The notes below the pieces were generated by a model. It saw only the letters and a list, made by a program, of their open reading frames with translations. It ran no database searches and was not told where the DNA came from. A stretch of 64,000 nt of DNA from Macrolepiota albuminosa (lineage: Eukaryota; Basidiomycota; Agaricomycetes; Agaricales; Agaricaceae), in NCBI GenBank assembly GCA_027475525.1, contig JAMWFC010000005.1, positions 1,488,001 through 1,552,000 of the forward strand. The letters are read 5' to 3'. Of this stretch, positions 1 to 64,000 are shown in pieces; the stretch's first letter is position 1; each line of letters begins with the position of its first letter. The position numbers and the translations under genes were made by a program.

Positions 1-84
1 ATACTTATGGCAACAATAACAAGGCATAAAACTTGGAGGATTAAAATTGTCCTTCATATCTATCGAATTTTATGTCTGATAGGA

Positions 85-1362
85 TTAGAATCTCCTGTTA
101 TAAATTCTTTCATCAGCTGCGGCAAGCTGCTTTTCAAACAATACTTTCACTTCGCTTCCGACGAAAGTGACCACAGCTTCGTAGAAACGACGAAGTGTAC
201 CTGGATCGATACCGCGTAGAGGCAGATCCTTATTGTCGTAAGGAATCCTCCAGTCGAAGCGTGCTACACAGTTACTCGAGATGTTTTCCCACATTGTCAC
301 ATCGGCATCTTGGCTATAGGTCCAAGTGGTTTCCCAATTCGTACCAAGAACAGAATTGAACTCCCTCCTCCAACATGTACATGCCAGACAACTGGTCTTG
401 TTGCTCCCAATGAGCAGTTCTGATTCCTCCTGCAAATGTCGCAGACCAACATTCTCGGATACATAGAGAATCAAACTAACTTCTGCGTGGACGTGTGGAG
501 TGACTGTGATGGGTCTCGACCATCTACAACACACCATTATTTGGTTTCTAAGGTCTTCGGGAGTCGACCCGAATTTCCCAGAAGTCACGATCGGGAATCG
601 ACCCAGGATTGTTTCCAGATCCAGTGTAAGAGCTGTACCACCCAATTCGATAGCGGGAATCCAGGTAATGTCGATATATTTCCCATGCTTCTTCCAGAAT
701 TTAATGAGTAGTCCGACACGGAGATATTGGGCCATTTTGTCAAGGCGTCGTTGCAGACGACAAACAAGTCGGTCATGATACCTATAAGAAAAGGGAACAT
801 CGTAGGCATCTAGCACTCTTCGGGAGATTACAACAAGCTCCTTAAAAGTGCTTATCGCGTTTTCGGAATCATCGAAAGTGAATGGAGGTTGGGAGGTTAA
901 AATGATGCTCTTCAGTCGATTGACAGGGTCTTCTGTATCATCGGATTTGTTGAATATTCTGCGTTCCATATTCAGGGATGTTTTCAGGGAGTCGCGAAGA
1001 TGACGAATCCGCTTATTGACGCTAGCCTGGCTATACGTGGCAAGAAAAGGGATCATACTCTCGAAGCCCTGAGCCTGTCTCAAGTCGTCAAAAAATGCTT
1101 TCGCGACGATGGCATCAGTTTGACTGTCAGAGGGCGGACTCTTTGCTATGTAGAGTTTGCCTTCTTTCTCCCACCAGAACGTGGCAAGAGTGGGATTTGA
1201 TTCACCAGTGGCCAAAAACAGAGCCACTATGTCGAGCAGGCGTGCCTTAAGAGGAGAATTCATGCGTTGGTAAAGCCTCGGGGGTGATCTCATACGCAAG
1301 TAGTACAGATCCTCCTCAAGATGAGACTGAATTTGCGTGATGGGCTCTGATGGAGAAGACAT
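85..1362 (-). CDS. Predicted OTT_1508-like deaminase (fungal)
   Basis: Open reading frame of 425 codons without introns. Residues 1-280 are largely helical and unrecognised. Residues 285-345 carry a cytidine-deaminase-fold signature: His292-Ala-Glu294 (the zinc ligand and catalytic Glu of an HAE motif), then about 30 residues later IGSNKTSCLAC with Cys325 and Cys328 as the other zinc ligands. The order HAE...IGxSKxSCxxC is what I know from the OTT_1508-like deaminase family, which is common in fungi. The substrate (nucleotide or nucleic acid) is not known for this family. The ATG at 1360-1362 is the first in frame. A retrotransposon LTR begins 65 bp upstream, so the native promoter has probably been displaced. 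This is the only likely host gene in the window and the only non-element ORF without disabling changes. Family call fairly confident, function open. Confidence 0.75.
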   Translation of the reverse strand: MSSPSEPITQIQSHLEEDLYYLRMRSPPRLYQRMNSPLKARLLDIVALFLATGESNPTLATFWWEKEGKLYIAKSPPSDSQTDAIVAKAFFDDLRQAQGFESMIPFLATYSQASVNKRIRHLRDSLKTSLNMERRIFNKSDDTEDPVNRLKSIILTSQPPFTFDDSENAISTFKELVVISRRVLDAYDVPFSYRYHDRLVCRLQRRLDKMAQYLRVGLLIKFWKKHGKYIDITWIPAIELGGTALTLDLETILGRFPIVTSGKFGSTPEDLRNQIMVCCRWSRPITVTPHVHAEVSLILYVSENVGLRHLQEESELLIGSNKTSCLACTCWRREFNSVLGTNWETTWTYSQDADVTMWENISSNCVARFDWRIPYDNKDLPLRGIDPGTLRRFYEAVVTFVGSEVKVLFEKQLAAADERIYNRRF

Positions 1363-1426
1363 TGGGCATGGAGAGAGGGGGTTGGCCTGTCTGCCTCGAG
1401 ATGCGAGGGGTGGACAGGGTGTGATC

Positions 1427-1849
1427 TGTCAGGAACTGACTTGATAATTAAATCAGAGAAAAACCAACAGCAACGAAGTTAGAGTTTGCTATCGAATACA
1501 TAGGCCTTTTATACTCTACTTCTAGTAATCATATGCTGAGTCCTATTGTCCTTGTGATAATTACAGGAGTTCGAAGTTAGAGTTTGCTATCGAATACATA
1601 GGCCTTTTATACTCTACTTCTAGTAATCATATGCTGAGTCCTATTGTCCTTGTGATAATTACAGGAGTTCGAATAGTATCGTGATAAGTAGTTACAGGAG
1701 AACATGACGATAGTTACAGGAGAAAATGACGATAGTTGTGGATACTTATGAGACCGGAACTTCGAAAATAAAAGGGTGTTTGGATACGGATCAAATAAAA
1801 TAAAATAAATGAAATAAATAAATAAAACTAAAATATGTCGATCATGACA
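1427..1849 (-). repeat. 3' LTR of Element 1
   Basis: 423 bp, TGTCAGG at 1427 and CATGACA ending at 1849. It equals the 325-bp right LTR plus one extra 98-bp unit (1474-1571 repeated at 1572-1669). The last codons of pol run into it. Confidence 0.95.
1474..1669 (-). repeat. 98-bp tandem duplication within the 3' LTR of Element 1
   Basis: Positions 1474-1571 recur at 1572-1669, with 4 bp of microhomology (CGAA) at the junction. The unit contains the TATA-like sequence and most of the inferred transcript start, so this LTR has a doubled core promoter. The 5' LTR has one copy. The unit length differs from the 77-bp artefacts elsewhere in the window, so this one may be real. Confidence 0.9.
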
Positions 1850-4800
1850 TCACCTCCCTTTTTATGCGAGGACTCCGGACGAGCTAGATCTGTTAGGGGT
1901 TCCGGAATCGGTACGAAGACAAGAGAGTTGTAGTCTGCCAACGAGATCCTTCGAGCAGCAGCAGGGTTCAAACGGTGGAAATTAGTAACAAGGTCCGGGG
2001 ACTCAGTTGTTATTCTCGTTTCGAGCTCCCATGTGTCTCTCGAAGTTGATTGGTCCTTCCACCTCACCAAGTATTCAAGTCTGTCGTTCTTAAGGCGTGA
2101 GTCGAGGATAATGGAGGGTTCCCAATCTTCTCCCCTGACGTTCAGTGTAACACGTGGAACCGGTCGGTTAAAATCGTCTTCAGTATATCGGCGAAGTTTA
2201 GAAATGTTGAAAGTTGGGTGCATTCGCCAAGAACGTGGTAGTTTAAGTTCGTACGCATGAGAAGAATGTTTTCTAACAATAGGAAATGGTCCCAGATGTT
2301 TCCAATCTAATTTCTTTTTTGGTCTTCCGGTAAAAATGTGTTCGGCATTCAACCAGACTTTGTCCCCTACTTCGTATTCTTCTGGTTGATAATGTTGATC
2401 GTAGAAGCGTTTCATGTCGTCCGATGCTCCTTTTAGCGCTGACTTGGTTTCCTCGCGAATGTCCCTCATCCGGGCAGCGAAATCGTCTGCTGATTCTATG
2501 TTCCGGGAACTAGGGGTAGGATCTAAACCTGTGTTGACTTCTCGCCCCTTATTTATGAAAAAAGGGGACTTTCCCGTTGCGCTTGAGGCTCGGTTGTTAT
2601 AGCAAAACTCCGCAAGGGGCAGCCAAGTAGCCCAATCGTCCATATGGTAATTTATAAATAGACGTAGGTATTGTTCGATTTCCTGATTTATGCGTTCCGT
2701 CTGCCCGTCAGTTTGCGGGTGATGAGCGGTTGAAATATTACGTGATATCCCCAACAAGCCGTAGAGTTTTTTGGTGAACGCGGAAGCAAATTGTGAGCCT
2801 CGATCACTAATGACGGTATACGGTAGCCCCTCGTGACGCCATACATGGTCTCTAAATAACACTGCAGCTCCTTCTGAGTCTACCTCCTTATTGCAAGGGA
2901 TCGCATAGATGCGCTTACTAAACCGATCTACTACCACCATTATGGCATCGTATCCTAGAGAGATGGGTAACCCCGTGATGAAGTCTGTCGATATAATTTG
3001 GAAAGGAAATTCGGGAATCGAGTTAGGAAACAGCTGTCCTCGTGGTTTTTGTGGGAAAATCTTGGTCTGTTGGCATTTCCTGCATCCGTCGACGTATTTG
3101 TTGATGTATTCGGTCATTTTTGACCACCAATAGTTTCGGGTGATCAACTCCTTGGTTTTCAATCTCCCCGGATGTCCCGCCGTAGTTGAGTCGTGGTAAA
3201 GGCTTACTATACGTCTTTTTATTTCATTATCTTGTACTACGATTAGCCCGTTTCGGAAAGTAAGCCCGTCTTCTTGTTTCCATTTTCCAAACTTGTCGTG
3301 CTCATTGATCGGCACCAGACCTCTCCTTTTCAGTTCTAATACTATTTCGTCCCCTTCCGTTGCTATCGTTACGGCGCTGTTGATGAGTAATGCTGATATG
3401 TGTTCGGGTGAAATTAGGGTCACGTTGTCATTGTCGGTTTCTATTCCGACTTTGTGGTCTGGCCTTCGAGATAGTAAGTCTGGTTTTAACATAGTCTTTC
3501 CCGGTTTATGTTTTAGGGTATAATCATAATCTGCTAGGAATCCTGACCATCGCGCTTGTCTGCGATTCAACTTCCGCGCTGTCAAGAAGTATTCTAAATT
3601 TTTATGATCCGTCCAGATTTCAATCTTGTGCTGGCTTCCCTGTACAAGGTGACGCCATTCCTCTAGGGCCCTAATAATAGCTAACAGTTCTTTGTCATGT
3701 ATTTCATAGTTCCTTTCCGTTGCTGAGAACCCTTTCGAATAATAAGCTACAGGGTGCCACTCATTATCATGCTTTTGTGACAATACGGCCCCTGAAGCAT
3801 AGTCAGAGGCGTCGGCTTCGATTTTAAAGGGTTCGTTGTCACTTGCAAGGGTTAGAACGGGTGATGAAACTAGTCTCGTTTTTAGATCGTGAAATGATTG
3901 GCTGCAGTCCGTTGTCCAATGAAACCTTTGACTTTTCCTTGTAAGGCGATACAGGGGCTGAGCAATTGTTGCGAAACCCTCGATAAATTTCCGGTAAAAG
4001 TTACAAAATCCTAGGAATGATTGCGTTTCCTTAATTGTTCTAGGTGCGGGCCATTCACTAATTGCGGCTAGTTTGGCTGGATCCATTTCTACCTTTCCTT
4101 CTCCGATAACCACGCCAAGGTATTCTATTTTCGCCTTCTCAAATTCGCATTTTTCGGGTTTTAAATATAGCTTGTTTCTTTCCAGGATTTCTAGTACTTC
4201 CAAGACGACTTTTCGGTGCTCAGCGAGGGTTTTGGTATATATCAAGATATCGTCCATATATACCATCACGACGCCTCGGAGTATCAGATCCTTAAGTAAA
4301 TTATTCATCATGGTTTGAAAAGTTGCCGGTGAGTTGCATAATCCAAAGAACATCACGGTCGGCTCAAACAACCCTCGATTAGTTAAAAACGCTGCTTTAT
4401 GCTCGTCTCCCTCTCTGATCCGGATGTTATTGAATCCCCACCGTACGTCCATTTTAGAAAATACTCGTGCGTGCCGTAGTTTTGCAATGATTTCTGAGAT
4501 CAGTGGTAATGGGTAAGCATTTTTGACTGTTACTGCGTTCAACTTCCGATAATCTTGAACTGGTCTTAGCCTTCCATCCTTTTTCTTTACAAAGAAGAAT
4601 CCCGATCCCCATGGAGACTTTGATCCACGTATTCGCCCACTTTTCAGGTTTTCCTCGAGGAACGTGTCTAACTCCTTCTGTTCTTGTGGACTTATTGGGT
4701 AAACCTTCGTAGCTTTGCTGGGTTTAACATCTGGAAGTAAATCAATTGCGTGGTCCCACGGTCTTCGGGGAGGTAGATCATCAAACCCTTCCTTTTCGAA

Positions 4801-5697
4801 TACTATTTTATATGGCTCGTAGTATTGTTCCGGTATCATTTCCTTCATGGTTTTCTTTCGTTCTCGCTCCTTCTCCTTTTGCGCTATCCGTTGCGAAATA
4901 TTTGATGTCGCATTTATTCTTAGTACTGCTGCTGCCGGCATCCGGCTTTTCTCGAAAAAGAGACTGTCAAAAATCCCTACTTCGGGATTAAAAAATCGTA
5001 CGTATTGATGTCCTTCTTTTAGCCATCTGAACTTAGTCTGTTTTACGTTCTTCTCACCAACGACCTCCTCTTTATCTACCGGTTTTCGGCCTTTTTTTGC
5101 ATGTTTTCTTATTTTAGCCTCCGCTTTCAGTTTATCGATCCTTCCTCTCCCACAAGAACTCGGACATCGGTTGAAAGTTATTTCCCCTGTCTCCCAATCT
5201 ATTTCAGGATTATGCTTTTCCAGCCAGTTATGTCCAATGATCACGTCGGACCTCCCTATGTTTGCGACGTAGAAATAGACCTTTTCCGAATGATTTTTAT
5301 ACCTCATTTTCAGTGGTACAAATTTCGTTATAGATCCGTTTTCATTCTTTGACCCGTCGACGTTGAACACTGGTATTGCGCGGGGTAAATCCTGTACTGG
5401 TAAGTTGTGTTTTCGGACAAAATCCTTATGAATAAACATGTTGGTCGCTCCAGAGTCCAATAGTCCTTCAACCTTTATTGACTCATAGTTGTCCAGTCGT
5501 CGCAGCTCTACGTTGACTCGAGTGGACGTATTGACAGTGTTTATTACCATAGGTTTCTCTTGCATAGCCTTAGATTCCTCTCCTTTCGCATTACATAAAT
5601 GTTGTTTTTGATTGATCAATACAGAAGGAATAGAATTGTTACTCGAATTGGAATCCTGGTTGCGCTCAGCCATTCGGCTACATGGTGAGCTGCTCAA
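1828..5697 (-). CDS. pol: Element 1 Pol polyprotein: protease, RT, RNase H, integrase, chromodomain
   Basis: 1289 codons when read from the frameshift point. Order: aspartic protease (DSGA at residues 81-84), reverse transcriptase (about 330-500, YMDD at 480-483), RNase H (about 620-745, with TDHKN near 697 and DLLSR near 740), integrase zinc finger (His835, His842, Cys872, Cys875), integrase core Asp905, Asp965, Glu1001 (DD35E spacing), and a C-terminal chromodomain (about 1191-1243). All catalytic residues are present. The frame opens with a TTG codon at 5697, so it is not an independent ATG start. Either Pol is made by -1 frameshifting at the end of gag, or ribosomes restart at ATG 5673-5671, residue 9, 21 nt past the gag stop. 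The chromodomain places it among chromoviruses, whose chromodomains bind histone marks and can steer integration. The stop lies inside the 3' LTR. Confidence 0.95.
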   Translation of the reverse strand: MSSSPCSRMAERNQDSNSSNNSIPSVLINQKQHLCNAKGEESKAMQEKPMVINTVNTSTRVNVELRRLDNYESIKVEGLLDSGATNMFIHKDFVRKHNLPVQDLPRAIPVFNVDGSKNENGSITKFVPLKMRYKNHSEKVYFYVANIGRSDVIIGHNWLEKHNPEIDWETGEITFNRCPSSCGRGRIDKLKAEAKIRKHAKKGRKPVDKEEVVGEKNVKQTKFRWLKEGHQYVRFFNPEVGIFDSLFFEKSRMPAAAVLRINATSNISQRIAQKEKERERKKTMKEMIPEQYYEPYKIVFEKEGFDDLPPRRPWDHAIDLLPDVKPSKATKVYPISPQEQKELDTFLEENLKSGRIRGSKSPWGSGFFFVKKKDGRLRPVQDYRKLNAVTVKNAYPLPLISEIIAKLRHARVFSKMDVRWGFNNIRIREGDEHKAAFLTNRGLFEPTVMFFGLCNSPATFQTMMNNLLKDLILRGVVMVYMDDILIYTKTLAEHRKVVLEVLEILERNKLYLKPEKCEFEKAKIEYLGVVIGEGKVEMDPAKLAAISEWPAPRTIKETQSFLGFCNFYRKFIEGFATIAQPLYRLTRKSQRFHWTTDCSQSFHDLKTRLVSSPVLTLASDNEPFKIEADASDYASGAVLSQKHDNEWHPVAYYSKGFSATERNYEIHDKELLAIIRALEEWRHLVQGSQHKIEIWTDHKNLEYFLTARKLNRRQARWSGFLADYDYTLKHKPGKTMLKPDLLSRRPDHKVGIETDNDNVTLISPEHISALLINSAVTIATEGDEIVLELKRRGLVPINEHDKFGKWKQEDGLTFRNGLIVVQDNEIKRRIVSLYHDSTTAGHPGRLKTKELITRNYWWSKMTEYINKYVDGCRKCQQTKIFPQKPRGQLFPNSIPEFPFQIISTDFITGLPISLGYDAIMVVVDRFSKRIYAIPCNKEVDSEGAAVLFRDHVWRHEGLPYTVISDRGSQFASAFTKKLYGLLGISRNISTAHHPQTDGQTERINQEIEQYLRLFINYHMDDWATWLPLAEFCYNNRASSATGKSPFFINKGREVNTGLDPTPSSRNIESADDFAARMRDIREETKSALKGASDDMKRFYDQHYQPEEYEVGDKVWLNAEHIFTGRPKKKLDWKHLGPFPIVRKHSSHAYELKLPRSWRMHPTFNISKLRRYTEDDFNRPVPRVTLNVRGEDWEPSIILDSRLKNDRLEYLVRWKDQSTSRDTWELETRITTESPDLVTNFHRLNPAAARRISLADYNSLVFVPIPEPLTDLARPESSHKKGGDVMIDIF
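1850..1863 (-). other. Polypurine tract of Element 1
   Basis: On the minus strand the bases directly before the 3' LTR read AAAAAGGGAGGTG, a purine run in the position where plus-strand DNA priming starts in LTR retrotransposons. Confidence 0.8.
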
Positions 5698-6818
5698 AAA
5701 CCCTGTTCACGAAGTTGTGCCGCCACCGCCTTCTTCATTTCGTCCGTCATATCCCCCACCTCCACTACTTTGATGACTTTAGGCGAGCGACAGTTCCGGG
5801 CGATGTGGCCTATTTTCCCACAATTATAGCAGGTTGGTGGTCCACGCTTACGAGTGCCATCGACGTCCATAGCATTCGGGTCAGTGGCGGTAGTCGTTTG
5901 AGTGTTGGGAGTAGTAGCATGTTTGGTCTGAGTCGTCGATGATTGTGGAACGTTTGTCTGTTTGTTCGGATTTCTCTGGCCACGTCGCTCCTCCTCTGCC
6001 CTCCCTGCCGTGATCTTAGACTGCCTCCACTGTCGGTCTAGTAAGTCCGCTTTGTCCTGCCACTCCTGCAAAGTCCTGGGAAGGGGATCACACTGATAAA
6101 TCTTCATCAACAGATTTTTTTCTAATCCCAATTTGTAACGATCGAGTAACGCTGCCTCGTTCCACCTCGTATCATTCTTAAGATTGTCGAACTCGGTGTT
6201 ATACTCATCCGCTGCTCTATCTCCCATGATGAGAGTTCGAATCTTGGCCGCGGCAGTTTCCTGGGGGGTGCGGTCTCCGAAATGGTCTCTGAAGGCAGCT
6301 TGGAACATCGTCCAGGTGGTAAGCGCCCCCTGTCTTTCATCTTGGATGAGTTCCAGCTGATTCTCCGCCCACTTGCTTGCTTTGTCGCCTTTCATCAAGG
6401 CCAATGCCGTAGCTATTTTTACTTCATCCCTCGAAACCTCTGCCTGCGCAAAGTACTGATTGCAGGAACGCAAAAAATAGGCTGCCTTGTCCTTGGAACC
6501 TTTAAATTCGTCTGGAAGAGGGACAGTCCTCGGATTTACGGCCACGTTGATATGAGGCTGAGGGCGATTGGTAATGGCGGCGATGTTGTTTGTAGTAGCG
6601 TCGACAGACTGTGCAGTGGCTATCGCAAGTTGATTTACAGACTGGGCTGTAACGTCAAGATTGGCAGCGGTAGCACCCCAAGTGGGGATAAGGTGATTGA
6701 TGGCATCAAGAATGGAAGTGATCCCGCTTTGAAGAATGCTGACTGCATCCTCTGGTGCGGTCGTAGTCATAGGGTCGGAGTCAGATGACATGGGTGTATA
6801 CCGTAGAGGCTGTGACAC
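5694..6818 (-). CDS. gag: Element 1 Gag capsid/nucleocapsid protein
   Basis: 374 codons. The middle (about residues 95-240) has the hydrophobic and charged pattern of the retrotransposon Gag capsid domain (FKGSKDKAAYFLRSCNQYF, then TWTMFQAAFRDHFGD). A CCHC zinc knuckle CYNCGKIGHIARNC lies at residues 330-343, after a Thr/Asn/Gln-rich linker. It packages the element RNA in cytoplasmic particles. Gag ends exactly at a potential slippery heptamer that leads into pol. No stops or frameshifts, unlike the Gag genes of the other elements here. Confidence 0.92.
   Translation of the reverse strand: MSQPLRYTPMSSDSDPMTTTAPEDAVSILQSGITSILDAINHLIPTWGATAANLDVTAQSVNQLAIATAQSVDATTNNIAAITNRPQPHINVAVNPRTVPLPDEFKGSKDKAAYFLRSCNQYFAQAEVSRDEVKIATALALMKGDKASKWAENQLELIQDERQGALTTWTMFQAAFRDHFGDRTPQETAAAKIRTLIMGDRAADEYNTEFDNLKNDTRWNEAALLDRYKLGLEKNLLMKIYQCDPLPRTLQEWQDKADLLDRQWRQSKITAGRAEEERRGQRNPNKQTNVPQSSTTQTKHATTPNTQTTTATDPNAMDVDGTRKRGPPTCYNCGKIGHIARNCRSPKVIKVVEVGDMTDEMKKAVAAQLREQGF
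5697..5703 (-). promoter_or_regulatory. Putative -1 ribosomal frameshift site G_GGT_TTT
   Basis: The last codons of gag on the minus strand are CAG GGT TTT TGA. The run G GGT TTT matches the X_XXY_YYZ slippery pattern in the gag frame. A -1 slip there re-enters translation at the TTG of 5697-5695, the first codon of the open pol frame. Downstream structure is weak by eye: a possible 5-bp stem with a GAAT loop starts roughly 15-20 nt later. Confidence 0.55.
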
Positions 6819-7305
6819 GTGTGCAAGTGAAAGCTCAATATAATCAGCCGATTATATGCCTTTGGACAGCACGTGCAGGAAGCAAATCGAGATCTTCGTC
6901 GGCCACGAGTCGACGCGCGTTCACGCCGATAAACCAGAGAGCAGTTGTTAAATACCCAGGCTCAACGGAGTGACTACCGCCTGTTGCACTGGTGTATGAA
7001 GAGCTGGTCCACTTAAGGACACAGGCCCAACAGTTCAACTCTGGAGGGTGCCTCGGAGCAGCCCTTTTGTACGTACTGACTAGGGTTCCTCGCTATTTAC
7101 TGACTACCGTTAGCAGCACCGGCAAACGGCGATGAGGATAATAAGAAAATAAAATATACTTTAAGTCTTGTCGTGTTACGCGGTTAGCGTGGAGGTCGAG
7201 TAGGATAAAAGTAGTGAAAGCGTAAAGTGTTGGTGTCGAGTGTGACGGGGGAAACAGCGAGGACGACGCTGGCTACAATGAGCTAGGGACCTTGGCTGAG
7301 TGTGG

Positions 7306-7316
7306 AACTTCGTTGC
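7306..7316 (-). other. Self-complementary primer-binding site of Element 1
   Basis: Two bases inside the 5' LTR, the element's sense strand reads GCAACGAAGTT. It is a perfect 11-base complement of AACTTCGTTGC within the LTR (7372 down to 7362). Tf1 of fission yeast primes reverse transcription with the first 11 bases of its own transcript, and the arrangement is the same here. No tRNA 3'-end complement was evident at this site. Confidence 0.75.
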
Positions 7317-7318
7317 AA

Positions 7319-7643
7319 TGTCAGGAACTGACTTGATAATTAAATCAGAGAAAAACCAACAGCAACGAAGTTAGAGTTTGCTATCGAATACATAGGCCTT
7401 TTATACTCTACTTCTAGTAATCATATGCTGAGTCCTATTGTCCTTGTGATAATTACAGGAGTTCGAATAGTATCGTGATAAGTAGTTACAGGAGAACATG
7501 ACGATAGTTACAGGAGAAAATGACGATAGTTGTGGATACTTATGAGACCGGAACTTCGAAAATAAAAGGGTGTTTGGATACGGATCAAATAAAATAAAAT
7601 AAATGAAATAAATAAATAAAACTAAAATATGTCGATCATGACA
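7319..7643 (-). repeat. 5' LTR of Element 1
   Basis: 325 bp with ends TG...CA (TGTCA/TGACA inverted). Matches the left LTR except for that copy's extra 98-bp unit. Carries the TATA box and presumptive transcript start. Confidence 0.95.
7399..7405 (-). promoter_or_regulatory. TATA box of Element 1
   Basis: TATAAAA on the minus strand, followed by GG. The 11-mer that pairs with the primer site starts 33 bases downstream of its first T, the usual TATA-to-start distance. This supports the 11-mer being the 5' end of the transcript. Confidence 0.7.
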
Positions 7644-7648
7644 TGATC

Positions 7649-8325
7649 TTTGTCTGAGGTGGCGGTGTGTAACGGCGCGTTGTCACGGAGTGCTACTGTC
7701 AAGAACTTTAGTCAAGTCCATTCCCGAAACCCGACAAAATTCTCGACGTAAACGCGGGTTCCAAGGGTAAGGAGCGTTATCGGAGGCCTCTGCGCGGACG
7801 AGCAGGCATCTTTCATCAAGACATCAGCGGCCGTTTCCGATTCGATGCCACGGTGCGGGCAGAGAGGTTGGGTCGGAAACAGTAGGGCCGAGGTCTCAGT
7901 TAGTAGCGTTACATGCATGGTTATGTCACCTATGCAACGGTCTTGCAAAAATTTTCAGTCGTGCAACGGTCTTGCACTCCCACCACCTCAGCGCACAGTC
8001 AGGTCAGCTCAGAGCCGCTCAGTCACAGCAGATCAGTAATCTGACTTCTTTCCTTAACAGAGTCCTCGCCTCAGTTGTCCAGCTCATCCCTCAGGCATCG
8101 CTTCGTTAAGGAGTAAGATAGATTCACAGACGTCAGTAGACAGTTCAGTCATCTCATTTATCAGTAACAGACGTCAATCGTAACGCTCGCTCAAAAGAAT
8201 TTACCATAAATTCACGAGTCGGTTTCTCACAGTAAGCTATAGCCAGCGTACTGTTGCGCTATTGTTTAACTTAATTAGATTCTTTTCGGTACTAGATTTT
8301 TATTAGTGTAGTCGTTACCTTCTTC
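7649..8325 (+). other. Leader of YR1, no gene
   Basis: Untranslated left end of YR1. It holds the motif GTGTAACGGCGCGTTGTCAC within 7665-7696, found in similar form at the left end of YR2 (37102-37131). Otherwise only repeated GTCAG/CAGTC words and no convincing ORF. Confidence 0.5.
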
Positions 8326-9679
8326 GTGCATCTCCCATTCGTTACCTCATCATCGAGCTTGTTCTTCATAACGCAACATGCTGAAAGCTCTCAATCTGCT
8401 GATTTTCCGTCTCAGGCCGAGCACGATGCGCGAACAGCGGTGGATGTCGGGACTGTTGATCCGAGAAACAATCAGATTGAACTCATTCATGAGGAATGTC
8501 AGAGACTCATTGATGAGACAGTTGAAGGAAGACGCACCGTTGTGGACTTCATGCAGTCACTTAAGGATCTTGGGCTCAATGCAGCTGAGGCTCAAAATTA
8601 CGTCGATGAGGAGACAGAGGGTTGAATTGCAGAATGCAAAAGCTAGGCAACCCCCTCCTGAATCACGCGAGGGTTCACCGCGCAATGAGTATGAGGGGAA
8701 CCAGGTCAGAGAATCCCAAGCACGAGCAGTTGAGGCTGCCGCATGAGAAGCCTTACAGGCTAAACTTGAGCATGCCCTTGCTACCCTGGCTCAACCGGGA
8801 ACGATCACCATTGAGCAGCTGGCAGACTTGTTGGGAGATCAAAGGTCGTCCACGGTTCAGACATCGATTCCTCAGTCTGTCTTGGCTATGGCGCCCCATC
8901 TCGCGGATTATCAAAAGGACGCCTCAGAAGATCCTTACCTGGCCAAAACTTGGGGCTTGCGACACAAATACGCTAAAGAAAGGGTGGTTGACGTGCTCAT
9001 CAACCTCGTGCAGTCAAGACCCTTCGAGGATCTGATATCTCGGGCCATGTGGAAATTGGTTATTCTGGACCAATATGTTGACTTCAATAAGCTTTATGCC
9101 ACTTTCAATAAACGTTATAATCACAATGACAAACTGAAAGATTTTATGGGAGGGTTCTCTCTTGTTAAGAAAGACCACGCGACTGCTAAGCGTCCTGTGC
9201 GCACCGAGGGGGATTGGATTAGGACCTTTGATGTGTGGATGGAGGGAGTTCTCATGTTTTATCCACACCGAAAAGGTGAACTCGCAAAATATAGAACTCG
9301 GATTCTGGATTTCTGTCAGTCCATTCCAAATGGCGCACTTATTGCAATTCAGTTCGATGCTGACATGCGGGATTGCTATGCACGTAACCCATTCTATATG
9401 GATAATAATGAAGAGCTTCACGTGCCATTTTTGGCTCAGATGCTCAGCGCGTCGAATTCTGCATCAGGCATTAAACGTAAGGGATCGCCACCGATAGGTG
9501 CGAGGAAAAAGACAGTGGCCATATGCCAGAATTGGAATCTGGGAATATGCACTTCGGATACGTGCCCAGGGAGTTGTCGCCACAACATTTGCTGTGAATG
9601 CTTTGGTTCCCACAAGGCTCGAGATGTCAAAGACTGCTTCAAGAAGCTCAATCAGCGACGACAACAGTATCGTGCATGA
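8326..9679 (+). pseudogene. YR1 ORF1, Gag-like protein with C-terminal zinc motif (broken)
   Basis: The N-terminal part is read at 8326-8625 (acidic, helical, with ...HEECQRLIDETVEGRR...). After stops and a frame change, the main part is open at 8828-9679 (283 codons). It contains the WIRTFDVWMEGVLMFYPHRK stretch that I know from ORF1 of fungal tyrosine-recombinase elements, where it is linked to RT and recombinase genes. The C terminus has ICQNWNLGICTSDTCPGSC and then CCEC and H, a Cys/His cluster likely to bind zinc and nucleic acid. The region 8626-8827 is disrupted by several stops. Role inferred: nucleocapsid-like protein. Confidence 0.65.
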
Positions 9680-9689
9680 CTCAGCAGCA

Positions 9690-10443
9690 GTAGCTAAAGC
9701 GAGTGAAGCCAGAGCACAGTGTCCCTGGTTGTTGAAAGGTACAGGAGCAAAAAGACAGTTAACTATAATGATGGTAGATGATCAACAATTCAGAAGGGGA
9801 TTTATATGGGATGACGACGTACCAACTGCTCTGATTTCGCCATCAGCACTCAATACTGAAATCGCTCCTCCCCTTCCCTTGCCCCCGCAGCATTTACTAG
9901 CGAATCCAATTTATAAGACGACACTAGAGGTGTTGCAAGACAAGATACGTGTCAAAACGCCTTTTGACATAGACAAGTTTGAACGAGTACTATGGGATCA
10001 TCCGAATCAACTATTTGTCAAATCCGTGATGAGGAGCTTATGAGAGGGTTTTTGGCCATTTGATGAGGGAGACTGGTTGACTGAGGCCAAAGATCTGATT
10101 TCGAATTACTCATCCAAAGATGAGGATCTTGAGGCCATAAGGGTGTTCTGCGATAAGGAAGTCAGTTTAGGCAGATGGTCGGAAGTCGACGGGCTGGAAA
10201 ACCTCCTTCCAGGCATGAAAACGTCTCTATTATTTGTTGTTTGGCAGAGAAATAAAGCCAGGGTGGTGACTGATCATTCCGCATCAGAGTTGAACAAGGG
10301 CATATCTAAGATAGAAGCAAAGGTCCAATACGACGATATGAGGACATTTGGTCAAGCAATGTATAATGCTAAACGCACTCTTTCAGAAGAGAGGTTGGTC
10401 ACTTGGAAATCGGACGTAGCGAGCGCTTTCCTGAACTTACCGG
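9690..10443 (+). pseudogene. YR1 ORF2 part 1: N-terminal reverse transcriptase
   Basis: Single frame up to the insertion point, with one stop at 10041-10043 (TGA, from CGA by C to T). Contains HPNQLFVKSVMRSL-stop-EGFWPF and then the RT fingers and palm start (ARVVTDHSASELNKGIS, TWKSDVASAFLNLP). The frame overlaps the end of ORF1. The start codon is uncertain; an ATG pair near 9769 is possible. It continues after the solo LTR at 11415 in the same frame. Confidence 0.7.
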
Positions 10444-11414
10444 TGATGACGCTCAAATCAAGCTGGGGGCTGCATGGACTATCACTAGTGCAGCTACTTA
10501 GCCGATATAGCTTTGGGCATGCTAAGTGTGTGAGAGAGTCCCGGACAGGTCCCAGAGAACACACGGTAGGCAAGAGGTTGGTGGCAAGGAAAGTGGATGA
10601 TTGGAGGCACTTGCGTAAGGCTCCAAAATGTGGCTACAGGGCGCTAAAAGTTGCTAAGGGGGAGTGCTAAGAGCATGGGAAAGTCACTAAGAAAGGCGCT
10701 AAGAGGTGCAGGAAAGGGTCGCTAAGAGGCGCTAAGTGTTAGCACCTAGAACGTGATAATAAAAGGATGAGATTGCTTAGCGGATCTAAGCATGAAAGCC
10801 AAGCCGTAGTTGCAAGGCACTAGAGAGAGAGAGATATAGAAAACTAGAGCAGAGTCCCCTTGCTTGACACGGTCAACAAGAGGTAGTCTGTTGTGTATGG
10901 AGACCAAAATATTGGGATACGATCCCTACTGCCAAATTGATTCCCTGTACTACTAACAAAAAGTAGGTATTTATAGTAAAGAAAGTTAGCCGACGCTAAG
11001 AGGTTAAGCGCCGCTAGAGGGTGGTGAACTGATAAAAATGTAAGTAAATGTGGTGAATTGAATTGTATAGTAAAAAGGTCCATAATAATGCTGTCACGGA
11101 AATACTTCATCATTTCCCCTTGTAAGCGCTGCCACTGGCTAAGAGCATTATGCCGGATTGACTGATGCCAAGTGTCTGTGTAAATGTATAGCCTTGGAGT
11201 GCAAGTGGCAAGGTGCGGCGAGGTGTCAATAGTGGTGCAAAGAATAAGTGGTGCCATAAAAAGTGGTCTGAGAGTAATTGGAGTCTGTAGCTGCAAGTTA
11301 TTAGTGTAAAGATATGAGAAAAATAGTGCTGGAAGCCTTCTGGTGGTACTAGTGGGCCAATATGAGGTGTGGGTATTGGTGCTATCAGTAGCCAGCCACA
11401 ATGCAGGCTCATCA
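10444..11414 (-). repeat. Solo LTR inserted in YR1 reverse transcriptase
   Basis: 971 bp, ends TGATGACG...GCTCATCA, flanked by CCGG on both sides (10440-10443 and 11415-11418). With LTR and one CCGG removed, the RT reads ...LNLP-AHPLWQI... without a break. Words such as GAGTCCCGGACAGGTCCCAGA near 10536 match the reverse complement of the Element 2 LTR, so it belongs to that LTR group in inverted orientation. The ORF on its minus strand (10844-11476) is probably chance. Confidence 0.88.
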
Positions 11415-12250
11415 CCGGCACACCCATTGTGGCAAATCTGACAAGTTGTCAATATTGATGGAAAATAGTACATCATGCATCATCTCGTTTTCGGGAATAG
11501 AGCATCACCACAATGTTGGCGTGCCGTATCATCTCTGATGTGCTGGGCAGGAATCAAGAAGTTAGACATAAGGGATTTGCACGTATTCATGGATGATTTT
11601 TATTCATGGGAAGTGCAATCAAAATTGATCAAGTACCAAGATGTATTATGGCTGCAGGGACAAGCTCAGTTATTAATCTTTTGGGATGCGATCAGCTGTT
11701 CTTGGGAAGAAAAGAAGCAGGAATTTGGAGAGACATTGAAGATCATAGGATTCTGGGTCGATATAAATTATGGTACCATTACTCTCACTGATGAATCAAC
11801 AGCGGATATTGTATCGAAAATCCAGCTCTTCATCAACACCCCCTCATGCTGACCATCATTATGGAATTGGCAGTGATTGGGAGGCCATTTGAACTGGTTG
11901 CTTAACGTATTGCCATGGGGCAGACCGGCATTAACAGAGATGTACCGAAAAATGGCAGAGAAGGAGACCATGCATGTGGGTATCTATCTGAATCAAGAAG
12001 TGATGTCAGATATGAATTGGCTGATCAAGATCATTCCAAAATCTATGGGTGTCAGATTTTTGGATGCTACAAGATGGGCAAACAAATCGGCAGATATGGT
12101 GGTCTGGACGGACAGAAGTCTGAAGTTAGGTATGGCATTTGTATATGCAGAAAACGGATTCGCGTATCAATTGGCACTGAACGATACGTTGATAAAGATT
12201 GACATCTTCTTTCTCAAACTCACTGCCATCTTGTCAGCAATTTCTCACGT
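11415..12250 (+). pseudogene. YR1 ORF2 part 2: RT palm and RNase H start
   Basis: Continues the RT after the solo LTR: LVFGNRASPQCW, then the catalytic HVFMDDFYSW (FMDD form), then GGHLNWLLNVLPWGRPAL, and the RNase H start ADMVVWTDRSLKLG. In-frame stops (after QI near 11444, after DGK near 11467, 11850-11852, 11874-11876) are TGA/TAG where relatives have Arg or Gln. It ends at ...LSAISHV, cut by the Element 2 LTR in the codon for Val. Confidence 0.75.
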
Positions 12251-13265
12251 TGATAGGACCCCATACAGGATCAGCGCATCAACGGCAGGCTATGGCAACA
12301 TGGCACAGGCTCGGGATACCTTAGCATGCGCTAACTAACCAATTTTGGCAATATTTGATGGCCATGCACAGCAAGAAGCAGATCCAATCAATGATAGCGC
12401 TGACGGCAGACAGAATGACAACTGACAGATGGCATCAGTTACTGACAACAGCGCTTAGTGAGAAGCCTGATGATCTATCAAAAACTGACGGACAGCTTGG
12501 CGTTTGACCTTGGCGTCTGAAACCACTTAGCGCCTCGATCTGGCGCCTGACATCGCTTAGGTGCTCTGACAGACAGAAGGGTGATGGATTGATAGTTTAG
12601 CTTCGCGATCTGCTGCCTGGCATCGCTAAGGTTCTTGAATGGACAGTAGGGATCTGAAACCGTTGGAGCTACCCCTATGAAATTTTCTAGTTTACCGCAC
12701 TTTGGCAATGGTTGGTCAGACGGTAGGGATCTGAAACCGTTGGAGCTACCCCTATGAAATTTTCTAGTTTACCGCACTTTGGCAATGGTTGGTCACTAGC
12801 GACGGTGAACTCCTTGTAGTATATAAAGTACTTACCAACTTGTACATACATCATCGAACAATAGACCAGAGTTTCCTGCTCCTCTTACTTCAGTCTCTCT
12901 TACACTCGAGATTTCATTTACGGTCGGCAATGTCGAACTCATCAGCAGTTGCAGACTATCGTTAGCCTTTGACCTATTCATGCCTTGCAGCTATGGCAGG
13001 CATCTACGACGCTTAGACTTTGCTAAGCTTACTATGTTCTTGCCGTTGATATTGCCATGTTCGCTTACCGCTCCCTTCATAGGCACTTTACCTTAGCGCT
13101 TTACACTTGCCGACTTTCCTTACCAACTTTTCCCCATTTTCATAGGCGCGTTCTCTGGGACCTGCCCGGGACTCCTCATATCACTTATAGCACGCCCAAC
13201 GCAAGCTTTTTGGTACGGTAACACTATAGTTATATTTGTTACTGACCAAACTTTGGGCGTCATCA
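12251..13265 (+). repeat. 5' LTR of Element 2
   Basis: 1015 bp, from TGATAGG to GTCATCA. About 77 bp longer than the 3' copy because of a tandem duplication near 12646-12795. A TATATAAAG at 12822-12830 is a plausible TATA box. Confidence 0.9.
12646..12795. repeat. 77-bp tandem duplication in the 5' LTR of Element 2
   Basis: The stretch starting GTAGGGATCTGAAACC at 12646 recurs at 12723, 77 bp later, and ends at GGTCA. The 3' LTR has one copy. Same unit length as five or more unrelated duplications in the window; probable assembly artefact. Confidence 0.85.
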
Positions 13266-13268
13266 AAT

Positions 13269-13281
13269 TGGAGCCCACTGC
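13269..13281 (+). other. Possible tRNA primer-binding site of Element 2
   Basis: Three bases after the LTR the sequence reads TGGAGCCCACTGC. TGG is what is needed to pair with a tRNA CCA end. The matching tRNA was not identified. No 11-base self-complement was noticed here, unlike in Elements 1 and 3. Confidence 0.45.
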
Positions 13282-13360
13282 AAGGGATCTCTAGGGCAGA
13301 ATTCCACCAGAAACCCGTCTCCAGCATAGGCGCCACCTGCTAGAACAGTCGGCAGAAGGC

Positions 13361-15433
13361 ATAGCTCCTTCCCACCCATCAACTCCACAACCACCTGGTG
13401 CCTTACCAGGTCTCTCTCTTGCACAGGAACTACAGAACGCCACTATAGACAAATTTTCTGACCTCTTCCCGCGTTCTCTCAACTTTAGCGCCGACAACCT
13501 CTTAGCGTCGCCGCTTGCCGTACCACAACCAGTTACCTCCATTACTCCGTTAACACCTCTTTCTCAACTCATTTCTCTTACCCCGTCACCAATCTCTAGA
13601 ACTCCTTCCCCACAACCGCTAACCGAACTCGCTACCACCGTCGCCATGGAACAACAAGTTCAGCGTATGCCACTATGCAATCACTTCTCAGCACCAAAAT
13701 GGGACGAGTCCAAGCCACGGGAGCTCTCCCAGTATTTCAAGGAATTGGAGTATTTATTTAGGAATTGTGGTATTACCGACCACACACAGATGAAGGAGTA
13801 CGTGGCAAGATACGTGTTGTATGACACGGCAGAGACGTGGACAGGCCTTGCTGAGTTTGCCGCCTTTGTTCCTGCCACCCCACCCGTTCCAGCCCAAGGC
13901 ACCTCTTATAAAGGCTGGAAGATGGCAGTGATTTAGTTGTACCCTGGCACTGAAGAGGCTACCCGATACTCGGTAAACGAGCTGCAGAAACTAGTACAGG
14001 AATCATTCGACAGCAGCACCTCTTCTCTTGGCGCATTCTCCACGTATTACCGCGAATTCCAAAAGATTGCTAGGTGGTTAGTACAAAACGGCAAGCTATA
14101 CATTAACGAGGAACGTCGCCTATTCCAACAAGGCATCCCGACTTTGCTTTGGACTCGCATTGCTCGCTGTTTAGAGATAGTTCACCAGGCCCATCACCCA
14201 GACGAGCCCTATAACGTTGCCAACGTCTTTGAAGCCAGTAAATGGGTTCTCAAGGAGACAGACACTGGCGTTGGGCTGCAATGCACTAGGATGAGCCCAC
14301 CACCTGAGCAAACTAACGGTATCATTCCTATCCTGCCTCCTGTTGCCAACTTCGTTAAGAAGGAGAATCTCAACGCTGCCGTTACTGCTGCTGTTGCTTT
14401 CGCCATGACTCGTATTGAAATTATGATTACCACCAATCTCGCTAACCGACCCGCTAATGTACCTGCATCTGGCCCTTGCCACTTCTGTGGGGAAATTGGC
14501 CACACCATGACTAGAGGATGCTGCGCAACCCTCGAAAATTACATTCGGCAAGGAAGGATTCAAAGGGCTATCGACAGCAAGATAGTTCTTACTACTGGCG
14601 CCACCATCCTCAACTACCCAGACAAGAAGTCTTTCCAGGAGCGAGTTGATGAATGGCATAGGCGCAACCCAGGACAAATCATTATCGGCACGCTTTCTGG
14701 CAACGCCAACCCCGACCCTGAACAGGCGACCCAACAGCAAATGATCCACGAAGTCTTACACTTCGACAGCATTGGCAACCACCCCACTTTCTCGCGAGAA
14801 GAATGTATCACCAAGCTACAGCAGGAGCTAGATTTGCTTAAGAATCAGGTCTTTGATGGGGTTGAAGTTAAGCAGCCTAAACAACCTCTTAAAAGATACA
14901 AGCCAATGCCTCCCGCTCCTGCCACACCACCAGCCACCACTCCAGAACCATCGTTGTCCTCTGCAGCTCCTAAACCGCCCTTGCTGCCCCTCCATCCCTA
15001 CTCAGGGATTCCCGACCGTTATCATGCTCCCACACAACAAAATTTTGCCGCTCCCGAGAAATGTCCTGAGGGTGGTTACCGACCTACCACGCCAATTTTC
15101 GACATAGAAAAATCAAACCACGTATTCAACCGCATCATGAAAACCGCCATCACCTTGTCAGTAGAAGAACTTTGCAGTATTGCTCCCGACGTTCGCAACC
15201 AAGTCAAGACGGCAGTCACTCCTCGACGACCCTTGGTGACCACCATTGCTGAGGTCAAGGACCTCGACGACGTGCTCTCTGTGGACCCAGTGGAGACCTA
15301 TCTTAGGTCAGTAGACCATGGAAAAGACCCAGCAATTCTTACTGTCGCTCAAGAATCGCACGCTATTCGCTCCATCGCGCTAACCGTAGACAATAAGCAC
15401 GAGGTAGAGGCAATCGTGGATAGCGGCTCTTAA
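13361..15433 (+). pseudogene. gag: Element 2 Gag with protease start (two nonsense codons)
   Basis: One frame, interrupted by TAG at 13934-13936 (probably CAG) and ended by TAA at 15431-15433 (probably CAA, since the relative at 51683-51943 has Gln). The first ATG is at 13646, but the frame is open and protein-like from about 13297. An ATA at 13361 in the expected context may be a lost ATG. The capsid region is around 13640-14300. A zinc knuckle CHFCGEIGHTMTRGC is near 14477. A Pro-rich linker follows, then the protease motif AIVDSGS at the end. Gag and protease share one frame. Confidence 0.8.
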
Positions 15434-15926
15434 ATTATTTCTATGGCAGCCGAAGTCGCTAACGATCTAGGCCTCATTTATGACCCTACTGTGATACTAA
15501 ACATGCAGAGCGCTAACGATACGGTGGACAGATCCCTAGGCCTCGCCAAGAATGTGCCTTGCACCCTTGGCAACATCACCTTCTACTTGCAGATATACAT
15601 TTTACGCTCCCCGGCATACAACTTACTACTCGGCAGACCCTTCGACGTCTTGGTGCGATCAGTCATCAAGACAGTTACCGACAACAAGACAACTTTAACT
15701 ATTAGCGACCCAAATTCTGGAATCCAACGAACGGTGCCGACGTTCTCTAGGGGACAACGAAAAGGCGCCTGCGCTAAGCCCCCGGAGTTTACCGACCAAC
15801 ACGCCAACAAGCCTCCCCACCGGTGTTTTCACAGACCATTGAGGAGGTGATTGGCAACGATCACGGAGATGTGGCGCTAACGCTGGAATATGACCATTCT
15901 ACTGGTCTTGTAAATGTTGTGTATAC
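15434..15926 (+). pseudogene. Element 2 protease, C-terminal part
   Basis: Continues from the nonsense codon at 15431: IISMAAEVANDLGL...YNLLLGRPFDVL, the second half of a retropepsin after DSGS. A one-base frame change occurs near 15820; beyond it the sequence reads IEEVIGNDHGDVALTLEYDH, mirrored in the relative at 51311-51547. Cleaves the polyprotein in particles. Inactive as written. Confidence 0.7.
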
Positions 15927-16081
15927 CGCTTTTCTTGACGAAGAAGTTTTAACTACTTTATCCGCTACCGACGCTGAGCTTTCCCAGAAAAATCAAAACA
16001 TTACGCTTTTCTTGACGAAGAAGTTTTAACTACTTTATCCGCTACCGACGCTGAGCTTTCCCAGAAAAATCAAAACATTAC
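15927..16081. repeat. 77-bp tandem duplication in Element 2 pol
   Basis: 15927-16003 is repeated exactly at 16004-16080. Flanks differ immediately outside, apart from one base. Removing one copy keeps the reading frame (frame 1 before, frame 0 after, as expected for 77). Confidence 0.92.
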
Positions 16082-16436
16082 CGACTCCGCTCTAGCGTAC
16101 TTGTACCTTACCGCTTCCGAATCCTTTCAAAACATTGCGACTACCGATACTTATCTTACTACCCTTCCTGGAGCATCGTCTCCTGCCGTTCTTGGACTTG
16201 CCGCTCCACAGGCTACAATTCCCCTTTCCACCTCTGTATATAACCAAGCTAACGCTCCCAAAAGGAAAGGAGTTCAAGTCAAAAAGAAATATAAGCCAGT
16301 TGCGCTTAAAACAAAACCCGTCGTCACGCACTCTCCCGAGACGTTTAGAATCGAGCGCCAGATCATTGGCGACCCTCTTGCTGACATGCCAACTTTATCA
16401 CCAAATCCGCCACCCTTTCAGCCCCCGGGACGTTTT
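16082..16436 (+). pseudogene. Element 2 pol, linker before RT
   Basis: Open in the frame that follows from the upstream pol after collapsing the 77-bp duplication. Low-complexity Pro/Lys-rich sequence without a known domain, ending ...FQPPGRF where a solo LTR cuts in. It resumes at 16775 with TAERQQQFAKEHD in the predicted frame. Confidence 0.6.
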
Positions 16437-16769
16437 TGTTAAAGACAGGCAAAGCACAGGGGACAGAAACTGTCACTAAAGCTGAAGTCCAAAGTCAGAA
16501 AGAGTGTATTGAGCAAGTAAAGTATTACTAACCTGAAGTCCAAAGTCAGAAAGAGTGAGGACTTCAGATGATCTATCTACAGTTTATATACTACTGGAAA
16601 ACTATATACATGTGAATAAAGAATAATCACATGTGGATACATGTGATAAAATATAATCACATGGAGGATACATGTGATAAAGTATAATCACATGTGGATA
16701 CATGTGATAGAATGAACTTGGGATAGAATGATGATCATAATGGAATGCATGCAACAGGCAATTTCAACA
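16437..16769 (-). repeat. Solo LTR, family C, inside Element 2
   Basis: 333 bp from TGTTAAAG to TTTCAACA with a perfect target duplication GTTTT (16432-16436 and 16770-16774). It includes tandem ATCACATG words and two copies of a GAAGTCCAAAGTCAGAAAGAG stretch. Other copies are at 25551-25853 (opposite orientation) and 34551-34832. It is the third level of nesting: family C inside Element 2 inside YR1. Confidence 0.93.
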
Positions 16770-16774
16770 GTTTT

Positions 16775-18172
16775 ACCGCAGAACGCCAACAACAATTCGC
16801 GAAGGAGCATGACACAGGGTTTTTGACCAAAGATGAGTTGAATGTCCTTACCGACCTCGTCGCTAAGCAAGATAAAGCCTTCGCCTGGGAGGACTCGGAA
16901 TGCAGCAGTCTATGTACAGACTTCTTCCTGCCTGTCATAATCCCGACCATTCCCCACGTACTGTGGACTGAGCACAACCGACCATTACCACCTGGAATCG
17001 AAGCCGAGGTCTGCCAAATCATTAGGACCAAGATTAAGGCTGGCGTCTACAAACCCTCCAATAGCTCTTACCGCTCCCGGTGGTTTTGTGTCCTCAAAAA
17101 GAACGGCAATTTATGCATAGTTCATAGTCTTGAGCCGCTGAATAGAGTTACAATATGACACTCTGGCGTACCGCCTTTCCCTGACCACGTTGCCGAGTCT
17201 TTTGCCAGGCGTATTTGTGGTACCACCCTTGACCTCTACGTTGACTACGACAAATGCCTCATACACCCTTCTTCCTGAGACCTTACCACTTTTCAAACTC
17301 CGTTTGGCACGTTGCGCCTAGTCACTTTACCGATGGGCTGGACAAACTCAGTCCCTATCTTTCATGATGACATCACTTTCATCCTCCAACCCGAGATACC
17401 GCATAATGTCCTTAGCTTCATTGATGACGTTGGCGTCAAAGGCCCCAAAGACTGGCGACTCGTAAAGAGCTTACTGGCGACCCATCCCGACAACTCCAAC
17501 ATTCGCTTAGCGCTATGGGAATTTTTCCAGTTGCTCAACCGAGTTCTCCAACGTATGAAGTATAGCGGTGGAATATTTAGCGGCCACAAACTCCTCCTTT
17601 GCGCGCCAAGGTTCAAAATACTTGGTCACATCTGCACTCCCGACGGTCGCATTCCTGACAAGTCTCGCTTAGCACTCCTAGAGCGATGGGGTCCTTGCCG
17701 CGACTTATCTGAAGTTTGCGCCTTTCTTGGTACTGTTGGCGTTCTCAGGATATTCGTCAAGAACTTTGCCCATTGTGCACATGCCCTTAACCGACTCACC
17801 CGCGCCAACGAGCCCTTTGAATTTGGGCCAGACCAGGTCACTGCACAACGAGACTTAGTAAAAGCCCTACAAGACGCCAAACCCCTAGTTCCAATCGACT
17901 ATAGCTCTGCCGACCCTGTTATCTTGGCGGTGGATACCTCGTACATTGCCGTTGGCTACTTCTTGTGCCAGTGTCTTAGCGACAATCGGAAACAGCGACG
18001 CTACAACCGCTTTGGGTCTATTACGCTAAACAATAGGGAGTCTCGTTACAGTCAGCCTAAACTAGAGCTCTATGGACTCTTCAAAGCCTTCTGGTCGCTA
18101 AAGATGTATTTAATTGGCATGTGGAACCTGATTGTTGAAGTCGACACTAGGTACATCAAAGGCATGCTGCAG
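16775..18172 (+). pseudogene. Element 2 reverse transcriptase and RNase H
   Basis: One frame with two TGA codons (17156-17158, 17276-17278), each one C-to-T step from CGA. RT landmarks: KAFAWEDSE, the TFQTPFGTLRLVTLPMGWTN stretch, then the catalytic FIDDVGVKGP near 17420 (FIDD in place of YxDD). Then RMKYSGGIFSG and FLGTVGVLRIFVKNF (connection), and RNase H with AVDTSYIAVGYFLCQ near 17940 and RYSQPKLELYGLFKAF near 18050. FIDD/YIDD with KGP is typical of one fungal gypsy lineage. A tandem 77-bp repeat at 18173 ends the frame. Confidence 0.85.
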
Positions 18173-18326
18173 AATCCCGATATCCAGCCATCTGCTAGCA
18201 TGAACCGGTGGGTAGTCGCTATCCTCATGTTTCACTTTGAGTTGGTACAAATCCCGATATCCAGCCATCTGCTAGCATGAACCGGTGGGTAGTCGCTATC
18301 CTCATGTTTCACTTTGAGTTGGTACA
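18173..18326. repeat. 77-bp tandem duplication in Element 2 RNase H
   Basis: 18173-18249 repeated exactly at 18250-18326, with mismatches directly outside. The frame moves from 2 to 1 as expected for 77 extra bases, and the protein is continuous once one copy is removed. Confidence 0.93.
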
Positions 18327-18502
18327 CGTCAAGAGCTCTTTTCACGGACCAGATGGACTCTCTAGGTGACCACGGCAGCCTGGCGACCTGGCAGTGGATC
18401 CACAGGCTGATAGCGATTTCAAGGACTGGATCGACAGATTACATGGTTTTGTACACCTTATACAACAGCCAATCCCCCTACTACGACGGCAACAGCCTGC
18501 TA
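18327..18502 (+). pseudogene. Element 2 RNase H to integrase linker
   Basis: Continues pol in frame 1 after the duplication. One TGA at 18367-18369 (CGA by C to T), then DPQADSDFKDWIDRLHGFVH. No catalytic domain of its own. Confidence 0.6.
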
Positions 18503-18656
18503 GTATCCTTTTACATCCCATTGTCCCTTACCGCCCCGAGATCTTTAGCGCACCCCTCACATTCTACATGGCAAGCATTGTATCCTTTTACATCCCATTG
18601 TCCCTTACCGCCCCGAGATCTTTAGCGCACCCCTCACATTCTACATGGCAAGCATT
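18503..18656. repeat. 77-bp tandem duplication in Element 2, before integrase
   Basis: 18503-18579 repeated exactly at 18580-18656. Flanking bases differ at both ends. The frame changes from 1 to 0 as expected. Confidence 0.93.
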
Positions 18657-20141
18657 CTTGGACAAGACTTGCCACCAGTAAAAGTCGTACAGGAACCCCA
18701 TCTGCTAAGAGAAGACAGCAGAAACCTGACCTATGATGCCGTTCCCCAATCCGCCAAGGCAAAGGCGGAAGACAGTCGCTTGTTAATAGTTGAACAATGG
18801 ATACAAGACCTTAAGCGACCTACAGGCCTTACCGACGAGCAATACGCGACCTTTATCTGATATGCTACCCATTTCTTCTTTACTGACAACTGCCTTTGGC
18901 GACGAAATCGAGATGGCGCTCACAAGCTGATCATCAAGCCAGAAAGTCGCTTACGAGTCCTGCGTGCCATGCATGACGAGCTAGGACATAGAAGTCTGTA
19001 CGCTACCCGAGCTTCTCTGTTAGAACAATTCTGGTGGCCACACGCTAGTGCTGACATCGCCTGGTACATTAGGACTTGCCACCTCTGCCAAATTCAACAA
19101 ACACGCCAAGTACTCATACCGCCAACCGTTGCAATGCCAGCTCCCCTCTTCAGCAAAATTTACGTCGACACCATGCATATGCCCAAGTCTGGTCGCTACA
19201 AGTACATCATTCAAGGTCGTTGCTCGCTAATCCACTGGCCTGAATTTCGAATGCTTCAGAGAGAAAATACCGACGCGGTCGCCAAGTGGCTATTTGAGGA
19301 CGTCATTTGCCGTTGGGGAGCGCTAAGAGAAATCGTCACGGATAATGGTGCGCCAATTATCAAAGCGCTAACATATCTCGCCAAGAAATACAACATTCAC
19401 CACATTCGAGTATCTGGCTACAACAAGCGTGCCAATGGCCTGGTAGAGAGACCACACTTTGACGTTCGGCAAGTGCTCTTCAAGGCAGTCAATGGCAACG
19501 AGTCTCGTTGGAGCGAAGCGACCTATTCAGTATTTTGGTCAGAAAGAGTTACTATTCGTAAGCGCATGGGTTGTTCCCCTTATTACATGGCTACTGGCAC
19601 CCATCCGTTACTCCCTGCCGACATTATAGAAGCGGCCTACCTTCAGCCAGCACCCAACAGTATCTTAGCGACTACCGATCTGATCGCCAGACAAGCTATT
19701 GATCTCCAACAAAGGAAAGAAGATTTAGAGTGACTCCACAAGGTAGTCTTTAGCACCCGTCGCCAAGCAGCACTACGATTCAAAACCGAGCATAGCGCCA
19801 CTATCAAGGATTACAACTTCCCAAGGGGTGCGCTAGTGCTTATGCGCAACTCCAAAATCGAGACCTCATATAACAAGAAAATGCACCCACGCTATCTAGG
19901 ACCTTTGGTAGTTATCTCTCGTAACCGTGGAGGCGCTTATGTGCTCTGTGAATTAGATGGTTCAGTACTACATCGACCTGTTGCTGCCTTTTGCCTATTG
20001 CCATATCTCGCCAGAGAACACATTGACTTGCCGCTTGAAGTGCTAGATATCGACACCGCCAAGCTTAGGGAACTTGAAGAAACAGAATTATTGGACGATG
20101 AGGATTTGCCGACTCTGATAGAAGAAGAAGAAAATGACTAG
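18657..20141 (+). pseudogene. Element 2 integrase and pol C terminus
   Basis: Frame 0 throughout, with TGA at 18858-18860 and 19731-19733 (both CGA by C to T). Integrase zinc finger: HDELGHRSLYATRASLLEQFWW... then CHLCQ (HHCC). Core: YVDTMHMPKSG (first Asp), EIVTDNGAP (second Asp), GLVERPHFDVRQ (Glu). The C-terminal part ...NKKMHPRYLGPLVVISRN resembles the usual post-core beta domain. An acidic tail ends at a genuine stop at 20139-20141. No chromodomain seen. It joins the double-stranded DNA copy to the host genome; inactive as written. Confidence 0.87.
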
Positions 20142-20565
20142 AAAAGATTATATTGATAAGCTCCTTTTTCTATTACTTACCTTACTTATCTTTCTTGCCA
20201 ATACTTACTGTACTATATCCAACAGACAATTCCTTACATAGTCAAGTCGCAGCGCTAGCGTGTCGCCAACGCTTAGCGCACTGCGCAACTCTCACCAAGG
20301 GTTTTTCGCTATGATGATTTACTGAGTGTTTCCCTTTCTCCTCAAAAATTTGTCCAAGTCCCACACCTACTACTACTTTTGCTAAAAACCTACCTTAGAA
20401 TACTTGCCGCTTGCTTTCTCTTTGCTTTACTTTCTTGGCTCTCTGCTGCTGCGCTAACTCAGACTGGACTTAATTCTTCCACTCAGCAAGGGAACGGCAA
20501 AATATATATATGGAGACGGCAACAAGAAAACTATACATAAACGGCCTATCTATGCTAAGGTCCGT
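20142..20565. other. Gap between convergent pol and antisense gene
   Basis: 424 bp where the sense pol and the antisense gene converge. No ORF of note. AT-rich at 20500-20540 (ATATATATATGG). It probably holds the 3' ends of both transcripts. Confidence 0.4.
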
Positions 20566-22981
20566 TTATTCGCTTACATCGTCCATTGATAAGGAGTCGT
20601 CGGTAACTGGCAGGGAGGACTCGCGAAGAGGGAGAAGATCGCCCGGTAAAATGTTATTGGCGGTTTGCCAATCTATGGCGGCTTGACAATCGCCCTGGTA
20701 ATCGTGAAGCACGTGAAGGCTACGACCCAGGTTGGAATAGCGCAATTGCAGCGCCATTAGCTGACCCTGGACTCGTTTTCATTCCCGCTCCATTGAGGAC
20801 TCCATCGTTGCCGCCCTTCTTGAGTACCGCTCTAGCATGTCACGAGGGTTAAGCGCTATGACTGGGTAAACAAGATCTTGACCCAGCCACTAAAAGGCAT
20901 TGCCAGTAACGGTTGGTTGCGGCTGAGGGGTCCAAGCAGGATTAATCCTGGCGACTATGGGGCACCTTGGTTTCAGCCCGGCAACATCCTCTGGATCTGA
21001 CACTTCCCAGGAGGCAACATTACCATAGGGAGGCAGCCAGCGCCACTCAGGCTCCTCCCTGGTGACTCCTGCCGCTCCCTCACCTTCTTCCGCTACCACC
21101 TCCTTTGCTGCTGCCTCCTTGCCACCATCCCGTTGCGTCGCCAAGGTCTCTTCTTCACCCTCAGCGTCCTCATCCCCTCCCATTGCCGCCCCCTCTGCCT
21201 TCTCCTCCTCCCCCATCTCAACATCTGTGGGAGCATTTTTCCGCTCCTCTGGAGGCGCCGAGTCGCCAACCGCTTCCCGCTCTCCTACATCCTGCTCCTC
21301 GCCAAGGGACCTCGCTGCCAAATGAATGGGTGACAAGAGGCCACTTGGGCCTGCCTCAGGATCTTGAGGAGGCAGGCGACTCGCCGCTAAGGCCTTCTCC
21401 AAGTTCTCCATCTTGGTGTCTTGAGGAGCTGGCGAGGGGAAAGGCGATGACACTACCCAAGGTCGCTTTGCTTTGCCCTTCCCTTTGCTGGAGGAAGGGG
21501 CTTGTCATTTTTCTGGGACCGAAGTCCCTTGGCGCTCGCTGGCGCCTCGATTGCCGACTGTTTCCGTCTCATCTCCTTGGCGTGTCGGCAACGCCAAGGA
21601 GGCACGTCCAATAACTGCCATACCACCAGCAGCGACCTTCTTCTTCTGCCCCTCCACAAACTCTCTAGCCCTCCTTACCAAGACAGCACGAGAGAACGTT
21701 TTCTCAATGAGGGCATCTGGCGCGCCGCCACACTCGCGACTCTTGGCCCTGTTGATGGTGCAAGCGCGCTTGAGAGCACCACAACGATAACATGGCTGGG
21801 CCCCAGTCAGGAACCAGCAGCCTTCTGGGTCGTTGTCTGCCCAGCACTTGTCACACTAGTGCTAAGAGTTAGCAAAAGACTCAAAAAGACAGAAGAGTTA
21901 CTTACCGCTCCCTGCGCCTTCTTAAAGGCCTGCTGGGTCGCCAGGGAAACAGTCTTTTTCCCCTTCATCTCCTCCATCACGACCCCGGCCTCTTGCCTCT
22001 CATCAAGGACGGCCTCCTCGCGACGCGGCAAGAGCAGTCCTTTGAGCTCTTTATCGTCAAAGCTCGACTGCGTTGGCGCCTAGACAAATCACGGTAAATA
22101 AGGAGACTAGATTTTCCAAAGACCACTTACCGCGTATTGAGGAGCCGCCTTGCGACTCTACAGACGTCGTTAGCGACTGTCGGCAACAGCAAGCGAAATC
22201 AGCACTTACCTTACGTTTGGAAGCATCTGCCGGCTTCCTCGGCGAGCCCGACTTGCTAGCCGGCAACACTGGGCTCAAAGTGCTGCCAGCACGACCACCC
22301 TGGCTGGATCCCTCTGCTACCAACTGCCACTTGGCGGCAGGCACCTTCCCTGCAGCAACTTCCTCCATCTCTGCTGCCAACGCTGCCACCCTCTCTCGCT
22401 CCTCTAGCGCCCTGGTAATCTCGCGGACGTCTTGAGAAACCTCCTCTTGCCTTGCCGCGATCTCCTCCTCCACCTGCATGCGTGCTAGAGGCGCCAACAC
22501 CTCTTGTTTACTGTGGGGTGACAGATCAGATCAAAGCTAAGTCAAAAGAATGGGTTAGGAATACTCACTCTGCCGCAGGTGTGCTTACCGTCATCGGCAA
22601 GGCACCGGACAGAATATCCTCCAACTCGTCCTCTATCGTTGAGATGGGAGGAGGCGCCTGGCAACTCAGTCAGCTAGCGACACGGCAAGAGCTGGAGGTA
22701 CTTACAAAACGAGCAAAAGGCACTAACCACTCCGCGCCACGATGATCCAGGTACCACAATCGGCACCACTCTCGAACCTCTATTTCGCGATCCCAGCCCA
22801 CGCCAAGAACCAGCCACCGCTCGTATAACTTCATAACGGCAGTCACCAAATTTATAGGCGCGTCTGCACCAACGCCATCAATTCGCTTGAGGAAATTATT
22901 TGCCTTTTCGATATAGGTGGAGGCAGCGTCTTGAGCCTCATGAGACGGTACGGGGGGCAGAGTTGGAATGTGGAAAGACAT
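20566..22981 (-). pseudogene. Antisense six-exon gene of Element 2, Zn2Cys6-like protein
   Basis: On the strand opposite gag-pol. Exons read: 22981-22706, 22657-22569, 22510-22210, 22157-22131, 22079-21906, 21855-20566. The five introns (22705-22658, 22568-22511, 22209-22158, 22130-22080, 21905-21856) are 48-58 bases, with donors GTAAGT or GTGAGT and acceptors CAG or TAG, and phases agree. The CDS is 2157 bases, about 719 codons. Exon 1: ATG, then MSFHIPTLPPVP and WYLDHRGAEWLVPF. Exon 3 is helical and acidic (VEEEIAARQEEVSQDV). Exon 6 opens with CDKCWADNDPEGCW and PCYRCGALKRAC, spacing CX2CX8CX8CX2CX6C, close to a fungal Zn2Cys6 cluster. Then come a Lys/Ser stretch, a long Glu/Ala-rich acidic region, and a tail ending SLSMDDVSE. 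Three in-frame stops (21507-21505, 20892-20890, 20781-20779) are each one C-to-T step from Arg or Gln. A regulator or chromatin-binding protein is possible but unproven. Confidence 0.72.
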
Positions 22982-23134
22982 TTTATTTTAATAGAGCGCC
23001 AGATAAAAGATGGGGAGGAGAAACGAAGTCCACACTCATGCGCCAGGACTATAAACAAAATTTCAAGAACGCACGGACCACTTGTCACAAAAGCGGCAAC
23101 GGTAGCCTTATTTGGTGACTGAGGACAGTCAATT
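22982..23134 (-). promoter_or_regulatory. Presumed promoter region of the antisense gene
   Basis: Only 171 bases separate the antisense start codon from the 3' LTR, so its promoter lies here or within the LTR. On the minus strand there is a TTTATAG at about 23050 and an upstream ATG near 23038. No strong element can be named. Confidence 0.3.
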
Positions 23135-23152
23135 TTTCAGTTGGGGGGAGAT
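23135..23152 (+). other. Polypurine tract of Element 2
   Basis: GGGGGGAGA immediately before the 3' LTR at 23153, the expected place for plus-strand priming. Confidence 0.75.
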
Positions 23153-24089
23153 AATAGGACCCCATACAGGATCAGTGCATCAACGGCAGGCTACGGCAAC
23201 ACGGCACAGGCTTGGAATATCTTAGCGTGCACTAACTAACCAATTTTAGCAATATTTGATGGCCACGCACAGCAAGAAGCAGATCTGATCAATGATAGCG
23301 CCGACGACAGACAGAATGACAACTGACAGATGGCATCAGTCACTGACAACAGCGCTTAGCGAGAAGCCTGATAATCTATCAAAAACTGACGGACAGCTTG
23401 GCGTTTGACCTTGGCATCTGACACCGCTTAGCACCTCAATCTGGCACCTGACATCGCTTAGGTGCTCTGACAGACAGAAGGGTGATGGATTGATAGTTTA
23501 GCTTCGCGATCTGCTGCCTGGCATCGCTAAGGTTCTTGAATGGACGGTAGGGATCTGAAACCGTTGGAGCTACCCCTATGAAATTTTCTAGTTTACCACA
23601 CTTTGGCAATGGTTGGTCACTAGCGACGGTGAACTCCTTGTAGTATATAAAGTACTTACCGACTTGTACATACATCATCGAACAATAGACCAGAGTTTCC
23701 TGCTCCCCTTACTTCAGTCTCCCTTACACTCAAGATTTCATTTACAGTCGGCAACGTCGAACTCATCAGCAGTTGCAGACTATTGTTAGCCTTCGACCTA
23801 TTCGCGCCTTGCAGCTACGGCAGGCATCTACGACGCTTAGACTTCGCTAAGCTTACTGTGTTCTTGCCGTTGATATTGCCGTGTTTGCTTACCGCTCCCT
23901 TCATAGGCGCTTTACCTTAGCGCTTTACACTTGCCGACTTCCCTTACCGACTTTTCCCCATTTTCACACACGCGTTCTCTGGGACCTGCCCGGGACTCCT
24001 CATATCACTTATAGCACGCCCAACGCAAGCTTTTTGGTATGTTAACACTATAGTTATATTTGTTACTGACCAAACTTTGGGCGTCATCA
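23153..24089 (+). repeat. 3' LTR of Element 2
   Basis: 937 bp from TAATAGG (TGATAGG in the 5' copy) to GTCATCA. Differs from the 5' LTR by the missing 77-bp repeat and scattered C/T and G/A changes. Confidence 0.9.
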
Positions 24090-24403
24090 ATGTCACAGCT
24101 TTTGAGTGGCCGCCACGTCGTTTGCTCATTTTCATGGACAGGTTAGACTCAGTAGCAATATTCAACACGCTGGGAGCTACCGAATCATTGCACAACTCAG
24201 TAGTTTGTGCTGTTGCGGGCATAATCTTGCAAACAGGGATCAACTTGCGAGTTTGCCATATCGTGGGTAAAGACAACATCAGAGCTGATCTGTTGTCACG
24301 TCTGCTATTTGATGAGTACAGATGCAAATTTCCAGCAGATCGCATCCACCGATTCGAACCACCTCGAGATTTATTGCCATCAAGATGGAGGGCGTGCTTT
24401 TAA
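24090..24403 (+). pseudogene. YR1 ORF2 part 3: end of RNase H
   Basis: Resumes YR1 after Element 2: VTAFEWPPRRLLIF, DRLDSVAIFNTLGATESLHN, HIVGKDNIRADLLSRLLFDEY, DLLPSRWRACF then stop 24401-24403. This matches the end of RNase H in fungal tyrosine-recombinase elements. The frame is the one predicted from the left half after removing 11843 bases. Its last 19 bases overlap the start of ORF3. Confidence 0.8.
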
Positions 24404-25375
24404 GCGCATTGGGTGGATCATCACGGGGTAAACAGACAGCCTGTTCACCAATGGTGTTAGCAGATCTTGACGCTTTCACATCTCATTTTCAAGTTCAGGC
24501 CATTGAAAAGTCAACAGCTAGTAATTACATGACCGGAGCCCGAGACTATGTTAAGTTTTGTATGAACCACAACCTTCCTCTTGATCCTACACCACAGATG
24601 CTATCCCATTATATTGCATATACTTCAAAATATATCGCATCCAGACCGAAATACCTTACAGGACTTCGGCATTTCATTCGCAATTTTTATCCAGATTTTG
24701 ATATAAATAGATCTCATCCTCTTGTTCAAGCCACCATTAGAGGCTCAAAGAAAGTCCAAGCTGATCCAGTTCAAAGGAAGCTGCTTCTATGGCCTCACCA
24801 TCTTGCACTTTTTGTGGATACAGCTCGTCGTTCGAAAGACTATGACGATTTCCTTTTTGCCACTATGATGTCTTGTTGCTTTTATGCATGCCACAGATCA
24901 GGAGAGCTGGTCAAAAAGACAGCAAAGGAATCCACCGATTGGCGTAAAATAATAAAATGTTCCTCAATAAAATTCACTCAAGGGTACGCTGGGTATCACT
25001 TGCCCTACCACAAAACCGACCCATTCTTTCGAGGCACCGATATTCTATTCACACATCAAGAGACAGCCGACCCAGTATCTTTGCTACAGGAATACGTCGG
25101 TATCAGGGATAAGCTTCACAGTTTTTGTCGTGCTTTATTCCTTCAAAAGGACGGATCTATTCCAACGCGTGCAAGGCTCGAGTCTAAGCTATTCTCGTTT
25201 GTGGATTGTTCCTTTGGAGGTCATTCAGCACGGGTGGGAGGCACCACGTTTTATGCATTGCTAGGGGTGTCAGAAGATATTATAAAAGCATTGAGACAAT
25301 GGTCGTCCTCAGCTTGAACAATCTATGTACGCAAGAATCCTTGCATGAGAATGGCGCTACAACTAGCAGCGCTAT
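24385..25375 (+). pseudogene. YR1 ORF3, tyrosine recombinase (stop before catalytic Tyr)
   Basis: ATG 24385 gives MEGVLLSALGG. The N-terminal SAM-like core-binding part has STASNYMTGARDYVKFCMNH and LTGLRHFIRNFYP. The catalytic part has CHRSGEL (Arg I) and GGHSARVGGTTFYALLG (His and second Arg). A TGA at 25314-25316 follows WSSSA, where relatives have Trp. Beyond it the same frame continues with TIYVRKNPCMRMALQLAAL, which holds the nucleophilic Tyr. As written the protein lacks its nucleophile. It would insert circular DNA of the element by site-specific-type recombination. Confidence 0.82.
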
Positions 25376-25550
25376 CAAAACAAAGTTAAGTACACCAATG
25401 TATTTTCTTTTCAGTCAGCTACTCACATCATCTTTATCACCACCACCATCCCCTCCTTCCTCCATAACAGCCATTTATAGCTACAGCTACGTAGCGCTTC
25501 AAGAAATTTCAATGAACAGGTCGTTTTGGCGGCCGATTGGCACTAAAACT
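25376..25550. other. YR1 tail, no gene
   Basis: AT-rich stretch after the recombinase with CACCACCATC words. I see no coding sequence. The direct/inverted repeats expected at a DIRS-type right end were not found. Confidence 0.4.
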
Positions 25551-25853
25551 TGTTGAAATTGCCTGTTGCATGCATTCCATTATGATCATCATTCTATCCC
25601 AAGTTCATTCTATCACATGTATCCTCCATGTGATTATATTCTATCACATGTATCCACATGTGATTATTCTTTATTCACATGTATATAGTTTTCCAGTAGT
25701 ATATAAACTGTAGATAGATCATCTGAAGTCCTCACTCTTTCTGACTTTGGACTTCAGGTTAGTAATACTTTACTTGCTCAATATACTCTTTCTGACTTTG
25801 GACTTCAGCTTTAGTGACAGTTTCTGTCCCCTGTGCTTTGCCTGTCTTTAACA
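25551..25853 (+). repeat. Solo LTR, family C, second copy
   Basis: 303 bp from TGTTGAAATTGCC to CTTTAACA with target duplication AAACT (25546-25550 and 25854-25858). Opposite orientation to the copy at 16437. TATATAAAC near 25702 is a possible TATA box. Confidence 0.93.
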
Positions 25854-26263
25854 AAACTAGGGTTACTATCATCTTGAGTTCTATTCCTCTTTCTCTCCTC
25901 TTTCTCCTGAACTCCAATTTGTTTGTGCGAAGAGCTGCAGAGGTGAGTAGGTACTCTCGTTGTCTGTCCCTAATATTCGTGTATCTTATTCAACTCCTAG
26001 TACAACATTCTCCTTATTCTGTCTCATTCTGTCTCCTTATTTTATATTTAACTTAGACTGTCTTACTCATCGTCTCCTTATCTTATTCTCCTTTTTCTGT
26101 TCATCTATATAAACTTCATGTATTTGTTACTGAAAACTAAGCAATCAACACGGTTGTTTTGTCTCGCTCTCAGTAACTCTAAGTCTTCTCTCAAAACTTG
26201 AAACTCTTATCTGCTTATATTATCTCAAAATCTCTAGTTATTTTCTCTGTTTCTGACAGCTAC
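25854..26263. other. AT-rich spacer without recognisable gene
   Basis: Pyrimidine-rich, many TCTCTT and TTATTC words. No homologous feature recognised in the rest of the window. May be remaining YR1 tail. Confidence 0.3.
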
Positions 26264-26480
26264 ATGGCCCAACCCTTAGCCTATCCAATCCTCATCCTCT
26301 TACTGACTTACTATAACCGTATTACATACAGTCTTTATGACCTATATAAAGGATGCCTGCTGTACTCAATCAGTAGCTCTTTCAATCTTAGGACTTAAAA
26401 CTGTTCTATCCTGAAGGACTCTAATCCCCAAGTGCGACGTTACTGTGAATATCATGCAAATGTCACATATTTTGAATAGT
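26264..26480 (+). repeat. Fragment of the YR2 left-end repeat
   Basis: Matches 37131-37345 (GGCCCAACC...TATATAAAGGATGCCTGC...AAGTGCGA). In YR2 this block follows the terminal motif; here it stands alone, so it is a remnant of a YR2-type element or its internal repeat. Confidence 0.7.
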
Positions 26481-26660
26481 ACAAACTTCTAGCTTTATTT
26501 AAAAACAGTCTATCTTACTCTTGCCACTAGACATTGCTGGTCTGATCACCTAGCACTACCAACAATGTGAGTAAACCCCAAAAATTTGTTACACTAACCT
26601 ATAGCATATAGAAGCCATTTATGTTCCACCACAGTGGTCCAGGCCACAGCCATGCCCACC

Positions 26661-29110
26661 ATGAAAGTCGAAGAGGAGCAAAGTTCAGCTTAGAAAAACT
26701 CGGAGTTGACCGAGCTGGACAGCTCAACTGGATCAGAGTATCCATTTGCCATGAGCTCCCAAGCCGGCAATAGCCCTGCCAAAGTGGCAGATGCCCCTGA
26801 AGTTTCCCCAGACAGTGATGCCCACCTTCAGGATGTGGGACCCATCGCTCAAGGAGTACCTCACGATGAAGTGGCCAGTGCTGATAAGCATGGCCAAATA
26901 AAAGTACCGACAATAGATAGTGATCCTGCTTTCAGTAGAATTGCATCGGCAGAGTCCATGCCAATGACAAACTGTAAAATTAAGCATCAATCCTTGCACC
27001 CACCTCAGTCGGAGGATAACATGGCCCCAGGCAAAGTGCAAGAACTCATCTGAGAGCAGGTGCAAGCCATTGACCTTGCATGCCAAGGAATGACCAGCAA
27101 GGAACAGCAATGGTATGATTGGAGGGCAGATCAAGCTCTCCACAGCCACATGCAAGAAAATAAATTTTGGTCTGGTAAAACATTAGCCCATCTGATGAGT
27201 TGAGCTCAGAAGAGGAAGTACCTGACAAGGGCAAGGAGGCCGACCCCCACAACTGGGGAGGGCAATGGGCTTGTCTGAAGCCAAATTCAATCTGAACACC
27301 CAGCAACAGCTAGTGGATGTGAGGAACAATACCACTAAAGCCACGACCACAAAGTTCACCTTCAACAAGAAGAAGAGGCCTGAAGCAACTAACCCCAGGA
27401 CCCCAGGGAACTTGGGTGTTGAGAACAAGGAAAAGGATTCAGCTGAGCCGGAGCCTATTTCTTGGAACTAGATGAGACAGTATCTGAGAGACAAGCAAAA
27501 GTTGCTCCAAGAGCTGGACTGACTCTAAAAAAAACAGCACACCATGCACAATAAGAAGGAGCGTTCAGAATCAGTGCACATGTCCAACATATTGGCAGAA
27601 CTGATAAATCGAGTGACTGATAACCAGATTAGTTGACGTAGAAGGTGAGAAGAAAAAAATACTCACGAAGGCTAGCTCAACCACCAAACCCACTGGACAA
27701 GTGGCAGAAAAGAGTACACTGGGCCAGGCCTTCAAACAGTTGGAGCAAACCTCTGAGGGGTATAGCTCAGGGGGAACCCTCAACTGCCAACAGCTATAAG
27801 AACGACCTCTAGAGGCTGTGGCTCAGTCACACAGCTGGCAGAGGGAGATCCAAAGTGTATTAGAATATATACTGACAATATCATGATAGCTACTCACCTG
27901 GCAGAGGGAGATCCAAAGAAAACAAGTCTAGAGATTTTCTATGCCAGGTTGGACGCTTCTGGGGCCTCTGAAGCATGAGAAACAACTGTATACTATAGTA
28001 CAACAAACCTTAAAAACTCAAAAATTGCCTACACAAACAATTGCACAAATAGGGGGCAACCTCTGGCAAACTCTGGCTTATATAAATGGTCTGGAAGCAG
28101 TGCTGAGGGGCCCACACTTGTCTGAATGGTAAGGTAGCTAAAGAACTAGAGCACCTCAAGGGCTGAGAGTAGTACTAACAGATAGTGTTGAAAGAATAGA
28201 AACAGTAAAATGAAATAATGTCAGAAGAAATAAGAGAATAAATGAAGGAAGAGTGAAGAGATAAGGAGTGAGAAAAGGAAGAAAGAGGAGTCCCCTAACA
28301 GCAGTGAGTTAGACTCCAGTTCTGAGCAGGGTTGGACCATGTCTGAGGAGGAGGAGGACTCTACCACAGGGTCAGATCCTTGACTTGTCAGATGAAAGCT
28401 CATCTGGGTCAGAAAGGAACTCCCGCCATGACTGAAAGGGCAAGCAGAATGGGAAGAAAAGGAGAAGCAAAGGATTGAGGGTAAGGCAAGAATGTGAATG
28501 TCGCCCACCCACTCTGATTAGGCCCACCCTGCCTGAGAAATACAGCAGTCAGGCAGACTACCGAGCCTTTCAGAAGTACCTAATGCATGGGACAGCCTAT
28601 GTGAAGTACAGCTATATGGAGAAGCAACAACAGGTAATGGTGCTGTCTGAATTCTTAGCAGGCAAGGCTTTGTTGGGTGTTGCTCACTCCTCACAAATGG
28701 ACCCTGAAGGAGTTCTTTACTGAGCTCTTCAACTACTGTTTCCCAATCGATTACTGGAACCAGCAGTGAGTGTGTCTGGATCAACTGGAATAGAGAGGGA
28801 AATCTGTCAAAGACTATGTAGCAGATCTTGATGAGCTATTTACCATTGTGGGCTTAAGTAGCCACTGAGCCTGAATCATAAAGCTTTTTAATGGGCTCAG
28901 GCCCTCGATTCAAAAGGCACTGCTTCATGCACACTTGAACCCAGAGCACTCTGGATGGAAGAAATTAGTACAGGAGGCCAAATACCAGGAAATGGCTGAG
29001 AATGTGGATGTTGAGGAAGCACACAAATCTCACCTGCCAAATGGCCAAGACAGGAGCTGCTTACAGCGGGAGTGCAGGTGAGACTGGGCTGAGAAAAGGA
29101 CCCAGCACTC
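26661..29110 (+). pseudogene. Element 4 Gag (long, broken)
   Basis: ATG 26661 starts MKVEEEQSSA, acidic and Ser-rich. Around 27060-27160 is QAIDLACQGMTSKEQQWYDW, which I recognise from Gag of basidiomycete chromoviruses. The family A LTR 27795-28300 interrupts. The capsid resumes near 28510 with RPTLPEKYSSQADYRAFQKY and QVMVLSEFLAGKAL, followed by frame-shifted KLDRLEQ-like and YQEMAENVDVEEAHKS text to about 29000. Stops at 27051, 27480 and beyond are mostly TGA or TAG. Confidence 0.65.
27795..28300 (-). repeat. Solo LTR, family A, in Element 4 gag
   Basis: 506 bp, related to the LTRs of Element 3, reading TATAAGAACGACC to CCCCTAACA on the plus strand. Flanks ACAGC and GCAGT agree with a decayed 5-bp target duplication. 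Confidence 0.82.
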
Positions 29111-29260
29111 ACCAAAATGCTATCATTCCTCTTTGGAGCGTAAGACCAACACTGTCTTGAAACTATCCTCAGTCCAGGTTGGGAAGTGGAGACAGAGGGT
29201 AAGGATGATAGACCCTATCAAAAGGCATATAAAGTGACCTTGTGAAAGAAGGCTTCGACC

Positions 29261-29734
29261 TTGGAGCAGCCAAAGCTATGTTGTGAGAAAAAGGAATGTC
29301 TGGCCATGTATGTTGAGGTGGACGGCCATAGGGCTTGGACTCTGTGGGACTCAGGTAGTACCACTACTGGGGTGACCCCACAGTTTTGCCAGATACACAA
29401 TATTGCCATGCACCAGCTAGGCAATCCTATTGTCCTGCAACTGGGGACAGTAGGTAGTCAAGCATCCATGCACTTTGGCACGTACATCAAAGTAGATGCC
29501 AGAGGACTGGCAGCCCAGAAATATGTGGACGTCACAAACTTCAATTGGTATGACATGATTGTGGGCACACCATACATGCATAAACATGGAGTGGTGCTTG
29601 ACTTCAAACAGAGTCAAGTTATTGTAGATGGACAGAGTGTGCCCGCAGTTAAGGTGGAGGCTGATGATACAGATAGGCGTATGCACAGGCATTGGGCAAT
29701 GGCATGCTCCTATAAGGCTAGGAACATGCAATGA
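29261..29734 (+). pseudogene. Element 4 aspartic protease
   Basis: Open for 157 codons. AWTLWDSGSTTTGVTPQFC carries the DSGS active site, and WYDMIVGTPYMHKHGVVLDF the second retropepsin hallmark. Upstream reading continues from Gag, so it was part of a polyprotein. It ends at TGA 29732-29734. Confidence 0.75.
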
Positions 29735-29761
29735 CTCCATGGTAGACTGAAGGGTCCTACC

Positions 29762-30480
29762 ATGGAAGATGAGTGTGAGGAGGTAGGCCTTCAGATGAAT
29801 AGCCTGCCTGTGGATCACCTAGCAGTTATGCTGAGCAAGGCAAAGTACCAGGAGACTCTGAAGAGGAGGAATGAAGAGAAGTTAACTGCCAAGAAATGGA
29901 AGGGCAATTGGAAGGCAGGACAGCTGGATAGGCAGGAGTGTCAACCTATGTTGTCCCAGATAAGAGTAGAGGATCTGGTCATAGACGACAAGGAGAAAGT
30001 GGGGCTACTGCAGTCCAGGGATGTGCTAGGTGAGGAGGTGCAACAACTATAGGACTGCTTCATACCTAGTCTGGTAGCATCCATGATACAGGAGGGGCCA
30101 GCACAGCTGCCCAGCCACCAGCGGAGCAAGACTGACAATGGAGGATGTACTGAGGATGTGCCAACAATGGCAAGAGGAGTTCAGTAATATTGTGAATGGT
30201 ACCAAGGAGGAACCTCCTCCTTGGCATGAGGTGAATCATGAGAGATCAACCTCATAGACAATACTAAACAATACAAGTATCATCTACCACAGCGCTCAAT
30301 GGTGCTACAACAGCAGCTGCAGAATAAGACCAATTGGTATCTGCAAGCTCATTGGTGGGCCACATGTTCAGCTCCACAGGCCGCCACTCTATTATGCATA
30401 CCTAAGAAGGATGGCACATTGCAGACAGCGCTGGATGCTCACCAATGCAATGACAACACTATTAAGGATGTGACTAGTTG
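29762..30480 (+). pseudogene. Element 4 reverse transcriptase, N-terminal part
   Basis: A basic, helical linker (open 29762-30052), then at 30299-30481 APQAATLLCIPKKDGTLQTA and DAHQCNDNTIKDVTS, the RT start in this chromovirus group. The catalytic palm with YxDD should follow but is absent: the sequence passes from KDVTS directly into the thumb/connection text at 30481. About 150 codons are therefore deleted. Confidence 0.7.
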
Positions 30481-31122
30481 AGGAAGGAGAAGCTCTATCT
30501 CAAGTGGAAGAAATGTGATCTGTATGCAGACTGCATTGATTGTCTGAGACATTTGATTGACCATTGGGATATCCACCCTGACCAGGATAAGCTGGACCGT
30601 ATATGCAAATGGCAGATCCCACATAATTACAATGATATTCAGAGAGGTTTGTAGGACTCATCAACTATATCGGAACATTCCTGCCAATATAACGGCATAT
30701 ACAGGACTATTGATGTCAATGACCCAAAATGGGGCATTCTACATCAATGATGTTTTGACATGATCAAGCAAATATGCGACCAGACACCTATTATTTGTCT
30801 GATCGACTCTCAAAATGACGAGCCAATATGGGTCATTTGTAATGTGTCAAAAACGGGAGTTGGAGCTATGTATGGACAAGGCTTCAATTGGCAGAAGTGC
30901 TGCCCAGCAGGATTCATGTCTAAGAAGTTTATGAACACCCAGCAGAACTATGCTGTGCATGAACTAGAGACATTGGCCATACTCAAGATGTTGCTGAAAT
31001 GGGAAGACAAACTAATGGGGTACAAGATCCATATTATTACAGATTATAAGGCCTTAGAGTTTTTCAAGATGCAGGCATCCCTCTCCCTGCAGCAGAGGAG
31101 ATGGATAGATTATATGTCTTGA
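30481..31122 (+). pseudogene. Element 4 RT connection and RNase H
   Basis: Starts KEKLYLKWKKCDLYADCIDC, then NYNDIQRF and LINYIGTFLPNITAYTG. RNase H (open 30760-31122): PIWVICNVSKTGVGAMYGQG (normally D in place of N), NYAVHELETLAIL, HIITDYKALEFF, RRWIDYMS. Frameshifts near 30740. Confidence 0.72.
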
Positions 31123-31910
31123 TATGACTTTGACATCACGTATATCAAAAGTGAGTTAAACAGAGTAGTGGACTGTTTGTCATGCTACTTTGAGAGTGAC
31201 TCAGGGGACAAGGAATATGCAGCACACAAGTACATGGATGCCGATGTGCACATTGACCCACAAGGAGATGACCTGCCCTATCAGTGCTATAGGGAGGTGA
31301 AGGACAATGTCATCAATGTGAGTGCAGGAACACCAGTATCAGCAATGACTGGTGGACCAGCAAGAAGATTGTGATCTTCAAGCACAGCTACTGCATGAGC
31401 ACAAACCACCAGTGGAGGATCATCAGACAATTAGGGATGCCATGGCAGAGGGGACACCCTTGCTGCTGCTCAACTATGAGGATGACATGTTTTGGCGCTG
31501 CATACAAGTGGAGTATGGTCATGATACCATGTTTGCTGCTGTGCTGGGACAGCTTAAAGACCACCCTTGATTCATTGTGTGGAATAACTGGGTATGGATG
31601 GATAACCTTCTTGAGGAACGGGTGCTGTGCATTCCCCACAAACAAACCTTGATGATGGACATTGTAAGCCAAGGCCATTCGGTGGTGGGCCACTTTGGCC
31701 CACAAAAGACACTGGAATACCTTCAGCGCCAGTACTGGTGGCCAAAGATGCATGATGACATGGGCAAGTACTGCTTGTTGTGTGAGCAGTGCATGTGGTC
31801 AAAGCCTTCAAACCGTAAACTGGCAGGAAAGCTGCACTCGCTTCCCCTGCCCACTAAACTCTGAGACTCAATTGGAATGGACTTCATTGGCTGGGGCTTT
31901 CTTGAAGTCT
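31123..31910 (+). pseudogene. Element 4 integrase, N-terminal part
   Basis: After a spacer (31160-31560), 31577-31910 reads ERVLCIPHKQTLMMDIV, HSVVGHFGPQKTLEYLQRQYWW and CLLCEQCMWSK, an HHCC zinc finger. PTKL-stop-DSIGMDFIGWGF follows, the first core Asp. The core ends where repeat B begins at 31911. The remaining core with second Asp and Glu is not found on the other side. Confidence 0.75.
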
Positions 31911-32627
31911 TAGAAAGTTTCCTCTAATCCACACTGGTGCTTGATGATAAGGTTGATGTATTGAGTGCTTTACAGAATAAGTATTCTGCAATGCAGAAGA
32001 AGGTTCTCAATAAACTCCAGCCTAAGTAGTTCACTCTCTGGGAACCACTGAGCCTTTGTCTACCAATAGACTTCCAATAAGAGGTGTTCAATAAACTCTA
32101 GCCTAAGTAGTTCACTCTCTGGGAACCATCAAGCCTTTGCCTATCAAATGCCTGTCTATTCTCTACTAAACTTGGGCTATTTATACTATTTTTCTGGTGC
32201 ACAGACCACTATCTACACCTGACTCTTTGTTGTAAACTCCCTAGCCTCCGAAACATATTTGATAGTTCAATTTCCCTTTTGGGAAGCCTGTTTTGGTGCC
32301 ACCAGTTCCACTATTCAACTTCTTGTTCCACCATTCCTCTGGATGTTTCTGATTGCCACTTCCCCATTTGCTTCTGCTCTATTTAGCACAATCATTCCCT
32401 GCATTCCATGCTTCTTTTGACATCCCTCCATGCTTCTTGAGTTGATAGCTTGAGCTGGTCCCTGCCTTTGTTCTGTACTGTCTGTGTATTTATTGAGGTG
32501 TTTTGGAGATATATTTTTGTTGAGACTGCTACCAGGAGGCTTACAATTTTCAGCCCACAATTAAATGTTTATTTTGACTTCTGGTGCATGGTGTGTCTCT
32601 GACTGCTGGTACAGCATTGTATCACTG
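31911..32627. repeat. Repeat family B, copy 1
   Basis: 717 bp from TAGAAAGTTTCC to GTATCACTG. A second, inverted copy is at 47631-48336. Ends are not TG...CA, so the class is undetermined. A diverged 81-bp internal repeat starts at 32008 and 32089 (CAATAAACTC...). It replaces most of the integrase core of Element 4. Confidence 0.75.
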
Positions 32628-32900
32628 TATGTGACAAATGAAGATGGGCTGTTTCCTAATTGAGCAGTGCCAGAACCATATAATTTTGGCGCTGCTGATG
32701 ACCAGGAATAGTTTGTTGATGACCTCATAGGTCACTGATGGAGCAAGAAAGAGGGTCTTGAATTTGAGGTTCAGTGGAGCCTTGGAGACACAATATGGGA
32801 ACCGTTGAAGGTGGTGTTTAAGCTGGAAGCTCTAGATAGATACCTAGAGCTGCAGGGTGTGGCACATCCTGCACAGCTGGCAAGGCACGTAACTCAAGTG
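32628..32900 (+). pseudogene. Element 4 pol C terminus with chromodomain remnant
   Basis: Mixed frames read FVDDLIGH near 32713, then LEFEVQWSLGDTIWEPLKVV and LEALDRYLELQGV (to about 32865). The pattern hydrophobic-x-V-x-W-x-LGDTTWEP is the chromodomain of basidiomycete chromoviruses. Start and end unclear. Confidence 0.65.
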
Positions 32901-34550
32901 GCAAAGTGAGTGGGTGGCATCACAGAACTAACATAATGGGCACACTGCTTAGCTAAGTGGCTGAGTGGTGGCCAGATGACACTGAGTTGCTGCCAGCACT
33001 TAGGTAAGTGATGGCGTGGGGGGGAGACAGGCTGGCCGGCTGACACTGAGTAGCCTCCATCACTTATGTATGTGATGGCATGGAGGAAGACATGTCATGG
33101 AAGTTTGGTGTCATTGTACAAGGCACCTGTTACAGCAATGAATGAGCAACAGCAACAGCAACAGCAATCTGTGGTGATGAGCCAGGGCCCCATGGGTCCT
33201 GATCAACAACAGCAACAGCAAGTAGAAGGGTACCTTGTCCAGGGTGCCCAACAAAATCTGAGTGGCTTCCCCACTCAGAGCATGGCTATGCCAGCCCCTG
33301 TGTTTATGGACTGGCCCACATCAACCAATGCAGGAGTATGGGCAAGGCCAGCCCCTGATATACATGCCCTTCCCTATGCCCCAGTATGTGGGGCAGCTGT
33401 TTTAGCCATGGGGCATGATGCCCCAGGCCCCAGCGCTGATGCAACCAGCTATGGCTCCAGCTGCAGCTCAAGGCACCAGAACAATCTAAGCAGTGCCCTC
33501 AGTGTTTCATCAGGTAGTACAGGGATCATTGATGGGGATGCCCATGTACTAGCCCATGGTCATGCCACCAGTGGTGCAGAAGCCACAACCAATGGAAGTG
33601 GATGAGGACCTCCATCTCATGAGGGTGCCAACCACACTCCAAGGGCCAGGGGGAGTGGCAAGGCAGGGCCAACCTCCATTGAGGGGGGACCAGCAGCATC
33701 AGATGTCTTCTTATTGCAGGGAGACGTCCTGAGCATCACCCCCACCAATTGCGGGCCTGTCCTGCACAGGAGGAAGTTGGAGGTCCGGACCTCCTCCCCA
33801 TCTAGCTCCCTGCGTATGGTTGCTGTCTCCCAGGTGGCAATGAGCATCTGCTGGGAGGGGCTGGCCAGAGCATATCTCAATCTGGCGGCTGGCAGATGCC
33901 TGCCCACCCTCATGCAACAGCAGAGGGGCAGGAGGAGTCAGCCCAGCACTATAAGCAGAAGAAGGGTGGCCAGGGAGATCTTGAGCAGGTGCTATTTGTG
34001 GAGAATGTGCCTGCAGAAGCGAGCGCAGCAACCATTTGTTTTGTGCCAGGGGCACCATTGGAGGTACTGCAGGCAGTATACACTGCAGGAACTGTGTTGA
34101 CTAATCCTCGTTCAGAGGATCAGTGTGAGAATAGAATGGGCAGGGAGATGAACAGCAAGGACGAGGCCTATGATGGGATGGCCTGTCAGAGGAGGATGAA
34201 ACTCCTCAGCAATGGCAAGTGTGCAGGGCACAAAACAAGAAGCAGCAGGCAAAGTGCAGGGTGAACAAGGAGTGGGCTGCCAAGCTTAGGACCAACTTGG
34301 CAGAGCAAGCCACCGGGAGGATTCCTGATGAATTAGGAGTAGTAATATTCTCTCCAATGGATGTGGAGAGGTCGAACACATTCTTTGGTGGTGGTCTGGA
34401 CTGCTACTCACCTGAGGCAAACAAGGTCTGGGTGGTAATCATGTGGTCCAGGCCTGAAATTATGAGCAGTCCCATAAAGAGCATTATAATGATGGGACCT
34501 ACCACCTGAACAAAATCATGTTCAGAGGGTTCCCTTGCAATCCATACAAA

Positions 34551-34832
34551 TGTTAAAGACAGGCAAAGCACAGGGGACAGAAACTGTCACTAAAGCTGAA
34601 GTCCAAAGTCAGAAAGAGTGAGGACTTCAGATGATCTATCTACAGTTTATATACTACTGGAAAACTATATACATGTGAATAAAGAATAATCACATGTGGA
34701 TACATGTGATAAAATATAATCACATGGAGGATACATGTGATAAAGTATAATCACATGTGGATACATGTGATAGAATGAACTTGGGATAGAATGATGATTA
34801 TAATGGAATGCATGCAACAGGCAATTTCAACA
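34551..34832 (-). repeat. Solo LTR, family C, third copy
   Basis: 282 bp from TGTTAAAG to TTTCAACA with target duplication ACAAA (34546-34550 and 34833-34837). Lacks the internal duplication of the copy at 16437. Confidence 0.93.
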
Positions 34833-35852
34833 ACAAACTGTGCCAACTGTACCAGTCTGTACATAATGGTCATCAGTCATGATACATGTGCATTGACGCA
34901 TATTACCTGCTTCAAGAGTTTAAGCAGATAAGTACTAACTGCACTCCAGAGCTGCAGGACCATACCATGCAGATGGTGCTGATGGACCCACAATACAAGG
35001 TAATTACACCTCTACTCAGCCTCTCAGCAAATGAAATGCTGCTGATGGTGCTGCCTGTTCTATTGGATATGATCCGGTAGAAGGAATGGCAGGGCCACAA
35101 GAGGTTTATGATCCCTGGATTCACATCTGAGGATCTGGTCCACACTTTGGACCTTGAAAAGATCACCCAGCATTTGCTGTACTTTTGTCAGCTGGAAATA
35201 CCAAATGCTGCACTGGGCATAGCATTTGACTTTGCAGACCAAGTGCACTGGTGCACGGTGCTGGAGTATGTGTTAGTGCAAGTCCTCGCACCCCAAAGCA
35301 GAAGCCAAACTGTGTTCTCATGATACTTGGCCTTTGTATTTGCATGCCCCCACCTCTATTATGAGGCAATCAAGGCATACAATTGAGCAAACCCACAGGC
35401 CCCATTTATGAGCCTCATGTGGACAGAACCCACACTGAGTATATCCCACTTTGCAGACTCAGGCCTCAAACCTGAGAAACAACGATGTGCTCAGGGTCCT
35501 CCTACATAACAGGAGCCCACAGGAGTGGGTAGACCATGCTTATACTTTTGGCATGATCTATCTAGAAAACCACTTTAATGATCCAAACATGTCGTTGGAG
35601 CAGTACTGGGTCATTGACAATGCTCACCATTGTTGATTGGAAACCTATGGCACACTGCTGGCCATCCCACAGTGGAATGGATGAAGGGTATGTGATTGCA
35701 GCTTTGTGAGCACAGGAACACAAGCAAGGCCACAACTATCAGAATAAGGGCTTGTACTACTATATGGGAATGGACCTCAGCTGTCGTAACTTGTGGCAGT
35801 GGAGTCAGCAACATGGCCCCCTGCCCCCTGAACCTGAGCCTTGCCAGGGGAG

Positions 35853-36416
35853 TGTAAGGGTGACCTCTAGAGGCTGTGGCTCAGTCACATAGCTGGCAGA
35901 GGGAGATTCAAAGTGTATTAGAGTATGTACTGACAATATCATAATAACTACTCACCTGGCAGAGGGAGATCCAAAGAGAACAAGTCTAGGGATTCCCTAT
36001 GCCAGGTTGGACGCTTCTGGGGCCTCTAAAACCTGGCAGAGGGAGATCCAAAGAGAACAAGTCTAGGGATTCCCTATGCCAGGTTGGACGCTTCTGGGGC
36101 CTCTAAATTGTGGAAAACAACTGTACAGTACAACAAACCTTAAAAACTCAAAAATTGCCTACACAAACAATTGCACAAATAAGGGGCAAACTGTGGCTTA
36201 TATAAGCAGTCTGGAAGTGGTGCTGAGGGGCCCACACTTGTCTGAATGATAGCTAAAAAACCAGAGCACCTCAAAGGTTGAAAATAGTACTAACAGATAG
36301 TATTGAGAGAATAGAAACAGCAAAATGAGAGAATAATAGAAGAAATAAGGAAATGAATGAAAGGAGAGTGAAGGAATAAGAAGTGAAAGAAGGAAGAAAT
36401 GAGGAGTCTCCTGACA
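35853..36416 (-). repeat. Solo LTR, family A, in the extra ORF of Element 4
   Basis: TGTAAGGGTGACC to CTCCTGACA. Flanks GGGAG and CGGAG (4 of 5). 564 bp because it contains a 77-bp tandem duplication. Confidence 0.85.
35954..36107. repeat. 77-bp tandem duplication in a family A LTR
   Basis: 35954-36030 repeated exactly at 36031-36107; flanking bases differ. No other family A copy shows it. Confidence 0.93.
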
Positions 36417-36553
36417 CGGAGGTAACCACCTCCCAGCCAGTCAACCCAGCAGAGGAGCTGATGGATGTGGATGAGGCCAGCAACTCCACTGCATTGTCAG
36501 CGGCTAATGCTGACAACCTGGTGCCAGCTAATGCCAGCACTGGTGGGGACTAG

Positions 36554-36815
36554 CAGTTGAGAGTGTCTACACCTTGGAATCCTCTATCCATGTAGTAGTT
36601 CGTGCCTTGGTGTGCAATGGCAGAGTTGTCTGTCATCTATTTCTATTGTTTAGATGTGTATTTTGTGTCATAATTCTTATCACATCATTTACTGTTTACC
36701 TTTGATACTGGTTTGTGTGACAATTACTTGTTAATAAATTGTCATACTTATATATATATATATATATATATATCTATTTATTGCTCTGAAGACCATTACA
36801 TGGTCTGAAAGGGGG
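36554..36815. repeat. 3' untranslated stretch with (TA)n microsatellite
   Basis: No gene. 36748-36774 is an uninterrupted TA run. Purine run CTGAAAGGGGGG at about 36804-36815 stands just before the presumed 3' LTR. Confidence 0.7.
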
Positions 36816-37101
36816 GTGTAATGCCCCAATATTTACAGTAGTTTTCCATTTGTACATATTGTAGTAGCTGAAGCTTACATAAGCTTCAGCTCTTATTTTT
36901 ATACCAAGTAGTACTGGACAATCCAACAGGAATTCTGGTTCTATCGTGTGAATTGAGCTAATTCAACTTGTAAATCCTTACACTTCTCCACTACTGTCCT
37001 TACATAACACAGTCTCTTCTTGGTCACCCCCCTGCACCCTACTCTTCAGCTCTATCCTGTTGTAGGCATACTGTATATTATCCTCACAATGCCTGGAGGG
37101 T
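36816..37101 (+). repeat. Probable truncated 3' LTR of Element 4
   Basis: Begins TGTAATGCCCC directly after a polypurine run. The hairpin-like TGAAGCTTACATAAGCTTCA lies near 36870. Cut off by the left end of YR2, so the terminal TTACA is missing. No second copy seen to confirm it. Confidence 0.5.
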
Positions 37102-37480
37102 GTGTGTAACAGTGCATTGTCATGGAGTGCCACACGGCCCAACCTTTAGCCTATCCAGTTCTCATTCTTTTACTGACTTACTATAATCATATTATGTACA
37201 GTCTTTATGACCTATATAAAGGATGCCTGCTGTACTCAATAGGTAGCTCTTTTAATCTTAAAACTTGAAACTGTTCTATCTCAAAAGATTCTAACTCCCA
37301 AGTGCGAAGTTACCATGAACATCACACAAACATCACACGGTGCAGTCATGAGAAATTTCTTCTCTCTGCACCCACATACACCGCAGTCTCTTTCACACTC
37401 TAGCGCAAGTTCAGCCTGTGGTGGAATAGTTTTTTTGTCATCATTTTAAATAGTCTGAACTGTTCTATCTATTAAAAATC

Positions 37481-38560
37481 ATGACCACACTCACAATCGA
37501 TCCAAACATGGAGATTGCTCCAGATTTTAGTATGGATGAGCATTGGTTCATAAGAAATGCAGTCAGACACACAAGAGACAAAATGTCAAATGAACAAGCA
37601 ATTAACACTCTAATTAATCTATAGAATGCTGAGCAAGAGTGTAAAAAAGCTGTATAGGAAGCAGAGCAAGAGGAAAAGGAGGCAGCGGAACAGACCTGAG
37701 GACACTGGTCAAGCAGTAGATGAGGATACCCTCTAATCTAGGGAGCACTCTCCTGAGCAAGATGAGAATGCCCCCAAATTGGTTGCAGAGATGCTGGTTC
37801 TGGAAGTCATTGAGTATCCACCAGCATGCTTTGCTATCAAGAAGCTGAGGGAGCACAAATACATTGAGCTCAGCTATTTCATGTCTGAAGGGCATGCAGA
37901 AGCAGCAAAAACAAATCTGTTTTGTTGCACAAAATCTTCATACTGACTAAGGAAGACAATGTTTTATCTCTGAAGCCGGTAACAAATTTTAAGGGTTCAA
38001 AGAATAGAGCATTACAGGATGAAGACCTGCCATGGAATCAAGTTGGATATAGCATCCACTAACTTCTTAGAGAATATACATAGTTCAAGAGAAGTGGCCC
38101 AACAACATGATTGATGCCATGTACACCTTCTTCTTTTGTTTGACAAACTATAAACCCCGAAATGAGGGCAGTGATAGGCTGAAAGTGCTCATACTATATC
38201 AAGCCCCAAGTCAGGAGAGAGTGGCACTGCCAAATCAAGAATCCATCTCGAGCAGACATCTTTGATATTGGGATAATAGATAACAGAGTGCTCAGAACTC
38301 TCAAAAACCAGGTGTACAATGCTAAGCAAAATGCTGCTATGGCTGGTAATAAGCTGTTTGAAAAGAAGGGTTGATCTGTCAGAGCTGACAAAGTTTGTTT
38401 TCATTTTTCTCCTCAACTATAAATGTTTTCACTGTGCACTATATTGCCTTTACTTGCATACATTGCTCATGCTCTATGCCACAACTGCTTTATTTAGAGG
38501 CACACTGCTATAACTCTTTGCATGTGACAATTTATTTTGTTGGCTTTGCACTAACTGGCA
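37481..38560 (+). pseudogene. YR2 ORF1 remnant
   Basis: ATG at about 37481 gives MTTLTIDPNMEIAPDF and WFIRNAVRHTRDKMSNEQA before a stop at 37621. Later fragments include MLVLEVIEYPPACFAIKKLRE (37791) and LTEYSIxx-like text, all interrupted. I infer a Gag-like ORF from its position only. Confidence 0.35.
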
Positions 38561-38599
38561 GAAGCCAAGAGGATGTGGAGTTCTCTCTTACGACCACAA

Positions 38600-40130
38600 A
38601 CATGAATGCTCAGGCTGCGGCAAAAAGGATCATGGAGCTCAAAGATGTGATCTTGCACAAAAACTTTAAATTTGCTACCCCATACAAGCTCAAAGCCTGG
38701 GAGAGAGAAGAAAAGCCAACCTCCTTGCCATGTTTCCTACACTTGCTTAGGACATCAAAAGCAGCTTTGACGCAGGGATACCAGAGATTTCCCAATGCTT
38801 TACACCAGACAACAAATCATCCACCTATCAACTGGCTGACAAATTTGATAAGATTGTTGAGGCAGAGCTTGCCAAAGGGCAGTACCTGAGTGGGCCCTTT
38901 TACAAAAGAACAAGTGGAGGAGGTCTTGAGGCCCTTCCAGACTTTGCCCCTTAGCATCATTCCAAAGCCTAATAAGCCTGGAAAATTCAGACTTATTCAA
39001 AACTTGTCATATTCATACTCATCTAGTGCCTCCAACATTTCTCAATTGATCAAGAGTTTGATTGACTCTGCAGCATTCCCCTGTACTTAGGGAACATTCA
39101 AGTGTGTTCTTGCTCATTGCAAGACTCTCTCCAGGATTTCAAGCCACAATATAAAACATCAAGGAAGCATACTGTACTATCCTGATCAAATCTGAGCAAT
39201 GGCCTGGTCTGGTGGTTAGACTCAGGCAGCATGACTTGTTTGCCATTGACAGAATGGATTGCTTTGGCTTGGAATCTGGATGTGGTTGCTATGAGATCAT
39301 TGGAGATGCAGGTGCCTAAATCATTAGGGCACATGGCATGGGGCCAGTCTCCAAGTGGGTTGATGATCATATATTCTTTTGCATCAGACAAGAATTCATC
39401 TGAGATTTAGTGTGGCCAGAGAAAGGTGGGCAAAAGAAATCAGAGAAGATGGAGGCAGAAAGCACATTGGCAGCAGGAAAGGCATGGATGAGCAAATACG
39501 AAGAATATGACAAAGACATGGCTACACTTATTGTAGACCTGTCTAGTAGTTCACCAAGGTTAGAAGAAGACAGTAAATACACCTACACAATGCAAGATAT
39601 TGATGAGCTGTTTAAGGAACTGGGCATTCCTTGGAAAGCTGCAAAAGACATACCTTCTCAGACCCAGGTGGCAGAGGCCAGGTAGGGACATCAAATAGGC
39701 AGAAGCAGCAGGATTCCTCCTTTTGGTGTCCATCGTGGCCAAACATAGAAATGGAAAGAGGCATGTCAAAGTCTTTGGCAATAACAGAGGCATTGTGGAA
39801 GGGTGGTGGACAGGCAGGAGTTAAAACAAAGACATTAATAAATTGTTCAAGCTCATTCAGGAAACAACTCAGAATCAAAGTATGCACTAAATATATATAA
39901 AGTGAGTTTAACCCAGCCAACAGCCCCTCCCAAAAGCCTCCTCCTGCCAGCTGTCCCCATCCCAAGCATCCTTAGATCTTGGGTCTTCAACCTGGATGAA
40001 AAGATTCCTTAGCCAAGAAGTCATTACCCACCCAATCAGCCTCAAGCACATGCCCAAAGACAGGCAAAGCATATACAAACAATGCAGAAGCAGAAGAAGA
40101 CTTGAAAAGAGTCTTTGCCATGATAAATGC
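38600..40130 (+). pseudogene. YR2 reverse transcriptase and RNase H
   Basis: Recognisable pieces in the fungal tyrosine-recombinase RT order: NFKFATPYKLKAWE (38680), GPFTKEQVEEVLRPFQ then LSIIPKPNKPGKFRLIQNLS (38890-39010), a stop at 39088-39090, EQWPGLVV (39190), SKWVDDHIFF (39350, catalytic VDD), a helical part (39430-39670), and the RNase H end GNNRGIVEGWW (39770). Repeated stops and frameshifts. Confidence 0.7.
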
Positions 40131-40170
40131 TGCATAGGCAAAATCAACAAAAGCCACTTATAGCACTGGC

Positions 40171-42130
40171 TTGCTGCTTTTTCACATTTTTTGCAATTTC
40201 AGAGAAGTGCCTGAAGAAGCAAGAGCCCCAGCATCCCACAGCCTACTGGAAGCCTTTGTTGCAGCATTGGCTGGAGCCTACTCAAAATTCTCAATTGAAA
40301 ACTTTCTAGCTGGCATAAGAGCATGGCATCTGCTACATGGGGTAAAGTGGGAGATAGATGAAGGGCAAATGCAGGCACTATTGAGAGCAGCTAAGAGACT
40401 AGCTCCAATTTTATCCAAAAGAAAAAGAGGCTCCCATGCACCCCAGACTTCCTGAAAGCTATATGCTGATGATGCCAACTGTGGTTGGGTAGGCTGGACA
40501 TATACGCAATATAATGCTGTCTCCAGCACCTGGCATGCGTAATTGTGAGGAGTCCTGACAGAGTCCCAGTGTGCTCGAGCAAATGTGATAAAACAATGCA
40601 CTAGATAATAGCACCTTGAGTGCTACCTAACAAACTGTAAGCACCATAGCTCAAGCAAAGATATAGAGATGAAAACAAATAGCACAATATAATGTGCTTG
40701 TAGGTGGCACTACAAACAACAAAGATGAGATAGACAAGGCTAGTGCCCAACTTAGTGACAAAGTTAGGTCAAGCTAGTGCAATTTGAACACTAAGTGTAA
40801 CTAGGTGCACAAAAGGTTACGATTTTCTTTTTATATACATGGGCAGTAGCTATCTTTTCTACTATATGCTACTGTGTTTCTAAGACAAGTCTATTTGCAG
40901 CACTACCAATTAGTGCTTTTCCTTGGGGTCCCAGCTAATGGCGACCTGTCAATGGCAACTTGCAGCACATGGATGATGGTGACCAATGGTGACTCTAAAT
41001 TGACTTAGAATTATATGAGTCTGCTCACTCTTAATATAATTCCAATTGGCCAGGCTACTCTTAGATATGGTTAGAAAATCCTTGACAGATGCCGTGAGCA
41101 CTAATGTCAGCACTACATATTGTATCAATTCCTGATAGATCTAGATGTCAGGTTTGAATATATCCTGTGCCATTGTCATTGATTCTTTTAGACTTCTGAT
41201 TGAAGTGCCTCATCAAATGGCAGCACCTAATGCTAACCCTTTCTGGAAGTGATTGGGGTTTGGTCAGAGTTACCTCCCCACCATTGTGCTAGTGCTATGG
41301 GTTCTAAGCCTACTAAATCCTTGAAGTCAACAGATAGCATGTGCTGAATGGACTGGAAAGTGTTGGATGGGCTGATAAGTAAGCTTGCAGCAGAGCGCCA
41401 AAGTCAAAGATATCCTGAATCCTAGAAGATCACTTGAGTCTTCAGTCTGTCAAATGTCAGTAAGCCCATAATGCCCCTTGATGTGCTCAGCCTGAGTCGA
41501 AGCCTATCAATGCACAGAATTAAATTTAGACTCTCCCAGTGCTGACCTCTGTGCAGCAGTATTTAGTTGCACAATAACTTGCTTTTACAGTGCAGCCAGA
41601 CTTAGGAAATTTACAGTTCAAACACTCTTCTCTTTCAGCCCTCTCATTCATGTCAAGCCAAGTGACATATCATCATCTAAGGATTGTGCAGGATTACCAA
41701 TTACATTATTTTTTCTTCTCAGAACAAAGTCAGTTATATATGGAGAATCAGTATCCTGGACAGCTCAAAACAATGAGACGGAACCAAAAGCAGCTTTAGA
41801 GAACCATCTGAAAATAAACAATCCTTCAACAGATGGCTCATTGTTTGCATACTGAAACAAGAAGGGAAAGTCTATCCCTCTAACAAAGAAGAAATTTCTG
41901 GAGGTACTGACCAAGGCCACTAAAGCTTGTGTTCTTGAGCCTCTTCAAGGTCACAGTATACATATAGGGGCCATGCTGGAGTACTTGATGCAAGGGGTCC
42001 CATTCAAAGCCATGAAGGCCATAGGCTGCTGGTCAAGCAACACCTTTTACAGCTATTTGTCTAAGTATGAACAAATTTTAGCGCCTTATTTACAAACTAT
42101 ACCATCATTGCATGAGTCTTTCTTGAGACT
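40171..42130 (+). pseudogene. YR2 tyrosine recombinase, split and mutated
   Basis: Core-binding part 40171-40455: LLEAFVAALAGAYSKFSIEN and FLAGIRAWHLLHGVKWEID. A solo LTR (40467-41509) interrupts. The catalytic part resumes: TAQNNETEPKAALENHLKIN (41760-41820), SLFAY, then LEPLQGHSIHIGAMLEYLMQ (41940) and GCWSSNTFYSYLSKYEQILA (42025), with the Tyr. The HxxR motif reads HSIH, so the second catalytic Arg is lost (CGT to CAT). Inactive. Confidence 0.72.
40467..41509 (-). repeat. Solo LTR, family D, in YR2 recombinase
   Basis: 1043 bp, TGATGATGCC...AGCCTATCA, with a 4-bp target duplication ATGC (40463-40466 and 41510-41513). Related to the Element 2 LTR in inverted orientation (TGAGGAGTCC...GAGTCCCAG block). 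Other copies at 48909 and 54350. Confidence 0.9.
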
Positions 42131-42150
42131 GACACTGAAGTTCAGGAGAT

Positions 42151-42590
42151 AGCCAGCAATATTTTTGGTGAGTTTATCCACCCATCATTGCAAAACAGGA
42201 GCCATGCTATGATTGCATGGAGATTGCAATATATTTCTATATGATGTGTTGTGAACTCCTAGCGTCAGAAGAGGAATTGTGGCTGACTATCTGGCTGTTT
42301 AGAACCACTGTCCTTTTGTATGGTGCAAGGGTCCAGAGCACCTGCAATGGGCCTCACTCAATGTTCATTATCAAGCTCATATTTGCTGTAACAATAATGT
42401 AATGAATCAATGTATACAAAGTGTTTACATCACGTTACCCTTGCACACAAGCATCAAAGTCAAAGAAAATGATTTCAACTCTGATTTGGTGGCGTGGTTA
42501 TGTAAGATAAGACGTGCACATGTGGTTACTAAGTGGACCCTGGATGTGTATAAGTCACAAGTCAATATTATTGTCATTTTTCTTCAATCT
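42151..42590. other. Unassigned spacer
   Basis: AT-rich, only short chance ORFs (for example 42217-42402). Probably the tail of YR2. Confidence 0.3.
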
Positions 42591-42967
42591 TCTAGATGCT
42601 CTGGTTCTTTAGCTATTACTCAGACAAGTGTGGACCCTTCAGCACTGTATACAGACTGCTTACATAAGCTGGAGTTTGCCTTTCTGACCTCTAAATTCTA
42701 GAGTTTTCCTGCCTTGTTTGTGCACTTATTTGTTTAGACAATTTTTAAGTTTTTAAAGTTTTGTTGTACTGTACAGTTGTTTTTCACACTTCAGAGGCCC
42801 CAAAAATGTCCAACCTGGCATAAGGAATCTCTAGACTTGTTCTCTTTGGATCTCTCTTTGTCAGATGAGTAGTTATTATGATATTGTCAGTATATACTCT
42901 AATACACTCTGGATCTCCCTCTGCTAGCTGTATGACTAAGCCATAGCCTCCAGAGGTTGCCTTTACA
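42591..42967 (+). repeat. Truncated solo LTR, family A
   Basis: Reads TGCTCTGGTTC to CTTTACA on the plus strand, matching the last three quarters of the copies at 46688 and 55226. The TGTCAGGGG end is missing. Confidence 0.8.
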
Positions 42968-43451
42968 GAGGTATCTTCCTCCTCATAGTATACATCTTTT
43001 TTCAGCTAAAGCCATGTTCTCAGGTGATGAGTACTATGAGTGGACTGTGCAAGTTTCTATTTCTATTTGTATAAGTCTTCTCTTTGTGTTTACCTCCTTC
43101 CTTTTTATTAACTTTGCTAAGTTCAATCCTTTCTGGACTTCTTCTCCCACTATGTATATTACTAGCAATATCTTCTCTTGGCTTGGAGATTGATTCTTCT
43201 ATCCTGTAACCCTGCTCTGTCCCACCAAAGAACTTTTGTTGCCAACTCTGCTATATTAATAAAGTAACTGAAATAGTTGTAACTTAGCTATTCTGTGCTC
43301 TCATATTAATACCTTAGCACATTGTGAGACTCTTTTGTTCAGACTTCATGATGACATTACTGATGCACTGAAGTGGCAAGCAAATAACCATATTCAGGAT
43401 GGGGACTTGCTTCCATTAGATGATCCTGCCTTGTCTACATATAATAAATAA
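42968..43451 (+). pseudogene. Remnant of antisense gene in Element 5
   Basis: Plus-strand translation FAKFNPFWTSSP...NIFSWLGD-stop-FFYPVTLL, then ALKWQANNHIQDGDLLPLDD near 43370-43420. This follows the C-terminal part of the Element 2 antisense protein: INPAWTPQP...NAFxWLGQDLVYPVIAL and AIDWQTANNILPGDLLPLRE. Order and spacing agree. Numerous stops. It lies antisense to the pol of Element 5, as in Element 2. Confidence 0.7.
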
Positions 43452-45500
43452 TTGCTGGCCCTTAGCACCCTAGTTGATACCTAAATTTTGGACTTGTCTT
43501 TTTGATATGTAGTTTTGATGTGCTTATTACTAAATTAACTTCCCTTTCTTGTGCTAAAATTATCAATTTGTAAATAATCAAAGGAAAAATAAGAAAAAGA
43601 GGAAATGCTCAGTAAATCATCATAGCATAAAACCCCTTTGCTAGCATGGTCCAATAGCCAATATTGCACCAGCCTAGAAAGAATTGGGTATTATCTGTAA
43701 ATAATAAGTGAATCTATGCAAGAAGTATAATATGTATAAAGAAATAAAGTATTGGTGATTGCTTCTGTCTATTCAGTAATAGTGTGAATAAGCACTAGAT
43801 ATCAAATGTCAACTTCCTTTTTGTGTGTGCTAAAGATGAGTCAATTTTGTCCAATTGGCTGATGTTCCTTTCAGAGTTAGAGTCATTGAAAAATGTCTTT
43901 TCATGCTGTTGCTAGTCAAATGCCTTCCATGTCCTATAAATTACTTGTTCATCAACTGGATCCTATCAGTCTTCATGATGCCTCCCTGTCCAATTGCATG
44001 TGGACTCTAAGCTATGATTGAATACACATTATAATTGATTCTCTCATCTTCCTGAATTGTGCTACATTTTTTCACCACTATCCTCCTGAAGGTATGCTGG
44101 CACTAGCCAACAACATTGTCAAGCTAGGCTGTCATTGTTGTTTGTTGCATGCTGCCTGCAAAATTTGGAGAGACCCTTTGCTTTTGACAAACTTTAGTAT
44201 AGAGCAGTCCTGAAGTCAAGCTTTTCATATGTGTTATTGCTATTTGCAGAGTATTACCTTCTCTTTTAATAGTCATCTAATACACCTTCTCTTTTAATAG
44301 TCATCTAATACAGAAAATTACCTCCAAGAATATGGCAAACCAACTCCAGCTGCTAATAGAGAAAAAGCTATTACCTGGTTAGTTGCCGAGTTACTCCTTC
44401 TCTCTTTCCATGGCTAACAGCACTATGTTTTTAATCCTTTCACAAATACACTGATGCTTGTCTCTTTAATGGCCCTCTCAAAGGTCCAGCTGTTTAGAGC
44501 AGACATATTTCCTGGTTTGGTCCCTTCTGACACATGTCCTCCACCCCTCATGTTGCTTATGTGAGGCAACCTCATTTTTGCAGTGCCACTGACCTGATAG
44601 ATTTTATATTTTATATTTTATATTTTATATTATATTTTATAAAATATATTAATGTTGTCATGCCCCTTTGTGATTGTTCCACATATGTTAGAATTTCCAA
44701 GTCCTTTCAACTCTGCAAATAGTTGCTGAGTATATATATGGGATTTGGCAACTGTTTTCAATTGTCAGTACTTGTGCAATGTTTATATCCTCCTTTTTCC
44801 TCCTCAAAGCTTCTGCTGCACCTCTGCATCCTGCTATTCTTAATTGATTGGAGCTTTTCTTTGCCTCACTACTTTCTGGTGGCGTTTGTCATTACAATGC
44901 CAGCATTCTTGTCCTCCTCCACTAATATCATCTTATCAAATCCATAGCCTAAGAATGGCTGGTTTACACCTCAGTACCTTGCAACATGGATAAGCCTTTT
45001 CTAGCATGCCTGTAGGACAAGTCTAATGTGTTTTCTAGCCTCCTATTGCCAATAGCAGAAAGTCAATAGAGAGTTTGCTTTTGAAGACCAATCACATTGT
45101 AGGTTTTCTTCACTGTCTTATTTCCTGTTGCCTCACTAATATCTTTTCTCAAGACCCTATGCTGGCTACCTCTGCCAGACTCCATTACTGCTGAGGTTTG
45201 TAATGCTATATTTGCTTGTATTATTACCCTGTTCTTGCTACTGGCTTCTCATATAAAGATTATTTTATTGTTGTTATCTCCTCAGCTCTCCTCACCACCA
45301 CCTCTGCCAATATTACTTCTTGTTCCACAGTCTCAACACAGCGGTAGGTGTAGTGATAGGCATTACCAAAAATCATAGTTTAGTCATTTACTAGTTGTAT
45401 TCTGTAGTTTTGTTGTATGGGTTGTGAATGATATTTATTTTCAGTTACAGTTGTTTATATATAGTTCAAGGCACTAATGTCTGGTGCTTTTGTTTTCACC
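43452..45500. other. 2-kb block of unknown origin
   Basis: AT-rich. Between the end of the antisense gene and the end of pol, where Element 2 has only 0.4 kb. Contains a 28-bp tandem repeat (44256/44284) and an ATTTT-rich microsatellite (44600-44650). No recognisable protein in six frames; the ORFs at 44534-44947 are short and T-rich. Confidence 0.35.
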
Positions 45501-46687
45501 ATCTGTTATTGCTTGTCCTTGCTATCTGGGGCTGTTTTGTCATCATCTACTAATTCAGTCTTCTTAAGCTCTCAAAGTTTAGCAGTATCAATGTTCAGTG
45601 CAGTCAATGGTAAGGGAATGTGTTCACATGCTAAGTAGGGAATAAGTCAGAATGTTGCTACTGGCTGATGCAAAACAGAGCTGGCCAGTTCACAAAGTAT
45701 ATATGCACTTCTTCTATTGCAGAAAACTACAATAAGGGAGCTTAGATATCAAAAATGCATCTTTTTGTTATGTGTAACTTCAATCTTTAAGTTTTGCATT
45801 AATACTAGCACTTCTGTAGCAAAGTTGTTGTCTCATATTGTAGCACTATGCTTACTTTCAAATCATAGTGCTGTCTGACATTGTGCTAGAAATACTATTT
45901 TATATAAGCACTTGAGATTCTTTATACAATATTGTAAGTCTATAGCATGCCTCACTATCATGTCAGTGGAGGAAAGAACTGAGTTTGGCAGTAGTTGTAA
46001 GTAAGTTGCTTCTACAATATCAGCTGGAAGCAAAGGATAGGTGCCTGTCATAGCATAATAAGAAAAGCAACCTATTCTTTTGCACATAGTTACATATTCA
46101 GATCAAAATACCAAATAGGTTGCTCTACTTCAATAACTCTCATCATTGCCTACTGCCTTGAAAAATGCCTGTCAAACATCAAAATGCAGACATTCCACAA
46201 TGCTGTTGGAGCATTTGTTGTATTCTGAAACTCAAATATGCTGTATGTTGTATTTTTTTGCCAAATAGGTAAGCGTCTTGACTATGGATGCTCTATTGTT
46301 TATAATAATTTTATGAAGTGCTTCTTATTGGCAGATAACATCCTTAAAGAGCCACCTAGCTATAGCATTAGTATTTTCTTGTTGTAACATTTGGAACTCT
46401 GGCTAGTGTACCAAAGAGCACCTTCTCTGGATGATGTACTTGTAGTGCCCTGACTTAGACATGTGCATCATATCAGTATAAATCTTTCCAAACAATAGTG
46501 TGGATGTTGCTACAGTTGGGGAAATAAGAACTTGATGTGTCTGTTGAACTTGGCATAAATAGCAGATACAAATATACTATACAATATCAGTATTAACTTG
46601 AGGCCATCAAAAGCACTCTAATAGGTTTGCTCTTATAGCATAGAGTTCTCAATATTCCAAGTTACCATGCATAGCATATAGAATCCT
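45501..46687 (-). pseudogene. Element 5 integrase and pol C terminus
   Basis: Minus-strand text parallels Element 2: CQVQQTHQVLISPTVA near 46540, then MCKRIGCFSYYAMTGTYPLL and ADIVEATYLQLLPNSVLSST (46087-45863), and an acidic tail LNIDTAKL near 45590 like LDIDTAKL of Element 2. Many stops. Confidence 0.72.
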
Positions 46688-47190
46688 TGTCAGGGGACTC
46701 CTCATTTCTTCCTTTTTTCACTCTCCTTTCATTCATTTCCTTATTTCTTCTATCATTCTCTTATTTTGCTGTTTTTATTCTCTTAACACTATTTGTTAGT
46801 ACTATTCTCAGCCTTTGAGGTGCTCTGGTTCTTTATCTATTATTCAGACAAGTGTGGGTTCTTCAGCACTGCTTCCAGACTGCTTATATAAGCTGGAGTT
46901 TGCCTTTCTGACTTCCAAAGTCCAGAGTTTTCCTGCTTTGTTTGCACAGTTATTTGGTTAGTCAGTTTTTGAGTTTTTAAGGTTTTGTTGTACTGTACAG
47001 TTGTTTTCCATGCTTTAGAAGCCTCAAAAGCATCAACCTGGCATAGAAAATCCCTAGACTTGTTCTCTTTGGATCTCCCTCTGCCAAGTGAGTAGTTATT
47101 ATGATATTGTTAGTATATACTTTAATACACTTTGAATCTCCTTCTGCCAGCTGTGTGACTAAGCTACAGCCTCTAGAGGTCATTCTTACA
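46688..47190 (+). repeat. Solo LTR, family A, in Element 5
   Basis: 503 bp from TGTCAGGGGACTCC to CATTCTTACA, perfect target duplication ATCCT (46683-46687 and 47191-47195). Confidence 0.93.
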
Positions 47191-47630
47191 ATCCTAACTC
47201 AATTGTCAGACAGAATTACTAGCTTATAGGCTCCAGCCTTATGTTGTCATTAAAGTCAGTCTTTGGCCAAGACACATATTGAATAAATATAGTGTATTCT
47301 ATGTTACTAAGATTTGGTGGTCACCATAAATCATGTAACCACTTCCTAATCTGATTAACTCACTGATTTTCTACCTGAGCTTTAGCACTTCATGGCATTG
47401 CTATATATAGTAAATTTTAGCTATTTTTCCATAAGAGTCTAGGTTCCTTGACTATTTTTAGCTTGTTAGCTAGCTTAATGATGTTATAGATATTGGCCAT
47501 GTAAAACATTGTTGATGCTTAATATAGATTAAATTGGTATAAAACAATAGGATGTAGCCAAGTAGAGATTAGCTGATCTTCTCAAAGTAAAGAAACAAGC
47601 AGCTGAATAATATGGATAAACTTATGTAGT

Positions 47631-48336
47631 CAGTGATACAATGCTGTGCCAGCAGTCCAGGACATAACAAGCATCAGAAGTTAAAATAAATATTTATTAA
47701 GGCTGAAAACTGTAAGCCTCCTGGTAGCAAGTTCCAACAAATTTTATCTCCACAAATATTCCAATAAAATACAAAAAATACAGGACAGATTAGGGCAAGC
47801 ACCAACTCAGGCTATCAATTCAACAATGGTCCAGCCACTGTTATGGGGAGGGGAAGCATGGGGCTGGCAAATAGAGTGGATTGGCATTAATTTAAAGTGA
47901 TCTGGATCAATGGAAGATCTGATCTACAAATAACCAGATTGGAATGTTTTGATGAATGGAAGAGATAAATAGAATGGTGGCACATGCATTGAATGAAGGA
48001 ATAAAGAGATGAAAAGAACGGCGGCACTGAAACATGCATCATCAAAATGGAAAATGGAACAACAAATTAGGTCAGGAATGCTGGGAGGTCAAGAGCAAAA
48101 AGTCATATGATCTGGTGGTCTGTGCACTAGAAAATTAGTATAAATAGTCCAAGTAGAGTAGAGAATAACCAGGCAATTGATAGGCAAAGACTTGGTAGTT
48201 TTCAGAGAGTGAATTACTTGGAGTTTGTTGAGAATCCTCTGCATCTCAGAATCTTTGATATTTTATGAAGCACTCAAAACCTTCAATACATCAACTTTAT
48301 TGTCAAGAAACAGTGTGGATTAGAGGAGACTTTCTA
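47631..48336. repeat. Repeat family B, copy 2 (inverted)
   Basis: 706 bp, from CAGTGATACAATGC to GACTTTCTA, the reverse complement of 31911-32627 with moderate divergence. Lies within Element 5 between integrase and RNase H. Confidence 0.75.
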
Positions 48337-48537
48337 GGACCATCTATAAGCCTCAGAACTATCAGTACTACTTGCAACTAAGTATTATGTCAGTCAATCC
48401 AGTCATCAAATATTTTATTATTGCTATTGTCTGGCACCTCATTGTTCAGCTGTTGTGGTCATCAATAATCTATTTTGCCTGTAAAAAGTGCTTTTTATGT
48501 GAACCAACTTGAAGTAAAACATAAGTATCACTACTAC

Positions 48538-48908
48538 CTAGCAGTTCATACTTGTCAATAGTTGAATATCCAGATTCTGTAGCATCTCTTTAATATAGTG
48601 TGCATCAACTTCAACAATCAGATTTTGAATCTCAATAAAATATATTTGTAATGCCTGAAACAATTGAAATAAGCCATATAACTCTAGCTTGGGCTGACTA
48701 TAATGCAATTCTCTGTTGTTAAGGATAATCAATTTAAAGTAATTATAGCACTTAATTTTTTGATTGGTGCTGTCACACTAATATGAAAGAAAGCTAACTG
48801 CAATATATGATATGTTAATAGCAAGTATAATGAAATCAAAGATAGTATAGTCAATGAGTACTAATGATTTTGCTTTCTGTAGCACCTTTACTAGATTTTC
48901 TTAGACAT
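48538..48908 (-). pseudogene. Element 5 RNase H fragment
   Basis: LNNRELHYSQPKLELYGLFQ and NLIVEVDAHYIKEMLQNLDI (48732-48538) match Element 2 at 18010-18190. Upstream codons continue to the family D LTR at 48909. Confidence 0.75.
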
Positions 48909-49972
48909 TGATGATGCCAACTATAGTCAGGTGCACTGAATGTTATACACTATAACACCATCTCCAGTGCCTGGCATGCATAGTATGTGAGGAGTTTTAA
49001 CAGAGTTTTAGTGTGCTCGAGCAAATATAGTAAGACAACATGCTAAATAATAGTGCTTTAAATGCTACCTAGCAAACTGTAAGTGCCATAGCTTGAGCAA
49101 AGATATCATAAAGAGAAAGAATAGTGCAACAAGATGTGCCTGTAGGTGGCACTGTAAACAACAAAAATAATATAAACAATGCTAGCTCTTAACTTAGTGA
49201 TAAAGTCAGGTCAAGCTAGCATAATTTGAATGCTGAGAGTAACTGAGTGCCCAATAGGTTATGATTTATTGCTATTTACATGTTAAGTAGCTATTTTTTA
49301 TACTATACACTACTGTATTTTAAAAATGAGTCCATCTGCAATGCTATCAATTAGTGTTTTTTTTCATGGTTACAATTAATAATGACCTGTCAACAGCAGC
49401 CAGCAGCATATAGATAATGGCAACCAATAATATTACAGCCTATTGGCTATGGCAACTCTAAAACTACTTAAAATTGTATGAGTCTGCTCACTTTTTAATA
49501 TGAATCCAATTGGACAGGCTTCTCCAGAGTATAGTTAGAAAGTCCTCAACAAATGCCATAAGTGCTAACTCTGGTGCTAAACATTGTATCTCTTTCTGAT
49601 AGGTTAAAATGTTGAGTTTTAGTATATCCCATTTCATTGTTGTTAATTTTTTATACTTCTGATTGAGATGCCTTGACAAATGGCAGTGCTTAATGCTACT
49701 CCTTTTGAAATTGATTGAAGTTTGGTCAAAGTCACCTCCTTATTGTCGCACTAGCATTCTGAATTCTGAGCCTCTTGAATTCTTGGAGTCAATAAATAAT
49801 GAGTGACAAGTAGCTGGTAAATGATAGTTGAGACTGGTAAATGAAGCCTGTATTGAAGTGCCAAAGCCAAAGATGTCCTATGTCCAAGAAGGTTGCTTGA
49901 ATCTTTAGACTGACAAGTGTTGGTAGGCCTATAGTGTTTCTTGATGTGCTCAGCCTAAGTAGGAGCCTATCA
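48909..49972 (-). repeat. Solo LTR, family D, in Element 5
   Basis: 1064 bp, TGATGATGCC...GCCTATCA. 4-bp flanks ACAT and GCAT (one transition). The minus-strand ORF at 49488-49679 inside it is chance. Confidence 0.87.
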
Positions 49973-51060
49973 GCATTAATTTGATCAGGTCCAAATTTAA
50001 AAGGTACTCCAGAACAAGTTAAGTGATTGAAAACATGTGCTCAATGTGCAAAATAATAAACAAATATGCAGAGGACTCTTACTATGCTTAAGAATGCATA
50101 TACTTCTAAGAAATTATGACAAATGTCCCATTTCTTAAAAAACATTAATCAGCTCTTCTCAGAAATCCTGCCTTCTGACATGCAGACATGTCTTAAAATT
50201 TTAAATTGCAGTGTGCAAAGAATCAACCTATGGCCTAAAAATGTCCCACCACAATACTTCATCTATTGAAGTACTTGGTTTATTAAATGAAAGAAGTTCC
50301 ATAGTGTTATTCAAATATTTGGATTCTTTTGATGTACTTCAGGCTTGCTATTTACTAAGCACCAATCTTTCAGTTCCTTAACACCAACATCATTGATGAA
50401 ACTAAGCACATAATGAGGTATCCTAGGCTAGAGAATAAATGTAATGTCATCATGAAATATTAGTACAGAGTTTATCTACTCTATAGAGAGAATAACTAGT
50501 TGTAGTGCTTCAAACAGTGTTTGAAAGGTTGTTAAATTTTGAAAGGAAGGATAAATCAAGTGCTCATCATAGCCAATATACAAATCCAGAGTAGCACTAT
50601 ATATGCATTCCACAAAAGACTTAGTAATATAATTAGGAAAGAGCAGTATCCCTGAATGATAAATTATGACTTTGTTTAACAGCTCTAAACTGTGAACTAT
50701 ACAAGCTTCTCATTATTCCTCAACATGCAGAACTATCTAGATCAGTAGGCCAAATTAGAAGGCTCATATATGCTAGCCACTATTTTTGAACAAATAAACT
50801 TTGGCCTCTATTTCTGGTAGTATAAGTCAGTTGTGTTTAGTCCATGATACATGTAGTATGTTGATATTACTATTAGTAGGAAGAAGTCAGTTGGTAATTT
50901 ACCATGCTTGAAGTCTTCCTAAGCAAATGCCTTGTTCTGTTTTTGCATGATATCAACCAATATGTCTAGTTCTGCTATTGTTAGGAAACTAATATTGAGA
51001 GTGCTGAGAAATAGCACCTTGTGCTCTGTCATAAATTGCTCTGTTGGTTGATGAATCTGG
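49973..51060 (-). pseudogene. Element 5 reverse transcriptase remnant
   Basis: Around 50985-50920 the minus strand reads LTIAELDILVDIMQKQNKAFA, matching LTKDELNVLTDLVAKQDKAFA of Element 2 (16830-16880). The rest is AT-enriched and interrupted. Confidence 0.6.
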
Positions 51061-51310
51061 ATTGAGTTCAGGAAAAGTTGTTAGTAGGTTGTGAATTATC
51101 TTTCTTTCAATGCAAAATTTCTCAAATACAGAGCTCATGATCAGTTTTTGTCTTAAGTGCTATGGGCTTATACTTTTTCTTGACCTGAACCTCTTTGTGT
51201 TTAGAGGTACTATTGTCAGCAAATGGATTTATAAGTAGAATTGGAGTTTTTAGCAAAACTAAATATCAAAAGTTCTTTGGAATCAGGAGTAGAAACAAAA
51301 TAAATGTCTG

Positions 51311-51943
51311 TCAAAAGGTTTTAGTAATAATAGAAGCTATTAAATATAGGTAGGATAAAGCTTTGATAGTAAGTGATGAAGAAGAATTCAAGATTTCATG
51401 GGCTAAAGAAGTATGTGATATAATGATTACTTGCCTAGTCCAATGATTATAGTTCAAGATAAGTGCTTCATCTCCATGATCTTCATCACTCATCTCCTCA
51501 ATGTCATTAGAAAACACTTGTAGAGGTTGTTGGTAATGTATGGTCATTGCCTCAGTCCAGGCTTCTGGAATTTCTCTCAGGAAAATGTTAGTATTGTTCT
51601 GCTTACTCCTAAATTGGGGTCACTAATAGTTAGCATTGTTTTGTCCTTAGATGTCATCTTGACCATTGATCTTGCTAATACATCAAATGGCCTTCCTAAT
51701 AGTAAATTGTATGCAAGTAATCAGAGAATGTGGACCCTGTAGATAAAACATAAGATTGCTGATAGTGCAGGGTATATTGCAAGCCAAATCCAGAGAGCAA
51801 CCAATAGTGCTATTAGTACTTTGCATATTAAGAATAATTGCTGGGTTGTAAATAATGCTAAGCTTATTTGCAATGTTAGCAGCCATGGAAATAATCTGTG
51901 ATCCACTATCTACAATTGATTCCACCTTGCTTCTTCTATCCAC
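51311..51943 (-). pseudogene. Element 5 protease
   Basis: 51943-51683: VESIVDSGSQIISMAANIAN with intact DSGS and the Gln codon that is a stop in Element 2. 51547-51311: IEEMSDEDHGDEALILNYNH, matching Element 2 near 15840. Frameshifted between. Confidence 0.72.
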
Positions 51944-52456
51944 TGTAAAAGCAACCTCTGGAGGCTATGGTTCAGTCACACAGCTGACAAAGAAAGATCC
52001 AAAGTGTATTAAAGTATATACTAACAAGATTATAATAACTACTCACTTTGCAGAGGGAGATTCAAAGAGAATAAGTCTAGAGATTCTCTATGCCAGGTTG
52101 GATACTTCTGGGACCTCTGAAGCATGGGAAATTGTATAGGACAACAGAACCTTAAAAACTCAAAAATTGCCTAAACAAAGTGCACAAACAAGGCAGGAAA
52201 ACTCTGGACTTTGGAGGTCAGAAAGGCAAAGTCTGGCTTGTGTAAACAGTCTGTATGCAGTGCTAAAGGGCCCACACTTGTCTGAATGATAGCTAAAGAA
52301 TCAGAGCACCTCAAGGGCTGAGAATAGTACTAATAGATAGTATTAAAAAAATAGAAACAGTAAAGTAAAAGAATAACAGCAGAAATAAGGAAATGAATAA
52401 AGGGGGAATGAAGGAATAAAGAGTGAAAGAAGGAAGAAATGAGGAGTCTTCTGACA
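51944..52456 (-). repeat. Solo LTR, family A
   Basis: 513 bp, TGTAAAAGCAACC to CTTCTGACA. Flanks TCCAC and GTCAC agree only partly, so the duplication is decayed or absent. Confidence 0.8.
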
Positions 52457-54349
52457 GTCACTATTTCAAAAAGATCTAGATGCTCTTGGATTGTCTGCAG
52501 CAACTGCATGTTGTTTAATTCTCTGTCAGGGGGTTCAGGCAATGGTGTAGCCATCTGACCAGCTGGCTGTTGTCTGTGACAAGTCAGAGTCTGCACTATA
52601 ATAATGGTATTGGAGATACTTAGGTGAGTTGTCTCAGATTGCTTCAATTCTTGCTCTTCTCAGTGCATTCCTGTTATGGATGAGCTCCTCCACAATTCCT
52701 GCACTGATAGGTCCAGTAGCAGATAGAGGCATCAAATGGGCATTCTTTGGGGCCATTTCATTGTCTGCATAGAACTCTTTTGCTAATGGTACCTGAGCCT
52801 GATCAACTTGGTATTGGCCTTGCAGGTTTGTAGCTGCTATAGTTAATTTCATCAACATTGAGTGTGGAGTCATGGAAATTAACAAACTTGGATTGGTCTA
52901 TGAGTAACAGTCTAGTTCCCTCTTCAACACAGGTTCTAACCACTTTGTCATAGGCAATGATTTTTTCATGAGCACTTTCTTGTTTAGTAGAAAAGATGTT
53001 GAGAATTTGATAGATGTAGGACTGGAATTCCTGATCTCTGTCTGGAAATGCAAACCTGAGCACTTTTGCATAGATATTTGCAGCAACCAACCACTAGCTG
53101 CTTGTCTGGACCTTTCAAATCAGAGAGCTGACTCCAAAGGCAATCTCATGCTGTCTGAGATGTCCTCTATTCTCTTAAGGAGCTCCCAGATGTCTGATGG
53201 AGCTATAAATTGAGTCAAAGCAGACTGCTTCTTTTTGGAGCATCTTATCCCATTTAGATAGAGGGAAGTCTAATGAGGCTGTTTATGAGGTAAGAATGCA
53301 TTCTTTGATCTCACTGAAGATGAGCATGTATTGTTTGAGCAGCTTGCAGTTTTGGCTGCATTGGAGGTCTCTATAATCACAGGTGAGTTTCTTCCACTCA
53401 AACCAAAATATCTTGGTTTCATCAAATTTTTGGTATTTAATAAGTTCAACATTCTTGCTAGAAGACCTGGTGTCAGACTTGCTTCTCTCATAGTCATGAT
53501 CAACAGTTCTGATAGATAGGTTTTCAACTAAGTTGTTGCTCTACTAATTTGACATACTCATTAGTAAGTTGGTCAATGGACTAAGACAACAAGAATTTGT
53601 CTCTAGAGTGTTTCAGTAAGGCAATCCTGTCTTCAATGTTCTGTCCTCTGATTTTGGTAGGATTTTTGCCTGTTTACTTGAGATTTTCCTATTTTTCTGC
53701 CTCAATTCCTCCTGGTGCTTGGTGTGAACTTTAAAACCTTCACAGCATCAAGCTTGTCTCTAATACATATACTCTTGCTTTCTTTTTGTTGTCATTAACA
53801 AGGGCAAAATAGTTGTTGATTGTGTCTTGATGCAATTCAGGTGAGACTGCAGACTTGTTTGCCATGTTAATAATAGAGATGAGAATGACAGGTCTTGATT
53901 GACAGTCCTTGCAAAATGATTCAATATGTTCTTTGAGGCATTCAATATTGGCTTGCTCTGAGCTTCTCTCAAAGGACTCAATCCTTGTGGTTGATTGACT
54001 GAACTTTTGGCTGTCCATAGTGGTCCCAGACAATTCAGCAACTTGTGAGTCATTTGTATTTATTAGATAGTTGAAGATACCAATGGGCATAGACCATAAT
54101 ATAAATACAAATTGTACTTTCCTGACCAACCTGTTTTCAGGCCATCAGAGATGACACTTCTGTCAAATGCTGCAACTCACCTAGAAAGTGGACATCGAGC
54201 TGAGACTCTATAGAAGAAGTTGACTAGAGTAGCCATCAGTAGCAGAAAATTAGGTTGCTGGACAATCTCTAATCAATTCTAAGTAGGGATGACCATTGAA
54301 TGCAGTTATCTGTTAAGAGATACTGTTAGGAGACCAGTTTTCAGACCAT
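52457..54349 (-). other. Unidentified remnant with a Gag-like piece
   Basis: Minus-strand ORF 53090-52803 contains YAKVLRFAFPDRDQEFQSY and SAHEKIIAYDKVVRTCVEEG, which resembles the ORF1 (Gag-like) part of fungal tyrosine-recombinase elements. 54129-53740 is helical and charged (TTRIESFERSSEQANIECLK) and unrecognised. The rest shows no clear coding. Confidence 0.35.
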
Positions 54350-54748
54350 TGATGATGCCAACTGTGGTTGGATGCACTGGACATTACACAATACAATGCC
54401 ATCTCCAGCATCTGGCATGCATAGTATGTGAGGAGTTCTGACAGAGTCCTAGTATGCTCAAGCAAATATGATAGAGCAATGCACTAAATAATAGTACCTT
54501 GAATGCTACCTAGCAAACCATAAGCACTGTAGCTTAGATGAAGATATAGTAATAAAAAAAATATCATAATAAAATGTGCCTATAGATAGCACCGCAAATG
54601 ACAAAGACAATATAGATGAGGCTAGCACCCAACATAGTGACAAAGTTAGCTCAAGCCAGTGCAATTTGAATGCTGAGAGTAACTGGGTGCTCAATAGGTT
54701 ACAATGCATTGTTATTACATATGAAGTAGCTATCTTTTATACTATACA

Positions 54749-56019
54749 TGTCACAACCCCCCTTCTACCCAGAACCACTCCAGAACATCTCTGGAACCCC
54801 CTCACTGATTCTACAACACAACTCCTGCCAGTACCTGCCATTATAGCTGCTGATACTGCTATTACACATGCCTTCTGACAGCCCCCACACTAAGGACCCC
54901 AGATCATCTACCATCACGGCCATTGCCCCACAATCAATGCCCAGATCATGTCAATCATTCCAGCTATTACACATCACACATCACAGTGTCTCCTGCATGC
55001 AATTGATTGCACATTCCATATGCACAATCCCCAGAATATAATCTCCCCTCTGCTTGCCGCCACCCATTAAATTCCAGAAACTATCTTAGACATCTCAAAA
55101 TTTCCTCAGATCCCCTGAAGTAAGCTCCATAGTACTTATAGTCATAGCCACTCTCCTGTATTACCTTAGTCTTGATATTACAATTGCTGTTTGCATGCCC
55201 TTTGATTCAACTGGTATGTACTGACTGTCAGGGGACTCCTCATTTCTTCCTTCCTTCACTCCTTATTTCTTCTGTTCTCCTTTCATTCATTTTCTTATTT
55301 CTTCTGACATTATTTCATTTTACTATTTCTATTCTTTCAACACTATTTGTTAGTACTATTCTCAGCTCTTGAGGTGCTCTGGTGCTTTAGCTACTATTCA
55401 GACAAGTGCGAGCCTTTCAGCACCACTTCCAGACTGCTTACATAAGCCAGAGTTTGCCATAGTTTGCCCCTTATTTGTGCAATTGTTTGTGTAGGCAATT
55501 TTTGAGTTTTTAAGGTTTTATTATACTGTACAGTTGTTTCCCATGCTTTAAAAGCCCCAGAAGTGTCCAACCTGGCATAAAAAATTCCTAGACTTGTTCT
55601 TTTTGGATCTCCCTCTGCCAGGTGAGTAGTTATTATGATATTGTCAGTACATACTCTAATACACTTTGGATCTCCCTCTGCCAGCTGTGTGACTGAGCCA
55701 CAGCCTCTAGAGGTCACCCTTACACTGACTGGCACACTTGATTGGCACATGTACTCTGAGATTGGTATGCACTTTGCAACTTTAAGTTTGTTAAACCCGG
55801 TCTTGTCTAGAACTCCCAGTTCTTGACTCAACTCTAACTCCAACTCACCTTCAACTTCTTCAATCCTTGACCAAGTCTCTGAACCTGGGTATTCCATTTT
55901 TCACATTTTGAACTCTGAAGCATGGTCCAGAGTTTCAGATACCCAAGTACACGTAGATCAAGTCCACCTTATAAGGGTGTTGCTTTCTCAAAAGGCCCAC
56001 AAATCAGCAGTATCTGACA
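54749..56019. repeat. Family E solo LTR-like insertion
   Basis: Ends TGTCA...TGACA, flanks ATACA and ATGCA (one transition). About 765 bp once the nested family A LTR is removed. No second copy, so class inferred from ends only. Confidence 0.65.
55226..55724 (+). repeat. Solo LTR, family A, inside family E
   Basis: 499 bp, TGTCAGGGGACTCC to ACCCTTACA, perfect target duplication CTGAC (55221-55225 and 55725-55729). Confidence 0.93.
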
Positions 56020-56457
56020 ATGCACTATTATATTTTGAAAATAAGTTCATATGCAATGCTACTAATTAGCACCTCTCCTCAAAGTTATAGCTAACAGTGA
56101 CCTGTCAATGGCAACTAGCAGCATATGGATAATAGCAACTAACGGCATTATAGCCTATTGGCCACAGCAACTATAAAACTACTTAGAATTATATGAGTCT
56201 GCTCACTTTATAAGATAATTTCAATTGGTCAGGCCACTCCAGAGTATGGTCAGAAAATCTTCAACATATGCCACAAGTGCTAATGCTGGTGCTAAACATT
56301 GTATCATTTTCTGATAGGTTAAAATATCAGGCTTGAGTATATCCTGTCTTGTCATTATTGATTCTTTATACTTCTGATTGAGGTGCCTTGACAAATGGCA
56401 GCACCTAATGCTAATCCTCTTCTGGAATTGATCAGAGTTTGGTCAGAGTCACCTCCC

Positions 56458-56976
56458 TGTAAGGGCGACCTCTAGAGGCTGTGGCTCAGTCACACAGCTG
56501 GCAGAGGGAGATCCAAAGTGTATTAGAATATGTACTGACAATATCATAATAACTACTCACCTGGCAGAGGGAGATCTAAAGAGAACAAGTCTAGGGATTC
56601 CCTATGCCAGGTTGGATGCATCTGGGGCTTCTGAAGCATGGAAAACAACGGTACAGTACAACAAAATCTTAAAAACTCAAAAATTGACTAACCAAACAAC
56701 TGTGCAAACAAGGCAGGAAAACTCCGGACTTTAGAAGTCAGAAAGGCAAACTCTGGCTTATATAAGCAGTCTAGAAGCAGTGCTGAAGGGCCCACACTTG
56801 TCTGAATGGTAGCTAAAGAACCAGAGCATCTCAAGGGCTGAGAGTAGTACTAACAGATAATGTTGAAAGAATAGAAACAGTAAAATGAAATAATGTCAGA
56901 AGAAATGAGAGAATGAATGAAGGGAGAGTGAAGAGATAAGGAGTGAGAAAAGGAAGAAATGAGGAGTCCTCTGACA
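56458..56976 (-). repeat. 3' LTR of Element 3
   Basis: 519 bp; plus-strand reading TGTAAGGGC...CTCTGACA. Preceded on the element side by the purine run AGAGAGGGAGTGA. Confidence 0.92.
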
Positions 56977-57589
56977 TCACTCCCTCTCTAGAGCGCCGCG
57001 TCTCGACATGCTAGATAGAAGTAGTTCTGGATGGCCTGGTCTACTTTGGAAAGAGAATAGAGGCCTCTGATTGCCCGAGAAGCATTAGAATGCTGTTGAT
57101 AGAATTCCTGGACCAAGGCAGGAGCATGGACATTCTCTTGTGGCTTTTAGGAGATGTTCTCGATTCCATAGCCCTTCCTCTTGACCTTGAACTGAAGCTT
57201 GTTTCTAAAGAGTCAGCTGTCTAGAATTTGTTTCACTTCGTACTCTTTTTGGTTGTCTACCAGAACTGGAGGTGGAGATGGCTGTAGACGTCAACCTGGG
57301 ATTGGATCCTCTGGAGCTGGAGAGAGCTTCACCACATTGAAGACTAGATGGAGTCGACTCATTCCACTAGGCAGCTTGAGTCGATAGGCTAATGGGCCTA
57401 TCTGCCTTACTATAGAAAAGGGTCCTAGACGATGGTGAGAGAGCTTCTAAGAAGGTCGGGTGGTAGCAATGTCAGAGGCATTCAGGTAGACTTGATCTCC
57501 AGGCTTGTACTTGGGGCTGGAGTTTGTCTATGATTATAGTAGCGGGCCATGTCATCCTTTGCCTTAGCTAAAGCAGCCTTGGCTCCCTC
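56977..57589 (-). pseudogene. Element 3 integrase C terminus and chromodomain
   Basis: Minus-strand codons from about 57560: YKPGDQVYLNASDIATTRPS, LGPFSIVRQIGPLAYRLKLP, LHLVFNVVKLSPAPEDPIPG, then the chromodomain EYEVKQILDS-stop-LFRNKLQFKVK, KGYGIENIS-stop. Stops are TGA for Arg codons, TAG, and TAA where Trp of the SWEP motif is expected. Confidence 0.72.
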
Positions 57590-58425
57590 CTAGGCTGCCT
57601 TCATCCGATCTATAAACTCATTGACAGCTTCATTCTCTGAAGGTTGTCCACAAGGCTCAAATCCCATCTGAGGGTGTCGACCAGTATCTAGAAGGAAAGG
57701 AGACATCTGGGTGGCAGCGTGTACATGGTTGTTGTATTGAAACTCTGCCTCTGGTAATAGGTCATCCCAGTCATCCTGTCGTTCATTGCAGAAGAGCCAG
57801 AGATACTGTTCTAGCTCCTGGTTGACACGCTCAGTCTGGCCATCAGATTGGGGGTGGTAGGCTGTGGAAGTGTGGAGTTTGACATGGAGGAGGCAATACA
57901 GTTCTCTAGTAAACTCTGCTACAAACTGAGGTCCATGGTCAGAGACATAAGCATCTGACAACCCATGGAGTTTCCAGACATGCTTCTGGTATAGATTGGC
58001 GGCACCCATAGCTGAGCAGGTAGTGTGTGTTGGAATAAAATAAGCACGCTTGCCACAGAGATCCACTACCACCATGATCACATTATATCCATGAGAGTCT
58101 GGTAACTCAACAATGAAGTCTACTAAGGCCACACTCCAACGCTTAGCTGAGATAGACAATGGATGAAGCTATCTCATAGGAGGCTAACAATGAGGCTTAG
58201 TCCAAAGGCAAAGGTCACAGGTGGAGGTGTAAGAGCCAATATACCGTGACATTTGAGGCCACCAGTAATTCCATGAGACCAGCTCCAGTATCTTCCATCT
58301 ACCAGGATGTCTTGCAACTCAAGAGTCATAATGCTGCTCCACAATCCGCCTCTGGAGGTCTGCCAGGTTGGAAACATAAATGCGTCTCCGAAAAGTGAGA
58401 AGACCATTCTCCAAAGACCACTCAT
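57590..58425 (-). pseudogene. Element 3 integrase zinc finger and core
   Basis: Zinc finger region at 58350-58180 (HPGRWKILELVSWNYWW, CDLCLW). Core in the open piece 58159-57590: VALVDFIVELPDSHGYNVIM (Asp), AYVSDHGPQFVAEFTRELYC (Asp), STAYHPQSDGQTERVNQELE (Glu). All three catalytic residues present. In-frame stops at 58172-58200 are CAG to TAG, and one in the finger is CGA to TGA. Confidence 0.8.
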
Positions 58426-59578
58426 TGGTGTGGACAGACTTCACTCCAGTTTTCTCTCAAGCATGCAAGGCCATGGCAGCCTTAGCTATCAGATCTTCTT
58501 GAGCGCCCTTTCAGTTACCTCATCGGATGTCTTGAAGGATGCTCACTTCTTCTCCCTGGCCAACCACACCTTCTAGAGCATGAATAGCAAATAGTTCTGG
58601 CTTCAGGAGTACAATATTGTTATTGTCACTAGCTCCTGAACCATGATCTGCTCGTCTGGAAAGTGCATCTGGCTTGCCCATGCTCCATCTGAGTTTGTGA
58701 TGCAGAGAAAAGTCGAAGTTGGCCAGATACAAGGACCATCAAGCCTGTTGGCGGTTAAGTTTCTTGGCTATCCAAAAGTACTCTAAGTTTTTATGATCAG
58801 TTCACACCTCAAATTTATGCCTGGCACCTTCAAGGAAATGTCGCCACTCCTCAAATAACTGAATGATAGCCAGCATCTCCTTGTCATAGATCTCATAATT
58901 TTGCTCCACAGCATTGAGACTCTTGGAGTAGAAGGTCACAGGATGCCACTTACCATCTTCCCTTGACTGCTGAGAGAGAATGGCTCCAGTAGCAAAATCT
59001 GAGCTATCAGCTTCGACATGGAAGGGAGAGTCGTCATCTGAGAATAGGAGGACAGGCTTTGAAGTGACTGCCTGTTTGAGGGCATCAAAGGCTGTCTGCT
59101 GTGCTGCATCCCAGTGCCAAGGAGTGTCCTTAGTGGTGAGATCAAAGAGGGGCCAGGCATGGTGTGAGAAATCCTGAATAAACCTCTGGTAGAAGTTGGT
59201 GAAACCCAGAAAGGCCTGAACCTCCTTCTTGTTCTTAGGCTCTGGCCACTCTGCCACACCAGCCACCTTGACTGGGTCCATTTCAGCCATTCCATGAGAG
59301 ATGATCAGTCCAAGATATTCAACCTTAGTCTGCTCAAACTCGCATTTCTCTGGCTCAAAATAGAGCTGGTGTTGGCGAAGACATTCTAGTACAATGCACA
59401 TAATCCGACAATGCTCCTCTAGAGTCTTGGTATAGATGAGAATATCGTCAAAGTATATGCACACAACACCTTCCACTATGAGGTCTTAGAAAATGTTGTT
59501 CATCATGGTCTGGAAGGTGGCAGGGCTATTAGTGAGGCCAAAGAACATTACCAGAGGTTCAAAGAGTCCACGATTTGT
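58426..59578 (-). pseudogene. Element 3 RT palm to RNase H
   Basis: Same frame throughout. After the TGA at 59579-59581 comes TNRGLFEP, MFFGLTNSPATFQTMMNNIF, a TAA near 59488, then VVCIYFDDILIYTKTLEEH (catalytic FDD). Connection ISHGMAEMDPVKVAGVAEWP and FLGFTNFYQRFIQDF. RNase H FHVEADSSDFATGAILSQ, YEIYDKEMLAIIQLFEEW, a TGA for Trp before TDHKNLEYF at about 58800, and GKPDALSRRADH. Confidence 0.82.
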
Positions 59579-60244
59579 TCAGAATGCTGCCTTCCACTCA
59601 TCACCTTCTTTGATGCGCACATTGTTGTAGCCCCAGCGGACATCCAACTTGGTAAAGTAGCACGCACCTCGGAGGTTGTTGACAAGCTCTGAAATGAGTG
59701 GTAAAGGGTAGCAATTTTTCACAGTCATCACATTCAAGACTTGGTAGTCCTGAATCAGATGTAGAGATCCATCCTTCTTCTTAATGAAGAAGACTGGAGA
59801 GGCCATTGGAGACTTTGAGGGATGGATGCGACCAGAGTCTAAATTCTCCTGCAAAAAGGCATCAAGCTCATCCTGTTCTCTGGGAGAGAGAGGATAGACC
59901 TTGCAGCTAGAGGGCTCAGCATTGGGCATAAGCTCAATCGCATGGTCCCACTGCTTACGCTCAGGGAGGGAGTCAAATGATGCCTTAGAGAAAACATTCT
60001 CAAAGTCTTGCAGGTGATGAGGAACTGCATCTCAGAATGGCTTAGGAGCAGAGTTGGCAGCAAATGCCTGAGCTAGCTGCTGGGAAGTAGTTTGGCTAGC
60101 TCTAATCTCTGCTACTGTTGGTGGAGGTCGTAAGGTAGCTGCATAAATCCTATCATCTGTCTTGATAGCCTCGTCTGGAGACTCTGGGTCAGGAGCATAC
60201 CTAAATTCACCCTCACATCCATCTTCCATTTGGGCTTCACTCAC
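59579..60244 (-). pseudogene. Element 3 RT N-terminal part
   Basis: 59929-59579 open: VYPLSPREQDELDAFLQENL, PVFFIKKKDGSLHLIQDYQ, FTKLDVRWGYNNVRIKEGDE. Ends at TGA where relatives read Arg (AAFRTNRG). The stretch 60244-59930 is the linker, with one frame change near 60040. Confidence 0.8.
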
Positions 60245-60457
60245 TACACCTCAAATGTCCTCATAGAGGGCCTCTCTATAAGGGAACGCCAAGGGGGGAG
60301 GATCCAGTAGGTCGAGGTCTGCAAAGGGGAGGTGTCTGGCTTGGCAAGCCCGAATAGCAGCACGCTCATGGACTGACTCTCTATGCTCCTCTCTAACTTC
60401 CTTGGCACATGTGGAACACCGTCAAGGGCAGTGGCTCATGCTCACCTTACTCTTGGC

Positions 60458-61042
60458 TCAGTCAATCTCAGGATTGTGATTATGCAGCCAAGAGAATCCA
60501 AGTATCATGTCCTGCTTTCCTAGGCTGGTGACCACAAAGACAGCACACTCAGAATGAGTCTGATAACAAAGGACTAAATCCACCACTGAGCAGATGGATC
60601 CAGCTTCATTGAGCATACCGTCAATATTATAGACTGGAATAGGGTGAGAGAGGGGCCAGGTAGTGAGCTGGTGTTGTTCTACATAATTGGTGTCCAGAAA
60701 GAGTCCAGTAGCACCACTGTCCAAGAGAGCTATGACGCTTCGAGTTTGCTGAGTGTCAGTTGTCTCAATCTCCACATTCAGATGCAGAGAGTTGGAAGAG
60801 GGAGTGGAGGCAACAACATAGCAGCAAGGAAGGCATTGTTTCCAAGCTAGGATACGTGGTTGTCGGACAGGAGAAGGAGGAGAGGTCTTAGCTGAGGCTT
60901 GGACCAAAGGGGTATTTTGTACGTCGGAGGGGGTGCTTACAGTTTTAGTCAGAGAATCAGGAACAGGGAGCAATACATTAGAAGATTTTACTAATAGACA
61001 TGTAAACTGATTAGCACCAGGCGGCAGAGGCATACGACTCAT
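60458..61042 (-). pseudogene. Element 3 aspartic protease
   Basis: ALLDSGATGLFLDTNYVEQH with DSGA active site, then PVYNIDGMLNEAGSIC and GKQDMILGFSWLHNHNPEID. Same layout as the protease of Element 1 (FNVDG, GHNWLEKHNPEIDW). Ends at a TGA immediately after EID, in place of Trp or Arg. Confidence 0.8.
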
Positions 61043-62393
61043 CCATCGCTCTATTGAAAACCCTCCCCTGCAAAATCAAAGGACCCATCTAATGGTTCTG
61101 CTACAGCTTCCACAGGACCCAAGGACTCCTCCAAAGGTTCTGTTTCAGTCTGTACATTTGGGGAGGGGTTTTTTCAAATGTCTTGGGCAGCAAGGAGCTG
61201 GAGAAGAAGCTCTTCCTGCTCTAAAGCTGAAAGATAGCACACCTCCAACCCCTGGGGACAATATTGAGCGAAGTGACCAGGCTTCCCACAGCAACAGCAG
61301 AGGAGAGGAAGGCAGGAACATTGATGAGAGGCATCAACATCCATAGGTACCCCAAGAGGAAGGGGACATGCCACAGGTACCTGAGCCAGCAATGGAGCAT
61401 GAAATGGAAGGGAGGGCTGGATGGAATGACAAGCAGAAAAAGATGCCTGTGAGGTGGAGTGAGGGGCAGTTCCATGGTGGAGCTCAAGTCATAACTCCAT
61501 GACCTGCCACTGATTCTGTGCTACCTGATACCAGGTCTCAATACTCATGTTATCAGGTTGTCCCTCAGCCATGCTGTCGATCTGGTCTATGAGAGAGGGA
61601 AGGAGGCCATCTCAAAAGGTGAGACAGAGCTGAAGACTGTCTGGATAGCAGGCCTGTTCAGCAAGAGCTCTGAAGGAGTCGATATACTCATCTAGGGTCT
61701 GCTTCCCCTGCCCATATCAATGAGGATCTTGGAGAGTGAGGGCTGCCACCTTAGCAGGGTCCAAGGGGAAGAACTCTGTCTGAAACTCCTTCTCAAACTG
61801 ATCCCAACTTCCAAAACTCTCCACTCCTTCAGAGGGTTCAAGGGGAAGAACTCCATCCGAAACTCCTTCTCAAACTGATCCCAACTTCCAAAACTCTCCA
61901 CTCCTCCAGGACATCGAAAAACTCATAGCATGTATGTTGAAGCTCGCCCAGACTTCATGTAAGAAAGAACCCAAGTGATCTTGAGAGCATCAGAGGGGAA
62001 AGCCTCACTACTGAGCTGAATATAGGTGATGCAGGACTGCAGGAAATGCTCGCCTATCACTTGGTCACCATTGAATGTGTCTGGAAGTGCTGGGCAAGGA
62101 ATATTGGCATGAACTGGGGGAGAGGCCCCAAAGTGAGGGACTGGGGGTGTGTCAGCCCTAACTGGAGGTGCCTGGAGAGGGGTAGGAGTGAGAGGGAGGT
62201 GCTCTAAGAGGGCCTGAAGGGAATGGGAGATGGTGTCTGTGGCCTGACATAATCCAGCAAGTTCAGTGGTGTGGAGGGTGAGGGAAGCTTGAGTAGTCTG
62301 CACCTGAGTCTCCAGAGCAAGCAAGTGACCCCAGGCATCATCCTGAGGGGCAGAAGCATCCAGGGGAGTGTCTGAGGGGGCTGGTTGGGTCAT
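61043..62393 (-). pseudogene. Element 3 Gag
   Basis: 62393-61923 open: MTQPAPSDTPLDASAPQDD, heptad-like middle (LALETQVQTTQASLTLHTTE), PALPDTFNGDQVIGEHFLQS. Capsid continues GVESFGSWDQFEKEF across an imperfect 77-bp repeat, then QACYPDSLQLCLTF near 61640. CCHC knuckle CCCGKPGHFAQYC near 61290 in the open piece 61392-61174. Confidence 0.78.
61763..61915. repeat. 77-bp imperfect tandem duplication in Element 3 gag
   Basis: AAGGGGAAGAACTC at 61763 recurs at 61840, exactly 77 bp later. The copies differ by three transitions near the start and diverge at the end. The only imperfect case of this unit length besides the LTR copy at 12646. Confidence 0.85.
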
Positions 62394-62494
62394 AGAAGCA
62401 ACAGAGGGGCAGGGAGTAATCCAGTGGAGGAGGGACCTAAAGGGGCAAGAGAGGGCTCAAGCAGGCTGAAGGGGGCTCCCAGACTGAAATGTAG

Positions 62495-62505
62495 AGACTT
62501 GTTCT
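62495..62505 (-). other. Self-complementary primer-binding site of Element 3
   Basis: Two bases inside the 5' LTR, the sense strand reads AGAACAAGTCT, the perfect complement of AGACTTGTTCT inside the LTR (62642 down to 62632). Same 11-base length and 2-base offset as in Element 1. No TATA box about 30 bases upstream of the LTR copy was seen. Confidence 0.6.
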
Positions 62506-62507
62506 GC

Positions 62508-63026
62508 TGTAAGGGCAACCTCTAGAGGCTGTGGCTCAGTCACACAGCTGGCAGAGGGAGATCCAAAGTGTATTAGAGTATGTACTGACAATATCATAAT
62601 AACTACTTACCTGGCAGAGGGAGATCCAAAGAGAACAAGTCTAGGGATTCCCTATGCCAGTTTGGACGCTTCTGGGGCTTCTGAAGCATGGGAAACAACT
62701 GTACAGTACAACAAAATCTTAAAAACTCAAAAATTGACTAACCAAACAACTGTGCAAACAAGGCAGGAAAACTCCGGACTTTAGAAGTCAGAAAGGCAAA
62801 CTCTGGCTTATATAAGCAGTCTGGAAGCAGTGCTGAAGGGCCCACACTTGTCTGAATGGTAGCTAAAGAACCAGAGCATCTCAAGGGCTGAGAGTAGTAC
62901 TAACAGATAGTGCTGAAAGAATAGAAACAGTAAAATGAAATAATGTCAGAAGAAATAAGAGAATGAATGAAGGGAGAGTGAAAAGATAAGGAGTGAGAAA
63001 AGAAAGAAATGAGGAGTCCCCTGACA
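62508..63026 (-). repeat. 5' LTR of Element 3
   Basis: 519 bp, plus-strand reading TGTAAGGGC...CCCTGACA. TATATAAGC on the sense strand near 62810 is a candidate TATA box. Confidence 0.92.
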
Positions 63027-63031
63027 GTGCC

Positions 63032-63415
63032 TGCTACTTTCAACAGGACAATGACCCCAAACACAACTCCAAGAAGGCTGACAAGTGGTTTGAGGATAAC
63101 AACTTTGATGTCCTTTGGTGGCCAGCCCAATCCCCTGATCTCAACCCTATTGAACATCTCTGAGAGTACCTCAAGGAGCAGCTTAGGCAGTATGAAACAC
63201 CTCCTTATGGTGTGCATGAAATATGGGAGAGGGTTGCAAAGGAGTGGGATGAAATACCACCAGAGGTATGCCAAAGACTAATAAAAAGCATGCCTAGAAG
63301 GATTCAAGCAGTTATCAAGGCAAATGGAAAATACCACCAGAGGTATGCCAAAGACTAATAAAAAGCATGCCTAGAAGGATTCAAGCAGTTATCAAGGCAA
63401 ATGGAAGATATACAA
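63032..63415 (+). pseudogene. Tc1/mariner transposase, C-terminal end
   Basis: CYFQQDNDPKHNSKKADKWF and WWPAQSPDLNPIEHL give the second Asp and the Glu of a DD34E catalytic triad (34 residues between). A TGA replaces Trp after EHL. It continues EYLKEQLRQYETPPYG and VCQRLIKSMPRRIQAVIKAN. A 77-bp tandem duplication lies at 63252-63405. Confidence 0.82.
63252..63406. repeat. 77-bp tandem duplication in the mariner transposase
   Basis: 63252-63328 repeated exactly at 63329-63405, one further base matching by chance. It repeats a piece of the transposase end out of frame. Confidence 0.93.
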
Positions 63416-63652
63416 AGTACTAAATACTAAAATTAGAGATGCTCAAAAAACTGTCCCAATGAGTGAATATTTTAAAATGGCTATTGCTCCATCAGTTTTG
63501 ATCTTGATTACATAAACCTAGATTCATTTTATAGCTACGATGCCATAGTATTTTACATGATTTAATTAGGATTTTATATACTTCTCATCCTTCATGCCAA
63601 TGTCATCTTTCAAAAAGTATGAAACATTGGGACAGTTTTTTGAGCCACTGTA

Positions 63653-64000
63653 TAAATTCTCCTACCTCTAGCAACAAGAAATTCCTTGTATATTTTCTAG
63701 AGAAAAACCACATGAAAGTAGCATGACAGCTTTTCTTGTTCCCTTTTCCAGAGGAAACAAGTTCTGCTGCCAGCAGTGCAATGTTGCACACAGTGCTGAA
63801 GATTAGTGGACCTGCAGTAACTAAAGACACTTTTGTGAGGCCATGATCATGTTCCTGGAATTACCTACCATTCATGGGGAGCTGAATGCCTGGTTGGAGA
63901 GAGATTTGCTCTCCTGTGGGCCCAGGAAAGGTGACATCTAGAAGTGCCTTTGGTTTAAAGTTGATAGACAATGCTGACGGTATCTTGTCTGTATTAATCC
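63653..64000. other. Right flank, no gene recognised
   Basis: About 350 bases beyond the mariner end. No ORF with recognisable motifs on either strand. Confidence 0.35.

Follow-up and report, generated by a model that had tools for sequence, protein, structure and literature searches.

A 64,000-nt stretch of contig JAMWFC010000005.1 of the basidiomycete Macrolepiota albuminosa (positions 1,488,001 to 1,552,000, hereafter the window) contains an LTR retrotransposon with an antisense gene of six exons and five introns (20566-22981, minus strand), located between pol and the 3′ LTR. The spliced exons sum to 2157 nts, a multiple of three, and encode 719 codons including the final stop. In its own reading direction, the gene is composed of:

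22706-22981, minus strand: exon 1 with the ATG, N-terminal part (helices in a low-confidence model)
22658-22705, minus strand: intron 1, phase 0, position common to the related gene L050
22569-22657, minus strand: exon 2
22511-22568, minus strand: intron 2, GTGAGT donor, phase 2
22210-22510, minus strand: exon 3
22158-22209, minus strand: intron 3, phase 0, position common to L050
22131-22157, minus strand: exon 4, a 27-nt micro-exon (36 nts in L050)
22080-22130, minus strand: intron 4, phase 0, position common to L050
21906-22079, minus strand: exon 5, 174 nts (equal length in L050)
21856-21905, minus strand: intron 5, phase 0, position common to L050
20566-21855, minus strand: exon 6, with the six-Cys cluster, a basic stretch, an acidic region and a C-terminal long helix
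20566-20568, minus strand: stop codon TAA of exon 6

Re-joining the exons bore out the preliminary description, which had proposed six exons, five introns of 48-58 bp and a single frame of 719 codons. The introns measure 48, 58, 52, 51 and 50 bp, with the donor GTAAGT in four of them and GTGAGT in one, and the acceptors are CAG or TAG. The second donor (junction 22568) was flagged at the outset as working only with GTGAGT; of the 38 copies having it, 37 read GTGAGT or GTAAGT. Such short introns fit a fungal host. The spliced frame of the window copy holds 3 internal stops, against 27 and 28 in the remaining two antisense frames of the joined sequence and 16, 21 and 18 in its sense frames. The three stops had been interpreted as altered Arg or Gln codons, an interpretation that stands at the amino-acid level. 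The window copy is a pseudogene inside a broken element.

The carrier is a Ty3/gypsy LTR retrotransposon, as seen from its two LTRs, its polypurine tract, the location of RNase H before integrase and the target duplication. Its parts in the window are:

12251-13265, plus strand: 5′ LTR (TGATAGG...GTCATCA), which holds one 77-bp tandem duplication
13937-15433, plus strand: gag-like ORF running on into the protease region (DUF4100, E 0.002, below the cut-off)
17312-18280, plus strand: pol part with RNase H (RT_RNaseH, E 2e-11)
18969-19733, plus strand: integrase part of pol (Integrase_H2C2, E 7e-12)
20141-20565, no strand: gap from the pol end to the antisense stop codon, matched wholly or partly in 20/20 flanked copies
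22982-23151, minus strand: leader from the ATG to the 3′ LTR, candidate antisense promoter and 5′ UTR (pi 0.094)
23141-23151, plus strand: polypurine tract, recognised from its sequence, adjoining the LTR start
23152-24089, plus strand: 3′ LTR

The 5′ LTR pieces are 94.6 and 95.6% identical to the 3′ LTR, and the target-site flanks read ACGT/ATGT. The element is broken, with gag-pol split across several frames and a short repeat in the pol region (16434-16769). The reverse transcriptase presumably lies in the pol part at 17312-18280, judging from its position and a weak match to the pol of another window element at 3775-4230 (26% identity, E 2e-9); among the pol pieces scanned in the window element, no Pfam match to RVT was obtained.

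Position, mobility and copies in the genome

A DNA search of the 100-Mb genome with the gene returned at least 45 matches (best 40 of 628 candidates scored), and a protein search at least 123 (best 62 of 2551 candidates scored). Besides the window copy, 39 copies were read and aligned, giving 40 rows. A full-length, stop-free spliced frame is found in 9 of these 39, amounting to 8 distinct proteins since L019 encodes the same protein as L018, while the other 30 carry stops, frame shifts, truncations or insertions. The protein starts with MSF in 38/40 rows. Of the 192 introns counted in the 40 rows, 184 retain GT..AG; L009 is included in this count, and three introns missing from the truncated L043 and L045 are not. 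In 36 of the 40 rows, 68 of the 79 non-zero differences in exon length are divisible by 3 and intron lengths range from 46 to 61 bp, with two outliers of 40 and 130; these exon and intron differences are not independent, because the copies share ancestry.

Three of the 11 exon length differences that are not multiples of 3 (65, 67 and 86) lie near the size of a duplication recurring throughout the sequence. Among 57 exact tandem duplications in the window and the loci scanned, 44 have a unit of 77 bp, and the others are single occurrences of each unit from 40 to 51 and of 98. The 77-bp unit duplications look like a k-mer joining artefact of the assembly, and there are many of them; therefore single copies may be mosaics. 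Stops in the other copies mainly replace CGN by TGA (33/50), which fits CpG decay.

One copy, L009, is 100% identical to the window copy over all 9835 bp fetched, extending ~800 bp past the 3′ LTR. Because identity runs beyond the LTR, L009 represents a segmental or assembly duplication; it was rejected as evidence of transposition and left out of the diversity counts.

The order pol, gap, gene, leader, LTR is found in 20/20 flanked copies, which had been chosen for having the gene and of which one (L009) duplicates the window; L020 and L024 match the LTR only in part. An independent nested element is rejected by this constant position. The association was also viewed from the integrase side. 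Of 40 integrase hits, 19 (counting the window and its duplicate) have a scored gene match 0.76-1.06 kb downstream, always on the opposite strand and never on the same strand, with gene hits taken from 64/123 rows of the protein search (exon 6) and 40/45 rows of the DNA search. The remaining 21 have no gene match among the matches listed, and the 3 of these 21 that were sampled all do carry the gene, antisense and open over the 401 bp read.

Two copies document the passage of the introns through a transposition cycle. L018 and L019 lie at different sites, flanked by the 4-bp target duplications ACGC and ACGT, respectively, and within each copy the aligned LTR pieces show 99.4-99.8% identity (the L019 5′ LTR was read in part). 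In both, the gene is stop-free and all five introns are present. Since these are separate insertions with all introns, the antisense introns survive the RNA intermediate, as the preliminary description had assumed on general grounds. Its central proposal, an antisense, spliced, protein-coding gene belonging to the element, is likewise upheld by the flanked copies, the frame and the splice sites.

Selection on the protein and splice sites, and conservation of the leader

Diversity at codon positions 1, 2 and 3 of the gene is 0.096, 0.075 and 0.296, and reaches 0.247 in intron interiors against 0.080 at splice sites (33 rows). Among 28 pairs of intact copies (8 of the 9, as L019 encodes the same protein as L018), 27 have a dN/dS of 0.07-0.13, and the remaining pair, at 0.65, has a dS of 0.004. 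Across 521 pairs with dS > 0.05, the median is 0.135 and the range 0.07-0.34. These diversity and dN/dS values omit L009, L016, L017, L043, L044, L045 and L047 from the 40 rows because of truncation, insertion or duplication.

Changes were also assigned to branches by parsimony on a 31-row tree, from which L042 and L046 were omitted in addition to these seven. The ratio of changes at positions 1 and 2 (averaged) to position 3 is 0.208 for internal branches and 0.366 for terminal ones. Similarly, the 20 GT/AG bases show 0 changes on internal branches and 7 on terminal ones, and intron interiors 1.38 (internal) and 1.49 (terminal) changes per site. This pattern suggests that the gene is selected in transposing lineages and decays or relaxes after insertion. 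Purifying selection, which had been expected of a functional gene and for which dN/dS among copies had been proposed as a check, is thus borne out by codon-position diversity, dN/dS and branch-wise changes alike.

In the same copies, diversity at positions 1, 2 and 3 is 0.043, 0.030 and 0.158 for integrase, and 0.099, 0.073 and 0.276 for the antisense gene. Constraint is comparable for the two, and the gene is more diverse, its third-position diversity being ~1.75 times that of integrase. Integrase and gene distances correlate at 0.44, a weak correlation which fits exchange between copies or assembly mosaics; L018 and L024, for instance, are 78% identical in exon 1 and 98% in exon 6. This comparison of integrase, gene and flanks covers 17 of the 20 flanked copies plus the window, with 13 to 18 rows per region, so that regions are compared on differing rows.

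In the flanks, pi is 0.094 for the leader (~170 bp), 0.153 for the gap, 0.121 for the whole 3′ LTR, 0.088 for LTR positions 23304-23500 and 0.207 for the introns. The leader contains a TATA-like motif, TTTATA, at ~23050-23055, 74 nts before the ATG. In addition, a 37-nt leader block is identical in L050, which has TATAAAA 57 nts before its own ATG. Leader conservation is not by itself evidence for a promoter, because the block holds the polypurine tract and because an LTR stretch is equally conserved (23304-23500 being slightly more conserved than the leader). A dedicated antisense promoter in the leader is considered reasonably likely, a confidence slightly lowered by the equal conservation of part of the LTR.

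A second lineage and the predicted protein

The window also contains remnants of a second, related element:

43113-43450, plus strand: decayed C-terminal exon of the gene, antisense to the pol of the second-lineage element (30% identity, E 2e-10)
45911-50505, minus strand: decayed pol of the second-lineage element (integrase 62% amino-acid identity over 254 aa)

Among 40 second-lineage integrase hits, 19 (including the window and its duplicate) have the C-terminal domain at most 8 kb downstream, all on the opposite strand and none on the same strand, from 150 domain rows compared with 40/42 integrase rows. The other 21 have no C-terminal domain among the matches listed. The existence of homologues at the same place in related elements, predicted if the gene belongs to the element, is hence confirmed for the C-terminal exon, which lies antisense and downstream of integrase in this lineage.

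A full relative, L050, has 8 exons and 7 introns. Its introns 1, 3, 4 and 5 occupy the same places in phase 0, with each exon read in an open frame; intron 2 lies nearby in another phase and two introns are extra. The exon preceding the Cys cluster is 174 nts long in the window gene and in L050. Aligned blocks of the L050 protein are 41-45% identical to that of the first lineage, and the spacing of the six Cys is the same. In the assembled sequence of L050, exon 1 contains one TAG, and the joined frame is broken by a 77-bp duplication in exon 3. Its last exon is 79% identical to that of L051, which adjoins a second-lineage integrase hit and whose gene is interrupted upstream by other sequence with a 54-bp LTR-like match; the assignment of L050 to the second lineage rests on gene-domain matches and this likeness to L051. 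Because the gene occurs in two lineages with 62% integrase but only 41-45% protein identity, its association with the element looks old.

The features of the predicted protein follow the order N-terminal part, Cys cluster, basic KGKGKAKRPR stretch, acidic region (net charge -23 over 480-565) and C-terminal long helix. All 13 exon-6 copies aligned, out of 16 open ones, have exactly the Cys spacing CX2CX8CX8CX2CX6C; the exon-1 alignment includes 17 of 22 open copies and the conservation line 25 rows. The cluster is probably zinc-binding. Structure models are of low confidence (mean pLDDT 42 and 57): the N-terminal part is modelled as helices with a mean pLDDT of 57, and the Cys cluster has a pLDDT of ~40. 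Only the C-terminal helix encoded by exon 6 stands out, with ten-residue means of 68-87 over residues 332-394; it is probably a coiled coil.

Fungal Zn2Cys6 transcription factors contain six Cys in a CX2C...CX2CX6C frame with a basic first loop of X6, and have a coiled coil and an acidic region elsewhere in the protein. The antisense gene product has the six-Cys frame, the acidic region and a probable coiled coil in common with them. It differs in the first loop, which is X8, the stretch between Cys 2 and 3 being acidic and not basic, and PF00172 (Zn_clus) gave no match at E up to 10 in either the whole protein or the Cys region. The initial suggestion of a Zn2Cys6-like protein is weakened by these differences. 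With the whole protein as query, no Pfam family appeared at E up to 10, the TRP28 domain (PF04195) and bZIP included; for the Cys region, the sole Pfam listing is Anti-TRAP (E 0.41), below its cut-off. Searches of the PDB and of viral contigs found no relative.

Known antisense genes and possible roles

Plants have LTR elements of a similar layout, the aORF-3R elements, including Grande (gene23), RIRE2, Retand (TRP28) and PvRetro13. Passages of PMC7264820 and PMC11963269 describe an antisense coding region located between pol and the 3′ LTR in most copies, for which a regulatory role is proposed, and transcription of Grande gene23 from a promoter upstream of gene23. Most copies of the M. albuminosa element display this same layout; the host is a fungus instead of a plant, and the gene has 5-7 introns and a six-Cys cluster, with no TRP28 match. 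The word "intron" is absent from the main text of both papers.

In fungi, the Boty element of Botrytis cinerea has an antisense additional gene, brtn (Zhao et al. 2011, as cited in PMC7264820, PMC8365987 and PMC4227169). Boty is likewise a fungal LTR element with an extra antisense gene between pol and the 3′ LTR, to go by these citing descriptions, so the earlier statement that no fungal gypsy gene of such build was known needs correcting as regards an additional antisense gene. The word "antisense" is absent from a survey of fungal LTR elements (PMC3248453) and from a Laccaria survey (PMC3411680). A multi-intron antisense gene in an LTR retrotransposon was not found in the PMC listings and passages covered, the subscription literature being largely outside this scope. 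What is new compared with the known antisense extra genes is the large size, the 5-7 introns and the conserved Cys cluster.

Vertebrate retroviruses provide a possible functional parallel. According to sections of PMC10186651 and PMC7412551, HBZ of HTLV-1, APH-2/3/4 and AS1/AS2 of BLV are antisense, spliced genes or transcripts with a promoter at the 3′ LTR; HBZ, a 31-kDa bZIP protein, and APH-2 are nuclear, HBZ represses Tax-driven transcription and APH-3/4 repress transcription driven by the 5′ LTR. The M. albuminosa gene shares with them an antisense position and a spliced frame, here predicted from sequence. Its conserved leader with the TATA-like motif, a candidate promoter, adjoins the 3′ LTR. 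It differs by its five to seven introns, its much larger protein and the lack of a bZIP match.

The antisense gene is an accessory gene of the element, lying between pol and the 3′ LTR and oriented against gag-pol. In the proposed mechanism, a promoter within or beside the ~170-bp leader would drive its transcription. The host would splice the antisense transcript (5 introns here, 7 in the relative), and translation would yield a protein of ~720 aa with the six-Cys cluster, basic stretch, acidic region and long C-terminal helix. The introns survive retrotransposition because the sense genomic RNA holds them reversed, where they are not splice signals. Finally, the protein would act in trans, probably in the nucleus, on the expression or life cycle of the element, like retroviral HBZ and APH.

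The steps of this mechanism differ in strength. Antisense transcription and splicing are considered highly likely. The element anatomy together with a selected, expressed gene, leaving aside the regulator step, is given a probability of about 0.88. The gene is a real, selected, spliced and probably old antisense gene of a retrotransposon clade, and it is very probably of importance to the element. A regulatory role of the protein, acting in trans and probably in the nucleus on the expression or life cycle of the element, is suggested with slightly less than even confidence; this role draws on architecture and analogy, because no Pfam family or PDB relative was found and the models are of low confidence. 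More tentatively still, a Ty3/gypsy clade may long have carried a multi-intron antisense gene whose product, with its Cys cluster and long helix, would be a nuclear trans controller, as an independent parallel to deltaretroviral HBZ, with segments exchanged among sub-lineages as if for lineage-specific recognition.

Antisense placement thus allows an LTR retrotransposon to retain a large gene rich in introns across reverse transcription, with selection maintaining both protein and splice sites. Many copies, nine of them stop-free among 39, and a sister lineage make the role of such retroelement antisense genes testable by expression, localisation and comparison. For annotation, the caution is that these genes look no different from spliced host genes, so that predicted gene families could be inflated by them.

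Among other readings, the protein could be real and work in a particle or integration step, as a Gag partner, RNA chaperone or targeting factor, instead of in gene regulation. Binding to nucleic acid or to Gag would also be compatible with the Cys cluster and long helix, and all three insertion sites read (L018, L019 and the window) are at CACG, making a target preference possible. Weighing weakly on the other side, antisense expression would uncouple the protein from gag-pol dosage, and the acidic and NLS-like stretches fit a nuclear protein better. Such a role is judged unlikely.

A functional antisense RNA, silencing or interfering with the sense RNA and leaving the protein secondary, is improbable. 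Complementarity between the transcript and the genomic RNA would extend over ~2.4 kb, and a role of this kind is discussed for plant antisense ORFs in PMC7264820. This reading is disfavoured because an RNA-level function alone would not give codon periodicity, seen here as a dN/dS of ~0.1, exon length differences largely in multiples of three (68/79) and conservation of the splice sites that clear the frame.

The recent capture of a host gene by one element and its amplification as a passenger would agree with the spliced structure, typical of host genes, and with the missing relatives in viral contigs, Pfam and the PDB. It is very improbable given the old association suggested by the two lineages (62% integrase against 41-45% protein identity in aligned blocks), and purifying selection along transposing lineages argues against a passenger. 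A capture in the distant past, in line with the preliminary suggestion of a host origin, may nonetheless have taken place. An origin as a fortuitous open frame, or as the mirror image of a gene on the sense strand, is rejected with near certainty. Long antisense frames are common in GC-rich DNA, and sense stop-free stretches extend up to 369 codons in the four copies examined; against this, every sense frame of the nine stop-free copies is interrupted by 4 or more stops across the spliced length and by 3 or more within exon 6, the splice sites are conserved, and L050 has exons, introns and the Cys spacing in common with the gene.

Duplicated stretches and the assembly

Two stretches of the window, 15066-24900 and 43000-46672 (contig C126 of the host genome, G000, at ~1.50-1.53 Mb), occur a second time at 100% identity on that contig, at a distance of 281 kb, and because this identity continues past the end of the Ty3/gypsy-type element that carries the antisense gene, it is a segmental or assembly duplication. 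Shorter tandem duplications are found in the window and at many other loci.

Tandem duplications of ~77 bases in the window
12642-12795
15927-16081
18173-18326
18503-18656

When the window and the loci were scanned for exact tandem duplications with units of 40-199, the unit was 77 in 44 of 57 cases. The likely source of these duplications is the joining of k=77 overlaps during assembly, an artefact that breaks frames artificially.

Possible exchange, and decay, among copies of the antisense gene

Judged by eye, exon 1 falls into two classes across the copies of the gene, while exon 6 is near-identical in some of them: between the copies L018 and L024, exon 1 is 78% and exon 6 98% identical. 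This suggests that gene segments were exchanged between element sub-lineages, or that the assembly is a mosaic. Across the copies, 33 of the 50 stops are a TGA in place of CGN, a majority that suggests either CpG decay or a process resembling RIP. The repeats at window ~40300-47300 appear AT-rich and strongly decayed by eye.

Insertion sites and a possible burst of the second lineage

CACG(C/T) was present at all three insertion sites read (the LTR ends of L018, L019 and the window copy), hence integration may prefer sites of this type. For the C-terminal domain of the second, related element lineage, 26 of 150 scored genomic rows are free of stops and tie at exactly 108.4 bits (E 2.4e-29), perhaps reflecting a recent burst of this lineage.

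Other features of the window
24322-25317, +, 331-aa ORF immediately past the 3′ LTR
16434-16769, short repeat of ~240 bases
25611-25856, short repeat, same
34593-34832, short repeat, same

A Pfam search of the 331-aa frame gave no match; by eye, it may resemble a tyrosine-recombinase (Crypton/DIRS-like) protein. The short repeat, 99% identical at its three places, one of them within the pol region of the element, is rich in acatgtgat motifs and is possibly a small non-autonomous element.
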